Assembly: GCF_036057275.1 (NCBI RefSeq)
Contig: NZ_CP107945.1
Coordinates: 558,001-622,000 of the forward strand
Direction: 5' to 3'
DNA length: 64,000 bases
Origin: Streptomyces sp. NBC_00390
GTDB lineage: Bacteria; Actinomycetota; Actinomycetes; Streptomycetales; Streptomycetaceae
How positions within the stretch are numbered: the stretch's first letter is position 1; every line of letters starts with the position of its first letter. Positions 1 through 64,000 of this stretch are shown in pieces. A program made the position numbers and the translations under genes. The notes under the pieces were generated by a model that was not told the DNA's origin, ran no database searches, and saw nothing but the letters and a program-made list of their open reading frames with translations.

Positions 1-364
1 CCAGCCGCGTCAGGGGCGAGAGATGACCGTGGAGCCCCTCGATGAGACGGCCCAGTTGCCTCAGCGGGTCGTCCGCCGCGCAGCGCGCGAGTCTGTCGGC
101 GAAGCGTGCCCTGAGGACCCGCTGGACATCCGGGAGCAACACCATGGCGCGGGGGTTGCGGGATGCTGTCCAGGCACTGAACCACAGGTCGGACTCGGCG
201 CCGACATCCGCCTGCGGCAGCAGTGCGAGACGCACCGCCCGCATCAGTTCAGGTTCGATGCGGACGGCGGTGCTGAGCAGTTCCGCGAGCTCGGCGGCCT
301 CGGGCGGGGGGCCGGGCGGCAGGTCGTCCCATCCGTGCCCCGGTGTCGTGTCGGCACCGCTCAC
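1..364 (-). CDS. Partial N-terminus of a conflict-system protein, function unknown
   Basis: Only the first 121 codons are inside the window; the gene continues beyond position 1. The GTG start at 364-362 follows a GAGG ribosome site five bases upstream and lies 7 bases after the stop of the preceding gene, so it is the last visible member of the long operon. The visible part is helical, with the motif EPELMRAVRLALLP followed by ESDLWFS. I recall this type of N-terminal helical domain from Streptomyces proteins that sit beside MoxR/vWA pairs and carry variable C-terminal domains, but I cannot see the C-terminus here. The role is therefore open: effector or adaptor are both possible. The reading frame is clear; the function is not. 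Confidence 0.6.
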   Translation of the reverse strand, partial: MSGADTTPGHGWDDLPPGPPPEAAELAELLSTAVRIEPELMRAVRLALLPQADVGAESDLWFSAWTASRNPRAMVLLPDVQRVLRARFADRLARCAADDPLRQLGRLIEGLHGHLSPLTRL

Positions 365-371
365 CGTGGCC

Positions 372-1511
372 TCACCCCTCTCCCCCGAGAACGGAGTTCG
401 CGCCGCAGCCTGCCTGGGCCTGGGCCACCCGGGCGGTGACGTGCCCCACGGTGGTGCCGCGGTCCCAGGCGAACACCGGCATGGTCGCGGGCAGCCAGGC
501 AGGAAAGCGGTCCCTCGGCAGGGGCAGCAGTCCCAGTGGGCGGGCGCCATGGCGTCGCACCTCGGCAGCGAACTCCCGCCACTCGGCCGGCCTGCTCCTG
601 CGGTGGTCTCCTGGTGGCCCGATCGTTCCGCAGTCGCTGAGCAGCAGAACCGTACTTCCGCGAGGAGGAGGCTGATAGGTCCGCCAGGTCCAGAACGGTC
701 CCTTGCCCGCGCCGCGCAGGGGTGCGTAGGCGAAGCGCAGCAGCTCCGTCTTCTCCTTCCCGACCAGGGCCTCGACCCGCTCGCACAGCTGCATCTGGTC
801 ACGGGAGAACAGCTGCATCGCGGGCCCGTGGTCGACCAGGATCTGAACGCCGTGCCGCAGAGTCCGCAGCTTGCGCCGGGGCAGTTCGGCCAGCGGCAGG
901 CCACGGGCGAGGAAATCGACGGTCATCTCGACCTCCACCTCGCCCTCGGGTGCTGTGCCGGCGAGTGCCGCCTCCAACAGGGCTGCGGTGGACAAGGGCG
1001 CGAGCAGGGGCGTGTGCGTCGGCCGGCGACTCATCAGCTCGCGGTCGGGCCTGGCGACACTGGGACGCGACCAGCCACGGGGCCATGCGGGCAGGGTCTC
1101 CAGGGGGCTGACCCTCGGGTGGCCCGTGCCGCCGGCGACCGGGCCTGCGTCAACTGCCCTGTACTGTCCGGAGTCCTCCGGATCGAGTCCGAGCCCTTCG
1201 AGCATGGTGGGCACAGCCGAGCCGCGTTCCTCCCCGGTGGACGGCAGCTCCGGCCCTTTCCCGGCGGCGGCCGCCGCAGTGTGTTCCGGAGGGGCATCTG
1301 CACTCCAGGCGGGTCCTGTGTCCTGCGGCCCGGTGGGCAACGACGGGCCCAGACCGAGGAGACGGGCAATGCGTCTCGCCGTCCCTTCGTCCTGGGGTGC
1401 GATCGTCTCAAGGGCCAAGGCCAGATCTCCCAGCCATGTGCACCCCCTCCGCGGCGCCGCACCCATGGCGTCCGGTGCGCCACGCCCCGCGTGGTCACGC
1501 CGGCCGCTCAT
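372..1511 (-). CDS. vWA-like (CoxE/SAV_2336-like) protein of a MoxR pair
   Basis: A 379-residue protein whose ATG overlaps the stop of the MoxR ATPase gene (ATGA at 1511-1508), implying translational coupling. The N-terminal ~150 residues are loosely conserved and low in hydrophobicity. The C-terminal half looks like a degenerate von Willebrand A fold: a first strand with a VDHGPAM motif in place of the usual DxSxS, then a LLLSDCG strand, and an RRHGARP segment before the last strands. vWA proteins commonly pair with MoxR ATPases as substrate adaptors; the one-to-one coupling supports that role. The metal-ion site is incomplete, so metal-dependent adhesion may be lost. The match to the SAV_2336 family of Streptomyces is from memory. 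The start was chosen because of the 4-base overlap; longer upstream frames overlap the ATPase and look non-coding. Confidence 0.7.
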   Translation of the reverse strand: MSGRRDHAGRGAPDAMGAAPRRGCTWLGDLALALETIAPQDEGTARRIARLLGLGPSLPTGPQDTGPAWSADAPPEHTAAAAAGKGPELPSTGEERGSAVPTMLEGLGLDPEDSGQYRAVDAGPVAGGTGHPRVSPLETLPAWPRGWSRPSVARPDRELMSRRPTHTPLLAPLSTAALLEAALAGTAPEGEVEVEMTVDFLARGLPLAELPRRKLRTLRHGVQILVDHGPAMQLFSRDQMQLCERVEALVGKEKTELLRFAYAPLRGAGKGPFWTWRTYQPPPRGSTVLLLSDCGTIGPPGDHRRSRPAEWREFAAEVRRHGARPLGLLPLPRDRFPAWLPATMPVFAWDRGTTVGHVTARVAQAQAGCGANSVLGGEG

Positions 1512-2539
1512 CGCCCCCCGTCTCCTTCGGCCGCGTCCTCGGGCTGCTGGTGCTTGAGCAGGACGAGGTTGCGCAGCCGTGTCCAGCGGGGGTCGGCCGG
1601 GCTGCGGATCTCGAGGGAGAGACAGGCATGCAGTGCGTCCAGGAACTCGGCCGTGCTGGGGGCACGCATGCCGTCCTTGTCGGCTTGTTCCCGCGCGGCA
1701 AGGACCTCCCTGGCCACAGCGGCCGCCAAGGCCTCCTGGTCCCGGTCCCAGAATTCGTCGGTGAGATGTGCACGGGCGATCTCGACCAGCCGGTCCTTGC
1801 CGGGCGAAGGGAGCGAGGCGACGACACAGCGCCTCAGGAACGCCTGTGGCAGCTCTCGTTCCTCGTTGGTCGTGATCACCACAAGGTGGCGGGCGGGCGC
1901 CGGGCCCGGCTCGGTGCGCTGCTCCATGCGGACCACGGTGCCGGTCTCCGTCACCCTGAACTTCCCGGATCCCAGAGGCACCAGCAGGCCGTTGGGTACA
2001 TCCGGGTCGGCCTTGTCGATCTCGTCGATCAGGACCACGGCTCCGTCCCGTGACCGGCTCTCGTTCAACTTCACGAACGGCTCCTCGCACGTGTCCTGGG
2101 GACCGCCGTTCCCGACGGCGACGTCATGCACCGCAAGGTCCGGGGGGGCGCCGCGCCGCAGTGCGGAGTCCCGGGCGTACGCCCACCACAGCGGTCCGGG
2201 CCGGACGTACCGGTGGTCGTTGAGCTCATCGCCTCCGTTCGCGCGTGCCTGAGCGTCGGCGAGGCGCCGTACCGTGTCGTAGGTCCACAGCAGATCGCTG
2301 GCCTGCGTGCGGTAGGTGACCACCTGCTCGTAGTAACGCCAGCCGAGTTCATGTGCCACATGCATCGCGAGTGAGGACTTGCCGCAGCCGGGTTTGCCAC
2401 GCAGCAGCAGTGGGCGTCCGGTCGCGAGGGCGACCTCGACGGCGAGGTGCCCCTCGTCGGGCATCAGGTAGCACGTGCCGTCCCCACGGTCCGGGCCGCC
2501 CCATGTCCGTACGGATCCGTAGCCGGATTTCTCGGTCAT
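1508..2539 (-). CDS. MoxR-type AAA+ ATPase
   Basis: A 343-residue single-domain AAA+ ATPase. Walker A is GKPGCGKSS (residues 48-56), Walker B is VVLIDEIDKAD (168-178), sensor 1 is the TTNEE segment (223-227), and an arginine-finger-like LPQAFLRRC follows (230-238). These are the hallmarks of the MoxR/McrB-like clade, which acts as a chaperone or remodelling ATPase with vWA partners. The ATG overlaps the TIR gene stop by four bases, and its own stop overlaps the vWA-like gene start, so the three are expected to be made in fixed proportion. In conflict systems such ATPase/vWA couples are thought to set a threshold for activation of an effector; here the TIR protein directly upstream is the obvious candidate. 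No membrane segment or signal peptide is seen, so it should be cytosolic. Confidence 0.9.
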   Translation of the reverse strand: MTEKSGYGSVRTWGGPDRGDGTCYLMPDEGHLAVEVALATGRPLLLRGKPGCGKSSLAMHVAHELGWRYYEQVVTYRTQASDLLWTYDTVRRLADAQARANGGDELNDHRYVRPGPLWWAYARDSALRRGAPPDLAVHDVAVGNGGPQDTCEEPFVKLNESRSRDGAVVLIDEIDKADPDVPNGLLVPLGSGKFRVTETGTVVRMEQRTEPGPAPARHLVVITTNEERELPQAFLRRCVVASLPSPGKDRLVEIARAHLTDEFWDRDQEALAAAVAREVLAAREQADKDGMRAPSTAEFLDALHACLSLEIRSPADPRWTRLRNLVLLKHQQPEDAAEGDGGR

Positions 2540-3813
2540 CCCATTCCTCTGCGTGGCATTTGGTATTTCGTCTCGACTGCGTCGAACAGGTTCTTCACCC
2601 GGATGTGACCCAGCCTCTCCCCTTCATCACCCAGGACCGGGCTGGCGACGATGGCGTCCGACAACCCCCACTCCTCCCGCAGACGCTCGTCCGGCGCGGT
2701 TCCGTCAAGCACGGCGACCACGTGGAGCCATGGGAAATCACGCCTGATGTCCTGTATGACTGCTGCGAGCATGCGTCTTCGGGCCCCCCTGGCCACGGGT
2801 ATGACCAAATAGAGGTCCTTGCCCGGCGGTTTGGCGCACTTCTCACCGGGCGAGGCGGCCGCCATATTCCACAGAGCGCCCTCCAACTCGCCCCTGAAAA
2901 CGGCCGCAGCCTCTGTTTCATCACCTTCGAGCGCGATGGTGATTTCCTTGTCGTACCTGCTGGTCTCCTTGCACATCGCCCGGTCGATGTAGTGTTCGGC
3001 GGTCTCCTTGGCGTAGGCGTTGAGCAGGATCACGCGTCCCTCGTCGGTCCCCTCGGCCGGGATCAGGCCGCGGGCGGCAGTGGCGTCCACCCACGTCGGC
3101 GCCATCTGGTTGGCCAGATGGCCTCCCGCGGGCCCCAATGCGGCGTACAGGTGACCCACGGCAGCGGGAACTGTTTCACCCAGGCCGGCGTCGAGCAGGC
3201 GGCGGGCGAGCAGACGCTCGCCGTTGAAGCCCCCGGCCTGCTGCGCCTCAGCCTCCTCCAGCCCGAGCATCCGCGCCGCCTGCTCGAGAGCGCTCCGGTC
3301 CGGGCAACGGCGCAGCATCAGTGATACGCGCTCGATCCAGCGCCGCATCGGCTCGTCCTCGCCGGGCAGCCTCGGGAGCTTCGCGAATTCCCGGGCCACT
3401 CTCGTGGCGAGTTTCGAGGGTGTCGGTCTGACCTTGGTGTCGCACCTGATGACCTGTTTGATGTTGAGCACGTCCAGATGCGCGGATTCCAGATCCGATG
3501 ACGAAACCCCGTCCAGCAGGACGACCACCAGGAAGATTCCCCGGACGTCGTGTTCCTGCCTCAGGATCTCGGCCTCGCGTCGCACCCACTTCGAACTGAG
3601 CGCGCGGCGGCCGATGATGAACACCGCCGCGTCGCAACTGGCCAGGTTCTTGCGTATCTGGGGTTCCCAGCCCTCCTGATTGCGCAGCGACTTCCTGTCG
3701 AGGAACACCTCGTACCCGGCAAACTCCAGGCATTGACGGACCGCGAGGCACACCTCCCAGTCGAAATGCTCCACCTGGGAACTGTGGCTGATGAAAACCC
3801 GCTGGGGCACCAT
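2536..3813 (-). CDS. TIR-domain effector protein
   Basis: A 425-residue protein with an N-terminal TIR domain (about residues 4-150). It opens with RVFISHSS, has the BB-loop-like EVFLDRKSLR, and carries the SSKWVRREAE motif whose Glu80 occupies the position of the catalytic glutamate in NAD-cleaving TIR domains. The C-terminal ~270 residues are not recognised; they contain a helical stretch (about 165-240) and an alpha/beta stretch near the end (DLYLVIPVARG, LHVVAVLDG) that could sense a ligand or bind a partner. The gene sits between the GTPase-associated protein gene (76-base gap) and the MoxR gene (ATGA overlap). By analogy with other bacterial TIR immune proteins it likely depletes NAD+ or makes a nucleotide signal when triggered. 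The domain call is firm; the enzymatic activity is inferred. Confidence 0.88.
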   Translation of the reverse strand: MVPQRVFISHSSQVEHFDWEVCLAVRQCLEFAGYEVFLDRKSLRNQEGWEPQIRKNLASCDAAVFIIGRRALSSKWVRREAEILRQEHDVRGIFLVVVLLDGVSSSDLESAHLDVLNIKQVIRCDTKVRPTPSKLATRVAREFAKLPRLPGEDEPMRRWIERVSLMLRRCPDRSALEQAARMLGLEEAEAQQAGGFNGERLLARRLLDAGLGETVPAAVGHLYAALGPAGGHLANQMAPTWVDATAARGLIPAEGTDEGRVILLNAYAKETAEHYIDRAMCKETSRYDKEITIALEGDETEAAAVFRGELEGALWNMAAASPGEKCAKPPGKDLYLVIPVARGARRRMLAAVIQDIRRDFPWLHVVAVLDGTAPDERLREEWGLSDAIVASPVLGDEGERLGHIRVKNLFDAVETKYQMPRRGMG

Positions 3814-3889
3814 GCGGCTGCCCTCCCCCTACTGGATCCCACGACGCGCCGTCGTATCGAAATTCATGCGCCTGCTCAGATCGGCCTGT

Positions 3890-6250
3890 TCAACCGCCCA
3901 TCCACCCCCATGCCAGAACGAGAAGCAGGAGAACGACAAGGAGACCCATGGCGATGCAACCGAACTTCCAGCTTTCGTCCGGCGGCTCCGCGCGGTGCAT
4001 GCCGTGCTGCGGCCCCTGCCGGTGACCGTGGGCGACAGGCCGGTACGGCTGCTCCTCACCGGTCTCTGCCCGCGGTGGCGTGGGCCCGTCCCGCAAGTGG
4101 TCGACCAGGTGGACCCAGACCTGGGGCGGCAGGTCAGGCAATTCACCGTCACGGGGGTGGAGAACACCCTCCAGCACATGGCGTTCCGCCGGTCCGTCCT
4201 TGACGCACAGCCGACGAAGCAGCCGTTCCAAGGCGTCCGCGAGGCCGGGGTGCCTGACATACGGCCGTACCGCCCAGTGGAACAGCCAGACAGCATCCTC
4301 CGACGCTGCCTGCAAAGCGTGCTCCTGCGCGTCTGCGTCAGGCTCGTCAGGAAGCGGATAGAGGTACAGGCCCTGGCGCAACACCTCACGGCACACCGTG
4401 TCCGCCTCCTGCAGGGAGTGCCACCGTGCTCTGTCCGCCAGCGCGTCGAGAAGGAGGTCGCGGGTCGGTCGTGCCACGTCCTGCGAACCCAGCCTGTCGA
4501 GCAGCACCTCGTCCGGTAGCCGGCTGAGCCGTCGCCGTATCTCCCGCCTGCCGGCCTCTCTCATGGTGGTGGCGGTCGTGGCTGCCTCAGCGTCGCGCAG
4601 GATCCCTTGCGCCTGATCCGCCGCCTCACGATGCCGGCGCCTCCTGGCAGGGGAGAGCAGCCTGCCCAGCCTCTGCAGCTTTCCGGCACGTCGTGGAACT
4701 GCCCGCAATGCCACGACCGGACGACGCACGGGCGGCACGGACCCCTGGCTCGCCGTCGACGGGTCCGTGTGCGGTGAGCGTGACGGCGTCGTCCGCGGCT
4801 TCTCAGGGGTGTGCGGCACTTCTCGTGAAAGGGGCGGGAAGAGCTGTCCGGACGGCCCCCCTCGTGGTTCGGCCACGCCCGGTGCGCCGGCCCCGGACAA
4901 CGTTGGGCCGGGACGCAACTGGGGGTCCGCCGAAGGACCCCGGTCGGCGGGAGCAGGAGAGGCCGCGGGCTTGCGGGGCGCTTCCTCCACCGCAGGCTCC
5001 GGCGCACGGGGTGCCTGCCGTGGGGGGCTGGTGAGCGGCGGCGGGCTCCCCGGAAGCGGCGGCTGCTGGTACGAACGTTCCGCTGCCGGATCCGCGTCCG
5101 GGACGGTCGGGTCAGGGCCGGAGGGCCCTTGCCCGTGGGGGCCGGTCCATTCGTACGAGCGGCTCGTCTCCGGCAGGTCGGCCCACTCCACGCGGCGAAC
5201 GTGCTCATCCGGAGAGCCGTGCACACTCTGACGGTCCTGCCCGGCTGTGTGAGCGTTCGCCCGCTCGTCCGTCCAGGTTCCAGAGGCGTGGGACGTCGGG
5301 GAGGGAACCATGACTGGTCCCTGTTCCGCCTGGTCGTGGTACATGTCGAACCCATGGCTGAGCAGTCGCCTGAGCTCGCTCAGCCGATCCCTCAGCGGCC
5401 GGTCGACCGCGTCCCGGCACATGTCCATGAGCCTGCCCAGCTCGTGCGGCCTGGAAGGGGACCGCAGAAAGCACCTCACCAGGTCTGCCGCCACCTCGTG
5501 TGCCTCGTCCTGCGGGTGGCCCTCGAAGGTGATCCGCTCCAAACTGATGTCCTGGGTGGCCGATTGGCGCCACTCCGGCACACAGACCACCCGAAGCGCG
5601 TTCGAATCAACGGTGTCGTAGGTCGCGAAGGTCCAGTGTTCACGGCCGATCCACTGCTCGAAGACACCGCACAGCCCCCACATCAGCAGCGGGGCAAGGG
5701 CCTTACCGGTCCCCAAGGCCTCCGGGATGCGCATCGACACCCGGTGGTTCGGGGTGCGCAAGAGCTGGGCCACCGCAACCGTGAGATGTGCCTCGACCGC
5801 CGGTACGTCCTGCGTGAACTGTCTCCACTGCTCTCGCGCGGCGCCGTACAGCGCCTGGCGCGGTACCCGATCCACCGGCCCGGAAAGCTCCTCGGCGGGA
5901 TCCTGTCCCCATTGCCAGGAACTGAGGGCAAGACAGAAGCGGGGCGTCAGCGCCTCGGACGGTCCCAGCAGCGCATGGGAGAGCGTGCTCTGCCTGCCGG
6001 TGGCGTCCGGGGCGGGTCTGCGGTGGATCAGCACGACTTCGCCCCACTCCCTGAGGACCACCCGGACCAGGCTGGGCTCTTTCCCTCCCTCCACGCGCAG
6101 CAGTGGTGCCAGCGCGGCTCGCAGGGCTTCGGCGCGGTCCTTGCCGCACGAGTACGCCACGGCCGTGATGCCCGTTTCGTGCCGGTCGCGGTTGCCCTCC
6201 CAGCGGAAGACGAGCTGGTCGAGCATGTCCTCTTGGTTCTCGTCGCTCAC
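3890..6250 (-). CDS. GTPase-associated (GAP1-like) protein with C-terminal membrane anchor
   Basis: A 786-residue protein, GTG start, six bases after the GTPase gene stop. The N-terminal ~290 residues form a folded domain (starting LVFRWEGNRDRHETG, with SHALLGPSEALTPRFCLAL), which resembles the N-terminal domain of GTPase-associated protein 1 families of GTPase-centred conflict systems; this is a resemblance from memory, not a search. Residues ~300-520 are Pro/Ser/Arg-rich and probably disordered. A C-terminal helical domain (~530-735; RRRLSRLPDEVLLDRLGSQD, LVDHLRDGP) follows, and the protein ends in a single hydrophobic helix (about 765-783, GLLVVLLLLVLAWGW) expected to insert in the membrane. 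Its fixed position after the GTPase suggests that it couples GTPase state to downstream effectors at the membrane. Confidence 0.7.
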   Translation of the reverse strand: MSDENQEDMLDQLVFRWEGNRDRHETGITAVAYSCGKDRAEALRAALAPLLRVEGGKEPSLVRVVLREWGEVVLIHRRPAPDATGRQSTLSHALLGPSEALTPRFCLALSSWQWGQDPAEELSGPVDRVPRQALYGAAREQWRQFTQDVPAVEAHLTVAVAQLLRTPNHRVSMRIPEALGTGKALAPLLMWGLCGVFEQWIGREHWTFATYDTVDSNALRVVCVPEWRQSATQDISLERITFEGHPQDEAHEVAADLVRCFLRSPSRPHELGRLMDMCRDAVDRPLRDRLSELRRLLSHGFDMYHDQAEQGPVMVPSPTSHASGTWTDERANAHTAGQDRQSVHGSPDEHVRRVEWADLPETSRSYEWTGPHGQGPSGPDPTVPDADPAAERSYQQPPLPGSPPPLTSPPRQAPRAPEPAVEEAPRKPAASPAPADRGPSADPQLRPGPTLSGAGAPGVAEPRGGPSGQLFPPLSREVPHTPEKPRTTPSRSPHTDPSTASQGSVPPVRRPVVALRAVPRRAGKLQRLGRLLSPARRRRHREAADQAQGILRDAEAATTATTMREAGRREIRRRLSRLPDEVLLDRLGSQDVARPTRDLLLDALADRARWHSLQEADTVCREVLRQGLYLYPLPDEPDADAQEHALQAASEDAVWLFHWAVRPYVRHPGLADALERLLRRLCVKDGPAERHVLEGVLHPRDGELPDLPPQVWVHLVDHLRDGPTPPRAETGEEQPYRPVAHGHRQGPQHGMHRAEPPDESWKFGCIAMGLLVVLLLLVLAWGWMGG

Positions 6251-6256
6251 GTCGCG

Positions 6257-7351
6257 TCACATCCCCACGGTCGAGGGCCTGTGGTCCGGGTTGCTGCTCA
6301 GCAGCCCGCACATCGCAAGGATGGACACCAGCGGTCCCAGCACCCGCCGTGAGCGCACCCCGTGCGGGAACAGACCGTTCTGGGGCTGGCCCCCGGTCGC
6401 GGAGGCGAAGTGCAGGGTGCAGCGCAGTGCGCTCTCGAACGGCCGGAGCCAGGCCGGGGCGGCGTGCCGCCGCAGGAAGGCGTACACGTCGCGGCTCTCA
6501 TCGCGGAGCCGTCGCGGATCGGCCGGGACCGAGGACGGTTCGCTCAGCCAGCGGTCCACCGGTGGTTCGAAGCGCAGCAGGTCCGCCTTGCCGACCACGA
6601 GCGCCGTGGCCACATCGAGGTAGGGACCCTGACGCGGCAGCCGGTCGAGCACTGTCTCGAAGGCCGGATCGCTCCGGCTGACTTCCAGGCCGTACTGCGT
6701 TCGCGCGTCGTCCAGTTGCGGCAGCCCGAAGGCCAGCACCGGATCGACCACGAACACCAGCGCGTCCACACCGAGCAGGAAGCGCAGCAGCGCATCGGTA
6801 CGCACCAGGTCCTCACCGCCCAGATCGAAGAACGCGACCGGGCGCACCTGCCCGTCCACCCCGGTCAGCAGCAGTGCCTCGACGAATTCGGCGAAGGGTG
6901 TCTGCCCGGTGGCCTCGAGCTGCTCGCCCGAGCGGAGGAGGGCCACCCGTTCCCTGATGAAGACGGAGTGGTCGGCCGGGTTGACCGACTGCCATTTCAC
7001 CCCGTAGGGCTCCAGACCGCCGTCCGTCACCTCGGCGATCATCTGGGTGAGCAGGTGGCTCTTGCCCGTTCCCGAGGTCCCGACCATGGCCACGGTCAGC
7101 GGGCGGCCGTGGGTCAGGTAGGGCACCGGGATGTAGTGCGGCTTGATGTCCTCGGTGTTGCCGCAGAGCTGGAAGGAGCTGCGCATGACATCGGCGCGCC
7201 GCAGCGGATTGGTGAGCTTGGACATGTCCAGCTTCTCGTACTGGAGCTTCTCGTTGCGTGTGTGGAGGACCCGCTCGTCGTAGGTGACGATCTCCAGGCA
7301 GTAGGGGCAGATCACCTGTCCCGGTTCGAGCTGCGATGCGGTGCTGTTCAT
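6257..7351 (-). CDS. Zinc-ribbon P-loop GTPase (TRAFAC-like)
   Basis: A 364-residue protein. It begins with a CPYC knuckle (residues 15-18) that, with a later Cys/His pair, suggests a zinc ribbon. The nucleotide site is complete for a GTPase: P-loop GTSGTGKS (91-98), G3 motif FFDLGGED (173-180), and a G4-type VGKADLL (252-258) in place of NKxD. The hydrophobic strand VDALVFVVDPVL (194-205) precedes a long insert. It is smaller than ribosomal or Era-like GTPases and fits the stand-alone GTPases that sit in conflict operons. The ATG overlaps the end of the kinase-like gene by four bases. It probably acts as a nucleotide-dependent switch for the operon. Guanine specificity is inferred from the G4 motif and is not certain. 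Confidence 0.82.
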   Translation of the reverse strand: MNSTASQLEPGQVICPYCLEIVTYDERVLHTRNEKLQYEKLDMSKLTNPLRRADVMRSSFQLCGNTEDIKPHYIPVPYLTHGRPLTVAMVGTSGTGKSHLLTQMIAEVTDGGLEPYGVKWQSVNPADHSVFIRERVALLRSGEQLEATGQTPFAEFVEALLLTGVDGQVRPVAFFDLGGEDLVRTDALLRFLLGVDALVFVVDPVLAFGLPQLDDARTQYGLEVSRSDPAFETVLDRLPRQGPYLDVATALVVGKADLLRFEPPVDRWLSEPSSVPADPRRLRDESRDVYAFLRRHAAPAWLRPFESALRCTLHFASATGGQPQNGLFPHGVRSRRVLGPLVSILAMCGLLSSNPDHRPSTVGM

Positions 7352-8436
7352 CGGCGTCCCCTTCCGCCACGGTCACCCGTGCCACCGTTGAACCACGTGC
7401 GCCTTCGGCCGACCGGATCCGTGCCGTCCGAAGTCCGGAGCGGCTCGGTGGGGTGCGGATCGCCGTGCGGTTGCGAGCCGTCCCGGTCCAGCCCGGCCGC
7501 CGCGCGCTTGCGCGCCAGCGCGGTGTCGAACTCCCTGCGGTGCGGCTCCAACGGGTCGGGGCGTGCCGCCACCATGGCGTGCGGGTCGGAGTCCGGCATC
7601 AGCAGCCCGAGCAGCTGCCCCGGTGTGGGGCGGTCCTCCGCCTTGGGGGCGAAGGCACCGCCCAGGGTCTGTACCAGCGACCGGTGGACGTCCAGGTCCG
7701 CCGGCGGGCCCTCCGGACTGCCCTGACGCCCCGCCACGAGCTGGTACATGAGCTGGGCGGCGCTCCACAGGGCGTCTCTGGCCTCGACTTCGCCGACTCC
7801 GGCGCGCTGCTCGGGGGAGGCATAGGGCGCCGTCCCCCAGGGGACGCGCGGAATGCCGGTACGTGCCACCGCCCCGAGGTCCCACAGCTGGGTCCGCTCG
7901 CCGTCCCACCGGACGGCGGCGGGCACGATCCCGCGGTGGACCAGGCCAAGGCTCTCCAACAGCCGGATGGCGAGCACCAGATCGCGCTCGAGGATCCGCT
8001 GGTCGGTGGTGGAGATGCCGTGGGCGAGGGAGGTCGCCGGCTCACCGCGCGGGGCGGCGTAGATCAGGAAGGGTTCCGCCGCGTCCATGTCGTAGCCCAC
8101 CGGAACCGGGAAGAGACCCTGGAAGGGGGTGCCGGAGAAGGCCCGGTGGACCGCCAGTGCGACGCCCACCTCGGTCTCCAGGATCTGGTACTCGTGCGGA
8201 TCGGCCGCGTCAGCCGCGCACAGTCGCACCTGGAGCCCCTGCCAGGCGTCGCCGAGCAGCACCTCGCGCGCCACGTGGGGAGGACGTACCACCCGCTGAA
8301 GATCGGGGCCGAAACGGACGGGAACGTGGTGCCGTTTGCCCCGGGGAGTGGTGAAGGAAAGGTCCGGCGGTCTGTCGGTGCCGGGCTTGGGACTCGGCTC
8401 CGTGATGCTGCCCGCGCCCGTCTTCGGTTCACTCAC
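7348..8436 (-). CDS. Protein-kinase-like protein (probable pseudokinase)
   Basis: About 362 residues with a protein-kinase C-lobe. The catalytic loop reads LVHRGIVPAAV, so the HRD aspartate is replaced by Gly; the metal-binding DFG is kept as DLG (LWDLGAV), and the activation-segment end is APYASPEQ. No clear VAIK-type lysine is visible in the N-lobe. The tail is basic and polar with no membrane helix. It is therefore likely a pseudokinase or a very divergent kinase acting as a scaffold between the membrane proteins and the GTPase. The GTG at 8436 gives a GTGA overlap with the preceding gene; another GTG one codon upstream is possible. Its stop overlaps the GTPase start by four bases. Confidence 0.78.
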   Translation of the reverse strand: MSEPKTGAGSITEPSPKPGTDRPPDLSFTTPRGKRHHVPVRFGPDLQRVVRPPHVAREVLLGDAWQGLQVRLCAADAADPHEYQILETEVGVALAVHRAFSGTPFQGLFPVPVGYDMDAAEPFLIYAAPRGEPATSLAHGISTTDQRILERDLVLAIRLLESLGLVHRGIVPAAVRWDGERTQLWDLGAVARTGIPRVPWGTAPYASPEQRAGVGEVEARDALWSAAQLMYQLVAGRQGSPEGPPADLDVHRSLVQTLGGAFAPKAEDRPTPGQLLGLLMPDSDPHAMVAARPDPLEPHRREFDTALARKRAAAGLDRDGSQPHGDPHPTEPLRTSDGTDPVGRRRTWFNGGTGDRGGRGRR

Positions 8437-11180
8437 CACGGGTTCTCCTCACCATCGGGCAGTTCCCGCGGCTTCGTCCAGTCGTCGGCGCCCTGGAGGT
8501 GCCAGTCCGCACCCGTGGACACGCGTTCCTCGCCATCGGCCCACTCCCGCAGCCGTACGCTCTCCACCACGCCTGCCCGCAGGGGGACGAGCCGGAGCAG
8601 CCCGGCGTAGCGCCCGGACGAGGTCCAGACGGCGCGGCTGCGGACGACCGGGGCCGTCCCGGAAGGGGTGTCCGCGGCCGGAGGCGGCGATCCCGGATCC
8701 AGCCCGTGCCGGGCCTCGACCCCGTTCCACACCGCCTCCGGTGCGAACCTGATCCACTCCACGGCGGACGGGTCACGGCTCAGCAGCGGCGCCTGGTCGG
8801 GGGAGACGAGCTGGATGACCCTGCGCAGGTCCGGGTTGGGGTCGGTGGCCTCGGCGACGCGCTGCGCTCCTATGCCCAGCAGTCCTTCCGAGGTGCCGCG
8901 CCGCTGCTGGAACCGGGCGAACGGTGGCGCCGAGACCACGCCGTTGCGCAGCAGGTGACGGTGCGCCGCGTCGAGCTGCTCGCGCACTTCCTGCTCGATA
9001 CGGGTCAGTGCGGCGCCTCCCGCACGGCCGCGTTCAACGGCTCCCCAGTAAGGATCCAGGGCAGTCACCAAGGCGTCGACGAGGTCGCCGACCAGAGTGT
9101 CGACCAGCTCCGGTCCACCTTCACCGGCCTCCCTGTCCAGCCACGCGGGACCGTCGCCCGACGGACGGACGGCCGTCGCGCGGACGCCCACCGCGGCGGG
9201 CGCCCCGTCCCCCGGTCCTTGCCCCCGTTCGGGAGACCCGGGCATCCGCTCGTACGTGTCGGGCGCGGGCATCCAGTCCGGCAGCTCCGTGCCGGCCGAC
9301 GCCTCCCTCGCGGCGTGGGACGCGGGCTCCTGGGCCGGCTGTTCGCCCCAGCCACCGTCGTCCGCCTGCCCGGATCCGCGGCCGTGTGCCGCCCCGGCGT
9401 CGAGCGCCTCGGCGGTGGCGGCGGCGCCGCGCAGCGCCCCGGCGACCATGCGTGCCGCGTTCGCGCAGTACATCCGTTCGTCGGCAGCCCACCACTGCCG
9501 CAGGACCGCCTCCTCCAGCAGGGCGTCAAGGCCGTCCAGGGCTCGCTGCGCGTCCGCACCCCCGGTCCGCTCCCACCAGTGATCGACAGCCTGGCCCCAG
9601 CGCAGCACGACCAGTACAACGGCAAGACCCAGTCCGAGCAGCAGCCCGGTGAGGCCCGCCCACGGGGGGACCTTCCACCATGTCGCCGACCAGGCACCCG
9701 CAGCGCCCCCGAGCAGTGCCGCCGCCGCCTGCGGCAGGGCACCGGTGGACGCCGAGCCGGGCGTCGCGCCGCCGGTGCCCCGGTTCGGGCGGCGTACGCC
9801 CGCGAGCAGGCTGCCGCCGACGAGCACCAGCAGGACGGCAAGAGCCGCGAGGGTGACCGGCCAGGTCCACAACGCGGCCAGGGCGGTGGCGACGACGGCA
9901 CCGGTGAGCTGTCCCGGTGACGCGGCGGACACGGTGAACCGCTGTGCCGCCGACACCCGCTCCAGCAGCTCCGCCGGGCACCGGCGGTCCACCTCCGGAA
10001 GGAGTGCGGCCCCGGGGACGGGCGCCACCTGCTCGGAGAGTGCAGCGAACCGTTCCGCGACGCTGCGCAGCGCGAGCCTCTCGTCCAGCATCCGCTCGGC
10101 GAGTCTGCGCAGCCCCTCTCCGGTCCCTTCCCTCGCACCGGCGTGCGGCGGCACCTGAATACCCAGTTCCGCCAGCCGGAGTGTGGACTCGGCAGTGGCG
10201 GTGCCCGCCGCAGGACCGCCGTCGTGCAGTGCCTTCAGCACCAGATCCCGGTAGCGGGCAAGGCCGTGCGCCGCATCGTCGAGCGCGTGGGCCGCGGCGC
10301 GCCCTCCTGACCCTGTGACCAGGCCGCCGAGCCGCCGGAACCGGTCCACGCCCTCCCACGCATCGTGCAGCGCGTCGGCGCAGTTCAGGTGGGCACGGTC
10401 CGCCGCACCTCCCGGAAGACGGGGTCCGGGAACACGCCCGGCAGGCCGCCCGGCCGCCATCTCGTCCATGGGTTTGGGCAGTTCGACGGGGATGCCCTCG
10501 CCTCCCTCCCGCGCGCCGCTCACGCCGGCCTCCGACCGGTCGCCCGCGAACCGGCTCAGTGCCTGGCGCCATGCCCGTGCCCTGGCGGCCTCCGACAGAT
10601 CGTGCTCCAGCACCCGCACGCCGGGCACCGCCACGGCGTCGGGGAACTGCGCGAGCGTTTCCAGGGCGTCGTCGAACAGCGCACGCAGCAGATCCACCAG
10701 GATCGCCAGGGCATCCGGGTCGTCGGCCGAGACGGGATCGCCCGCCGTCCGGGCCGCCCGCAGGTCTCCGGCCCACAGCAGCCCGGCGTCCGGACCCCGC
10801 AGAGCGGCCGGCCGCTGCATCCGGCGGCCGTACCCGGCCTCGGGGTTCTCCTCCGGCAGGCTGCCGGGTGCCGCCCCGTCGCCCGGGGAGTCCCCGCCCG
10901 GGGCGTCGGGCAGGTCACCGACGACGAGGCAGAGCACGCGCACACGCTGCCCGACGGTGCGGTAGCCGAGGATCTGCTCGTACAGGCTGTGATGGGACGT
11001 CAGTCCATGCGGCGTGTCGACCACGAGGAACCGGTAGAAGTCCTCCGGCTCGGGCAGCCCCTCGTGCCGCAGTTGTTCCTGGACCAAGGCCCGCAGGGCC
11101 CCGGGCGCGGCCAGAGCGTGCGCGCCGGACCGCAGGTCCAGCACGATCACCGGCTTCGCGGCATCCTTTGCCGGGCTCAC
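8433..11180 (-). CDS. Large membrane protein of the tubulin/GTPase operon, function unknown
   Basis: A 915-residue protein beginning at a GTG that overlaps the tubulin-like gene stop (GTGA). The N-terminus (VIVLDLRSG, DFYRFLVVDTPHGL, VRVLCLVVGDLP) looks like an alpha/beta domain. The middle carries two strongly hydrophobic stretches at about residues 427-463 and 505-527, compatible with three membrane helices, separated by a Gly/Arg-rich loop. Long acidic and Gly/Pro-rich regions flank them, and the C-terminus is a compact unrecognised domain. I do not recognise the family. Its position between the tubulin-like and kinase-like genes, with overlaps on both sides, suggests that it connects a cytosolic filament or switch to the membrane. 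Codon use matches the neighbours. Confidence 0.7.
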   Translation of the reverse strand: MSPAKDAAKPVIVLDLRSGAHALAAPGALRALVQEQLRHEGLPEPEDFYRFLVVDTPHGLTSHHSLYEQILGYRTVGQRVRVLCLVVGDLPDAPGGDSPGDGAAPGSLPEENPEAGYGRRMQRPAALRGPDAGLLWAGDLRAARTAGDPVSADDPDALAILVDLLRALFDDALETLAQFPDAVAVPGVRVLEHDLSEAARARAWRQALSRFAGDRSEAGVSGAREGGEGIPVELPKPMDEMAAGRPAGRVPGPRLPGGAADRAHLNCADALHDAWEGVDRFRRLGGLVTGSGGRAAAHALDDAAHGLARYRDLVLKALHDGGPAAGTATAESTLRLAELGIQVPPHAGAREGTGEGLRRLAERMLDERLALRSVAERFAALSEQVAPVPGAALLPEVDRRCPAELLERVSAAQRFTVSAASPGQLTGAVVATALAALWTWPVTLAALAVLLVLVGGSLLAGVRRPNRGTGGATPGSASTGALPQAAAALLGGAAGAWSATWWKVPPWAGLTGLLLGLGLAVVLVVLRWGQAVDHWWERTGGADAQRALDGLDALLEEAVLRQWWAADERMYCANAARMVAGALRGAAATAEALDAGAAHGRGSGQADDGGWGEQPAQEPASHAAREASAGTELPDWMPAPDTYERMPGSPERGQGPGDGAPAAVGVRATAVRPSGDGPAWLDREAGEGGPELVDTLVGDLVDALVTALDPYWGAVERGRAGGAALTRIEQEVREQLDAAHRHLLRNGVVSAPPFARFQQRRGTSEGLLGIGAQRVAEATDPNPDLRRVIQLVSPDQAPLLSRDPSAVEWIRFAPEAVWNGVEARHGLDPGSPPPAADTPSGTAPVVRSRAVWTSSGRYAGLLRLVPLRAGVVESVRLREWADGEERVSTGADWHLQGADDWTKPRELPDGEENPW

Positions 11181-14100
11181 TCGGGCTCACGCTCCCAGGG
11201 GTTACGGGTCGTGCGGTCCTCGTCGGCTCCGCCGGAGGCCTGCGGCCCGTCGCCGTCCGTGCCCCCGGACCCGGCGGTCCACGGAAGGTCGTGGTCCTCA
11301 CCCGGCCAGCCGTCCTGTGTGTCATCGGCGTCGGCCCGGTAGGGCGGATAGACGGGAGACGGCGGCTCGGGGGACGAGGCGCCGCCAAGTGCCTGCGGGC
11401 TCGGCTCCGGCGTCGGACGGCCGTACGGGTTCGCCGGCGGTGGAGGCGGGTCGTCCCTCCCGCCGTCCTCCCACGGGTAGTCGTCCTGTGCGGGACGGCC
11501 GGAACGTGACCCCCCGGCCGTCCCGCCGGCGAACGGATCGGCGGCCGGTGTGCGCTTGCCGGGGTCCTCCGGCGTCCAGTGGGGCCCGTCACCGTCCTCC
11601 GGTGCGGGCCGGTCCCGGTCGGGCGCCGCATGATGAGGGGAACGGCCGGCGCGGTGGGCCGGGTCGGACGGGGCGGGCGGCTCAGGCCGGTCGGATCGTC
11701 CGGGACGGGCGGGCCCTTGCCCGGGTCCGTCGGAGTGATCCGGGGCGGGTCCGGGGCCGCCTTCCCTGTCGGGCTGCGCAGAGTGCAGCGGACGCGTTCC
11801 CCAGTCGTCCTCCTCCTCGCGTCGTTGCGCCCGCTGGGCGCCCGGAGGCGGCTCGGCGGCCGAGTGCGCTCCCCCGCCGTCGGGCTGCTGCCCCATCGCC
11901 GCCTCCAGGGTCCGCAGCGTCGGCTGGAACGCCCCCTTGTCCGTGAACTCGATGTCCAGAGCGCCCTGGAGGGTCTCGGACCAGAACTGGCGCAGCGGCC
12001 TGATCCACTGGGTGCTCCGCGGACCGTACAGGCGCTCCCGCTCCTCGAGGATCTTGAGCTGGTGCGGCGCCACCTTGTGGACGAGTTGTACGTACAGAGG
12101 GTCCGGCTCACTGCCCGACAGCCCGAGGCTCTTCGGCTGCACCCTCATCAGCACGCCGCAGTAGTCCTCCACGATGCTGCCCTCGTCGAGCAGCGCCCAT
12201 CGCTCGTAGGAGCGCAGCAGTCCGGCCCATCCGGAAATCTCGTCCCGGTACTCGTCCAGCCGCAGGGTCATCCCGGGCACATGGGGGCCCTCTTCCTCGT
12301 ACAGGCGGATACGCACCCGCCGGGGCGAGTCGGCGTCGCCCTCGACGATGTCCGCCTGGCCGTTCCAGATTGCGCAGAGCAGGCGGTGGAGGATGTGCTG
12401 GCGGTCCTGCTCGGTGCTGGCCAGCCAGTCGTCGCGGTAGCCGAGTCGCTGCCGCCAGCTCAGCACGTCCTCGACCTGCTCGGCCTGGCTCGCCCTGGCC
12501 CACTGCCGGAGCACGTTACGAGCCTCCGGCACCTCGGTCAGGCTCATCTCGCTGCGGAAGAGCACCACCGTGATGGAGTCGGTCTCCACCCCCCGGAACT
12601 CGATGGACCGCTTTCCGTCCCTCGGCAGCAGCAGTGACTTGCGCAGGTACTCCTCGACCGCGTCCTTGGCCTGGATGCGCGGGTAGACGATCAGGATCTT
12701 CAGCGGGCCGCGGCCCTCCGGTACGAATCCGTGCGGGAGCAGCCCGGCAATCTTGAACCGGAACTGCTCGATCGCGCTCTTGCCGGTCTCCTCGGCGGCG
12801 TCCCCCACCCCGGCCGCGGCGGCCAGCAGCATCGCCATCGACGGCAGAAGCGGGCGCTCGTCCGCCTGCACCCCGCTCTCCGCGAAGAGCGTCTTGATCC
12901 GCTGCTCCACCGTGGACTTCACCACCGCGACGGCGGCCCCCGGGTTACGCCGTCCCGAGCTGTGCGCGGCCTGCCAGCGGTCGCCGTCGATCAGCTTGAG
13001 GAGCAGCGCGGCCTCGTCGTCGTTGTCACGCAGGTTGACCCGCTTGATGAGGCGTTCCATCAGGTCGTCGTAGAACTCGTGCAGGTTGTTCTGCGGGGGC
13101 AGGAGGTACGACACGCCCGTGCGGTCGTCGTAGAGTTCCTGCACCTGCTCCGCGAACGCCCTCGGCTCTTCCTCGACATGCTTGCGGAACGCCTCGACCA
13201 GCAGGGTCACCTCGTGGTTGGCCGCCACCACGGCCGGGCGCCAGCGCTGCTCCTGCTCCCGCCAGGCTTCGTGCCAGATGACCCGGCTGCGCCACTTGTA
13301 CCAGCGGTCCTGGGCCTCGATCGCGGCGACCACGTCGTCGTCGCCCCATCGTGCCTTGGAGAGTCCGCCGATCCTCCCCTTGACCCGGGGGACGGCCGGG
13401 GGCTGCACCTCGACTCCGGCGGGCCGCCCGGGTTCGCGGCTGCGGTTCTCCAGCATGCCGAGGAAGCCGAGCACGGTGACGGGGTCCGGGTCGCCGGGGA
13501 CGCCCTTGATGATGCGCTCCACCTGGAACAGGTCCGTGGAGCGCAGGAGCCGCTCCACCGCCGCACGGGGGGCGAACTGTTCGGCGAGCGCCGGGGCACG
13601 GCGGGAGACCCGGCGTCGCAGGTCCTCCAGGAGTGCCTGCATGTCGCTGACCCGGTCGCGCAGCGCCTGCTGGATATCGGCGCCGCCACGCGGAAGCGGG
13701 TCGGGGTCGGGTACGGGCAGGGCCTCGCGCGCCCACAGCTCGTCGAGCCCTGCGTCGGCGAACATCCGGCGGACGGTGCCGGTGTACGTGTGGCTCGACT
13801 GCCTGCCCGGGTCGGTCAGACGGCGTACCGACATGGCGAGCATGCGCGAGGAGACCAGCTCGGCCAGCTCGTCCAACGGCGCGGTCATGGAGGCGACCAG
13901 GCTGGTGGAGACGCCCTGGTGGCCGATACCGGAAGCGGCCCTTGCGGCGCGGTGCAGGCCACGGTTGATGAAGCTGGCGGCGAACGTCTGGTAGTCGTCG
14001 TCGGCGCGGCCGCGGGGACCTGTGCCGTCGCCCAGCTCCGTACCGATCAGCGACATCACGAGCGAGACGATGGAGCGGCGCAGGTCGTCGGGGCGGATGC

Positions 14101-15019
14101 CGGCGGTGCGACTGAACAGGAACGCGGTCGGCACCATGCCGGTGCTCAGGCGGATGGGGTGCACGCCCGGGTAGCGGATGTGCAGCGCCGACTCCTGGGC
14201 CGTGTCGCCGAGGTCGGACTCGGCGGTGGGCACGTTCTGTTCGTCCACGAGCCGGAAGAGGTCCACCACCGCTCTGGCCGCGTTGAGTTCCGCCTCCCGG
14301 CCTCCCCCGGCGGAAGGGGAGAAGGCGGAGGGCATGACGACCAGGGGGTAGATCCTGGCACCGGCGAAGTTCTTGGCCTTGAAGGCCTCGCCGATCAGGT
14401 GCAGGTAGTCGAGAAAGATCCCGGCTCCGGTGCCTCCTGCCACCGAGAAGGCCACGAACACGTCACAGCCGGACATGGGACCGCCGCCGAGCTGGCTGAG
14501 TTCTCCCCCGGAGCGGCTGATGGCGTCGATGGCCTGCAGCAGCGGCCCCATCACCGGCGCCAGGCCGTGCCGCAGCGTGCCGAAGAGGCCGGCGCGGCCG
14601 ACGGTGGGCAGTTGCCCGGCACCGTTGCGCAGCGGGGTGACCTTCGGCTCGCCCTCGCGCGGTGGGAGCCAGCCCGCTGCCTCGCTCCGCATCACCGCGC
14701 GCAGCATCCTGGTGACCTCTGGGGAACTGTCGAAGTCGGGGAGGAGGTCATGAGTGGCACGTGAGGTTCGGCTGTAGGCGGCCCGCAACGAGTTGTCGGC
14801 GCTCAGATGCGGGAGCCTGGCGAGCTCCGACTCGCTGAAGTCCGCGTAGACGAACTGGAGGCACTCCGGAAGCTGGTAGCGCAGCTGGATGCCCAGCCTG
14901 TTGAGCGCCGTGCCGTCGGGCCCGCACAGATCGGCGCGCAGTCGGCGCTCGAGCTCGGAGCCGACGAGCCCGCCGGTGCCGCCCAGGCCGACGAAGAGCA
15001 TCGGCTGGAAGATCTTCAT
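11177..15019 (-). CDS. Tubulin-like protein with disordered C-terminal tail
   Basis: A 1280-residue protein. The N-terminus MLFVGLGGTGG (residues 7-17) and the AGGTGAG loop (194-200) are the two glycine motifs of the tubulin/FtsZ-like nucleotide fold, specifically the large bacterial 'tubulin-like' family rather than FtsZ. The Rossmann-like part runs to about residue 300; the rest up to ~1050 is helical with no motif I can name; the last ~220 residues are Pro/Gly/Asp/Arg-rich and probably disordered. The ATG at 15019 has a modest purine-rich site upstream. The gene lies 146 bases after the vWA gene and overlaps the next gene. A GTP-binding, possibly filament-forming role is inferred from the fold; polymerisation cannot be read from sequence. 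Confidence 0.82.
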   Translation of the reverse strand: MKIFQPMLFVGLGGTGGLVGSELERRLRADLCGPDGTALNRLGIQLRYQLPECLQFVYADFSESELARLPHLSADNSLRAAYSRTSRATHDLLPDFDSSPEVTRMLRAVMRSEAAGWLPPREGEPKVTPLRNGAGQLPTVGRAGLFGTLRHGLAPVMGPLLQAIDAISRSGGELSQLGGGPMSGCDVFVAFSVAGGTGAGIFLDYLHLIGEAFKAKNFAGARIYPLVVMPSAFSPSAGGGREAELNAARAVVDLFRLVDEQNVPTAESDLGDTAQESALHIRYPGVHPIRLSTGMVPTAFLFSRTAGIRPDDLRRSIVSLVMSLIGTELGDGTGPRGRADDDYQTFAASFINRGLHRAARAASGIGHQGVSTSLVASMTAPLDELAELVSSRMLAMSVRRLTDPGRQSSHTYTGTVRRMFADAGLDELWAREALPVPDPDPLPRGGADIQQALRDRVSDMQALLEDLRRRVSRRAPALAEQFAPRAAVERLLRSTDLFQVERIIKGVPGDPDPVTVLGFLGMLENRSREPGRPAGVEVQPPAVPRVKGRIGGLSKARWGDDDVVAAIEAQDRWYKWRSRVIWHEAWREQEQRWRPAVVAANHEVTLLVEAFRKHVEEEPRAFAEQVQELYDDRTGVSYLLPPQNNLHEFYDDLMERLIKRVNLRDNDDEAALLLKLIDGDRWQAAHSSGRRNPGAAVAVVKSTVEQRIKTLFAESGVQADERPLLPSMAMLLAAAAGVGDAAEETGKSAIEQFRFKIAGLLPHGFVPEGRGPLKILIVYPRIQAKDAVEEYLRKSLLLPRDGKRSIEFRGVETDSITVVLFRSEMSLTEVPEARNVLRQWARASQAEQVEDVLSWRQRLGYRDDWLASTEQDRQHILHRLLCAIWNGQADIVEGDADSPRRVRIRLYEEEGPHVPGMTLRLDEYRDEISGWAGLLRSYERWALLDEGSIVEDYCGVLMRVQPKSLGLSGSEPDPLYVQLVHKVAPHQLKILEERERLYGPRSTQWIRPLRQFWSETLQGALDIEFTDKGAFQPTLRTLEAAMGQQPDGGGAHSAAEPPPGAQRAQRREEEDDWGTRPLHSAQPDREGGPGPAPDHSDGPGQGPARPGRSDRPEPPAPSDPAHRAGRSPHHAAPDRDRPAPEDGDGPHWTPEDPGKRTPAADPFAGGTAGGSRSGRPAQDDYPWEDGGRDDPPPPPANPYGRPTPEPSPQALGGASSPEPPSPVYPPYRADADDTQDGWPGEDHDLPWTAGSGGTDGDGPQASGGADEDRTTRNPWEREPE

Positions 15020-15165
15020 GGGTTTCGCCCTTCACCGGGGCCCGTCGGGCTTCCCGGTCACGGATGGTCAGGTACGTATGCGGAGGATCGCGACACGCTG
15101 GACCCGGCCCCGGAGGAAGCCGGCGGGGCTCGGGTACCGGCGGCCGCGCCGCCAGGGATCAGGTC

Positions 15166-17646
15166 TCAGAGGTCCTCGTGATACGTGCCGCCGGGGACAC
15201 CCGACGGGTAAGAGCTGGTCTGTGAACCGGGGTCACCCGCGGTCGTCCCGGCTCGGCCGCCGCCCTTGCCGGAGCCCCGTTCGGGGCGGCCGGTGCCCGC
15301 TCTGCGGGACGAGACGGCGGACCGGCCCGGCCGAGCGGGTCTGCGGCCGCTGCCTTCGGCGATGTGCAGAGTCAGACCGTCGGCGATGGTCATGGAATCC
15401 CCGTGACGCAGCGTCCGGTCCGCCTGCCCGCGGGAGCGCAGAACCGCTCCTCCGTCGGGACTGCGCCGCACCGCATACGCTCCGCCGGGGCGCCGCTGGA
15501 TCCGGGGGCTGTCGGTGGCGGCGTCGACGAGTTCGAACTCGTACCAGCTGCCCCGGCCGGCCTTGGCCTTGTGCTCGCCGAGCGTCCGGTTGGCGGCGTC
15601 GCGCAGTTCCAGGACCAGGCCTCCGGGCGCGATCTGCCACCGGCGGAGGCGGCGGCGGGACAGCAGCAACGCCAGCAGCACGGCGAACAGGGCGGTACCG
15701 ATGATGATTACAGGCCACCACTTGTCCCAGAACACCTCGGCGTCGCTGGGCCGCGGGGTGACGGTGATGTCGAGTGAGGCGTCGTCGAGCACGGCATCGT
15801 CCTCGGCGACGACGACCTTGCCCCCGAGCACGAGACCGCTCTCCGTGACGGGCACGCCGAGCTCCGCCGTGCTGCCCACGTCCAGGGTGAAGTCCACGTT
15901 GCGCGATGTGCCGGGGCGGACCGTCACCTGCGCCGGGCTGATGGTGAGTCCGGTGCCCTGCGCGTCGGCGAGCGCGAGGCGCACGGTGCGCTCGGTGGAG
16001 TCCCTGTTGCTGACGGCGACGTAGCCGTGCACCCGGCCGCCGGGATGAACGGTGGCGCTCGGCACGCCGAGCAGGGCGTCGAACGTCACGGTCGGCGGGG
16101 CGATCCGGGTCGGATAGGGCCGGTTGTCAGGGCTGAGGCCGACCGCTTCCACGGTGCTGGAGAACATCAGCGCGCCGGTGGCCTTCTTCGGAACGGTCAC
16201 CGTGCCGGAGAACTCTCCGTCGTTCGCCCTCTTGTCCGCACCCTCTCCGTCGTCCGCGAGCCCGATGGCCACCTGTCCGAAGCCGTCGCCGGTCAGCTTC
16301 CCGGCCACGGAAATGCCCCGCAGGTCGCGCTCCTCCAGCTTGACGCTGTCGCGCGTCAGCAACTGGACGCGGACAGCCGTCTTCTCCCCGGGCCTCGGGG
16401 ACGGCTTCTCCAGCGAGATGCTCGAGCGTATTTCGCCTCGCCACAGGACGCTGATACGGGCCAGCCGGTCGCGGTGGCCCTCGGGCGCGTCGAGGTGCAC
16501 CCGCCACTCGCCGGCCACCGGACGGGTGATGCGCAGCGACTCCACCGCCCGGTCGCGCCCGGAGAACTCGAACTCCGGGCCGCTTTGGGAGACCTTCTTT
16601 CCGTTGGGGTCGTAGTAGGTGGCCGTGACCTCAGGGTCCCCCTTGGAGACCACGATCGTGCCCACGGCCGCCAGGGGCGAGACACGGACCTTGAGGTCGG
16701 TCGGCGGGCGTCCGCTGTCACCCGGCTCCCGGTAGAGGCAGCGCGCGGCCGAGAACGCGGTCTCCAGCGCCTCACCGACGTCCTCGGCCCTCGGCACCAC
16801 CGCCGCCTTCGGTTCGGCCTCGGGTATGTCTTTGCACCCGGTCTGGTAGCCGCCGGCCGCGAGGGCGCGCAGCGCGTCCCGGTCGATGTCCGAGCCGAAG
16901 CCGAGCGGCCAGATCTGCACCTTCGCGTCACGGGCCTCCTTCAGGGCTCGCCGAAGGTCCCGCTCCACGGCGTCGGTACGGCTGGCCGTGTCCAGCTCCC
17001 GGTAGGTATAGCTGTCCTCCACGTCGAGCTTGCCATCGGTGAGCAGGAACAGGACCCGGGGGACGTCGGGCCCGGGGGCCTCGGTGAGCCGGGCCACGCC
17101 CTGCCGGACGGCGGATATGAAGTCGGTACCCGAGCCTTCGTCCCGCTCCCGGCGGCGGAGTTCGGAGGCACACTCGCTGATGCGTTCCCGCCCGGCGACG
17201 TCGAGCTCCGTGACCGGGCAGACCTCATGGATGGGCGACTGATCCGCTGTGTCGGCGCTGGCGAAGCCGAACACCGCCATCCGCGACTTCGGTGACGGCT
17301 CGCCGACCGCGATCGCCGAGACGGCGTCCTTCTCCCGGTCGATGTCCCCGGGAGCGAGGCTGGCGGACTCGTCCACCGCGACGGCGTAGTTGATCGGGTC
17401 GTCCGACGCCGCGGGCGGTGCGGCGGCAGGTGAGCGGTCGGGTGCGGCCCCTGCCCCGGGGGACAGAAGTCCCGCGAGAAGAAGGGCACTTCCGAGCACG
17501 GCCGCGGTGCGCAGGAGCGCCCTGCCGGCCGACACGGCTGAGCCCGGACGCCGAGCGCCGTGGATCTGGATCGAGGTGGGCGGTTCAACCGCCCCTGTCA
17601 GGACGCCGTCGGCCCGAGCCGCCGACGAACCCGCGTCGTCTTCCAC
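15166..17646 (-). CDS. Secreted/membrane-anchored vWA-domain protein
   Basis: An 826-residue protein; the GTG at 17646 is preferred because GGGGAG lies eight bases upstream, although an upstream GTG at 17694 is in frame. The polar N-terminus leads to a hydrophobic segment (TAAVLGSALLLAGLL) ending in GAGA, a signal peptide or anchor. The vWA domain follows with an intact metal site: DESAS, TDF and LLTDGK. Several beta-sandwich regions follow (WRVHLDAPEG; VHPGGRVHGYVAVSN), then one membrane helix (WWPVIIIGTALFAVLLALLL) and a cytosolic tail with a compact beta-rich domain and a disordered end. The extracellular vWA suggests sensing or binding at the cell surface. As the first gene of the operon it follows the long regulatory gap, making it the promoter-proximal member. 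Confidence 0.85.
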   Translation of the reverse strand: MEDDAGSSAARADGVLTGAVEPPTSIQIHGARRPGSAVSAGRALLRTAAVLGSALLLAGLLSPGAGAAPDRSPAAAPPAASDDPINYAVAVDESASLAPGDIDREKDAVSAIAVGEPSPKSRMAVFGFASADTADQSPIHEVCPVTELDVAGRERISECASELRRRERDEGSGTDFISAVRQGVARLTEAPGPDVPRVLFLLTDGKLDVEDSYTYRELDTASRTDAVERDLRRALKEARDAKVQIWPLGFGSDIDRDALRALAAGGYQTGCKDIPEAEPKAAVVPRAEDVGEALETAFSAARCLYREPGDSGRPPTDLKVRVSPLAAVGTIVVSKGDPEVTATYYDPNGKKVSQSGPEFEFSGRDRAVESLRITRPVAGEWRVHLDAPEGHRDRLARISVLWRGEIRSSISLEKPSPRPGEKTAVRVQLLTRDSVKLEERDLRGISVAGKLTGDGFGQVAIGLADDGEGADKRANDGEFSGTVTVPKKATGALMFSSTVEAVGLSPDNRPYPTRIAPPTVTFDALLGVPSATVHPGGRVHGYVAVSNRDSTERTVRLALADAQGTGLTISPAQVTVRPGTSRNVDFTLDVGSTAELGVPVTESGLVLGGKVVVAEDDAVLDDASLDITVTPRPSDAEVFWDKWWPVIIIGTALFAVLLALLLSRRRLRRWQIAPGGLVLELRDAANRTLGEHKAKAGRGSWYEFELVDAATDSPRIQRRPGGAYAVRRSPDGGAVLRSRGQADRTLRHGDSMTIADGLTLHIAEGSGRRPARPGRSAVSSRRAGTGRPERGSGKGGGRAGTTAGDPGSQTSSYPSGVPGGTYHEDL

Positions 17647-18010
17647 GCTTGCTACTCCCCACAACCTCGTAAGAGGCCACTCGGCGCACCGCACGGCATC
17701 CGCATGCCGCGTGAAACGTGCATGGCGTTCTTCATCGTCGTCGGCAGGATCCGGCCCACTGCCGGGGTTTTCGACGTCCCTTCACAGTGGATCTCTTGCC
17801 ATGTGGCCGGATGGCCGGCAGCACGAGGCCGGAGCGCGCGCCCCATGCGAGCCGGTTCTCCCCGACGGAAGATCCGTGCCGGGCACACGCTTTCGGCAGG
17901 GCTTCGCATTCCTGCGGAAGCGGCACCTCCATGAAATGCCGACCTTCAGCGAACAGCCCCATGACGCCCCCCGTACGACACGGCACACACCGGTCCCCCA
18001 CTGGAAGGCT

Positions 18011-18080
18011 TTCGTGCCGTGGGTAGAGATTAGACCCGTCCGCTTCCGACGCTGAGCAAATCTCTGAGATTCGTGCCGTG
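18011..18080. repeat. Two copies of TTCGTGCCGTG flanking an inverted repeat
   Basis: The 11-mer TTCGTGCCGTG occurs at 18011-18021 and again at 18070-18080. Each copy has GAGATT next to it (18026-18031 and 18066-18071). The repeats lie in the regulatory gap upstream of the long operon and look like binding sites for a regulator. Confidence 0.45.
18059..18071. promoter_or_regulatory. Perfect 13-base inverted repeat, putative operator
   Basis: AATCTC-T-GAGATT is a perfect palindrome around a central T. It lies about 410 bases upstream of the vWA gene start and near the minus-strand TAATCT element, a layout consistent with an operator. The regulator is not identified. Confidence 0.4.
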
Positions 18081-18343
18081 AATTGCACGCAGCGATGCCG
18101 GAATGATGCACCCATCACGCCATCAACCTGCACACGCGTTCGAGATCATTCGCACAGGAGGCCACTTCGACGCCGCAAAGAGTCGACGGAAACATACCGG
18201 TCGGACGGGACGAAAACCTTGATCAGACCCCGGCCGCTCCTTGCCCAATCAATTGACCTGCACAAAAGCGCCTCAGCGGCCGGGAGATGGCCGCAAGAAA
18301 AAGAACTCGCCGCGGCGATCGAGGCCGTGACGTCCGAGTGTCA

Positions 18344-18379
18344 CGAGGGGGCGCATTTGAAAATTTCGTGCGCCCCTCG
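18344..18379 (-). terminator. Strong hairpin terminator after the nucleosidase-helicase operon
   Basis: The arm CGAGGGGGCGCA (18344-18355) pairs with TGCGCCCCTCG (18369-18379), leaving one bulged G and a 13-base A/T-rich loop. It starts about 50 bases after the stop of the last gene of the upstream operon, on the same strand. It should insulate the two adjacent operons. Confidence 0.7.
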
Positions 18380-18432
18380 GTAATTCCGTGCGCTCCTTCC
18401 GCTCAGAGCCTCACGCCACTGGTTGCGCCATG

Positions 18433-19644
18433 TCACCTCAGACGGGCCAACTGGTCGGCCAGGGCCCGTCTGCCCGCACCGGCGGCGGCCCGGCGAAGGT
18501 CGTCGATGCCCAGGATCCCCAGGCCGAGCTGGTGGGAGATCCGGGCGATCTGCGCCTCGACCGTGTCCCGGTCGGTGCGGGCCCGCGCGCCGAGGTAGGA
18601 GTCGATCCGCTCGAGGAGGGCGCGGCGGCGTACTCGTTCGTCGGCGCACCAGACCTGGAAGAAGGACGTGCCGAGCACCACGAACGAGCCGAGCTTGGTG
18701 AGGGGCAGACCGCCGCCCGTACCGAAGCCGGTGCCCGGGATCGTGACCCGCCAGGCACCGTGCTCGCCCCTGCTCGGCTGGTACCGGGCCAGGTTCCGGG
18801 TGCTGAGCCACCGGGCCGCTCTGTTCCGGAAGTCCTGGCGTTCGGCGTCCACTTCTTCCGCTTCGAAAGCGCTGAAGACCTCGGGCGTGGTCTCGCATGC
18901 GGCGGTGAGTCCGTCGTCGGCCTCGTCGGCGGCCTGCGTGTAGACGAGGTGCCGGACCCTTTCGCCCGGGGCCACCGCCCGCACGATGTACGCCGGCATG
19001 AACACGTACTCCTCGTGGAGGCTTTCCGGGTTGTCGATCCGTTCCGGCAGGTTGTAACGGTCACGGTCGGGGTTGCGGGCCAGCTCGAAGAGTGCTTCCC
19101 GGCGGAAGCAGCGGGTGGCGCTCAGGACGTTCAGCGGGGGCCCGTCCCGCCGGTCGAGCGCCTCCTGGACACAGTCGCCGGACAGGAAGGTGACCTTGCG
19201 GACGTCGTAGTGGGCGCGGGTGAGCGGGCGGCACGCGAAGGCGTCGAAGTACAGCTTGCGCCGGTCCTGCCGGGTGTGCGTGTAGCGCACCTTGTCGCGT
19301 ACGGACCGGTGCCCGAGCTCGGTGAGGGCGATGCGCCCCCGCGACTCCTTCACATGGCCGATGGCATGGAGAAACCGCAGCGCCTGGCGGACCAGGGACG
19401 GATCGAGCGCGAAGAACGAGGCGAGTGATTCGGCCGTGTCGAGCTCGGCTTCCGCGATACCGCGTTCGAGGAAGCGGTCGATCAGCTCGTACGGTTCTCC
19501 CTCGGTGACCTCCGCCCTCACCTCGACGCACCACACGGGCAGCAGGACCGAGTAGATGCGGGTCGGTACGACCTCCAGGGTGTACGCCGCGTGTTCCAGG
19601 GCGCGCTCCTCGGGGTAGGGCATCAGTCTCGCCCGGCTGTTCAC
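18433..19644 (-). CDS. Winged-helix-containing protein of a helicase defence-like operon
   Basis: A 403-residue protein with a GTG start overlapping the helicase gene stop (GTGA at 19644-19641). I do not recognise a named family. Residues ~70-135 read as a winged helix (SFFALDPSLVRQALRFLHAI, then ESRGRIALTELG). The rest is soluble alpha/beta with no membrane segment; motifs such as FLSGDCVQEAL, ATRCFRREAL and EEYVFMPAYIVRAV stand out. It ends in a leucine/arginine-rich helical region. The tight coupling to the helicase implies a shared function; it may be a specificity or regulatory subunit. The hairpin terminator follows. Bacterial proteins of this size beside UPF1-like helicases are often of unknown function, so no activity is proposed. 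Confidence 0.7.
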   Translation of the reverse strand: MNSRARLMPYPEERALEHAAYTLEVVPTRIYSVLLPVWCVEVRAEVTEGEPYELIDRFLERGIAEAELDTAESLASFFALDPSLVRQALRFLHAIGHVKESRGRIALTELGHRSVRDKVRYTHTRQDRRKLYFDAFACRPLTRAHYDVRKVTFLSGDCVQEALDRRDGPPLNVLSATRCFRREALFELARNPDRDRYNLPERIDNPESLHEEYVFMPAYIVRAVAPGERVRHLVYTQAADEADDGLTAACETTPEVFSAFEAEEVDAERQDFRNRAARWLSTRNLARYQPSRGEHGAWRVTIPGTGFGTGGGLPLTKLGSFVVLGTSFFQVWCADERVRRRALLERIDSYLGARARTDRDTVEAQIARISHQLGLGILGIDDLRRAAAGAGRRALADQLARLR

Positions 19645-22607
19645 GCGCGGCCTCCCTCGTCGGCGAGGTCGGCCAGGCGGTCGGAGATCTCCCGGTACTG
19701 GCGGATGTCGCCGTGCTCGACGAGGTGGCCGCGCAGCGAGCGGGCCAGTTCGCGAAAGCGCGTGTCGCGGGCGCCGGTCAAGGTGTCCATGTCACCGACC
19801 AGGACCAGTTGGTGTTTGACCCGCGTGAACGCGACGTTCGCCCGGCGCAGTTCCTTCAGGAATCCGACACGACCGTCGCGGTTGCTCCGGGTGAACCCGT
19901 AGAGGATCACGTCCCGTTCGCCGCCCTGGAAGGAGTCGACGGTGCCCACGTTCAGGTCCACCTGCTCCGGATCGATCACCCGGGACAGGGCCGCGGCGAT
20001 CACGGCCTTCTGCGCCTTGTACGGAACGATGACCGCCCATTCCGTGTGGTTGCGGTGGTAGAAGGCGGCGAGCCGGGTGAGCAGCCTCGCCTCCGCCGGG
20101 TTGATGCAGCCGCGCTGCCCCCAGCGCTCGTCCCGGCGTCCCGCCTCCTTCTCGTACCGCTCGGCGGCGGGCAGGCGCGCGGTGTCGACGAAGGCGAACG
20201 GGCTGCGGAACAGCGGGTCGCGGTGCCCGCGCTCCACGGGGGTGGACAGCTTGCCGTCGTAGAACGAGGAGGAGATGAAGTCGGCGATCACCGAGGGCAT
20301 ACGGCGCTGGTGGGTGAGCGGGACGACGTGGGTCTTCGGCAGCCTGTGCACCAGTCCTTCGAGCGCGCTCTCGGACAGCAGCTTCATGACGGCGGGATCC
20401 CCGACGTTCTTCCCCCAGGCCTCCACCTCGGAGTCGAGGAACGGAGGGAGCTGCTGGTGGTCTCCCACCAGCACGGCCCGGCGTGCTCGCACGAGCGGCA
20501 CGAGGACGTCGGCCATGCCGATCTGCCCGGCCTCGTCGACGATGGCCAGTTCGAAGTCGACACCGGACAGTTCGGGCCGGGATGCCGTACCGATGCACGT
20601 CGCCGCTATGACGTGGGCGTAGCGGATCAGCTCCGGGTAGAGCTGCTCGCTCGCCCCGGACACCGCGTCATGCCATGCGCCGAGCAGCTCCCCCCTGGCG
20701 GCGAGCAGAGGCAGCCGCCGCGCCAACCGGTCGTGCAGCTCGGCCAGATCGCGGTCGCAGGTCTCCGGTTCCGTCTCGCGTACGGGCGAAGGCGCTTCGC
20801 CGACGGGCAGGGACTCGCGAGCGGAGCGTGCGGCGGTGCACCCGTCCGACCGGCACTGCGCAGTGCGCCGCTCCACCTCGTGCGCGGCCTTCCGTGCGGC
20901 TCGCACGGCGGGGATGTCCCGGGTGACGGCGTCGAGTTGCCGCTCGGCCTCGGCGAGCGCGTCGCGGATCCGGGTGGCGGCGACGAGCAGCTTCTCGTCC
21001 TTCTGGTGCGCCGCGGCCAGGCGCCGGTCGTACAGCAGAGCCGGCAGACCGAAGAGAAATCCGATCAGCCACCAGCCTCTTCGCCGCCGCGCCGCCTGGT
21101 GCGAGCGGGTGAGGCGCTCGGTCCGCCGCCCGCTGCGGCCCAGGGCCCGCTCCGTGCGCAGCCGCTCGGAGGTCAGCTCGTCCACACGGGTCTGCGCCGG
21201 TCCGCCGACAGCGCGCCGGGCGGCCGCAAGCTCGCCGCGTAACCGCGTCTCCTCGGCCACGAGGAAGCCCAGCCGGTCAAGCCGGCCGCCCAGCTCACGC
21301 GCCCACTGCCCGGCGACGGCGACGCCGGCGTATTCGCGCTTCCAGGGCCCTGTGACCCGGAGGATCTCCTCCCGCAGCTCAGCCGCCTGACGTTCCATCA
21401 GAAATGGTCTGCCTTCGGCCGTGGTCCTGTCCTCGCTCCCGACCCTGACCACCACCAGGTCGCGGGGAAGCCGGGACAGGACGTTGTCGACGGCGCGGTT
21501 GGTGTGCGAGGTGACCAGGACGGGGTCCGGCAGACCGGCGGCAGCCGTACCGGCTGCGATCTGGCTGATCGTCCGGGTCTTTCCGGTGCCCGGCGGACCG
21601 AGCACCAGCAGCATGTCCTCGACGGCCACAGCCTTGCGGAACGCCTGGAGCTGGTCGTCGTCGAGCTCCTCGGCCGGCGCGTCGGACACCGGCCGGATGC
21701 CGCGCACCTGGTGGTCGACGAGGGCCGGGAGGAGCCCGGTGCCGCGCGCCTGCCGTGCCCGCAACAGGGCGACCGCCTCCCGCTGCCGTGCGTAGACGAC
21801 GCTGTTGGGGGCGATCTCCAGTTCGCCCTGCTGGTCGATGTGGGCCCAGTCGACCGGCTGATCGAAGCGGACCGTGACCGAGGCACCCGCGGCCCGGGTC
21901 ACCTGCCCCCGGTACCCGGACCTTCCGCGGATCCGGACGCACACACCCTCCTCGGGTCTGCGCGGTCCGGCGAGACGGAACTCGTAGACCGCTCGCGTGC
22001 CGTGCCGCTGTCCGCCCGTGGAGCCCACCGAGGCATAGGGAAAGGGCTCCGTGGATCTGGCCGAGTCTGTGGTGATCGCCTCGGAGGCGTCGATCAGCTG
22101 GTCGACCGTGTCGAGGAATTGCGTCTGCTCGGCCGTCAGCGCAGGAGCACCGCGCTCCGTGGCCAGCCTGTCGCCGATCCGCAGCCATTCCTCGGTCAGC
22201 CGCGGCCAGTACGCGTCGGAGTCCTGCGGGACCTCGCGGACGTCGTAGCACACCCGCCAATCGGTGGGCCGCAGCAGCAGACAGCCCTGGGAGAGCCGGT
22301 GGTGGTCGCGCATCCTGAGCGGGTCGATTGCGGCGATCGTGTAGCTGCCCTGGTGCGGTTTGGTGAGGAACAGGCGTACGAGATAGGTCCCGCCATGGAC
22401 CAGCAGACTCCGGTCCCCGCCGGCGCGCCGCGGCTCGCTGAAGGTCGCCGGCGCCCCGTCATCACGGCTGTTCAGATCGGATGCCAGCCGCAGGGGATCG
22501 GTCGGCAGGCCCGGGTGATCCTGGGCCTTCTGACGCATCTGGCCCTCAAGGGACGCGCCCGGGACGAGGATGACCGGCCCCGGCAGATCGACCGTGCGGA
22601 ACGCCAT
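19641..22607 (-). CDS. UPF1/DNA2-like superfamily 1 helicase
   Basis: A 988-residue protein. The helicase motifs are all visible: I GPPGTGKT (about residue 336), Ia SHTNRAVDNVL, II VDEAGQIG (about 687), III GDHQQLPPF, V TVDSFQGGERDVILY, VI RRANVAFTRVKHQLVLVGD. The DEAG box and the TNxAVDN motif place it with the UPF1-like SF1B group, which acts on RNA or DNA 5' to 3'. The first ~300 residues are a separate beta-rich domain, and a coiled, Arg/Glu-rich insert with a short hydrophobic patch (WWLIGFLFGLPALLY) lies between motifs Ia and II. It starts directly after the nucleosidase-pseudokinase gene (no gap) and overlaps the next gene. SF1 helicases of this group occur in several anti-phage operons; that role is inferred here. 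Confidence 0.9.
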   Translation of the reverse strand: MAFRTVDLPGPVILVPGASLEGQMRQKAQDHPGLPTDPLRLASDLNSRDDGAPATFSEPRRAGGDRSLLVHGGTYLVRLFLTKPHQGSYTIAAIDPLRMRDHHRLSQGCLLLRPTDWRVCYDVREVPQDSDAYWPRLTEEWLRIGDRLATERGAPALTAEQTQFLDTVDQLIDASEAITTDSARSTEPFPYASVGSTGGQRHGTRAVYEFRLAGPRRPEEGVCVRIRGRSGYRGQVTRAAGASVTVRFDQPVDWAHIDQQGELEIAPNSVVYARQREAVALLRARQARGTGLLPALVDHQVRGIRPVSDAPAEELDDDQLQAFRKAVAVEDMLLVLGPPGTGKTRTISQIAAGTAAAGLPDPVLVTSHTNRAVDNVLSRLPRDLVVVRVGSEDRTTAEGRPFLMERQAAELREEILRVTGPWKREYAGVAVAGQWARELGGRLDRLGFLVAEETRLRGELAAARRAVGGPAQTRVDELTSERLRTERALGRSGRRTERLTRSHQAARRRRGWWLIGFLFGLPALLYDRRLAAAHQKDEKLLVAATRIRDALAEAERQLDAVTRDIPAVRAARKAAHEVERRTAQCRSDGCTAARSARESLPVGEAPSPVRETEPETCDRDLAELHDRLARRLPLLAARGELLGAWHDAVSGASEQLYPELIRYAHVIAATCIGTASRPELSGVDFELAIVDEAGQIGMADVLVPLVRARRAVLVGDHQQLPPFLDSEVEAWGKNVGDPAVMKLLSESALEGLVHRLPKTHVVPLTHQRRMPSVIADFISSSFYDGKLSTPVERGHRDPLFRSPFAFVDTARLPAAERYEKEAGRRDERWGQRGCINPAEARLLTRLAAFYHRNHTEWAVIVPYKAQKAVIAAALSRVIDPEQVDLNVGTVDSFQGGERDVILYGFTRSNRDGRVGFLKELRRANVAFTRVKHQLVLVGDMDTLTGARDTRFRELARSLRGHLVEHGDIRQYREISDRLADLADEGGRA

Positions 22608-24341
22608 TCAGACTCCTCGGGGAAGCTCGTCGCATGCGCTGCGCAGCGCGGCCCCGAAAGCGCGGGGGGCCGGTCTCTCGGCGGGGTCCTGAGCCAGGGC
22701 GGCGCGTACCGCGCGATCGACGGGCTCCGGCACGTCCGGCACATGGGCGCGCAGGGGCAGTGGTGTGCCGGGGAGAGGAAGGTGTCCGGTGATGAGGCGG
22801 TAGGCGAGCGCGCCGAGCTGGTGGACATCGGTCCAGGCTCCGGGGCGTTCGCCCCAGGCGCGCCGCCGCTGCTCGGGGGCCTGGTGTTCGGCGGGGCCTT
22901 CCCCTGGCCGCGGGGGGCGGGTGGCCAGTCCGAGGTCACGCAGCACGAGGCGGCCGTCGTCGTGGGCGATGACGGCGGACAGGCCGAGACACCGATGGGT
23001 GACGCCGTGGTCGTGCAACGCGGCCAGCGTGCCGCACAGTCCGGCGAGGCCGGTGAGCAGTCGGTGCTGCCGCCATGGGTCGACCGGCTCGCCCTCCCTG
23101 CCGAGGGCGGCGTGGAGGGTCTGACAAGGTGCCCCGGTGGTCCGCAACACCGGCCAGCCGACAGCAAGCACGTCGGTGCGGCCGTGCGAGGTGAGCGAAC
23201 TGGTTCCGGGAAGGCCGCCGATCCGCTGCCGCAGACGCGTGAGCAGCTGGTGTTCGTCGGCCAGTGCCCGCTTCGCCGCCCGCACTTCGGGGGTGTCCCG
23301 TCGGGCCTCGATCTGACGGAGCCAGACGTACCGGGAGGCCGACTGCCCGGTGAGGTCCAGCCGGCGTGCCAGTGCCTGACGCCGGATCAGGGAACGGTCG
23401 GAGGAGGGGTGTTCCTCCAGGTACTCGTCGTGAAGCAGGTACAGCCCGTCGGGGACCTCGACCTCCTCACCGCCGCGCCATCGCCCGGTCTCCGGTGACG
23501 GGGACGTGGGAGCGGAGACGAAGACGACGGCCGAGCCGCGGGCGGGCGGGTCCTCCACGGCCGGCCGGTCGCTTCCGACGGGGAGTTCGCGCAGGGTGGA
23601 GAAGGCGAGGGCGGCAGCGTTCCTGGCCGCGATTCTCTGCCACCCCTCGGCGTCGGCGTCGTACTTCCGGCCGTCCGCCCTGTCGCTGATACCGCGGACG
23701 ATCAGGGCGGGCAGTGCCGCGTTGAGGTGGGCGGCGTGAGCCACGCCGGCGCCTTCCATCTCGATGGCGACGGCGTCCTGGTAGTGCTGCCGCAGCTGCC
23801 GTTTCAACGGTGAGTCCGCCGAGTTGAGGACGACTTCACCGGCGGCTATGGGCTTGAGATGGACTGAGGGGTGCCGGTCCCCGGGGGAGGGCGGCAGCAG
23901 CCGGGTCCACGAACCGGTCCTGCGGACGTGCTTGGCCAGCTGCTCCAGCTCGTGGCGTATGGGCCAGACCCTCGGCCGGGCCAGGAACCGGCCGTTCTCC
24001 TCCTTGCCACCGTGGTAGGCGTAGACGTGCGTGGCCACCACGACGTCGCCGAGCTGGATGTCGTCCTTGAGCGCTCCGGCCACTCCGACGAAGACCACCG
24101 CGCGCGGGCGGAACAGGCGGACGGCCCGCTCGGTCAGCACCGCCGCCGCCTGGTTGCCGTCCCCGATCTCAGCCAGGGCCACCTGCCACGGCGTGCCGTC
24201 CAGCCAGCCGATCTCGAACAGCGTGCCGGCGCTGTGGCTGTGTGTCCGTAAGGCGGCCAGATGCGCCCGAACGGCCTCGTACTCCACCTCCAGGGCAGTG
24301 AGCACGACAAGCGTGTCGCCCTGACTGTTCGCCTCAGCCAC
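22608..24341 (-). CDS. Nucleoside phosphorylase/nucleosidase fused to a pseudokinase
   Basis: About 577 residues. The N-terminal ~260 residues have the MTAN/PNP fold: TALEVEYEAV, VVFVGVAGALKDDIQLGDVVV, AIEMEGAGVAHAA, and the RGISDRAD motif whose Asp is the general acid of 5'-methylthioadenosine/SAH nucleosidases. The C-terminal ~270 residues resemble a protein kinase but read THRCLGLSAV where HRD is expected and RDLGLA at DFG, so the catalytic Asp is missing. The GTG at 24341 is chosen because GGGGGA lies five bases upstream and the nucleosidase fold begins just after it; the frame is open further upstream. It may cleave a nucleotide second messenger or nucleoside pool on infection, with the pseudokinase as sensor. 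It is the first gene of a three-gene operon. Confidence 0.82.
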   Translation of the reverse strand: MAEANSQGDTLVVLTALEVEYEAVRAHLAALRTHSHSAGTLFEIGWLDGTPWQVALAEIGDGNQAAAVLTERAVRLFRPRAVVFVGVAGALKDDIQLGDVVVATHVYAYHGGKEENGRFLARPRVWPIRHELEQLAKHVRRTGSWTRLLPPSPGDRHPSVHLKPIAAGEVVLNSADSPLKRQLRQHYQDAVAIEMEGAGVAHAAHLNAALPALIVRGISDRADGRKYDADAEGWQRIAARNAAALAFSTLRELPVGSDRPAVEDPPARGSAVVFVSAPTSPSPETGRWRGGEEVEVPDGLYLLHDEYLEEHPSSDRSLIRRQALARRLDLTGQSASRYVWLRQIEARRDTPEVRAAKRALADEHQLLTRLRQRIGGLPGTSSLTSHGRTDVLAVGWPVLRTTGAPCQTLHAALGREGEPVDPWRQHRLLTGLAGLCGTLAALHDHGVTHRCLGLSAVIAHDDGRLVLRDLGLATRPPRPGEGPAEHQAPEQRRRAWGERPGAWTDVHQLGALAYRLITGHLPLPGTPLPLRAHVPDVPEPVDRAVRAALAQDPAERPAPRAFGAALRSACDELPRGV

Positions 24342-24643
24342 GAAGTCCCCCGTCGCCCTCGGTCGCCGGCCCTGCCTGCGGCCACGGGGCTGTGCGAACA
24401 GCGGCCGCATCAGGCCCATGTTCTGCACCTGTCGACACCCGTCAACGCGACGCAGGGCACGCCACTGTAGCGGCACCGCGGCCCAGCTCACACTCGGTCG
24501 ATCTCGAGCAGAAGTCACGCCATATCGAAGCGTTTTCGACCGCTCATATGATCTGATTCTGACGCTTTGTGGCCGGTTCAGAGATTCGGGACAGCGACGG
24601 CCACACGCCGTGAGGGAGATCCACCGCGCCCTTCCTCCCGGGG
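24342..24643 (-). promoter_or_regulatory. Promoter-bearing gap upstream of the nucleosidase operon
   Basis: About 300 bases without a gene. The stretch 24510-24600 is relatively A/T-rich. On the minus strand TACAGT at 24464-24469 is a fair -10 hexamer; the matching -35 (TGTGAG, 17 bases upstream) is weak. No hairpin terminator for the upstream membrane-protein gene is evident, so read-through from that gene remains possible. Confidence 0.35.
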
Positions 24644-25216
24644 CTACGTCACAGGCGGCTCGACGCGCGCCCCCTTCACGTCCGCGTAGAGCACGATCTG
24701 CCACCCCAGCACGGCGATCACCACAAGTTCGGCCAGGGACACGGCAAGCAAGGGTGCCCCCACCGGACCGACCGTCCAGAACACGACGACGGCGGCCACC
24801 GGCGCCAGACAGAAGGCGAGCAGGTCGACGGCGAGTTGGAGCCACTTACGGGAGGTCCGTCGGTGGTCGTTGCGGTGGGCGACCTCCCAGCCGAAGACGC
24901 ACGCGTCACCACGACCGTCGGTCAAGGCCACTAGCTGCGGGCGTAGTTCATCTCGCACGTAGCGACCGATTGCGGAGATCTTGTCGTCGTTGACCAGGTA
25001 GGTCCACCCGAGCACCACCGAGACCGGCGGCAGCAGCAACAACAACTCGAGCCGTCTGTCCCCCTGAAGAGCGGCGGCGATGACCGCAGCCATGGAGGCG
25101 AGCGTGGCGTAAAGGAGGTTGTCGCGAAAGCCGATACGCGCGCGCTGTTCGTCCTTGATCCGCTCGTACTCGGTGATCAGCAGTCCTGCAGCTGTGACTT
25201 GCTCGCCGGCCGCCAT
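24644..25216 (-). CDS. Small four-helix membrane protein
   Basis: A 190-residue protein. A soluble N-terminal helix (LLITEYERIKDEQRARIGFR) leads into two hydrophobic helices (NLLYATLASMAAVIAAAL and LELLLLLPPVSVVLGWTYLV), a polar loop of ~60 residues, and a second pair (LAVDLLAFCLAPVAAVVVFW and PLLAVSLAELVVIAVLGW). The layout of two helical hairpins with a short polar tail resembles membrane proteins found beside NTPase-based defence genes in Streptomyces, but I cannot name the family. It lies 302 bases upstream of the nucleosidase-pseudokinase gene on the same strand, so it may be a membrane effector of that unit or an independent gene. The start at ATG 25216 has a GGGGGA-type site close upstream. 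Confidence 0.65.
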   Translation of the reverse strand: MAAGEQVTAAGLLITEYERIKDEQRARIGFRDNLLYATLASMAAVIAAALQGDRRLELLLLLPPVSVVLGWTYLVNDDKISAIGRYVRDELRPQLVALTDGRGDACVFGWEVAHRNDHRRTSRKWLQLAVDLLAFCLAPVAAVVVFWTVGPVGAPLLAVSLAELVVIAVLGWQIVLYADVKGARVEPPVT

Positions 25217-25457
25217 ATTCCCCCCTCACGGTCCGGTGCCCCGTCCGGCCGGGTGGCCGGGCCGGCGACCGATTGCCCTGTTGAGCATTCCGCCCAACTG
25301 CCTACCCACCATCTCCGCCGCCGGACCGCACGCGGGACTCCGCATCACGCGTGCGGCGATCCACCCGTTCCGGCATCCCGGACGCAAGGCGCCGCCCTCG
25401 GGCCCGCAGGGTCGCCGATCTGCCCGCGACTCCTGCGACCCGCACTGCGCCAAGGGC

Positions 25458-26018
25458 TCACGACGCCTGCCTCACCGCCCGCCACTCCGGAGCAAGCACC
25501 GACCAGATCTCCTCGTCGTGCCGCTTCCCCCGGTGCAGACAGCTCTCCCGCAGCACGCCGTCCCGCGTCATCCCGAGCCGCCGGGCCACCGCGATGCTGG
25601 GCTGGTTCGCCGCCGAGACCCACCACTCCACGCGGTGGATACCCCGCTCCTCCACGGCCCAGTCGATGATCACACGGACGGCCCGGGTCACCAGCCCCTT
25701 GCCCACCGCCGACGGCTCCAGCCAGCAGCCCGCCTCGGCGGTGCCCTGCTCGACGTCCATCCTCCGGAAGAGGACCGCGCCGACCAGTGTGCCGTCCGTC
25801 CAGATGCCGTAGAGCCGCCCGGCGTCGGCCGCGGCCTTCTCCGCGTACGCCTGAAGGAACGCCCGGCTCGACTCCAGGTCCGTGACGACATCGGGCAGCC
25901 CGTTGTACTGCCCGACGAACTCCCGGCCTCGGTCGATATGGACCAGGAACTCCTCGGCCCGCCACGGCTCGAGCGGGCGCAGCTCTGCGCCGTCGTCGCC
26001 CAGGGATATCGCGTACAT
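25458..26018 (-). CDS. GNAT acetyltransferase, RimJ/RimL type
   Basis: A 186-residue N-acetyltransferase. It has the family's acceptor segment (LRPLEPWRAEEFLVHI), the central strand with GIWTDGTLVGAVLFRRMD, the acetyl-CoA pyrophosphate loop (EPSAVGKGLVTRAV) and the late NQPSIAVARRLGM motif. These match the RimJ/RimL group, which acetylates protein N-termini or small amines using acetyl-CoA. The ATG at 26018 follows GGAAGG five bases upstream; upstream in-frame sequence looks non-coding. It is a single cytosolic domain with no partner gene, so the substrate is unknown. Confidence 0.9.
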   Translation of the reverse strand: MYAISLGDDGAELRPLEPWRAEEFLVHIDRGREFVGQYNGLPDVVTDLESSRAFLQAYAEKAAADAGRLYGIWTDGTLVGAVLFRRMDVEQGTAEAGCWLEPSAVGKGLVTRAVRVIIDWAVEERGIHRVEWWVSAANQPSIAVARRLGMTRDGVLRESCLHRGKRHDEEIWSVLAPEWRAVRQAS

Positions 26019-26201
26019 CGTCACCTTCCACGGTCGCCACCACAGCACACAGCGAAGGGATCTTCGCACGGACAGTGTGACGGGGCGCGGCACTCGGAAG
26101 GTCCGTACGGCGCGGCCCACGACCACGTACCCAGACCCCGGCAACGGACAACTCGCCCCGGGGGCGGCCCGCAAGGCTCGACAGGGTCCGGGAGCCGTGC
26201 C

Positions 26202-27428
26202 TCACTGACCGGCAGGCGGGCGAAGGGCCGCATACGTACCCGCGCAGGCGGCGACCACCGTCACACAGCCGGCGAAAACCAACCCCGCCCCGCGCAACCC
26301 GAGCCACATGGCCATCGCGCCGACACCGACCACCGGCAGGGAGATACCGGCGTAGGCGACGACGAAGAACGCCGAGATGGTCCCGCCCCGGCTCCGCGCC
26401 GGGGCGGCGCCGCTGACCAGGCTGAGCGCGGCGCGGAAGGCAAGGCCCTGCCCCGTTCCGCCGAACAGGGCCCCGAGGACGAGCAGGGACAGCTGCTCGG
26501 TGATCAGCGACGAGGCCACCAGCATCAGCCCCACGACCAGAACACCGCAGCCGATGGGGAGCGCACGGCGTGCACCGACCTTCTGGGTCAACGACTGACC
26601 GATCGTCGAAGCGAGGAACACGGAGAAGACGACGGCGCCCGTGACGGCCAGATTGTGAACGTCCAGGGTCGTCGCGACGAAACTCGGTGCCACCGCCGTG
26701 AAGAGACCGAGCAGGGCGAAACCGGCGAACGCCGCCACCGACGAGGGCACGAACACGCCCTTCACCTCAGGTGGCACGGACACACCTTGTGGCTTCAGCG
26801 GCGGCCATCGCTCCGGCTCATCGACGGTCTCGGGCAGCAGCCAGGTCAGCACGGAGGCCACTGCCACCAGGGCGAGGTGGACGCAGAACGTCAGCTTCAG
26901 CGGCCAGGGTGCGTACTGGGCGAGCAGCCCGGACAGCAGCGGCCCGCAGCCCAGGCCGCCCATGTTCGCGGCGGTGGCGGCGAAACCGGCACGGGCCCTC
27001 CTGCCGGGCCCGGCCAGTTCGATGACGGCCGCCGTCGCCGCGCCACTGAGCAGCCCTGCGGCGAAGCCCGACAGCAGCCGGCCCGCGAAGAGCAGGGGCA
27101 GGCCGCTCTCCAGGAGGAAGCAGCACGCGCTCGCGGCGGAGAAGGCCATCGCCGCCAGCAGGACAGGCCTTCGGCCCACCGCGTCGGAGTAGTTCCCTGC
27201 CACCAGGAGGGCTGTGATGACCGCGATCGCGTACACGGCGAAGACGACCGTCACCATCAGCTCCGAGAAGCCGATCTGTTCCTGGTAGAGCCCGTACAGA
27301 GGGGTGGGCAGAGTCGTCCCGGCCATTCCGATGGCGAACACCACGGCAGCCGCCGGGTAGCCGAGCCGCCCCGCCGCGACGGTCGTCGTTCGGTCTCCCC
27401 CGCCCGTGCCGGTCCTGCGAAAGATCAC
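26202..27428 (-). CDS. MFS transporter, 12-helix efflux type
   Basis: About 408 residues with twelve predicted membrane helices. The MFS signature between helices 2 and 3 is present as NYSDAVGRRPVLL, and a TLPTPLYGLYQEQ segment follows helix 1, typical of drug-efflux-like permeases of actinobacteria. The central loop (PERWPPLKPQGVSVPP) separates the two six-helix halves. The GTG at 27428 is the most economical start; residues further upstream are Arg-rich and look non-coding. Substrate cannot be told from sequence. No regulator gene is adjacent; the nearest upstream DNA carries only a decayed PAS fragment. Confidence 0.87.
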   Translation of the reverse strand: MIFRRTGTGGGDRTTTVAAGRLGYPAAAVVFAIGMAGTTLPTPLYGLYQEQIGFSELMVTVVFAVYAIAVITALLVAGNYSDAVGRRPVLLAAMAFSAASACCFLLESGLPLLFAGRLLSGFAAGLLSGAATAAVIELAGPGRRARAGFAATAANMGGLGCGPLLSGLLAQYAPWPLKLTFCVHLALVAVASVLTWLLPETVDEPERWPPLKPQGVSVPPEVKGVFVPSSVAAFAGFALLGLFTAVAPSFVATTLDVHNLAVTGAVVFSVFLASTIGQSLTQKVGARRALPIGCGVLVVGLMLVASSLITEQLSLLVLGALFGGTGQGLAFRAALSLVSGAAPARSRGGTISAFFVVAYAGISLPVVGVGAMAMWLGLRGAGLVFAGCVTVVAACAGTYAALRPPAGQ

Positions 27429-27469
27429 GCCCTCACGATACGAGTGCGGATCGCCGGCGGCGGTCCGGC

Positions 27470-27745
27470 ACGGCGCCATCGTGCGCGCATGGACGCGGGC
27501 TCCGGTTCTGCACCCCCTCCGCCGCCGACCTGCTCGGCCGCAGCGCCGACCAGCTGCTGGGCACACTGCCGTGGCAGGCGCTGCCCTGGCTGGACGACCC
27601 CGTCCCCGAGGAGCAGTACCGCACCCCTGTCATCGGCCGCGAACCCGTCTGTTTCACCGCCCTGCGCCCACCCGACCAGTGGCTCGACTTCCGGCTCTAC
27701 CCGGACCCCAGCGGCATCAGCGTCCGCATCAACCCGAGCCGCGCA
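27470..27745 (+). pseudogene. Decayed PAS-domain fragment (sensor kinase or SpoIIE phosphatase remnant)
   Basis: Read on the plus strand, with TTC at 27506 as a codon, this stretch gives a PAS-like segment: FCTPSAADLLGRSADQLLG, then LPWQALPWLDD, REPVCFTALRPPDQWLDF and LYPDPSGISVRIN. This is the PAS domain typical of Streptomyces SpoIIE-type phosphatases and sensor kinases. There is no start codon in frame, and the sequence after about 27745 loses resemblance to any protein, so it is a truncated remnant. It occupies part of the 613-base gap 27429-28041; the rest shows nothing I can identify. Confidence 0.55.
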
Positions 27746-28041
27746 TCGCACTTCTCCTGCTCCAGCCCTCCGTCTCCCCCTCCGTGTGAGCAGCACCGGC
27801 AGGAACCCGCCGCTCCCGCTGATCCCGAGCCGTGCAACGACCGGGCCGGCCGGGCCGGCCGGGCGCCGACGGCTTTCGCCCACCAGGGCGCCGCCGGGGA
27901 CGACATGCGAATTCACGACGCGTGTGCTGCGCTTGATGGAGTGGACGACCCGCGGCACCACGCGGGCCCGCCCGCCGGCGGGCCTTTCCCCACAGGCGGT
28001 CTGCGCACAGGAGCGGAGAGCGGCTGTGAGAAGGAGGAGCG

Positions 28042-28695
28042 ATGTCCGACACGACGAAAACGGCCCGCCACCTGAGCGGTCTGCGGAACGCTCGCTACGG
28101 CGAGATCCTGCTCATCTCGCCGGGCGAGAACGGTCATCTGAAGGCAGCCGTGTACACCACCTTCGGCCTCAACGACTGTCCGCCGAAGCAGTGGACCGCG
28201 CTCGACCCCCGTGGGCTGGCGGAGCAGTTCGAGGTGCCCATGGTGTTCCTCAACGGACCCCGCTTCTGGACGATCGACGAGGTCACGGCGTTCTCCTGGG
28301 GGGACGTCGCGACGTTCGACGGTCTTGAGGCCCGCTGGGTGGCCGAGGTCCGCATCCCCGCGGAGATCGACGTCACCGGGGCCACGGCCAAGAAGTTCTA
28401 CGTCGAAACCACGGTGAAGCGGGACACCGAGTACGTTCTTTCCGCCGGCAAGCAGGTGCACACGCTGACCGCCCCGGGCGATCGCAGCTACGTCATGCAG
28501 GCGTACTCCCACACCGTGGACGACAGCCAGACGCTGGAGTCCCTGGCCACACTCGGCCGGCGGCTGCAACTTCCGCAGGGCTGGCAGTATCGGGTCCACA
28601 CCCCGGTCGACGACCTTCACGTACGGACGGTCGCGGGAGATGCCCGCGTCGTGCAGGACGAGTTGGAGAACACCTACATGCTCCTCGCCCGGTGA
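28042..28695 (+). CDS. Conserved soluble protein of unknown function
   Basis: A 217-residue protein with an excellent ribosome site (AAGGAGG, four bases before the ATG). No signal peptide or membrane helix. The sequence is beta-rich and well-formed: LRNARYGEILLISPGENG, AVYTTFGLNDCPPKQW, AEFEVP-like and FWTIDEVTAFSWGDVATF stretches, ending in LENTYMLLAR. I do not recognise a family. It stands alone between the PAS fragment and the kdpD pseudogene, which is on the opposite strand. Codon bias is typical of the genome, so it is likely functional. Confidence 0.75.
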   Translation: MSDTTKTARHLSGLRNARYGEILLISPGENGHLKAAVYTTFGLNDCPPKQWTALDPRGLAEQFEVPMVFLNGPRFWTIDEVTAFSWGDVATFDGLEARWVAEVRIPAEIDVTGATAKKFYVETTVKRDTEYVLSAGKQVHTLTAPGDRSYVMQAYSHTVDDSQTLESLATLGRRLQLPQGWQYRVHTPVDDLHVRTVAGDARVVQDELENTYMLLAR

Positions 28696-28792
28696 ACCGG
28701 AGGGCGACCCGAGGGCGTGGGTGACGACAACTCGGCCAATTCAGCGTTGCCCTGACGCGGGGTCTGCATCCGCCGCGCCATGGCCGTCGCGC

Positions 28793-29806
28793 TCAACCGT
28801 CGTCACCGGGCTCCGGCCGGACGGTGGTGCGGGGTGCCGCCGTCGGAAGGGTGACCCGCACCGCGAAGGCGGTTCCGCCGGCGTCGGGCTCGAGGGTGCC
28901 GCCCATGGTCTCCGTGAGGTCGCGGGAGAGCCGCAGGGGCAGGCTGTCGGTCCTGCGGCCGGAGCGACCTCCTCGGGACGTGTCGTCGGACCCGACGGTG
29001 GCTCCGTCCGTCACCTGGATCTCCAGATGGGCCGGCCGGACCTCGGCCGTGAACCGGGGCGGCCGGTCCGGCGGGCGGTGGCGCAGCGCGTCGGCGGCGA
29101 GTGACGTCAGTACGCGCGTGAGGACCGCTGCGTCGGCGATCACATCGGGCAACTGCTCCGGCAGCGTGCAGTCGATCGTGTGGCCGCCGGGGCCGAGGTT
29201 GTCCAGGGCTGCGGTCAGCGCCTCGTCGAGGTCGACCGGGCGCAGATACAGGTCCAGCGCCCCGCCGTACAGCCGGCTGAGGTCGTCGAGGTCGGTGACG
29301 AGCCTGCCGGCGCGCCGTACCGCCGCGTGCGCCGTGTCGAGGAGGCGGGCCGCTTGCGGACCCACCGGCCCGGCGGACGTCCCGGCGAGGCGGTCGCTCA
29401 GACGGTTCAGCGACTCCTCGGCGGTGCGCAGCGGCCCCGCAGTTCGTGACTCGCCGTGAGGACCAGTGAGGCCCGGGTGTGTTCCGCGGCGGCACGGACA
29501 CCGGTCTCGGCGGGCCCGTTCGGCGAGCCGGCCGTGGCTGTGTGCCATGCCCAGCTGCGCCGCGCACGCGCCGAGTACGCGCTGGTCGTCACTGCTCAGC
29601 GGGCGCCCGCGGGCGGCCGGCGTGAGGTTGTCACCGGCGGGGCTCTCCACGTCCGCGTCGTACGGGCGCTCCGGCGGCGGCTCGACGAAGCCGGCGACCA
29701 CATCGGCTCCGGTCCGGCCCAGACGCTGTCCCTCCTCGAGCATGGCGTACGTCTTACCGACCCCCGGTGCCGCCCCGAGGTAGATCCGCATCCGTCCACG
29801 CGCCAT
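28793..29806 (-). pseudogene. kdpD: Truncated kdpD-like sensor kinase with compensating frameshifts
   Basis: The first ~50 residues are the KdpD input domain (MRIYLGAAPGVGKTYAMLEE, GADVVAGFVEPP). The rest of that domain, the USP domain and the membrane helices are missing, and the frame jumps to the region before the kinase core (RPLSSDDQRVLGACAAQLGM). The phospho-acceptor helix (SHELR) is found only in a neighbouring frame between roughly 29431 and 29522: one extra base near 29506-29522 and one missing base near 29431-29440 shift that stretch, then restore the frame. The ATP-binding half (VIADAAVLTRVLTSL, LPLRLSRDLTETMGG) follows. No kdpABC genes are nearby. It cannot autophosphorylate as read, so it is best treated as a pseudogene unless the base calls are wrong. 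Confidence 0.75.
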
Positions 29807-30052
29807 CGGGGACTCCCGCTCTCGTGACACCCGCGCCTCGTGTACTCCATGGTGCGCCGACGGGAGGGCCGTACTCTGCCGACATTCCGCTCCGACGGTT
29901 CACCGCCGTGCCCGCGCCGGCCACGGCGAACCGCGACACCCGGCACCCCGAACAGCTGTGACCTGCGTCTCCGTACGTCCGGCCACAGGAAAATCGGTAC
30001 TCTCCGAAGCCTCCCGCACCTGACAATCGGGGTCCATCAACGGGAGGAACAC

Positions 30053-31261
30053 ATGAGCCAGGCATTCCTGACTCTCCATGAGCTGCTGCCGCCGCAGGAG
30101 TTGGCGGCGGCGCTGGACGCCGGGTACGTCACCCGCAAGCCGCACCCCGAACTGCCGCTGTCGATCTACACGTACACGAGGACGTGCCAGTACGAGCGGG
30201 TGTGGAACCGGGTGACCACGCGCTGCCGCGGTCTGGTCGCCGACGACGCCACCGGAGAGATCGTCGCGCTTCCGCTGCCGAAGTTCTTCAACGTCGGCGA
30301 GCACGAGGCCGGTCAGCCGTACGCGCCCGCCCTCCCGGACGAGTCCTTCGAGGTGTACGACAAGGTCGACGGCAGCCTGGCGGTGATCTTCCACTACGCG
30401 GGCCGGTGGCGCGTCGCGTCCAAGGGGTCGTTCATCAGCACCCAGGCCACCTGGGCCCAGCGTCTGCTGGACGGCAAGGACACCTCCGCCCTGGTGCCCG
30501 GAGTGACCTACCTCGCCGAGATCCTGTACCCGCAGAACCGGATCGTCGTCGACTACGGCGACCGCCGTGACCTCGTGCTCCTCGCCGCCTTCGCCAACGA
30601 CGGCAGGGAGATACCGCTGGCCGAGGCGGCGTCCTGCTGGAAGGGCATCGGCTCGGTCGTCACCGTCTGGCCCGCCATGCCGCTCGCGGAACTGCTCGCC
30701 CTGGCCGAGTCCAACCGGCTGCCGGGCGGCAGGGAGGCCACCGGCACCGACGCGGAGGGCTTCGTGCTGCGCTTTGCGTCGGGCGTACGGGCCAAGGCCA
30801 AGCTCTCCGAATACGTACGGCTCCACAAGGTGCTCACCGGCGTCACCGAACGGGACATCTGGCGCAGCCACGGGATCCAGCGCTTCGCCGGCCTGCCCGC
30901 CAAGCAGGTTGCCCAGGCCCTGGGTTGCTCGGCGGCGGACATCGAGGCGTCGGGCGGCAAGCCGCTCGACGCGCTGCTGGAGCAGGTGCCCGACGAGTTC
31001 GACGCCTGGGTGCGCGGGGTGATCAGTCGGGTCGAGGAGGATGTGGCCGCCCGCGAGCGTGCGATCGACGAGGCGTACCGGTCGCTGGTCCATCTGGCGG
31101 ACGACCGGGGCGCTTTCGCCCGCGCCGCGAAGGCGCTGCGGGACGCCGCCGTACGCCCTGCCATGTTCCTGCGCCTGGACGGACGCCCCACGGAGCTTGT
31201 GACCTACCGTTCCGTCCGGCCGGAGGCGTCCGACCCGTTCAAGACCGACGAGGAGAATTGA
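30053..31261 (+). CDS. T4 RNA ligase 1-like RNA ligase
   Basis: A 402-residue ATP-dependent RNA ligase. The nucleotidyltransferase motif I is KVDGS, with Lys104 expected to carry AMP. Motif Ia-like SKGSFIS, motif III-like YLAEILYPQNRIVVDY, motif IV EGFVLRF and motif V KAKLSEYVRLH follow in order. The N-terminal part up to ~95 and the helical C-terminal domain fit T4 Rnl1. It would join RNA 3'-OH and 5'-phosphate ends, such as a cleaved tRNA anticodon loop. The ATG at 30053 has GGGAGG five bases upstream. The next gene, a polynucleotide kinase/phosphatase, starts two bases after the stop, so the two form an end-healing and sealing operon. Confidence 0.9.
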   Translation: MSQAFLTLHELLPPQELAAALDAGYVTRKPHPELPLSIYTYTRTCQYERVWNRVTTRCRGLVADDATGEIVALPLPKFFNVGEHEAGQPYAPALPDESFEVYDKVDGSLAVIFHYAGRWRVASKGSFISTQATWAQRLLDGKDTSALVPGVTYLAEILYPQNRIVVDYGDRRDLVLLAAFANDGREIPLAEAASCWKGIGSVVTVWPAMPLAELLALAESNRLPGGREATGTDAEGFVLRFASGVRAKAKLSEYVRLHKVLTGVTERDIWRSHGIQRFAGLPAKQVAQALGCSAADIEASGGKPLDALLEQVPDEFDAWVRGVISRVEEDVAARERAIDEAYRSLVHLADDRGAFARAAKALRDAAVRPAMFLRLDGRPTELVTYRSVRPEASDPFKTDEEN

Positions 31262-31263
31262 CC

Positions 31264-32178
31264 GTGCCCGTAGTACATGTCATGACAGGGCTTCCGGCCT
31301 CGGGGAAGACGACCGCCGCGCGCCGGCTGCAGGAGGACTCCGCGGGCCGGATGCGCCGGGTGAACCTCGACGACCTGCGGGCGATGCTCGACGTCCCGGC
31401 GCCCGAGCGTGGCCGGTCGTACGCGCACGAGCAGACCGTGCTGGCGATCCAGGACGCGGCTGTGCGGGCGGCGGTCGACGGCGGCTTCGACGTCGTCGTG
31501 GACAACACCCACCTGACACCGCACATCCCCAAGCGTCTGAAGGCCGCGGTGGGCGGGCAGGCGTCCTTCGTCGTGCACGACTTCACCGATGTGGAGGTGG
31601 AGGAGTGCGTACGGCGCGACACCGGGCGGGACCGGGCTGTCGGTGAGGACATCATCCGGATCCTTGCCGACAAGCACGCGAAAGCACGGAAGGGCGGCTG
31701 GCGGCTCACCGAGGCATGGCTGAACGACGAGCCGTCGGTGGAGCCGTACACCGCCGACCCCGCGCTGCCCTCGGCGGTGATGTGCGACATCGACGGCACA
31801 CTCGCCATCAGGGGCGAGCGGGGACCCTACGACTTCACCCGCTGCGACGAGGACCTGCTCAACGTGTCGGTGCGCGGCGCGCTGTGCTCCTTCCGGCGCG
31901 CCGACGGCGATGTCATCGTTCTGCTCTCGGGCCGCGGTGAGGAGCACCGGGAGAAGACGGAGGCCTGGCTGCGCCACTACGAGGTCCCCTACGACGAGTT
32001 GTGGATGCGCGCAGCCGGCGACGGCCGCCGCGATGACGTGGTGAAGGCGGAGCTGTTCGACCGGCACGTCCGCGAACGCTTCGCGGTACGCGTCTCCCTC
32101 GACGACCGCGACCGCGTGGTCGCAGTGTGGCGCCGCATGGGTCTGCCTACGTGGCAGGTCAACTACGGCAACTTCTGA
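31264..32178 (+). CDS. T4 Pnkp-like polynucleotide kinase-phosphatase
   Basis: A 304-residue protein with the T4 arrangement: an N-terminal P-loop kinase (GLPASGKTT near residue 10) and a C-terminal HAD phosphatase (CDIDGTLA, about 178-185; later LLSGRGEEHREKTE and SLDDRDRVVAVWR). The kinase adds a 5'-phosphate and the phosphatase removes a 3'- or 2',3'-phosphate, producing the ends that the ligase encoded just upstream requires. The GTG at 31264 is preceded by GAGGAG; a TTG overlapping the ligase stop is an alternative. The two-base spacing after the ligase gene makes coupling likely. The 3' end overlaps the convergent AraC-type gene by 16 bases. Confidence 0.9.
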   Translation: MPVVHVMTGLPASGKTTAARRLQEDSAGRMRRVNLDDLRAMLDVPAPERGRSYAHEQTVLAIQDAAVRAAVDGGFDVVVDNTHLTPHIPKRLKAAVGGQASFVVHDFTDVEVEECVRRDTGRDRAVGEDIIRILADKHAKARKGGWRLTEAWLNDEPSVEPYTADPALPSAVMCDIDGTLAIRGERGPYDFTRCDEDLLNVSVRGALCSFRRADGDVIVLLSGRGEEHREKTEAWLRHYEVPYDELWMRAAGDGRRDDVVKAELFDRHVRERFAVRVSLDDRDRVVAVWRRMGLPTWQVNYGNF

Positions 32179-33005
32179 GCGAGTTGCGCGGAGGTGGAGC
32201 CGGCGGACCCGACGGCCCCGGTACGGGCGTACCTTCCCGGGGTGGTGCCGACGACCCGCTTGAAGTGCCGGGTGAGGTGGGACTGGTCGTAGAAGCCGGC
32301 ACAGGTCGCGACCTCGCCCGGCGGCTGTCCGTCGAGCAGCAGACGGCGGGCCAGGTCGACGCGGCGGGACGTCACGTACTGGTGGGGTGCGATGCCGAAG
32401 GCGGCGCTGAAGGAACGTACGAGATGCGTGGGGTGGGCCTGGACCAGGCGCGCGGCCTCGTCCAAGGAAACGCCTTCGACCAGTCGCTCGTCGAGGAGGT
32501 CACGCAGGTGCCCGGCGACGCCGCGGTCGGGCACCGCGCCGCCGACGGCCTGCCTCGGCCGCAGGTGCTCGCGCAGGCGCTCGCTGACGAGGGCGAGACC
32601 GCTCTCCGCCTCGAACTCGTCTCCCCGGCCGGCGAGGGCCGTGTGCAGCTGTCCGACGCGTCTGCGCAGGACGGGATCCGTGAGGTCCGGGCCGTCGACC
32701 GCGGGCCCGATGAAGCTCTCGTCCAGCTGCGTCATGTCGAGGTAGAGCACACGCTTGCGGAATCCGTGAGGGGTGGCAGGTGAGCCGTTGTGCGGGACCT
32801 GCGGCGGGAGCAGGCTGACAGTGCCGTTCGGGGTACCGCGCTCGTGACGGTCCAGGTCGTAACGGACCGCGCCGTCGTCGACGATCAGCAGGGTCCACGC
32901 GTCGTGGACATGCATGGGGTAGGCGTGCTCGGTGAAGCGGGCGTGGAAGACCTCCACGACGCCCGCGACCGGCGGGCGCCATGCAGAGACCTCCTGCCGC
33001 GGCAT
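32163..33005 (-). CDS. AraC-family transcriptional regulator
   Basis: A 280-residue regulator. The N-terminal half is a cupin-like AraC binding domain (YPMHVHDAWTLLIVDDGAVR, LLPPQVPHNG). The C-terminal half has the two helix-turn-helix units: SLDEAARLVQAHPTHLVRSF and the signature GFYDQSHLTRHFKRVVGTTPGRY. Such proteins respond to a small molecule bound by the cupin domain. The ATG at 33005 is chosen at the start of the conserved MPRQEVSAW segment; the ribosome site is poor. It is divergent from a DUF2000 gene with 52 bases between the starts, which is the likely regulated promoter. Confidence 0.92.
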   Translation of the reverse strand: MPRQEVSAWRPPVAGVVEVFHARFTEHAYPMHVHDAWTLLIVDDGAVRYDLDRHERGTPNGTVSLLPPQVPHNGSPATPHGFRKRVLYLDMTQLDESFIGPAVDGPDLTDPVLRRRVGQLHTALAGRGDEFEAESGLALVSERLREHLRPRQAVGGAVPDRGVAGHLRDLLDERLVEGVSLDEAARLVQAHPTHLVRSFSAAFGIAPHQYVTSRRVDLARRLLLDGQPPGEVATCAGFYDQSHLTRHFKRVVGTTPGRYARTGAVGSAGSTSAQLAQKLP

Positions 33006-33057
33006 CACGCAAAGAACGTACAAGACGGGGAAGGCGCGCACGCACGAGTCTTGAAGC

Positions 33058-33537
33058 ATGAGAACCGACGATGCGACCGAGGCCGGGACCCGGACCGAGA
33101 CCTGTACAGGGGACGAGAACGAGCCTGTCCGCTTCGACACGAAGATCGCCGTACTGCTGCGCGACGACCTGGAGCCCTGGCAGCGGCTGAATGTGACCGC
33201 GTTTGTGGTCAGCGGGCTCGGCACCGCCTCGCCCGAGGTGATCGGCGAGCCCTACGCGGACGCCGACGACACCGCGTATCTGCCGATGTTCCGCCAGCCC
33301 GTGCTGGTCTTCGAGGCGGCGAAGGAGACGCTGACCGCCGCGCACTCCCGTGCACTGTCCCGCGCGCTCCCGAGTGCCGTCTTCACCTCGGACCTGTTCG
33401 GCACCGGCAACGACCGGGACAACCGGGCGGCGGTACGTGCCGTGGGCAAGGACCGGCTCGATCTGGTGGGAATGGCCGTCTACGGGCCGCGCAACGCGGT
33501 GGACAGGGTTCTCAAGGGCGCGCGGATGCACCCCTGA
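33058..33537 (+). CDS. DUF2000 family protein
   Basis: A 159-residue protein. The first ~25 residues are polar; from KIAVLLRDDLEPWQRLNVTA onward it follows the DUF2000 pattern, with GEPYADADDTAYLPMFRQPV, SDLFGTGNDRDNRAAV and GMAVYGPRNAVDRVLKGARM. The family is small and soluble with unknown function. The gene is divergent from the AraC-type regulator gene, so it is the probable target of that regulator. The ribosome site is weak, and translation may begin at a short or leaderless transcript. Confidence 0.85.
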   Translation: MRTDDATEAGTRTETCTGDENEPVRFDTKIAVLLRDDLEPWQRLNVTAFVVSGLGTASPEVIGEPYADADDTAYLPMFRQPVLVFEAAKETLTAAHSRALSRALPSAVFTSDLFGTGNDRDNRAAVRAVGKDRLDLVGMAVYGPRNAVDRVLKGARMHP

Positions 33538-33640
33538 GCGACGCGGCTCACCGGCGGCCGTCGCCATCGGGCAGTCGTCCTCGGATCACCGCGCATGAGC
33601 TGCATGGTCCATCGGAGCTCGATGCCAGCTTCGCCCCGAT

Positions 33641-34768
33641 ATGATGCACTTTGTGATCACGTCCGGACAGCTGCGGCGCCGTCGTCCCTACGGCGGCCGG
33701 TGGGAAGCTGCCCTGTGGTCGCCGGTGATCCTTACCGTCCTCATCTCCGGCCTGGCCTTCTCCACACCGAGGGAGATCGCGATCAGCCGCCTCCTGCCCG
33801 TCGCACCCGCCCTCGCCGCCGCGATGTGGCCCGTGCTCCCCACCGTCCTGCTGGGGACGTTCTGCCTGGTGGTCATGATCTCCCTCAGCTTCTTCTACAC
33901 CGACCTGGGGACGCCGTACACGGCGGCCGCGATCGTCGCGGTCACCGCGGCGGCGGCATACGGAAGCCATGTCCGGCGCCAGCGGGAGGAGGCACTCTTC
34001 AACATCCGGCTCGTCGCCGACGCGGCGCAGAAGGTGCTGCTGCGCCCCCTGCCGCGCCGCATCGAGGGCATCGAGCTCGAGTCGCTGTACCTGGCGGCCC
34101 AGGAGCAGGCCCGGATCGGCGGCGACTTCTACGAGGCGGCCGCCACGCCGTACGGGGTCCGGCTGCTCATCGGCGACGTACGCGGCAAGGGCCTGTCCGC
34201 GGTAGGGGCCGCCGCGGCAGTGATCGGCTGTTTCAGGGATGCCGCGTACGACGAGCCCGATCTGAGGGGCATCGTCCATCGCCTGGAGACCAGCATCACC
34301 CGCTACAGCGCCGCGCACCCCACCCAGGACCTGCCGGAGCGCTTTGCCACCGCCCTCGTCGCCGAGATCCCGCACGGCAGCGCCCACGTCAGACTTCTCA
34401 ACTGCGGGCATCCCCCGCCGCTGCTCGTGCACCACGGGGAGATCAGCGTCCTGGAGCCCACCACCCCTTCGCCACCCCTCAACCTCGCGACACTCATCGG
34501 AGACCACTACTGCGTCGACACCGTCGCCTTCGCCCCTGGCGACCAGCTGCTGCTCTACACCGACGGCGTAACGGAGACCCGGGACCGCACCGGCGCGTTC
34601 TTTCCGCTGCCGGACTGGATGCGGCAACAAGGCCCGGCGCCGCCCCGCGAACTGCTCGACCGGCTTCACCGGAAGCTGCTCGACTACAGCGGCGGACGGC
34701 TCGAGGACGACATCGCGGCCCTCGCCGTGCAGAGCGCGAACACCCGGGCCCAGGATCACCCCGCGTAG
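33641..34768 (+). CDS. Membrane-bound SpoIIE-type PP2C serine phosphatase
   Basis: A 375-residue protein. Four to five hydrophobic segments occupy the first ~110 residues (VILTVLISGLAFS, LLPVAPALAAAMWPVL, VLLGTFCLVVMISLSFFY, AAAIVAVTAAAAYG). The cytosolic part is a SpoIIE/RsbU-type PP2C domain: GGDFYEAAATPYGVRLLIGD, VRGKGLSAVGAAAAVIG, LLNCGHPPPLL, LLLYTDGVTETRD and EDDIAALAV, covering the metal-binding aspartates. Phosphatases of this type usually dephosphorylate anti-anti-sigma proteins. No anti-sigma partner is next to it. The ATG at 33641 lacks a clear ribosome site; a GTG at 33653 is an alternative. Confidence 0.88.
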   Translation: MMHFVITSGQLRRRRPYGGRWEAALWSPVILTVLISGLAFSTPREIAISRLLPVAPALAAAMWPVLPTVLLGTFCLVVMISLSFFYTDLGTPYTAAAIVAVTAAAAYGSHVRRQREEALFNIRLVADAAQKVLLRPLPRRIEGIELESLYLAAQEQARIGGDFYEAAATPYGVRLLIGDVRGKGLSAVGAAAAVIGCFRDAAYDEPDLRGIVHRLETSITRYSAAHPTQDLPERFATALVAEIPHGSAHVRLLNCGHPPPLLVHHGEISVLEPTTPSPPLNLATLIGDHYCVDTVAFAPGDQLLLYTDGVTETRDRTGAFFPLPDWMRQQGPAPPRELLDRLHRKLLDYSGGRLEDDIAALAVQSANTRAQDHPA

Positions 34769-34882
34769 GCGACCGGAAGCCGTACGGGCCGGATGCGGTC
34801 AGCGATGGTCCTTCCGTTCGGACTTCTTGCCGTCCTTGCCGAAGGTCACCCATTCACCGTCGGGCTGACCAGACTTGTCGGT

Positions 34883-34916
34883 CGTATCATCGATAGCGCT
34901 GGACCGTATCATCGAT
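34883..34916. promoter_or_regulatory. Tandem operator CGTATCATCGAT before the TetR-type gene
   Basis: CGTATCATCGAT occurs at 34883-34894 and at 34905-34916, exactly 22 bases apart (two helical turns). The first copy forms TATC-N3-GATA, a near-palindrome. The second ends four bases before the ATG of the regulator gene, and TATCAT within it (34907-34912) could be a -10 element giving a leaderless transcript. The layout suggests autoregulation. Confidence 0.6.
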
Positions 34917-34919
34917 CCC

Positions 34920-35627
34920 ATGGCAGTGCCCGACACGCTGCGCGCGGCGATGATCGAGGCCGCGGAGCAGCAGCTCGCGACCTCCTCCGACAACGACATC
35001 GCCACCCGGGCGGTCTGCGAGGCGGTCGGCGTGACCCAGCCGGTGCTCTACCGGCTGTTCGGCGACAAGCACGGCCTTCTCGACGCCGTCGCCGACCACG
35101 GCTACGAGCGCTATGCCGCGCTCAGGGCTGCGACGCAGGAGCAGACCGGCGACCCGGTGACAGACCTCCGTGCGGGCTGGGACGGCCACCTGGCGTTCGC
35201 GCAGGAGTACCCGGCGCTCTACCAGCTGATGTTCGCCCCTCGGCCGTGGTCCCGCTCGAAGGCCCGGGAGCGCGTGTTCGACCTGCTCGTCGCGGCACTC
35301 GTACGCTGCGCGGCCGCGGGCGCGCTGATCACAGAGCCGAGGACCGCCGCCCAGCTGATCCTCTCCGCCAACGTCGGCATCGCACTCAACCACATCGCCG
35401 CACCGGCGCTCTTCGACGACCCCGCACTCTCCCACCGCATGCGCGATGCCGTGTTCTCTCACGTCCTCACCGAGGCAACCGCACGTGGGGAGACCGACCC
35501 CCTGAACAGCGCCGCACTGTGCCTGCGCGCGCAGCTCGCCCTTGTCGGCACCCAGGCCCTCGAGCCGGCCGAGACCGCACTGCTCCAGCGTTGGCTCGAG
35601 CGGATCACACGATCCGGCCGGCAGTGA
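34920..35627 (+). CDS. TetR/AcrR-family transcriptional regulator
   Basis: A 235-residue regulator. The DNA-binding helix-turn-helix is near the N-terminus (IATRAVCEAVGVTQPVLYRLF followed by GDKHGLLDAV). The C-terminal ~170 residues form a helical ligand-binding domain with GWDGHLAFAQEYPALYQLM and LILSANVGIALNHIAAPALF. The ATG at 34920 is chosen over a TTG upstream because the protein fold begins there and the tandem operator lies directly before it; no Shine-Dalgarno sequence is seen, so translation may be leaderless. The neighbouring alpha/beta hydrolase is convergent, not divergent, so the regulated target may be itself or elsewhere. Confidence 0.9.
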   Translation: MAVPDTLRAAMIEAAEQQLATSSDNDIATRAVCEAVGVTQPVLYRLFGDKHGLLDAVADHGYERYAALRAATQEQTGDPVTDLRAGWDGHLAFAQEYPALYQLMFAPRPWSRSKARERVFDLLVAALVRCAAAGALITEPRTAAQLILSANVGIALNHIAAPALFDDPALSHRMRDAVFSHVLTEATARGETDPLNSAALCLRAQLALVGTQALEPAETALLQRWLERITRSGRQ

Positions 35628-35630
35628 CGC

Positions 35631-35662
35631 GGCCGGCGCCGCTCACCACCTCACGCCCGGCC
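35631..35662. terminator. Possible bidirectional hairpin between convergent genes
   Basis: GGCCGGCGC (35631-35639) can pair with GCCCGGCC (35655-35662) with one bulged base around a 15-base loop. It lies just past the TetR-type gene stop and overlaps the last codons of the convergent hydrolase gene. No T-run follows. Confidence 0.35.
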
Positions 35663-36430
35663 GGTCACGAACGAGTCGAGCGCCGCGGTCAGCTCCGCCG
35701 GCTTCTCCAGGGGCAGTTCATGGCCGGCGTCCACGATCCGGACCACCGCGTCCGGGTAGGCCTTCGCCATCCGCAGCATCTGTGAGACGGGCAGCTGGAT
35801 GTCGTGGTAGCCGTGCACCAGCAGGGTGGGCGTGCGGATCTCGCCGACCCGGTCGAGGATGTCGAAGTTCCGCATGGCGCCGTAGCACGTCATGACCACC
35901 TCCCGCGGCGTGGCCGAGGAGGCCCGGATGTACTCGCGGATCTCCTCGCGCGGGTAGCCGGGGGCGAAGGCCCGCTGGATGTTGGTGGCGACGAACAGCT
36001 TGAACGGCACCAGCGTGGATGCCGCCATCAGCAGCCCCCGCCCCCGGCTGTAGGTCATCCGGCTGATCGAGTTCACCAGCACCAGGCGCTCGACCCGCTC
36101 GGGGTGAGCCAGGGTGAGGGTCTGCGCGATCATCCCGCCCATGGAGTGGCCGACGGCTGTGAACCGGTCGACCTTCAGGTGGTCGAGGAGGGCGAGGACG
36201 TCCCCGGCCAGCTCCGCGATCGTCCGTGCCCCCGACCCGCTGCTCTCGCCGTGCCCACGCAGGTCGAGCCGGATCACCCGCCGGTTCCGGGCGAAGTGTT
36301 CCACCTGGTGGTCCCAGCGGTGCCGGTTGGCCGTCCAGCCGTGGATGAACACCAGGGGCACGGCGTCGCCGTCGCGCGGGCCCTCGTCGTCGTACGTCAG
36401 TGCTGCGCCGTCGACATCGAGCTGCGGCAT
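35651..36430 (-). CDS. Alpha/beta hydrolase
   Basis: A 259-residue hydrolase. The oxyanion segment is FIHGWTANRHRWDHQ, the nucleophile elbow is VGHSMGGM, the acid is in LLVHGYHDIQLP and the histidine in VDAGHELPLEKP, so the triad is complete. This is the general fold of esterases, epoxide hydrolases and C-C hydrolases; substrate is not identifiable. The ATG at 36430 follows AGGAGG six bases upstream. It is transcribed in the same direction as the PKS cluster and lies 62 bases beyond its last gene, so it may belong to it, or be independent. Confidence 0.88.
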   Translation of the reverse strand: MPQLDVDGAALTYDDEGPRDGDAVPLVFIHGWTANRHRWDHQVEHFARNRRVIRLDLRGHGESSGSGARTIAELAGDVLALLDHLKVDRFTAVGHSMGGMIAQTLTLAHPERVERLVLVNSISRMTYSRGRGLLMAASTLVPFKLFVATNIQRAFAPGYPREEIREYIRASSATPREVVMTCYGAMRNFDILDRVGEIRTPTLLVHGYHDIQLPVSQMLRMAKAYPDAVVRIVDAGHELPLEKPAELTAALDSFVTGRA

Positions 36431-36492
36431 GGGTGCCTCCTGGAGTGCGGTCCGGTTACTGGCAAGTACGGTAGTCGGCTGCGGGGCGGCCG

Positions 36493-37629
36493 TCACCGTC
36501 GCTTGCCGAGGAAGTCGAGGATGTGCCCGAACACATCGAGAGCCGCGCCCCGGCCGAGGAACGTGTCGAGGTGGCCGTAGCCGGGAATCTCGGTGTACGC
36601 CACGTCCAGTTGCGGCTGCCGGCGGGCGAGGACGTCGTGACAGAGCTTCTGGGAGTCCAGCCACAGCCCGTTGTCGCTGCCCGCCAGCAGCAGGACCGGG
36701 GTGTCGATGCGGCCGGCCGCGTCCAGCGCGTTCTGCGGCAGCGCCCGGTAGCGCAGGTCGCCGTCGTGCCAGCGCACCACGCTCCGGGCGAGCTCGATCC
36801 GGCGCAGATGCGGCAGGATCCACAGCGGCGCGGGGCCGAGCAGCTCCGCCAGCCGGTTGTGGGTGGCTTCGGACAGGTGCTCGTGCACGAACAGCGAGGC
36901 GCCCGTGCCCCACGCCGAGTTGTGCAGGATCTGGCACGTCGGATCCGGGCAGCTCGCCTTCCGGGATGCCAGCGCGAACAGCGGCGTGTACTTCGACCAG
37001 AAGCCCACCTTGCGGAAGTCGACCGGCACGTGGTCGATCCGGGACTTCAGCAGCTCCCCTGCCACCGACATCCGCAGCGAAGTGCGGCCCGCGAGCTTCG
37101 GTGTCAGGAACACGCCCTGCGACACCACCCCCGCGAGCCCGGGCACCAGCCCCGCCGCCATGCTCAGCGACAGGGTGAGCGAGCCGATGCAGTGCGCGAC
37201 CACGAACAGCGGCCGGTCGCCGATGCGTTGGCGGATGTGGGAGACGGCCTCGGGGATGTCGTACAGCGCGACGTCGTCATATGTGTACTTCTGGCCTGTC
37301 TCGTTGTACGGCAGCCGGCAGCTGCCCCGCCAGTCGAGCAGCCACGGCTCGTAGCCGTCGTCGAGCAGGACGTCGACCAGGTTGCGGGTCTCGGGCAGCA
37401 GGAACATGTCGGAGGACGCGGTGTGCCCGTGCAGGAGCAGCACGGCGGGCCGGTCCGCCTCGCCGCTGTCGATCCGGGTCAGGCCGAGGCGGACGCCGTC
37501 CCCCGCCCGGAAGGGAATCTCCTCGACGGCCGCCGGATCGAGGCGGTGGTGGAGCGGGCGCAGGGCCGTGGTGGTCCTGACCTTGCGGATCATCGGCCTG
37601 GTCCGGGAGTTGGTGGTTCTGAGGATCAT
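36493..37629 (-). CDS. Alpha/beta hydrolase-fold protein with Cys nucleophile
   Basis: A 378-residue protein starting at an ATG that overlaps the stop of the ACP-reductase gene (ATGA). Fold markers are LLLHGHTASSDMFLLPETRN, a nucleophile elbow reading VVAHCIGSLTLSL, and LLLAGSDNGLW plus GYGHLDTFLG for the acid and histidine. At the nucleophile the usual Ser is Cys, as in polyhydroxyalkanoate synthases and in the hydrolase-like proteins associated with cholesterol-oxidase-type enzymes. It could therefore be an acyltransferase or thioesterase-like enzyme that acts on the polyketide product. The coupling to the reductase gene makes it part of the biosynthetic operon. Confidence 0.82.
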   Translation of the reverse strand: MILRTTNSRTRPMIRKVRTTTALRPLHHRLDPAAVEEIPFRAGDGVRLGLTRIDSGEADRPAVLLLHGHTASSDMFLLPETRNLVDVLLDDGYEPWLLDWRGSCRLPYNETGQKYTYDDVALYDIPEAVSHIRQRIGDRPLFVVAHCIGSLTLSLSMAAGLVPGLAGVVSQGVFLTPKLAGRTSLRMSVAGELLKSRIDHVPVDFRKVGFWSKYTPLFALASRKASCPDPTCQILHNSAWGTGASLFVHEHLSEATHNRLAELLGPAPLWILPHLRRIELARSVVRWHDGDLRYRALPQNALDAAGRIDTPVLLLAGSDNGLWLDSQKLCHDVLARRQPQLDVAYTEIPGYGHLDTFLGRGAALDVFGHILDFLGKRR

Positions 37630-40091
37630 CGGTTGCGCTCCGTGAGGGTGGGGTTGCGGCGCAGGTCGAGCAGGTCTGCGGCGGCCCGGGCGAAGGGGCC
37701 GAGCAGGCCGCGTCCCATTTCCAGGCCGAACCAGGCGAGCCAGGCGAGCTTGGCGGCCCGCTTCTCCTGGCCGGTCAGGCGCGGGTCGACCTCGATGCCG
37801 TCGATCTGGTCGCGGATGTAGCTGTCCGCGGGCACGACGAGCTCGCCCGCCAGGTGGGCCGGTTCGCCCTCGCGGCCGATCTCGACACTCAGCGCGCGGG
37901 TCTGCCGCCACAGGTCGCGGCGTGCCCGGGCGTACTTGCGGCCCTCCAGCCACCAGCGTCCGCCGTCGGCATCGCGCAACGACAGTCGGTAGCAAAGGAG
38001 TTGGTGCCGCATGCCGTGCTGCTGCGGGATGCCGTCCTCGGGGCGGATCCAGACGTCGCCACGCTCCACGACCACCGGCTCGGAGTGCACTGCCGCACAC
38101 CTCAACTCGCCGCTGACGTCAACCCTGCGCTCCTTCACCAGCTGGTACATGCTCGCGATGGAGAGGGTGAGCGCCATCGAGCAGGGAGTGTCGGCACCGG
38201 CGCCGACCGGGCCCACGCCGCCCTCTGTCGTCTCGGAGAACCACAGGTACGGCTGGTCGTCCTTGTGCGGCAGCCGGGCGAGTCCGTCCCGGGCGAGCCG
38301 CTCGAACGTCCTGAGCTGTGCCTGGGTGTCGTAGCGGGCCGCGGGTTCGAGTCCGAGCGCGTCGACGAGTGCGGCGGTGCGGTCGTCGACGGCCGCCGGG
38401 CCCTTCAGTGTCGCCTCGCACAGCTTGAGGGCGGTGGGGCTCTGCAGAACCCTGCCCAGAAAAGCCAGTTCCGGCACCGGATCGGCCTCCAGGCGGGCCA
38501 GGGCGTCGGCACGCCACTCGTCCCACTCCTGGACGCGCACATGCATGCCGCCGAGCGCCATGTCCCGTACGACGTCGTCGAGGGTGTTGGGCACGCCGGT
38601 CAGGTTGTAGTCGTAGCCCCAGGCGTCGGGTTCGCAGATGACGCCGACCGCGACCCGGCTGACCCAGTCCACGGGGGCGGCGTTCAGGTAGCGGAAGGCG
38701 GGGACGGTGCGGAAGCGGCCGAAGGCCGAGGTGAGACCGCTGCTGAGGTCCTGGGGGTTGTAGGCGCCGGTCTTGGTGTGGCCGCCGATGCCGCCCGGGC
38801 GCATCGCGGTGACCACCAGGCCGTGGTCACGGGCCCGGCGCAGCGCGACTTCGGCTGCCCATTTCGTCTGGTCGTAGCCCGCGATGAGGCGGTCGACGTG
38901 GGCGAGCGGGTCGTCCTCGCCCATGGAGGGGATGCCGACCTCGTTGAAGACCGCGATCGAGGAGATGTGGTGCAGCGGCTTGGGCCGGCCCGCCGCAGCC
39001 AGTTCGGCCAGGGTCAGCGCACCGACGACATTGCTCTGCCGCAGCGACTGGTAGCCGCGCAGGAAGTCCACGGCCGCCGCCACGCCGACGACGCTGTCCA
39101 ACTCGTGGGCGAGTGTGTGCCACAGGTCGTCGGACAGGCCGAGCTGCGGGCGCCGGATGTCGCCGGGGAGCGCGGTCACCCGGCGGCGGATCTCCGACGA
39201 CCAGGGCAGCTCGTAGCTCTTGAGCGCCTCACCGAGCCGGGCGACGGCCGCCTCCTCGTCGGCTGCGCGGACCAGGCAGTAGACGTGGGCGTCGCTGTGC
39301 CGCAGCAGGTCGAGGAGCATGTGGCTGCCGAGGAAGCCGGTGGCGCCGGTCAGCAGGATCCGGCGGGGCGGCAGCGGCTCGGGCGAGCCGGTCCAGGGCA
39401 GGCGGTCGGCGAGGGTGAGGTCGGCAAGGATCTGGTCGAGGTCCTCGCGGCGGGCCACGGAGTGGGGGTCGTCGGCGCTGCCGGGCAGGAGCGTGGTCGC
39501 GACCGCCGGTGGGGTGCGGGGGGCCGGGACGGGGAGCGTGCTCGGCGCGGGGGCCGGGCGGGTGCCTGCGGCGGAGAGCGGGAGGGTGCCCGGGGCCGCC
39601 CCGGTGGCGGGCGCGGTGGCGGCCCGGGTCCCTGAAGTGGCCGTGGTCGGGGGGACGGTCGTGGTCGAAGGGACGGTCGCGGCCCCGGTGGCCTGGAGCC
39701 ATCGCCGGGCGAGGCTGCGTGGCCGGGCGTCGGCGAACACGTCGTCCAGGCCGATCTCCATGCCCAGCTCGCGTTCCAGCGCCGCGACGAGTTCCACGGC
39801 GCGCACAGAGGTGCCCCCGGCGTCGAAGAAGTCCGTGTCGGGCGACAGGTGCCCGTCGGGCAGATGGCGGCCCGCCGCGGCGGCGACGGCGGCGGCCAGC
39901 CGGTCCACGTCCTGGGCCGCCGTGGTGCCGGTACCGGACTCCGTGCCTGTGGCGGTCGGCTGGGGGGCGGCGGTCGTCATGACCTTGGCCAGCAGGTCGG
40001 TCACGCTGAGGCCGACCCCGCCCCGCTCGATCGACTCGCCGGTCGACCGTTGTCCGGCAACAGCCGACCGGTCCTCGTTCACGTCATGCAT
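37626..40091 (-). CDS. ACP-thioester reductase with extra C-terminal domain
   Basis: An 821-residue protein. Residues ~60-130 are an acyl carrier domain with DAGGTSVRAV (Ser95 for phosphopantetheine). An Ala/Thr/Pro-rich linker (~135-205) leads to a thioester-reductase SDR domain: ILLTGATGFLGSH (245-257), the catalytic YDQTK (Tyr406, Lys410), and later YNLTGVP. Such domains release acyl chains from a carrier as aldehydes or alcohols with NAD(P)H. From ~560 there is an additional domain (MALTLSIASMYQLVKERRVD, HQLLCYRLSLRDADGGRWWL) resembling the region beside cholesterol-oxidase-type enzymes; its role is unknown. The gene lies 76 bases after the PKS stop and overlaps the hydrolase gene. It probably terminates the polyketide assembly line. 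Confidence 0.85.
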   Translation of the reverse strand: MHDVNEDRSAVAGQRSTGESIERGGVGLSVTDLLAKVMTTAAPQPTATGTESGTGTTAAQDVDRLAAAVAAAAGRHLPDGHLSPDTDFFDAGGTSVRAVELVAALERELGMEIGLDDVFADARPRSLARRWLQATGAATVPSTTTVPPTTATSGTRAATAPATGAAPGTLPLSAAGTRPAPAPSTLPVPAPRTPPAVATTLLPGSADDPHSVARREDLDQILADLTLADRLPWTGSPEPLPPRRILLTGATGFLGSHMLLDLLRHSDAHVYCLVRAADEEAAVARLGEALKSYELPWSSEIRRRVTALPGDIRRPQLGLSDDLWHTLAHELDSVVGVAAAVDFLRGYQSLRQSNVVGALTLAELAAAGRPKPLHHISSIAVFNEVGIPSMGEDDPLAHVDRLIAGYDQTKWAAEVALRRARDHGLVVTAMRPGGIGGHTKTGAYNPQDLSSGLTSAFGRFRTVPAFRYLNAAPVDWVSRVAVGVICEPDAWGYDYNLTGVPNTLDDVVRDMALGGMHVRVQEWDEWRADALARLEADPVPELAFLGRVLQSPTALKLCEATLKGPAAVDDRTAALVDALGLEPAARYDTQAQLRTFERLARDGLARLPHKDDQPYLWFSETTEGGVGPVGAGADTPCSMALTLSIASMYQLVKERRVDVSGELRCAAVHSEPVVVERGDVWIRPEDGIPQQHGMRHQLLCYRLSLRDADGGRWWLEGRKYARARRDLWRQTRALSVEIGREGEPAHLAGELVVPADSYIRDQIDGIEVDPRLTGQEKRAAKLAWLAWFGLEMGRGLLGPFARAAADLLDLRRNPTLTERNR

Positions 40092-40167
40092 GGGAGCCCT
40101 TCATGGTGCGCGCTGTCCGTTCCGCCACTGCTGCCGAAGGCCGGAGCCGGTCCGGTCACTGCTGCTG

Positions 40168-54648
<14,481 letters not shown>

Positions 54649-54823
54649 CTGGAAAGGTGTCCTCGTGAAGTGGGGCTCAGGCGGTTTCCGTACGACCGGC
54701 ACGGCTGGTACGCCCCCCGGTGTACGGCGGACTCGGCGACGTACCACCGTGCAACCGGCGTTCGGCCAGTACGGTCGTTGTGCCGCCGCCGGGCGCGATC
54801 GCGCGCTCCGGCGGCGGGTGACG

Positions 54824-56548
54824 TCATCTCAGGGCGGGGACGCCGACCACCGAAAGGGTGCCGGCGAGGTACGCCTCCCGGGAGGCGTGGCGCTGGATCT
54901 TCCCGCTGGACGTCTTGGGGATGGTGCCAGGGTGTACGAGCACGATGTCGTGCACCGACAAGCCATGGGCCGCGCCGATCGAGCTGCGGATCAGATCGGT
55001 GATCTTCTCGGACTCGCCTGCCGCCTCCGGGGCCGTTTCGGCGACGACGACGGGCTGTTCGCCCTGCACTCCGCTGTCCACGGAGAACGCCGCGGTGCAG
55101 CCCGGCCGCAGCGCCCAGTGGGACATCTCGGCGGACAGCTCCAGGTCCTGCGGGTAGTGGTTGCGTCCGTCGATGACCATCAGGTCCTTCAGGCGTCCGG
55201 TGACGAACAGTTCACCGCCACGCAGGAAGCCGAGGTCGCCGGTCCGCAGGAAACGGCCCTGACGGTCCTTCAGAGTGGCCCGGAAGGTCTCACGGGTGGC
55301 GAGGGCATTGCGCCAGTAGCCCTTGGCGACACTCGCGCCGCCGACCCAGATCTCGCCGACCTCGCCCTCGGGCAGTTCCTCCTGCCGCTCGGGATCGGCG
55401 ATCACCACGGTCATGCCGGGGCCGGGTCGGCCGGAGCTGACCGCCGCCGCGTCCGCCGCACCGGCGTGCGGCCCGCTCTCGGCTGCCTCGATCAGAGCGG
55501 GCGGGGCCGTGACCGAACTGCCGGTGACCATCAGGGTGGCCTCGGCCAGGCCGTAGCACGGGTACAGGGCCTCACGGCGGAAGCCGGCCGCACCGAAGGT
55601 CTCGGTGAACCGCCGCAGGGTGGCGGCCCGCACCGGTTCGGCGCCATTGAAGGCGACCTTCCACCGGCTCAGGTCCAGGCCGTCGAGGAGGTCGGGCGTG
55701 GCGTGCTTCAGGCACAGCTCGTACGCGAAGTTGGGGCCGCCGCTGGTGTGCGGGCGGTAGCGGTCGAGGGCGGTCAGCCAGCGCGCGGGCTGCTGCAGGA
55801 AGTGCAGCGGCGAGAAGAGCGTGGCGGTGACGCCGAGGTGGACCGTGTTCAGGACCGGGCCGATGAGGCCCATGTCGTGGTAGACGGGCAGCCAGCTGAC
55901 GAACAGTTCGTGGTCGTACTCCGCGATCGTGTCCGGGGTGTGGCCCATCCGCTCCGTGATGACCCGCTGGTTGTCCAGCAGGTTCCCGTGGGTCACCATC
56001 ACGCCACGCGGGGCGGAGGTGGAGCCGGAGGTGTACTGGAGGAAGGCGACCGAGTCGGCGGTGAGGTCGGGTTCGCGCCAGGAGTCGGCCGCGTCGTCGG
56101 GGATGTCCTCGGTGGCGACGCAGGTGATCCCGTCCAGTTCGGGCAGGTGTTCCACCATGGCGCCGAGGGCGGCGATCACCTCACGGCCGCCCAGGATCAC
56201 CTTGGCGTCCGCGTCGGCGATCAGACGCCTCATCCGGGTCACGGCCCGGTGGTTCTGCGACCGCCCCTGCGGGGGCACGCCGGGCACGGCGACGACCCCG
56301 GCCGAAAGACAGCCCAGGTAGCCGCAGATGAACTCGAGCCCGGGCGGGTACAGCAGCATGGCGCGGGAACCGGCCAGGCCGCGCGCCTGCAGCCAAGCGG
56401 CGACGGCTCGGGACCGGTCGGCCAGACGCCCGTAGGAGAGGTCCTGAATCTCTCCGTCACAGTCTCCGGTGACGAGATAGCGGTATGCGGTCCGGTCGGG
56501 CTGTTGCGAGGCGTGCGTGGTCAGCAGATCGACCAGTGAACTTGCCAT
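54824..56548 (-). CDS. Fatty acyl-AMP ligase (FAAL)
   Basis: A 574-residue adenylate-forming enzyme. The P-loop is YTSGSTSAPRG, followed by SWLPVYHDMGLIG, YGLAEATLMVTG, the TGDLGFL and GRLKDLMVIDGRN motifs with NHYPQDLE, and the C-terminal lysine motif PKTSSGKIQR. The NHYPQD(L/I)E signature distinguishes fatty acyl-AMP ligases from CoA ligases. It activates a fatty acid as an adenylate and transfers it to a carrier protein; the free-standing N-terminal ACP of the neighbouring PKS is the natural acceptor. The ATG at 56548 has GGTGAG nine bases upstream. It is the first gene of the operon, 175 bases before the PKS start. Confidence 0.93.
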   Translation of the reverse strand: MASSLVDLLTTHASQQPDRTAYRYLVTGDCDGEIQDLSYGRLADRSRAVAAWLQARGLAGSRAMLLYPPGLEFICGYLGCLSAGVVAVPGVPPQGRSQNHRAVTRMRRLIADADAKVILGGREVIAALGAMVEHLPELDGITCVATEDIPDDAADSWREPDLTADSVAFLQYTSGSTSAPRGVMVTHGNLLDNQRVITERMGHTPDTIAEYDHELFVSWLPVYHDMGLIGPVLNTVHLGVTATLFSPLHFLQQPARWLTALDRYRPHTSGGPNFAYELCLKHATPDLLDGLDLSRWKVAFNGAEPVRAATLRRFTETFGAAGFRREALYPCYGLAEATLMVTGSSVTAPPALIEAAESGPHAGAADAAAVSSGRPGPGMTVVIADPERQEELPEGEVGEIWVGGASVAKGYWRNALATRETFRATLKDRQGRFLRTGDLGFLRGGELFVTGRLKDLMVIDGRNHYPQDLELSAEMSHWALRPGCTAAFSVDSGVQGEQPVVVAETAPEAAGESEKITDLIRSSIGAAHGLSVHDIVLVHPGTIPKTSSGKIQRHASREAYLAGTLSVVGVPALR

Positions 56549-56725
56549 GTGACGAGTCTCACCTGTCTGGATGAGTGACGCAGGAAACTGGAGTTCGAGG
56601 GCCGCGTCGTATGTACGCGCAGTAGCCGTGGCCGGCATGGCCCCCTTGCCATGCCGTCCGACTCGACCGCCCACCCGAGGAGTTGCGGCAATGCGTCCGC
56701 GGACTCCTCGCGCCCCCCGTTCGGT

Positions 56726-56753
56726 TTACTACCGACGAGTAGCACCATAGCAA
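56726..56753 (-). promoter_or_regulatory. Putative promoter and operator of the FAAL-PKS operon
   Basis: On the minus strand TTGCTA (56748-56753) and TAGTAA (56726-56731), 16 bases apart, make a fair -35/-10 pair. Overlapping them on the plus strand is TACT-ACCGACG-AGTA (56727-56741), an inverted repeat of the type bound by TetR-like regulators of lipid genes. The predicted transcript starts about 170 bases before the ligase gene. Confidence 0.42.
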
Positions 56754-57374
56754 GTTCCCTCGTCCCGACAGGCGAAGCGGATGTAAACCCTGAGTATCCA
56801 ACTGAATCAGGCCATCTGACGCCCCGTAGGAGAAAGCACCCGCACTCAAGGATGCGACCGCGCGCCCGACCCGGGACGAGAAGCGACCCGACTCCAACCC
56901 CCTTCGCCGGCGCGTCCATCGAAGCGCTCTCAGCCTCGACGCTGGTCCCCCTCGCCGACAACGCGCATCCGATCGCGGCAGACCTGATTCCGGCTTCGCC
57001 GCGCGCCTCTTCCAGGGGACCTTCAGGCCGGAGCAGAGTCGCCGCCGCGCACGGTCAGGCGGCCAGGAACTTCCTGGCCGCGGCCGCGCCCGCCGCGGCG
57101 TCCCAGCCGCCCTCGCCGACGACGGCGGCCACGTGTGCCTCCGTGACGCCCCCGCCGCCCTCTCTCCCCTGCACACTGCCGACCGGGCCCACATCCCCGG
57201 CGGCCAAGCGCCGCACCGCGACATCGGCCCAAGGATCACCCACCACACCCTCCACAGGCCACCCGCGCCAAGGAGAGACCTCTCATCAGCGCAAACCACG
57301 CCCGAACGATGGCGGGCCGGAGTGCGCCACCAGCCGCCGTCGCCCGGTGGAACCGGGCAGGCTCCCGTACGCGG
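56754..57374. other. Gene-poor region between the PKS cluster and pyc
   Basis: About 620 bases without a well-supported gene. The left part holds upstream DNA of the FAAL promoter. A short minus-strand frame at 57055-57255 is listed separately as a doubtful remnant. Nothing else is identifiable. Confidence 0.5.
57055..57255 (-). CDS. Doubtful 66-residue frame, possibly a gene remnant
   Basis: A GTG-started frame of 66 codons with genome-like codon bias, ending in a helical stretch (EGGWDAAAGAAAARKFLAA). It has no domain I recognise and no strong ribosome site. It may be the 3' end of a lost gene or chance. It lies between the terminator of pyc and the FAAL promoter. Confidence 0.2.
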   Translation of the reverse strand: MEGVVGDPWADVAVRRLAAGDVGPVGSVQGREGGGGVTEAHVAAVVGEGGWDAAAGAAAARKFLAA

Positions 57375-57409
57375 GCGGCCGGCACGGGAACCTCACCCGG
57401 GCCGGCCGC
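57375..57409 (-). terminator. Hairpin terminator after pyc
   Basis: GCGGCCGGC (57375-57383) is perfectly complementary to GCCGGCCGC (57401-57409), and the inner CGGG/CCCG adds four pairs around a mismatch and a 7-base loop. It lies about 27 bases beyond the stop of the pyruvate carboxylase gene on the same strand. Confidence 0.65.
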
Positions 57410-57435
57410 GTACGCACGCACGCACGGAGCAGTCG

Positions 57436-60400
57436 TCAGCCGATCTCGACGAGCAGATCGCCCGCCTCGACCTGCTGGATCCTTCCGATCGCCAGCCGCG
57501 CCACCGTGCCCGCACGCTGGGCGGTGATGGAGGCCTCCATCTTCATCGCCTCGATCGTGGCCACCGTCTGACCCGCCGACACCGAAGCGCCCTCCTCCAC
57601 CTGGAGCGTCACCACACCCGCGAACGGCGCGGGGACATGCCGGTCGTTGCCGCGCTCGGCCTTCTCCGCGGCCTTGACCTCAGTGGCGACGGACCTGTCC
57701 CGCACCGACACGGGGCGCAGCTGGCCGTTGAGCGTGGCCAGCACCGTACGGAAGCCCCTCTCGTCGGCCTCGGAGATCGCCTCCAGTTCGATCAGCAGCG
57801 TGACACCGGCCCCCAGGGTGACCGTGTGCTCGGTGTCCGGCTCCAAGCCGTAGAAGAAGTCCTGCGTGGGCAGTACGGACGTATCGCCGTACGCCTCGCG
57901 GTGGGCGTCGAACTCCTTGGTCGGGCCGGGGAACAGCAGTCTGTTCAGCGTCGCCCGCCGGTCCCGGCCCAGTCCCTGACGGTCCTCGTCCGACAGGGTC
58001 GGGGTCTCGGCCTGCTCGGGGCGGCCTTGGAGTGCGCGCGTGCGGAACGGCTCGGGCCAGCCGCCGGGCGGGTCGCCCAGCTCGCCGCGCAGGAAGCCGA
58101 TCACGGAGTCCGGTACGTCGAACTTGCCGGGGTCGGACTCGAAGTCGGCCGCCTCGACCCCGGCTCCGACCAGGTGCAGGGCGAGGTCTCCCACCACCTT
58201 CGAGGAGGGAGTCACCTTGACCAGCCGGCCCAGCATCCGGTCGGCGGCCGCGTAGCAGTCCTCGATCAGCTCGAAGCGGTCGCCGAGGCCGAGCGCAATG
58301 GCCTGCTGACGCAGGTTCGACAGCTGTCCGCCGGGGATCTCGTGGTGATAGACGCGCCCGGTGGGCGAGGCGAGCCCCGACTCGAAGGGCGCGTAGACCT
58401 TGCGCATGGCTTCCCAGTACGGCTCGAGCCCCCCGACCGCGTCGAGCGAGAGCCCGGTTGCGCGCTCGGTGTGGTCGGTGGCCGCGACGAGCGCCGACAA
58501 GGACGGCTGGCTGGTGGTGCCGGCCATCGAGGCCACGGCGGCGTCGACGGCGTCGACGCCCGCGTCGATCGCGGCGATCAGCGTCGCGAGCTGGCCGCCC
58601 GCCGTGTCATGCGTGTGCAGATGCACCGGAAGGTCGAAGCGCTCACGCAGTGCGGTCACCAGGGTGCGGGCCGCGGGCGGGCGAAGCAGGCCGGCCATGT
58701 CCTTGATGGCCAGTACGTGCGCACCGGCCTCGACGATCTGCTCTGCGAGGCGCAGGTAGTAGTCGAGGGTGTACAGCTGCTCGGCCGGGTCCGACAGGTC
58801 CGCGGTGTAGCACAGGGCGACCTCGGCCAGCGCGGTGCCGGTGGACCGTACGGCATCGATGGCGGGACGCATCTGCGAGACGTCGTTGAGCGCGTCGAAG
58901 ATCCGGAAGATGTCCATACCGGTCGCCGCCGCCTCGGCGACGAAGGCGTCGGTCACCTCGACGGGGTAGGGCGTGTAACCGACGGTGTTACGCCCACGCA
59001 GCAGCATCTGCGTACAGATGTTGGGCACCGCCTCCCGCAGTGCCGCGAGACGCTCCCAGGGATCCTCGGCGAGGAAGCGCAGAGCCACGTCGTAGGTGGC
59101 GCCGCCCCAGCACTCCAGACTCAGCAGCTCCGGTGCTGTGCGGGCGACATGTGGGGCCACGGCCAGCAGATCACGCGTCCTCACCCGGGTGGCCAGCAGG
59201 GACTGGTGCGCGTCACGGAAGGTCGTGTCCGTCACCGCGACGGCCCGCTGTGCGCGCAGCTCCGCTGCGAACGCCTCCGGCCCGAGTGCCGCGAGGCGCT
59301 GCCGGGAGCCTGCGGCGGGCGGTGTGCCCAGTGAGGCGGCAGGGAGCTTGACGGCCGGGTCGATGACCTGGGGGCGCGGACCGTGGGGTCGGTTGACGGT
59401 CGTCTCGGCGAGATAGGTGAGCATGCGGCTTCCCCGGTCGGCCGAGGGGCGCGCCGTGAGCAGCTCCGGGTGGTCGGCGATGAAGCTCGTCGTGACACGG
59501 CCCTCACGGAAGCCGGGATGGTCGAGCACGGCGCCGAGGAAGGGCAGGTTGGTGGCGACTCCGCGGATACGGAACTCGGCGATCGCACGCCGTGCGCGGC
59601 GGGCGGCGTTGGCGAAGTCATGGCCGTGGCAGGTCAGTTTGACCAGCATGGAGTCGAAGTGGGCAGACACCTCGGCGCCGGTGTGGACGGTGCCGCCGTC
59701 GAGCCGTACGCCGGGGCCGCCCGGGGAACGGTACGCGGAGATGGTGCCGGTGTCGGGGCGGAAGCCGTTGGCGGGATCCTCCGTGGTGATACGGCACTGC
59801 AGGGCCGTGCCCGAAAGGACGATGTCGTCCTGCGTCAGGCGCAGTTCCGGAAGCGTCCTTCCCGCGGCGATCCGCAGCTGCCCGATCACCAGGTCCCGTC
59901 CGGTCACCTGCTCGGTGACCGTGTGCTCCACCTGGATACGGGGGTTCATCTCGATGAAGACATGGTTGCCGCGCTCGTCGACCAGGAACTCCACGGTGCC
60001 CGCGTTGACGTACCCGATGTGCCGGGCGAACGCGACGGCGTCGGCGCAGATGCGGGCTCGCAGCTCCGGGTCGAGGTTCGGCGCGGGAGCGATCTCGACG
60101 ACCTTCTGGTGGCGCCGCTGCACCGAGCAGTCCCGCTCGTACAGGTGGACGACATTCCCCTGGGCGTCGGCGAGGATCTGCACTTCGATGTGGCGCGGGT
60201 TGATGACGGCCTGCTCCAGGAAGACGGTGGCGTCCCCGAACGCCGACTCCGCCTCGCGCATCGCCGCGTCGATCGCCTCCCGCAGCTCGGCAGGCTCGGC
60301 GACGCGCCGCATTCCCCGGCCGCCGCCGCCGGCTACGGCCTTGACGAACACCGGGAACCCGATGGAGTCGGCGGCGCCGAGCAGCGCTTCCACGTCCGTG

Positions 60401-60813
60401 GACGGCTCCGACGACTTCAGTACAGGAACACCGGCCTCGCGGGCGGCCGCCACCGCGCGGGACTTGTTGCCGGTGAGGTGCAGTACGGAAGCGGGGGGCC
60501 CGACAAAGGTGATCCCGGCCTCGGCACACGCGGCGGCGAGGTCGGGGTTCTCCGAGAGGAAGCCGTATCCGGGGTAGATGGCGTCGGCACCGGCCTTGCG
60601 CGCGGCCTTGATCACCTCGTCGACCGAGAGATAGGCCCGCACCGGATGGCCTTTTTCGCCGATCTGATAGGCCTCGTCCGCCTTTGCCCGGTGGAGCGAG
60701 TTGCGGTCCTCGTAGGGGAACACGGCCACGGTGGAGATGCCGAGCTCGAACGCCGCACGGAAGGCGCGGATCGCGATCTCGCCCCGGTTGGCGACCAATA
60801 CCTTGCGGAACAT
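57436..60813 (-). CDS. pyc: Pyruvate carboxylase
   Basis: A 1125-residue biotin enzyme with the full domain set. The biotin carboxylase part (residues ~1-450) has KVLVANRGEIAIR, the glycine-rich KAVAGGGGRGM loop, and ERDCSVQRRHQK with EMNPRIQVEH. The carboxyltransferase (~530-800) shows DTTFRDAHQSLLATRVRT, ECWGGATYDV, and KDMAGLL with LHTHDT. The C-terminal biotinyl domain has the EAMKME motif whose Lys carries biotin. The enzyme makes oxaloacetate from pyruvate, bicarbonate and ATP and feeds the TCA cycle. The ATG at 60813 follows AGGGGA by five bases; a TTG one codon upstream is possible. It is monocistronic, with a hairpin downstream. Confidence 0.97.
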   Translation of the reverse strand: MFRKVLVANRGEIAIRAFRAAFELGISTVAVFPYEDRNSLHRAKADEAYQIGEKGHPVRAYLSVDEVIKAARKAGADAIYPGYGFLSENPDLAAACAEAGITFVGPPASVLHLTGNKSRAVAAAREAGVPVLKSSEPSTDVEALLGAADSIGFPVFVKAVAGGGGRGMRRVAEPAELREAIDAAMREAESAFGDATVFLEQAVINPRHIEVQILADAQGNVVHLYERDCSVQRRHQKVVEIAPAPNLDPELRARICADAVAFARHIGYVNAGTVEFLVDERGNHVFIEMNPRIQVEHTVTEQVTGRDLVIGQLRIAAGRTLPELRLTQDDIVLSGTALQCRITTEDPANGFRPDTGTISAYRSPGGPGVRLDGGTVHTGAEVSAHFDSMLVKLTCHGHDFANAARRARRAIAEFRIRGVATNLPFLGAVLDHPGFREGRVTTSFIADHPELLTARPSADRGSRMLTYLAETTVNRPHGPRPQVIDPAVKLPAASLGTPPAAGSRQRLAALGPEAFAAELRAQRAVAVTDTTFRDAHQSLLATRVRTRDLLAVAPHVARTAPELLSLECWGGATYDVALRFLAEDPWERLAALREAVPNICTQMLLRGRNTVGYTPYPVEVTDAFVAEAAATGMDIFRIFDALNDVSQMRPAIDAVRSTGTALAEVALCYTADLSDPAEQLYTLDYYLRLAEQIVEAGAHVLAIKDMAGLLRPPAARTLVTALRERFDLPVHLHTHDTAGGQLATLIAAIDAGVDAVDAAVASMAGTTSQPSLSALVAATDHTERATGLSLDAVGGLEPYWEAMRKVYAPFESGLASPTGRVYHHEIPGGQLSNLRQQAIALGLGDRFELIEDCYAAADRMLGRLVKVTPSSKVVGDLALHLVGAGVEAADFESDPGKFDVPDSVIGFLRGELGDPPGGWPEPFRTRALQGRPEQAETPTLSDEDRQGLGRDRRATLNRLLFPGPTKEFDAHREAYGDTSVLPTQDFFYGLEPDTEHTVTLGAGVTLLIELEAISEADERGFRTVLATLNGQLRPVSVRDRSVATEVKAAEKAERGNDRHVPAPFAGVVTLQVEEGASVSAGQTVATIEAMKMEASITAQRAGTVARLAIGRIQQVEAGDLLVEIG

Positions 60814-60979
60814 CAATGTCCCCTGTCGTGTTGCGGGCGCGCAGCCTCAAGGTGGCGATGTCATCCCGGCAGTCCGGGATCGGCATCCGCTGTTCCCGTG
60901 ACGGTACCGATCAGTAGCGGTGGCGTCGATCTCCGACCGGCGGGAGCTACGTCACGCCGGACGGTGCAGGCGCCGGCAC

Positions 60980-61150
60980 AGTCCATGGCCGTGGGGCCCG
61001 GGGCAGGAGCTTCCCGCGCGGTTCCGGCCGGAGCGGGTCCACCACCTTCCGCAGCGTCCGGCACGTCACACCGTGCTTGCGCTCACGCTCCCGCATCGAC
61101 ATGCCACCGCGGTGGTCACGCCGGATCGCCTGTTCGTCGCCACGGGGTGA
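60980..61150 (-). pseudogene. IS21-type transposase (IstA) N-terminal fragment
   Basis: A short minus-strand stretch encodes the start of an IstA-like transposase: DEQAIRRDHRGGMSMRERER, KHGVTCRTLRKVVD (a helix-turn-helix) and RPEPRGKLLPRAP. The continuing catalytic core is absent and no IstB partner is seen. I read it as a decayed insertion-sequence scrap in the 547-base gap between pyc and the gas-vesicle genes; the remainder of the gap shows nothing identifiable. Confidence 0.5.
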
Positions 61151-61331
61151 GCGGACGTCCGCACCACTGACAGCCCGACGGTCCTGCACCGGTTGACGCA
61201 GATGTCGACGGCCCGCCACCGGCTGAGCCGCACCCTCGCCGGACGGCCGCACCGACCGGACCAGCGAAAGCATGGACTCGGGGTCCTGACCGGGCGACAC
61301 AGCCGGCGCGTTGGATTCGCTGTCCGGTCCA

Positions 61332-61353
61332 GCGCCCTCATGCCGCCGGGCGC
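61332..61353 (-). terminator. Weak hairpin after gvpK
   Basis: GCGCCC (61332-61337) pairs with GGGCGC (61348-61353) around a 10-base loop, within 30 bases of the gvpK stop on the same strand. The stem is short and there is no T-run, so termination is uncertain. Confidence 0.3.
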
Positions 61354-61360
61354 GGTCGCG

Positions 61361-61642
61361 TCATTCGCCGCGCGGCAGCAGGGAGCCCAGCGGGCCGAGG
61401 TCGATGTTGAGGTCCTCGGGCCGCAGACCGAACTTGTCCAGAAGGGTTCCCATCCGGTCCTCGAGCAGCATGAGCGTGAGACCGATGCGCTCCTCCTGGT
61501 CAGGAGTGAGGTCACCAGTCTCCACCCGGCGCAGGGCCTGCCGTTCCATGAGCTGGCGGAGCAGTTCCACGACGGTCAGCACCAGCTGGGCCAGGTCACG
61601 CTCCACGGTGTCGGGATCGAGGTCCACGTGGCGCCGGCTCAT
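61361..61642 (-). CDS. gvpK: Gas vesicle protein K
   Basis: A 93-residue protein with the GvpK pattern: LDPDTVERDLAQLVLTVVEL, RQALRRVETGDLT, QEERIGLTLMLLEDRM and FGLRPEDLNIDLGPLG. GvpK is an accessory protein needed for gas-vesicle assembly in characterised gvp operons. Its ATG overlaps the gvpS stop by four bases. It is the last gene of the operon, followed by a 547-base gap with an insertion-sequence scrap. Confidence 0.94.
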   Translation of the reverse strand: MSRRHVDLDPDTVERDLAQLVLTVVELLRQLMERQALRRVETGDLTPDQEERIGLTLMLLEDRMGTLLDKFGLRPEDLNIDLGPLGSLLPRGE

Positions 61643-61842
61643 GTGTCTTCCCCGAAGGGAGAGGCCACGACCGGTCCGACTGAGCAGATCAGCGCCTTCA
61701 GATCGACCCGGACGAGATCGACGTCCGCGATACTCAGCGTCAGATCCCCCGTGATCACGACTCCGCCCGCCAGCAGCCGGTCGAGCAGGTCGACGAGCGC
61801 CAGCCGGCGCTGCGCGAGCGGTGGCGTGGCCTGCTGCGTCAT
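61639..61842 (-). CDS. gvpS: Gas vesicle structural protein GvpS (GvpA/J family)
   Basis: A 67-residue protein of the GvpA/J/S family: RLALVDLLDRLLAGGVVITG followed by DLTLSIADVDLVRVDLKALI, the conserved core of small gas-vesicle shell proteins. The ATG at 61842 is chosen because it overlaps the gvpL stop by four bases; a longer frame to 61881 would overlap that gene more. The assignment as gvpS rather than gvpA or gvpJ rests on its position between gvpL and gvpK, as in S. coelicolor. Confidence 0.88.
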   Translation of the reverse strand: MTQQATPPLAQRRLALVDLLDRLLAGGVVITGDLTLSIADVDLVRVDLKALICSVGPVVASPFGEDT

Positions 61843-62612
61843 ACCTCGTCCACCTCCCTGGCGAACGAGTACGGTGCCCAAGGGCCGGTCAGCTCCAACC
61901 GGACCCCTCGGCCCGCCGGTGCCAGCCGCCCGACCTCCGCGACGAAGGCCTCACTCCGCTCGCGTGGTACGAGATACGCGGCATTCAGTACGTTGCCCCG
62001 TGGAACACCCGGCAGCCTGGCGTCCTGGGGGTGGTGGACCAGACCGGCCTCGGCGAGGCGCGTCAGCTTCGCATGAAGCGTGTGCGACAGCGTGACGGCC
62101 TCGGACCACCGGCTCTGACCGGCTTCCCGCCGGCGCAGCCGCTGGCGCAGGTAGTCCCGGCCATTGGCCGGAGCGTCGCCAGACGCCCGGTCGTCGCGCG
62201 GTGCCTCCGCCGCGCCGTCGTCCGCGTACACCTTCACCCCCCACTCGACCCGCCCGTCCAGACGGTCCAAGGACCTGACGAACTGCTCTCGGCCCGAGTC
62301 GAGGAGGCGCCGTACGCCGTCGTGGTCATGGCAGACGGTCGCGAGACGCAGCGGCAGCGGGGTCGTGACCTGTGCGAGTGCGCCGATCACAGCCTCATGC
62401 CCCCGTGCTGTGGCGGTGAGCCAGTCCAGATCCTCCAGATGCGCGCGAAGGGCTTCGCCGTGGAAGTCCTCGGCCGGTACAGCACTCACCACGGCGGTCA
62501 GACCGTCGTGGATGAGCAGCTGCGGCCGCGCACCGCCGACGCCTCGCACATCCTGGGGCAGAGCCGTGCCGAAGGGCAGGGTCACGGCGTAGACGTAGCA
62601 CAGGTCGGTCAT
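61839..62612 (-). CDS. gvpL: Gas vesicle protein L/F
   Basis: A 257-residue GvpL/GvpF family protein. It opens with LCYVYAVTLPFG, has the conserved LTAVVSAVPAEDF strand and PLRLATVCHD motif, and continues with WGVKVY and the C-terminal LTGPWAPYSF signature of the family. These proteins are accessory components of gas-vesicle assembly. The ATG overlaps the gvpJ stop by four bases and its own stop overlaps gvpS. Confidence 0.93.
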   Translation of the reverse strand: MTDLCYVYAVTLPFGTALPQDVRGVGGARPQLLIHDGLTAVVSAVPAEDFHGEALRAHLEDLDWLTATARGHEAVIGALAQVTTPLPLRLATVCHDHDGVRRLLDSGREQFVRSLDRLDGRVEWGVKVYADDGAAEAPRDDRASGDAPANGRDYLRQRLRRREAGQSRWSEAVTLSHTLHAKLTRLAEAGLVHHPQDARLPGVPRGNVLNAAYLVPRERSEAFVAEVGRLAPAGRGVRLELTGPWAPYSFAREVDEV

Positions 62613-62923
62613 GCGGAATCCGCCTCCAGAGCGGCGATGCGCTGTCGCAACCGTTCGTTCTCCTCGGACAGTTCACGCCGGCGCGCCCCGGAGGACAGCG
62701 CCGGGTCCTCCTGCCACCAGTCGATGCCCATCTCCTTCGCCCTGTCCACCGAGGCGACGACAAGGCGGAGTTTGATGGTCAGCAGTTCGATGTCGAGGAG
62801 ATTGATGCGGATGTCCCCGGCGATCACGATGCCCTTGTCGAGCACGCGCTCCAGGATGTCCGCCAGGTTGGCCCCGGAGGCGCCGGAGAGGTAGGGGTCC
62901 GGCAGCCGGCTCGGGGACGTCAT
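62609..62923 (-). CDS. gvpJ: Gas vesicle protein J (GvpA/J family)
   Basis: A 104-residue protein with the GvpA core: ANLADILERVLDKGIVIAGD and IRINLLDIELLTIKLRLVV, then a charged helical tail (ENERLRQRIAALEAD). The extra C-terminal tail and the position before gvpL support gvpJ rather than gvpA. It overlaps both neighbours by four bases, so the cluster is translationally coupled. Confidence 0.9.
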   Translation of the reverse strand: MTSPSRLPDPYLSGASGANLADILERVLDKGIVIAGDIRINLLDIELLTIKLRLVVASVDRAKEMGIDWWQEDPALSSGARRRELSEENERLRQRIAALEADSA

Positions 62924-64000
62924 CGGCTGTCCCGGGCCGGGGAGCCGGCATACGCGGTCTCGTACGCCTCGTCATCCTCGTCCTCGGGCGCGTACGCCGA
63001 CTCGTCGTCGGGGAGGTCCTCGTCCGGTTCATCCTGGCGGTGCTCGTCCTGCGTGGTGAAGTCCTCGTCGTCAGACGGCTCTTCGCCCTCCGCCTCGCCG
63101 TGCACCTCGTCGTCCGCGGCGTCGTACCCGTACTCGTCGTCCTCGTACCCGTCCTCCGCGGCCTCCTCCTCCGCCACGGCTTCCTCATGGGTACGGACCA
63201 CCTCACCGTCCGCGATCTCGCCGCGCCAGCCGTTCTCGGCCTCACCGCGCATCGAGATGTGGCGTGCGAAGTTCTTGAGATCGAGCCGCACCCGGCGGCC
63301 CTGGGCGCGCCAGATGTTCCCCGTCTTCTCGAACAGCCCCTTGGGGTAGTACTCGATGACCAGCAGAACGCGTGTGAGCGTGTCGCCCAGGGCGTGGAAG
63401 GTGACGACGCCCTTGGTCGTGCCCTTGGCGCCTTCCGACGTCCAGGCCATGCGGGTGTCGGGGATCTGTTCGGTGGTGCGGGCCTTCCAACTGCGGTTGG
63501 ACCAGAAGACCTTGAGGTTCCAGTCCGATGTGGTGTCGTCCGCGGCTGCCGCGCTCGTGACTCCCTTGGCGAAGGCGGGGAAGTCCTGGTAACGGGTCCA
63601 CTGGTCGTAGGCCTCACGCACAGGCACTCCGACGTCCACGGATTCGAGGATGACGGTAGGTTTCCTCCCGCCCCCGCCCTTTCTGCCCTTCTTCCCCGAT
63701 GAGGCGATGCTCTTGACGGCGTCGACGACATTCTCCTTCAGCCGAGCGGCGCCGAGTTCCACGGCGGTGCGCACGGGTGCCTTGCCGTCGGCGAGTTTGC
63801 GGCCGCCGTCCAGGGCCAGGCGGGCGAAGCCGGGGCTGCGGCCGTCCGCAATGTCGTTGAGCTTGACGGTGCTCTCGCCGAGCTTGCGGCCCAGCGCCGC
63901 GAGGAGGCGTTCGGTCTGTGCAAGGGCGTAGCCCTGGAGTTCGGACTTGAGCCGGTCGACCGCCGCCGGGTCCAGGGAGCCCGGCAGGGTGTTGCCGGTG
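62920..64000 (-). CDS. gvpZ: SRPBCC-domain gas-vesicle protein GvpZ (5' end beyond window)
   Basis: About 359 codons are visible; the frame is open to position 64000, so the start lies outside. The N-terminal visible part is helical (RLKSELQGYALAQTERLLA). A SRPBCC/START-like domain follows: VPVREAYDQWTRYQDFPAF, DWNLKVFWSNRSWKAR, GVVTFHALGDTLTRVLLVIE and GEIADGEVV. The last ~80 residues are extremely acidic (runs of Asp/Glu), probably disordered. Position directly upstream of gvpJ matches gvpZ of the S. coelicolor cluster. The name is by position; the function of this protein in assembly is unclear. Confidence 0.8.
   Translation of the reverse strand, partial: TGNTLPGSLDPAAVDRLKSELQGYALAQTERLLAALGRKLGESTVKLNDIADGRSPGFARLALDGGRKLADGKAPVRTAVELGAARLKENVVDAVKSIASSGKKGRKGGGGRKPTVILESVDVGVPVREAYDQWTRYQDFPAFAKGVTSAAAADDTTSDWNLKVFWSNRSWKARTTEQIPDTRMAWTSEGAKGTTKGVVTFHALGDTLTRVLLVIEYYPKGLFEKTGNIWRAQGRRVRLDLKNFARHISMRGEAENGWRGEIADGEVVRTHEEAVAEEEAAEDGYEDDEYGYDAADDEVHGEAEGEEPSDDEDFTTQDEHRQDEPDEDLPDDESAYAPEDEDDEAYETAYAGSPARDSR

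What the first reader, a model, noticed from the sequence alone, without database searches (positions are those of the whole stretch)
36493..56548. FAAL-PKS-C-FkbH-thioester reductase line lacking any adenylation domain
A condensation domain is followed by an FkbH-like HAD domain, not by an adenylation domain, and the next protein supplies ACP and reductase. FkbH-type enzymes in other pathways attach a glyceryl unit from 1,3-bisphosphoglycerate to an ACP. One testable model is glyceryl loading on the separate ACP, acyl transfer by the C domain to its hydroxyl (ester), and reductive release, giving a lipid-polyketide glyceride or aldehyde. Whether this FkbH-like domain is a glyceryl transferase cannot be told from sequence.
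Basis: partly seen in the sequence, partly recalled or inferred. Interest (0 to 1): 0.65.

Follow-up and report, generated by a model that had tools for sequence, protein, structure and literature searches.

The report
Foxicin-type polyketide line with glyceryl cap
This is a Streptomyces natural-product gene cluster of an already published family (the foxicin family) that probably builds a short branched fatty chain, links it to a sugar-derived three-carbon unit and releases it by reduction; its closing part also appears on other, different assembly lines.

Summary
In detail: FAAL, then a PKS ending in C-FkbH, then ACP-thioester reductase, with no amino-acid adenylation domain. It is not new as a cluster. 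Gene order, domain order, gene sizes and an odd dehydratase motif match the foxicin (fox) cluster published in 2017, whose authors already proposed glyceryl loading by the FkbH domain. Two published labels do not fit this family: "A domain" reads as FAAL, "PCP-TE" as ACP-thioester reductase plus an unannotated beta-barrel domain. What I add: (1) C-NEX-FkbH // ACP-TR-barrel // hydrolase is a closing cassette found on four kinds of upstream layout, with catalytic motifs kept; (2) the adjacent "esterase" has a cysteine nucleophile in 29 of 29 distinct related sequences compared; (3) the barrel occurs elsewhere with GMC oxidoreductases and patatins.

The parts
54824..56548 (-). Fatty acyl-AMP ligase (FAAL), 574 aa; equivalent of foxBI
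40168..54612 (-). PKS ACP-KS-AT-DH-KR-ACP-KS-AT-DH-KR-ACP-C-NEX-HAD-GNAT; equivalent of foxBII; the start at ATG 54612 is my choice (open frame reaches 54747)
41818..43110 (-). Condensation domain, motif HHAVSDL, atypical (92.6 bits, 18th of 20 Condensation stretches in the genome)
40213..41727 (-). FkbH region: N-terminal extension (NEX, about 41233-41727), HAD (40798-41229), GNAT-like (40213-40797); boundaries mine
40168..40212 (-). Short glutamine tract (CAG/CAA repeat) at the very end of the PKS
37626..40091 (-). ACP (39702-39905), thioester reductase (about 38256-39359) and C-terminal beta-barrel domain X (about 37629-38258); equivalent of foxBIII
36493..37629 (-). Alpha/beta hydrolase with Cys at the nucleophile position (AHCIG), 378 aa, ATGA overlap with the gene before; equivalent of foxEI
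35651..36430 (-).

Best explanation
A fox-family assembly line. Membership (about 0.95): the five genes foxBI-BII-BIII-EI-EII are present in order. Mechanism (inferred): the FAAL adenylates a short, probably branched acid and loads the first ACP; two modules each add an extender (probably methylmalonyl), reduce and dehydrate; the FkbH region takes a three-carbon glyceryl unit from 1,3-bisphosphoglycerate, dephosphorylates it and puts it on the ACP of the next protein; the atypical C domain esterifies the polyketide onto a glyceryl hydroxyl; the thioester reductase releases an acyl-glyceraldehyde (or, after a second reduction, an acylglycerol). The barrel domain X and the Cys hydrolase then act on that product, most likely holding it and moving the acyl group to an acceptor, which in the foxicin producer could be an amine. 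Shown here: inventory, order, motif conservation, portability of the closing cassette. Inferred: every chemical step.
For: Same domain order as published for the fox lines ([A]-[ACP-KS-AT-DH-KR-ACP-KS-AT-DH-KR-ACP-C-FkbH]-[PCP-TE], foxEI 378 aa, foxEII 259 aa) and 378 and 259 aa here; the same HxxxGxxxxS anomaly in the first DH. A locus of the same family in S. olivochromogenes A53, a species on the paper's list (other strain). Motifs of C (18 of 18 loci covering it), HAD (19 of 19), GNAT SCR (19 of 19), TR (20 of 20) and the ACP serine (18 of 18) are kept down to 51-73% domain identity. The cassette C-NEX-HAD-GNAT // ACP-TR-X // hydrolase sits on four kinds of upstream layout: separate FAAL plus two modules (window and the 3 of 3 fox-type loci whose upstream DNA was fetched); fused FAAL plus two modules (G583); KS-AT-ACP loading plus three (G014, G588) or four (G603) modules; a PKS protein without AT (second locus of G185). 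So the closing chemistry does not depend on starter or chain. Precedents: FkbH-T loading plus ester-forming C in vioprolide (passage of PMC8949500; [quoted passage not shown] C-NEX-T-Red making an ester and then an aldehyde in BurF (PMC12304814). Nearest solved TR by sequence is MxaA.
Against: No activity, product or substrate was tested. Foxicin A has an amide to an aminobenzoquinone and no evident glyceryl ester, although single-crossover disruption of foxBII abolished it. The FkbH group has clade-specific changes in HAD motifs I and II. The glyceraldehyde-3-phosphate dehydrogenase genes of this genome are not near the operon, unlike foxGI.
Confidence: 0.6

Rival explanations
1. Foxicin-like amide route: the polyketide is finally carried onto an aromatic or quinone amine; the glyceryl-reductive cassette is a transient carrier or makes part of the ring, and the Cys hydrolase may do the acyl transfer.
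For: The acyl chain of foxicin A (isobutyrate plus two methylmalonate units, two double bonds, one shifted to beta,gamma) matches the two modules and the DH1 anomaly; foxBII disruption abolishes foxicin; Cys at the nucleophile in 29 of 29 distinct related hydrolases compared, Ser in the 4 distant ones.
Against: The cassette also closes three- and four-module lines and a line without AT. Apart from the five genes nothing was shared by three or more of the fetched loci in flanks of about 3-10 kb (its ORF filter missed one known gene, so genes may be missed).
Confidence: 0.25
2. Butenolide route as in malleicyprol: ester, aldehyde, then Knoevenagel ring closure.
For: BurF has C-NEX-T-Red and its chemistry is reconstituted.
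Against: It needs a beta-keto acyl chain; both modules here keep KR and DH motifs, and methylmalonyl-type units are predicted for the fox ATs, leaving no activated methylene.
Confidence: 0.08
3. The FkbH unit is not glyceryl (a different phospho-acid), with the rest of the scheme unchanged.
For: Motifs DGDET and VSNND in 19 of 19 cassette FkbHs against DLDNT/DLDGT and CSKND/CSKNE/VSKND in the three other FkbH relatives compared.
Against: HAD positions and the GNAT SCR motif are kept; the TIGR01686 score is nearly three times the cut-off.
Confidence: 0.15

Closest known systems
Foxicin (fox) cluster, Streptomyces diastatochromogenes Tu6028, KT440882 (PMC5318452; outline with abstract, sections 21-24 and 26, and passages seen)
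   Same: Five-gene order, domain order of the PKS, hydrolase lengths 378 and 259 aa, DH1 HxxxGxxxxS, proposed glyceryl loading
   Different: Authors call the first gene an A domain and the third PCP-TE; in the family seen here they read as FAAL and ACP-TR-barrel. The neighbours I identified in the window (pyruvate carboxylase; TetR, SpoIIE, DUF2000) include no foxG-like gene. KT440882 is not held, so not aligned
Malleicyprol synthetase BurF (PMC12304814; part 1 of 4 of the text, section 5 part 1 of 2, section 6 and passages seen)
   Same: C domain, NEX, carrier, terminal reductase after a fatty acid-polyketide chain; HHxxxDx C motif (from the text)
   Different: By the text BurF has NEX but no phosphatase or acyltransferase subdomain; its hydroxy acid is loaded by BurJ/BurH; a beta-keto chain gives a butenolide
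Vioprolide and corramycin lines (passages of PMC8949500 and PMC10099666)
   Same: FAAL-ACP-C-HAD(FkbH)-T; in vioprolide the C domain makes a fatty acyl-glycerate ester
   Different: No PKS extension between FAAL-ACP and C in the architecture quoted; a peptide follows; no reductive release mentioned in the passages seen
   Same: Barrel domain 18-28% identical to the window's; hydrolase 29-35% identical in the six best non-genus rows, same Cys
   Different: GMC oxidoreductase (or patatin) fused to X in place of the thioester reductase; only a few kb around each were seen

Membership tests
fox (foxicin) cluster family | foxBI-foxBII-foxBIII-foxEI-foxEII adjacent in this order | tested here: met
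fox (foxicin) cluster family | PKS domain order ACP-KS-AT-DH-KR-ACP-KS-AT-DH-KR-ACP-C-FkbH | tested here: met
fox (foxicin) cluster family | DH of module 1 with HxxxGxxxxS | tested here: met
   (HTVFGRTVVS)
fox (foxicin) cluster family | 73-96% protein identity to fox proteins | not testable with these tools
   KT440882 itself was not available to me; nearest named stand-in is S. olivochromogenes A53, 76-88% over four proteins
fox (foxicin) cluster family | sugar-metabolism gene foxGI next to foxBI (listed for the type cluster) | tested here: not met
   the gene upstream of the FAAL is pyruvate carboxylase; GAPDH genes lie elsewhere in the genome. [quoted passage not shown] foxGII and foxGIII were not searched for
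fox (foxicin) cluster family | makes a foxicin | not testable with these tools
   needs metabolomics
FkbH-type glyceryl transferase/phosphatase | TIGR01686 above cut-off with DxDxT, S, K, DD HAD positions | tested here: met
FkbH-type glyceryl transferase/phosphatase | transfers glyceryl from 1,3-bisphosphoglycerate to an ACP | not testable with these tools
   needs biochemistry
Fatty acyl-AMP ligase | closest relatives are FAALs, not CoA ligases or amino-acid A domains | tested here: met
   best 7r7g (named polyketide synthase; a FAAL by recall) 6e-153, FadD23 2e-96, FadD32 2e-95, against 1e-45 for an A-domain protein and 6e-22 for 4-coumarate CoA ligase; NCBIfam FAAL models matched below their equivalog cut-offs
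Terminal thioester reductase | TIGR01746 above cut-off, GxxGxxG and YxxxK | tested here: met
Ester-forming condensation domain | HHxxxD catalytic motif | tested here: met
   18 of 18 loci
Ester-forming condensation domain | hydroxyl acceptor | not testable with these tools
   needs an assay; sequence alone does not tell ester from amide

The most novel reading that the evidence does not exclude
C-NEX-FkbH // ACP-TR-barrel // Cys-hydrolase is a self-contained, portable polyketide off-loading cassette: it caps quite different chains (FAAL-primed, KS-AT-ACP-primed, or from a PKS without AT) with a glyceryl unit as an ester, reduces it off as acyl-glyceraldehyde or acylglycerol, and hands the acyl group to an acceptor through a lipid-holding barrel and a cysteine acyltransferase related to those found with GMC oxidoreductases. 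Foxicin would be one downstream use of it.
Probability: 0.3. Interest if true: 0.65.

Novelty: new member of a known kind. Interest (0 to 1): 0.4.

Why it matters
It ties an orphan-looking line to a published cluster family (17 of 199 genus genomes sampled carry the close form of its barrel domain), questions two domain labels that hide reductive release, and makes the mismatch between the published product and the published assembly line testable. If the portable-cassette reading holds, it is a ready-made way to end polyketide chains as glycerol derivatives.

Tried and rejected
Methoxymalonate use of the FkbH domain: not favoured, because the HAD is fused in the place of an A domain after C and Pfam shows no methyltransferase or acyl dehydrogenase in the five genes. 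Tetronate route: no stand-alone FabH-like gene among the five. Butenolide route: see rivals. Pyruvate carboxylase as a cluster gene: not found in the flanks of the 15 stretches compared (only three fox-type ones reach upstream of the FAAL).

Weak barrel-domain hits in G003, G010, G016 and G020 (E 3.5e-5 to 3.9e-4) were dropped: by eye the loci carry luciferase-like monooxygenase frames, and the match looks like a shadow frame. A first model of the barrel from 12 close sequences failed (pLDDT 46.3); the one used has 31 sequences (pLDDT 82.5). Its search gave no PDB match at E 0.001 or better (best 3.5e-3, a designed barrel); VIA-align rows up to Z 11.2 over residues 3-151 are barrels of many kinds: a barrel, no family. 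The FkbH and hydrolase were not folded. A search for FkbH with FAAL, C domain and thioester reductase listed one paper, on a siderophore without FkbH in its text; foxicin was reached through. A search for foxicin listed 7 further papers with 1-4 mentions each, of which I saw passages of one (PMC13170338); one search added none by its listing of the best 15 of 137.

Full report
What is there. On the minus strand the window carries a compact operon: FAAL (54824-56548), a PKS of about 4,800 residues (to 40168), an ACP-thioester reductase protein (37626-40091), an alpha/beta hydrolase (36493-37629, ATGA overlap with the gene before) and a second hydrolase (35651-36430). Pfam and NCBIfam give KS, AT, DH and KR twice, three ACPs, one Condensation and one FkbH domain in the PKS, ACP and thioester reductase in the next protein, and AMP-binding only in the FAAL. 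Motifs of both KS, AT, DH and KR sets are present; AT1 has GHSQG and YASH, AT2 GHSLG and FASH, and DH1 has HxxxGxxxxS. That YASH-type motifs go with methylmalonyl is recalled; the fox authors predict methylmalonyl for both of their ATs.

What it is. The foxicin paper (PMC5318452) describes foxBI (583 aa), foxBII (4807 aa, same domain order), foxBIII (945 aa), foxEI (378 aa) and foxEII (259 aa), adjacent in the producer and in 21 further strains, and notes the same DH1 anomaly. The window has 574, 4814 to 4859, 821, 378 and 259 aa; in the relatives the open frame of the third protein runs from 774 to 959 aa. The type sequence is not held, so identity to it was not measured; a strain of S. olivochromogenes, a species on the paper's list, carries the family at 77% (PKS), 76% (ACP-TR), 88% (first hydrolase) and 85% (second). 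I therefore file the window as a fox-family cluster. The labels A domain and PCP-TE do not fit the family seen here: the first gene is nearest to FAALs and the third is ACP, thioester reductase and an unannotated domain.

The closing cassette. Searching with the last domain (X) of the ACP-TR protein finds 22 of 199 genus genomes at E 1e-20 or better; 17 matches (own genome included) are 78-100% identical and six are 57-61%, one genome having both (a broken contig such as that of G001, which has the PKS, is not counted). Five of the six divergent loci had upstream DNA. They show the same closing order C-NEX-HAD-GNAT // ACP-TR-X // hydrolase on other lines: a KS-AT-ACP loading module with three (G014, G588) or four (G603) further modules, a fused FAAL with two modules in G583, and a PKS protein without AT in the second locus of G185. 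The sixth, G495, is a 3.4-kb contig with TR, X and hydrolase only. For the fox type, the separate FAAL was seen in the 3 of 3 relatives whose upstream DNA was fetched (L018, L020, L021); the eight named contigs start inside the PKS. Motifs of C, HAD, GNAT, TR and ACP are kept in every locus that covers them (18, 19, 19, 20 and 18 loci, window included); the 20 TR sequences are all different. The second hydrolase was found only in the fox clade.

The barrel domain and the Cys hydrolase. Domain X has no Pfam match above cut-off. A profile from four genus-level and three distant sequences finds 20 of 396 genomes of the phylum, 17 of them outside the class. Of the nine X proteins from those loci that I gave to Pfam (of 25 X matches), six have a GMC oxidoreductase before X, two a patatin, and one an alpha/beta hydrolase after it. 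The model is an antiparallel barrel with C-terminal helices. The hydrolase next to or near X has HCxG at the nucleophile and the YGH histidine in 25 distinct sequences (39 aligned rows, 10 of them second copies of the same gene, 4 distant hydrolases, L049-L052, with GHSMG) and in four more from the divergent loci (for G588 the two motifs were read on two adjoining stretches). Cys in this place is found in acyl-transferring enzymes such as PHA synthases (recalled; a weak PHA synthase match, E 0.00093, is), so foxEI may move acyl groups rather than hydrolyse them. This is an inference.

How it probably works. FkbH loads glyceryl on the ACP of the third protein, C esterifies, TR reduces off. FkbH-T loading and ester formation by C are reported for vioprolide (passages), and C-NEX-T-Red ester formation followed by aldehyde release is reconstituted for BurF, which looks like the same cassette without HAD and GNAT; its authors also suggest that BurF lost these subdomains. 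I had no BurF sequence to align. A butenolide is unlikely here because KR2 and DH2 motifs are intact.

What does not fit. Foxicin A is an amide of an aminobenzoquinone. Its ten-carbon acyl part fits the two modules well, including the shifted double bond that the authors link to the odd DH1, but no glyceryl unit is visible. Either the acyl group is moved from the glyceryl carrier to the amine, perhaps by the Cys hydrolase, or the glyceryl carbons go into the ring, as the authors suggest for a sugar-derived C2 unit. DGDET and VSNND replace DLDNT with CSKND (L014) or CSKNE (L015), or DLDGT with VSKND (L016), in this family, so the loaded unit is not certain.

Limits. The genus sample is 199 genomes, the phylum samples 296 and 396, drawn by the tool, with capped numbers of scored candidates. 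The named-genome scan returned eight loci from short peptide patterns and is not a census. No experiment was possible.

Noticed in passing
window 6257-24845, minus strand: Block of large genes: tubulin-like protein (11177-15019), VWA protein (15166-17694), helicase matching PADLOC MkoA at 2.4e-98 (19641-22607), MkoB match 3.5e-16 (18433-19644), and a phosphorylase-superfamily protein with MkoA and PD-T4-6 matches (22608-24845): a candidate defence island.
   Followed up: partly
window 40168-40212: CAG/CAA repeat giving a glutamine tail at the very end of the PKS.
   Followed up: no
window about 49543-50085 (PKS residues about 1555-1735): Stretch before KR1 that reads by eye like a shrunken enoyl reductase; no Pfam match there; tblastn alignments to several relatives break here.
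   Followed up: no
window 61361-63774, minus strand: Gas vesicle gene gvpK (Pfam GvpK 9.5e-35) and a Polyketide_cyc-fold protein (2.9e-17) nearby.
   Followed up: no
window 34875-35627, plus strand: TetR regulator convergent with the last hydrolase gene; no relative of it was grouped with genes of the other loci by my ORF clustering.
   Followed up: partly
L055 and L057 (genome G185): One genome holds both a fox-type locus and a PKS without AT with the same closing cassette.
   Followed up: partly
L045 1408-2586 and L047 619-2511: L045: relative of the Cys hydrolase directly after an FAD-linked oxidase-like frame (by eye). L047: barrel and hydrolase fused in one frame.
   Followed up: no
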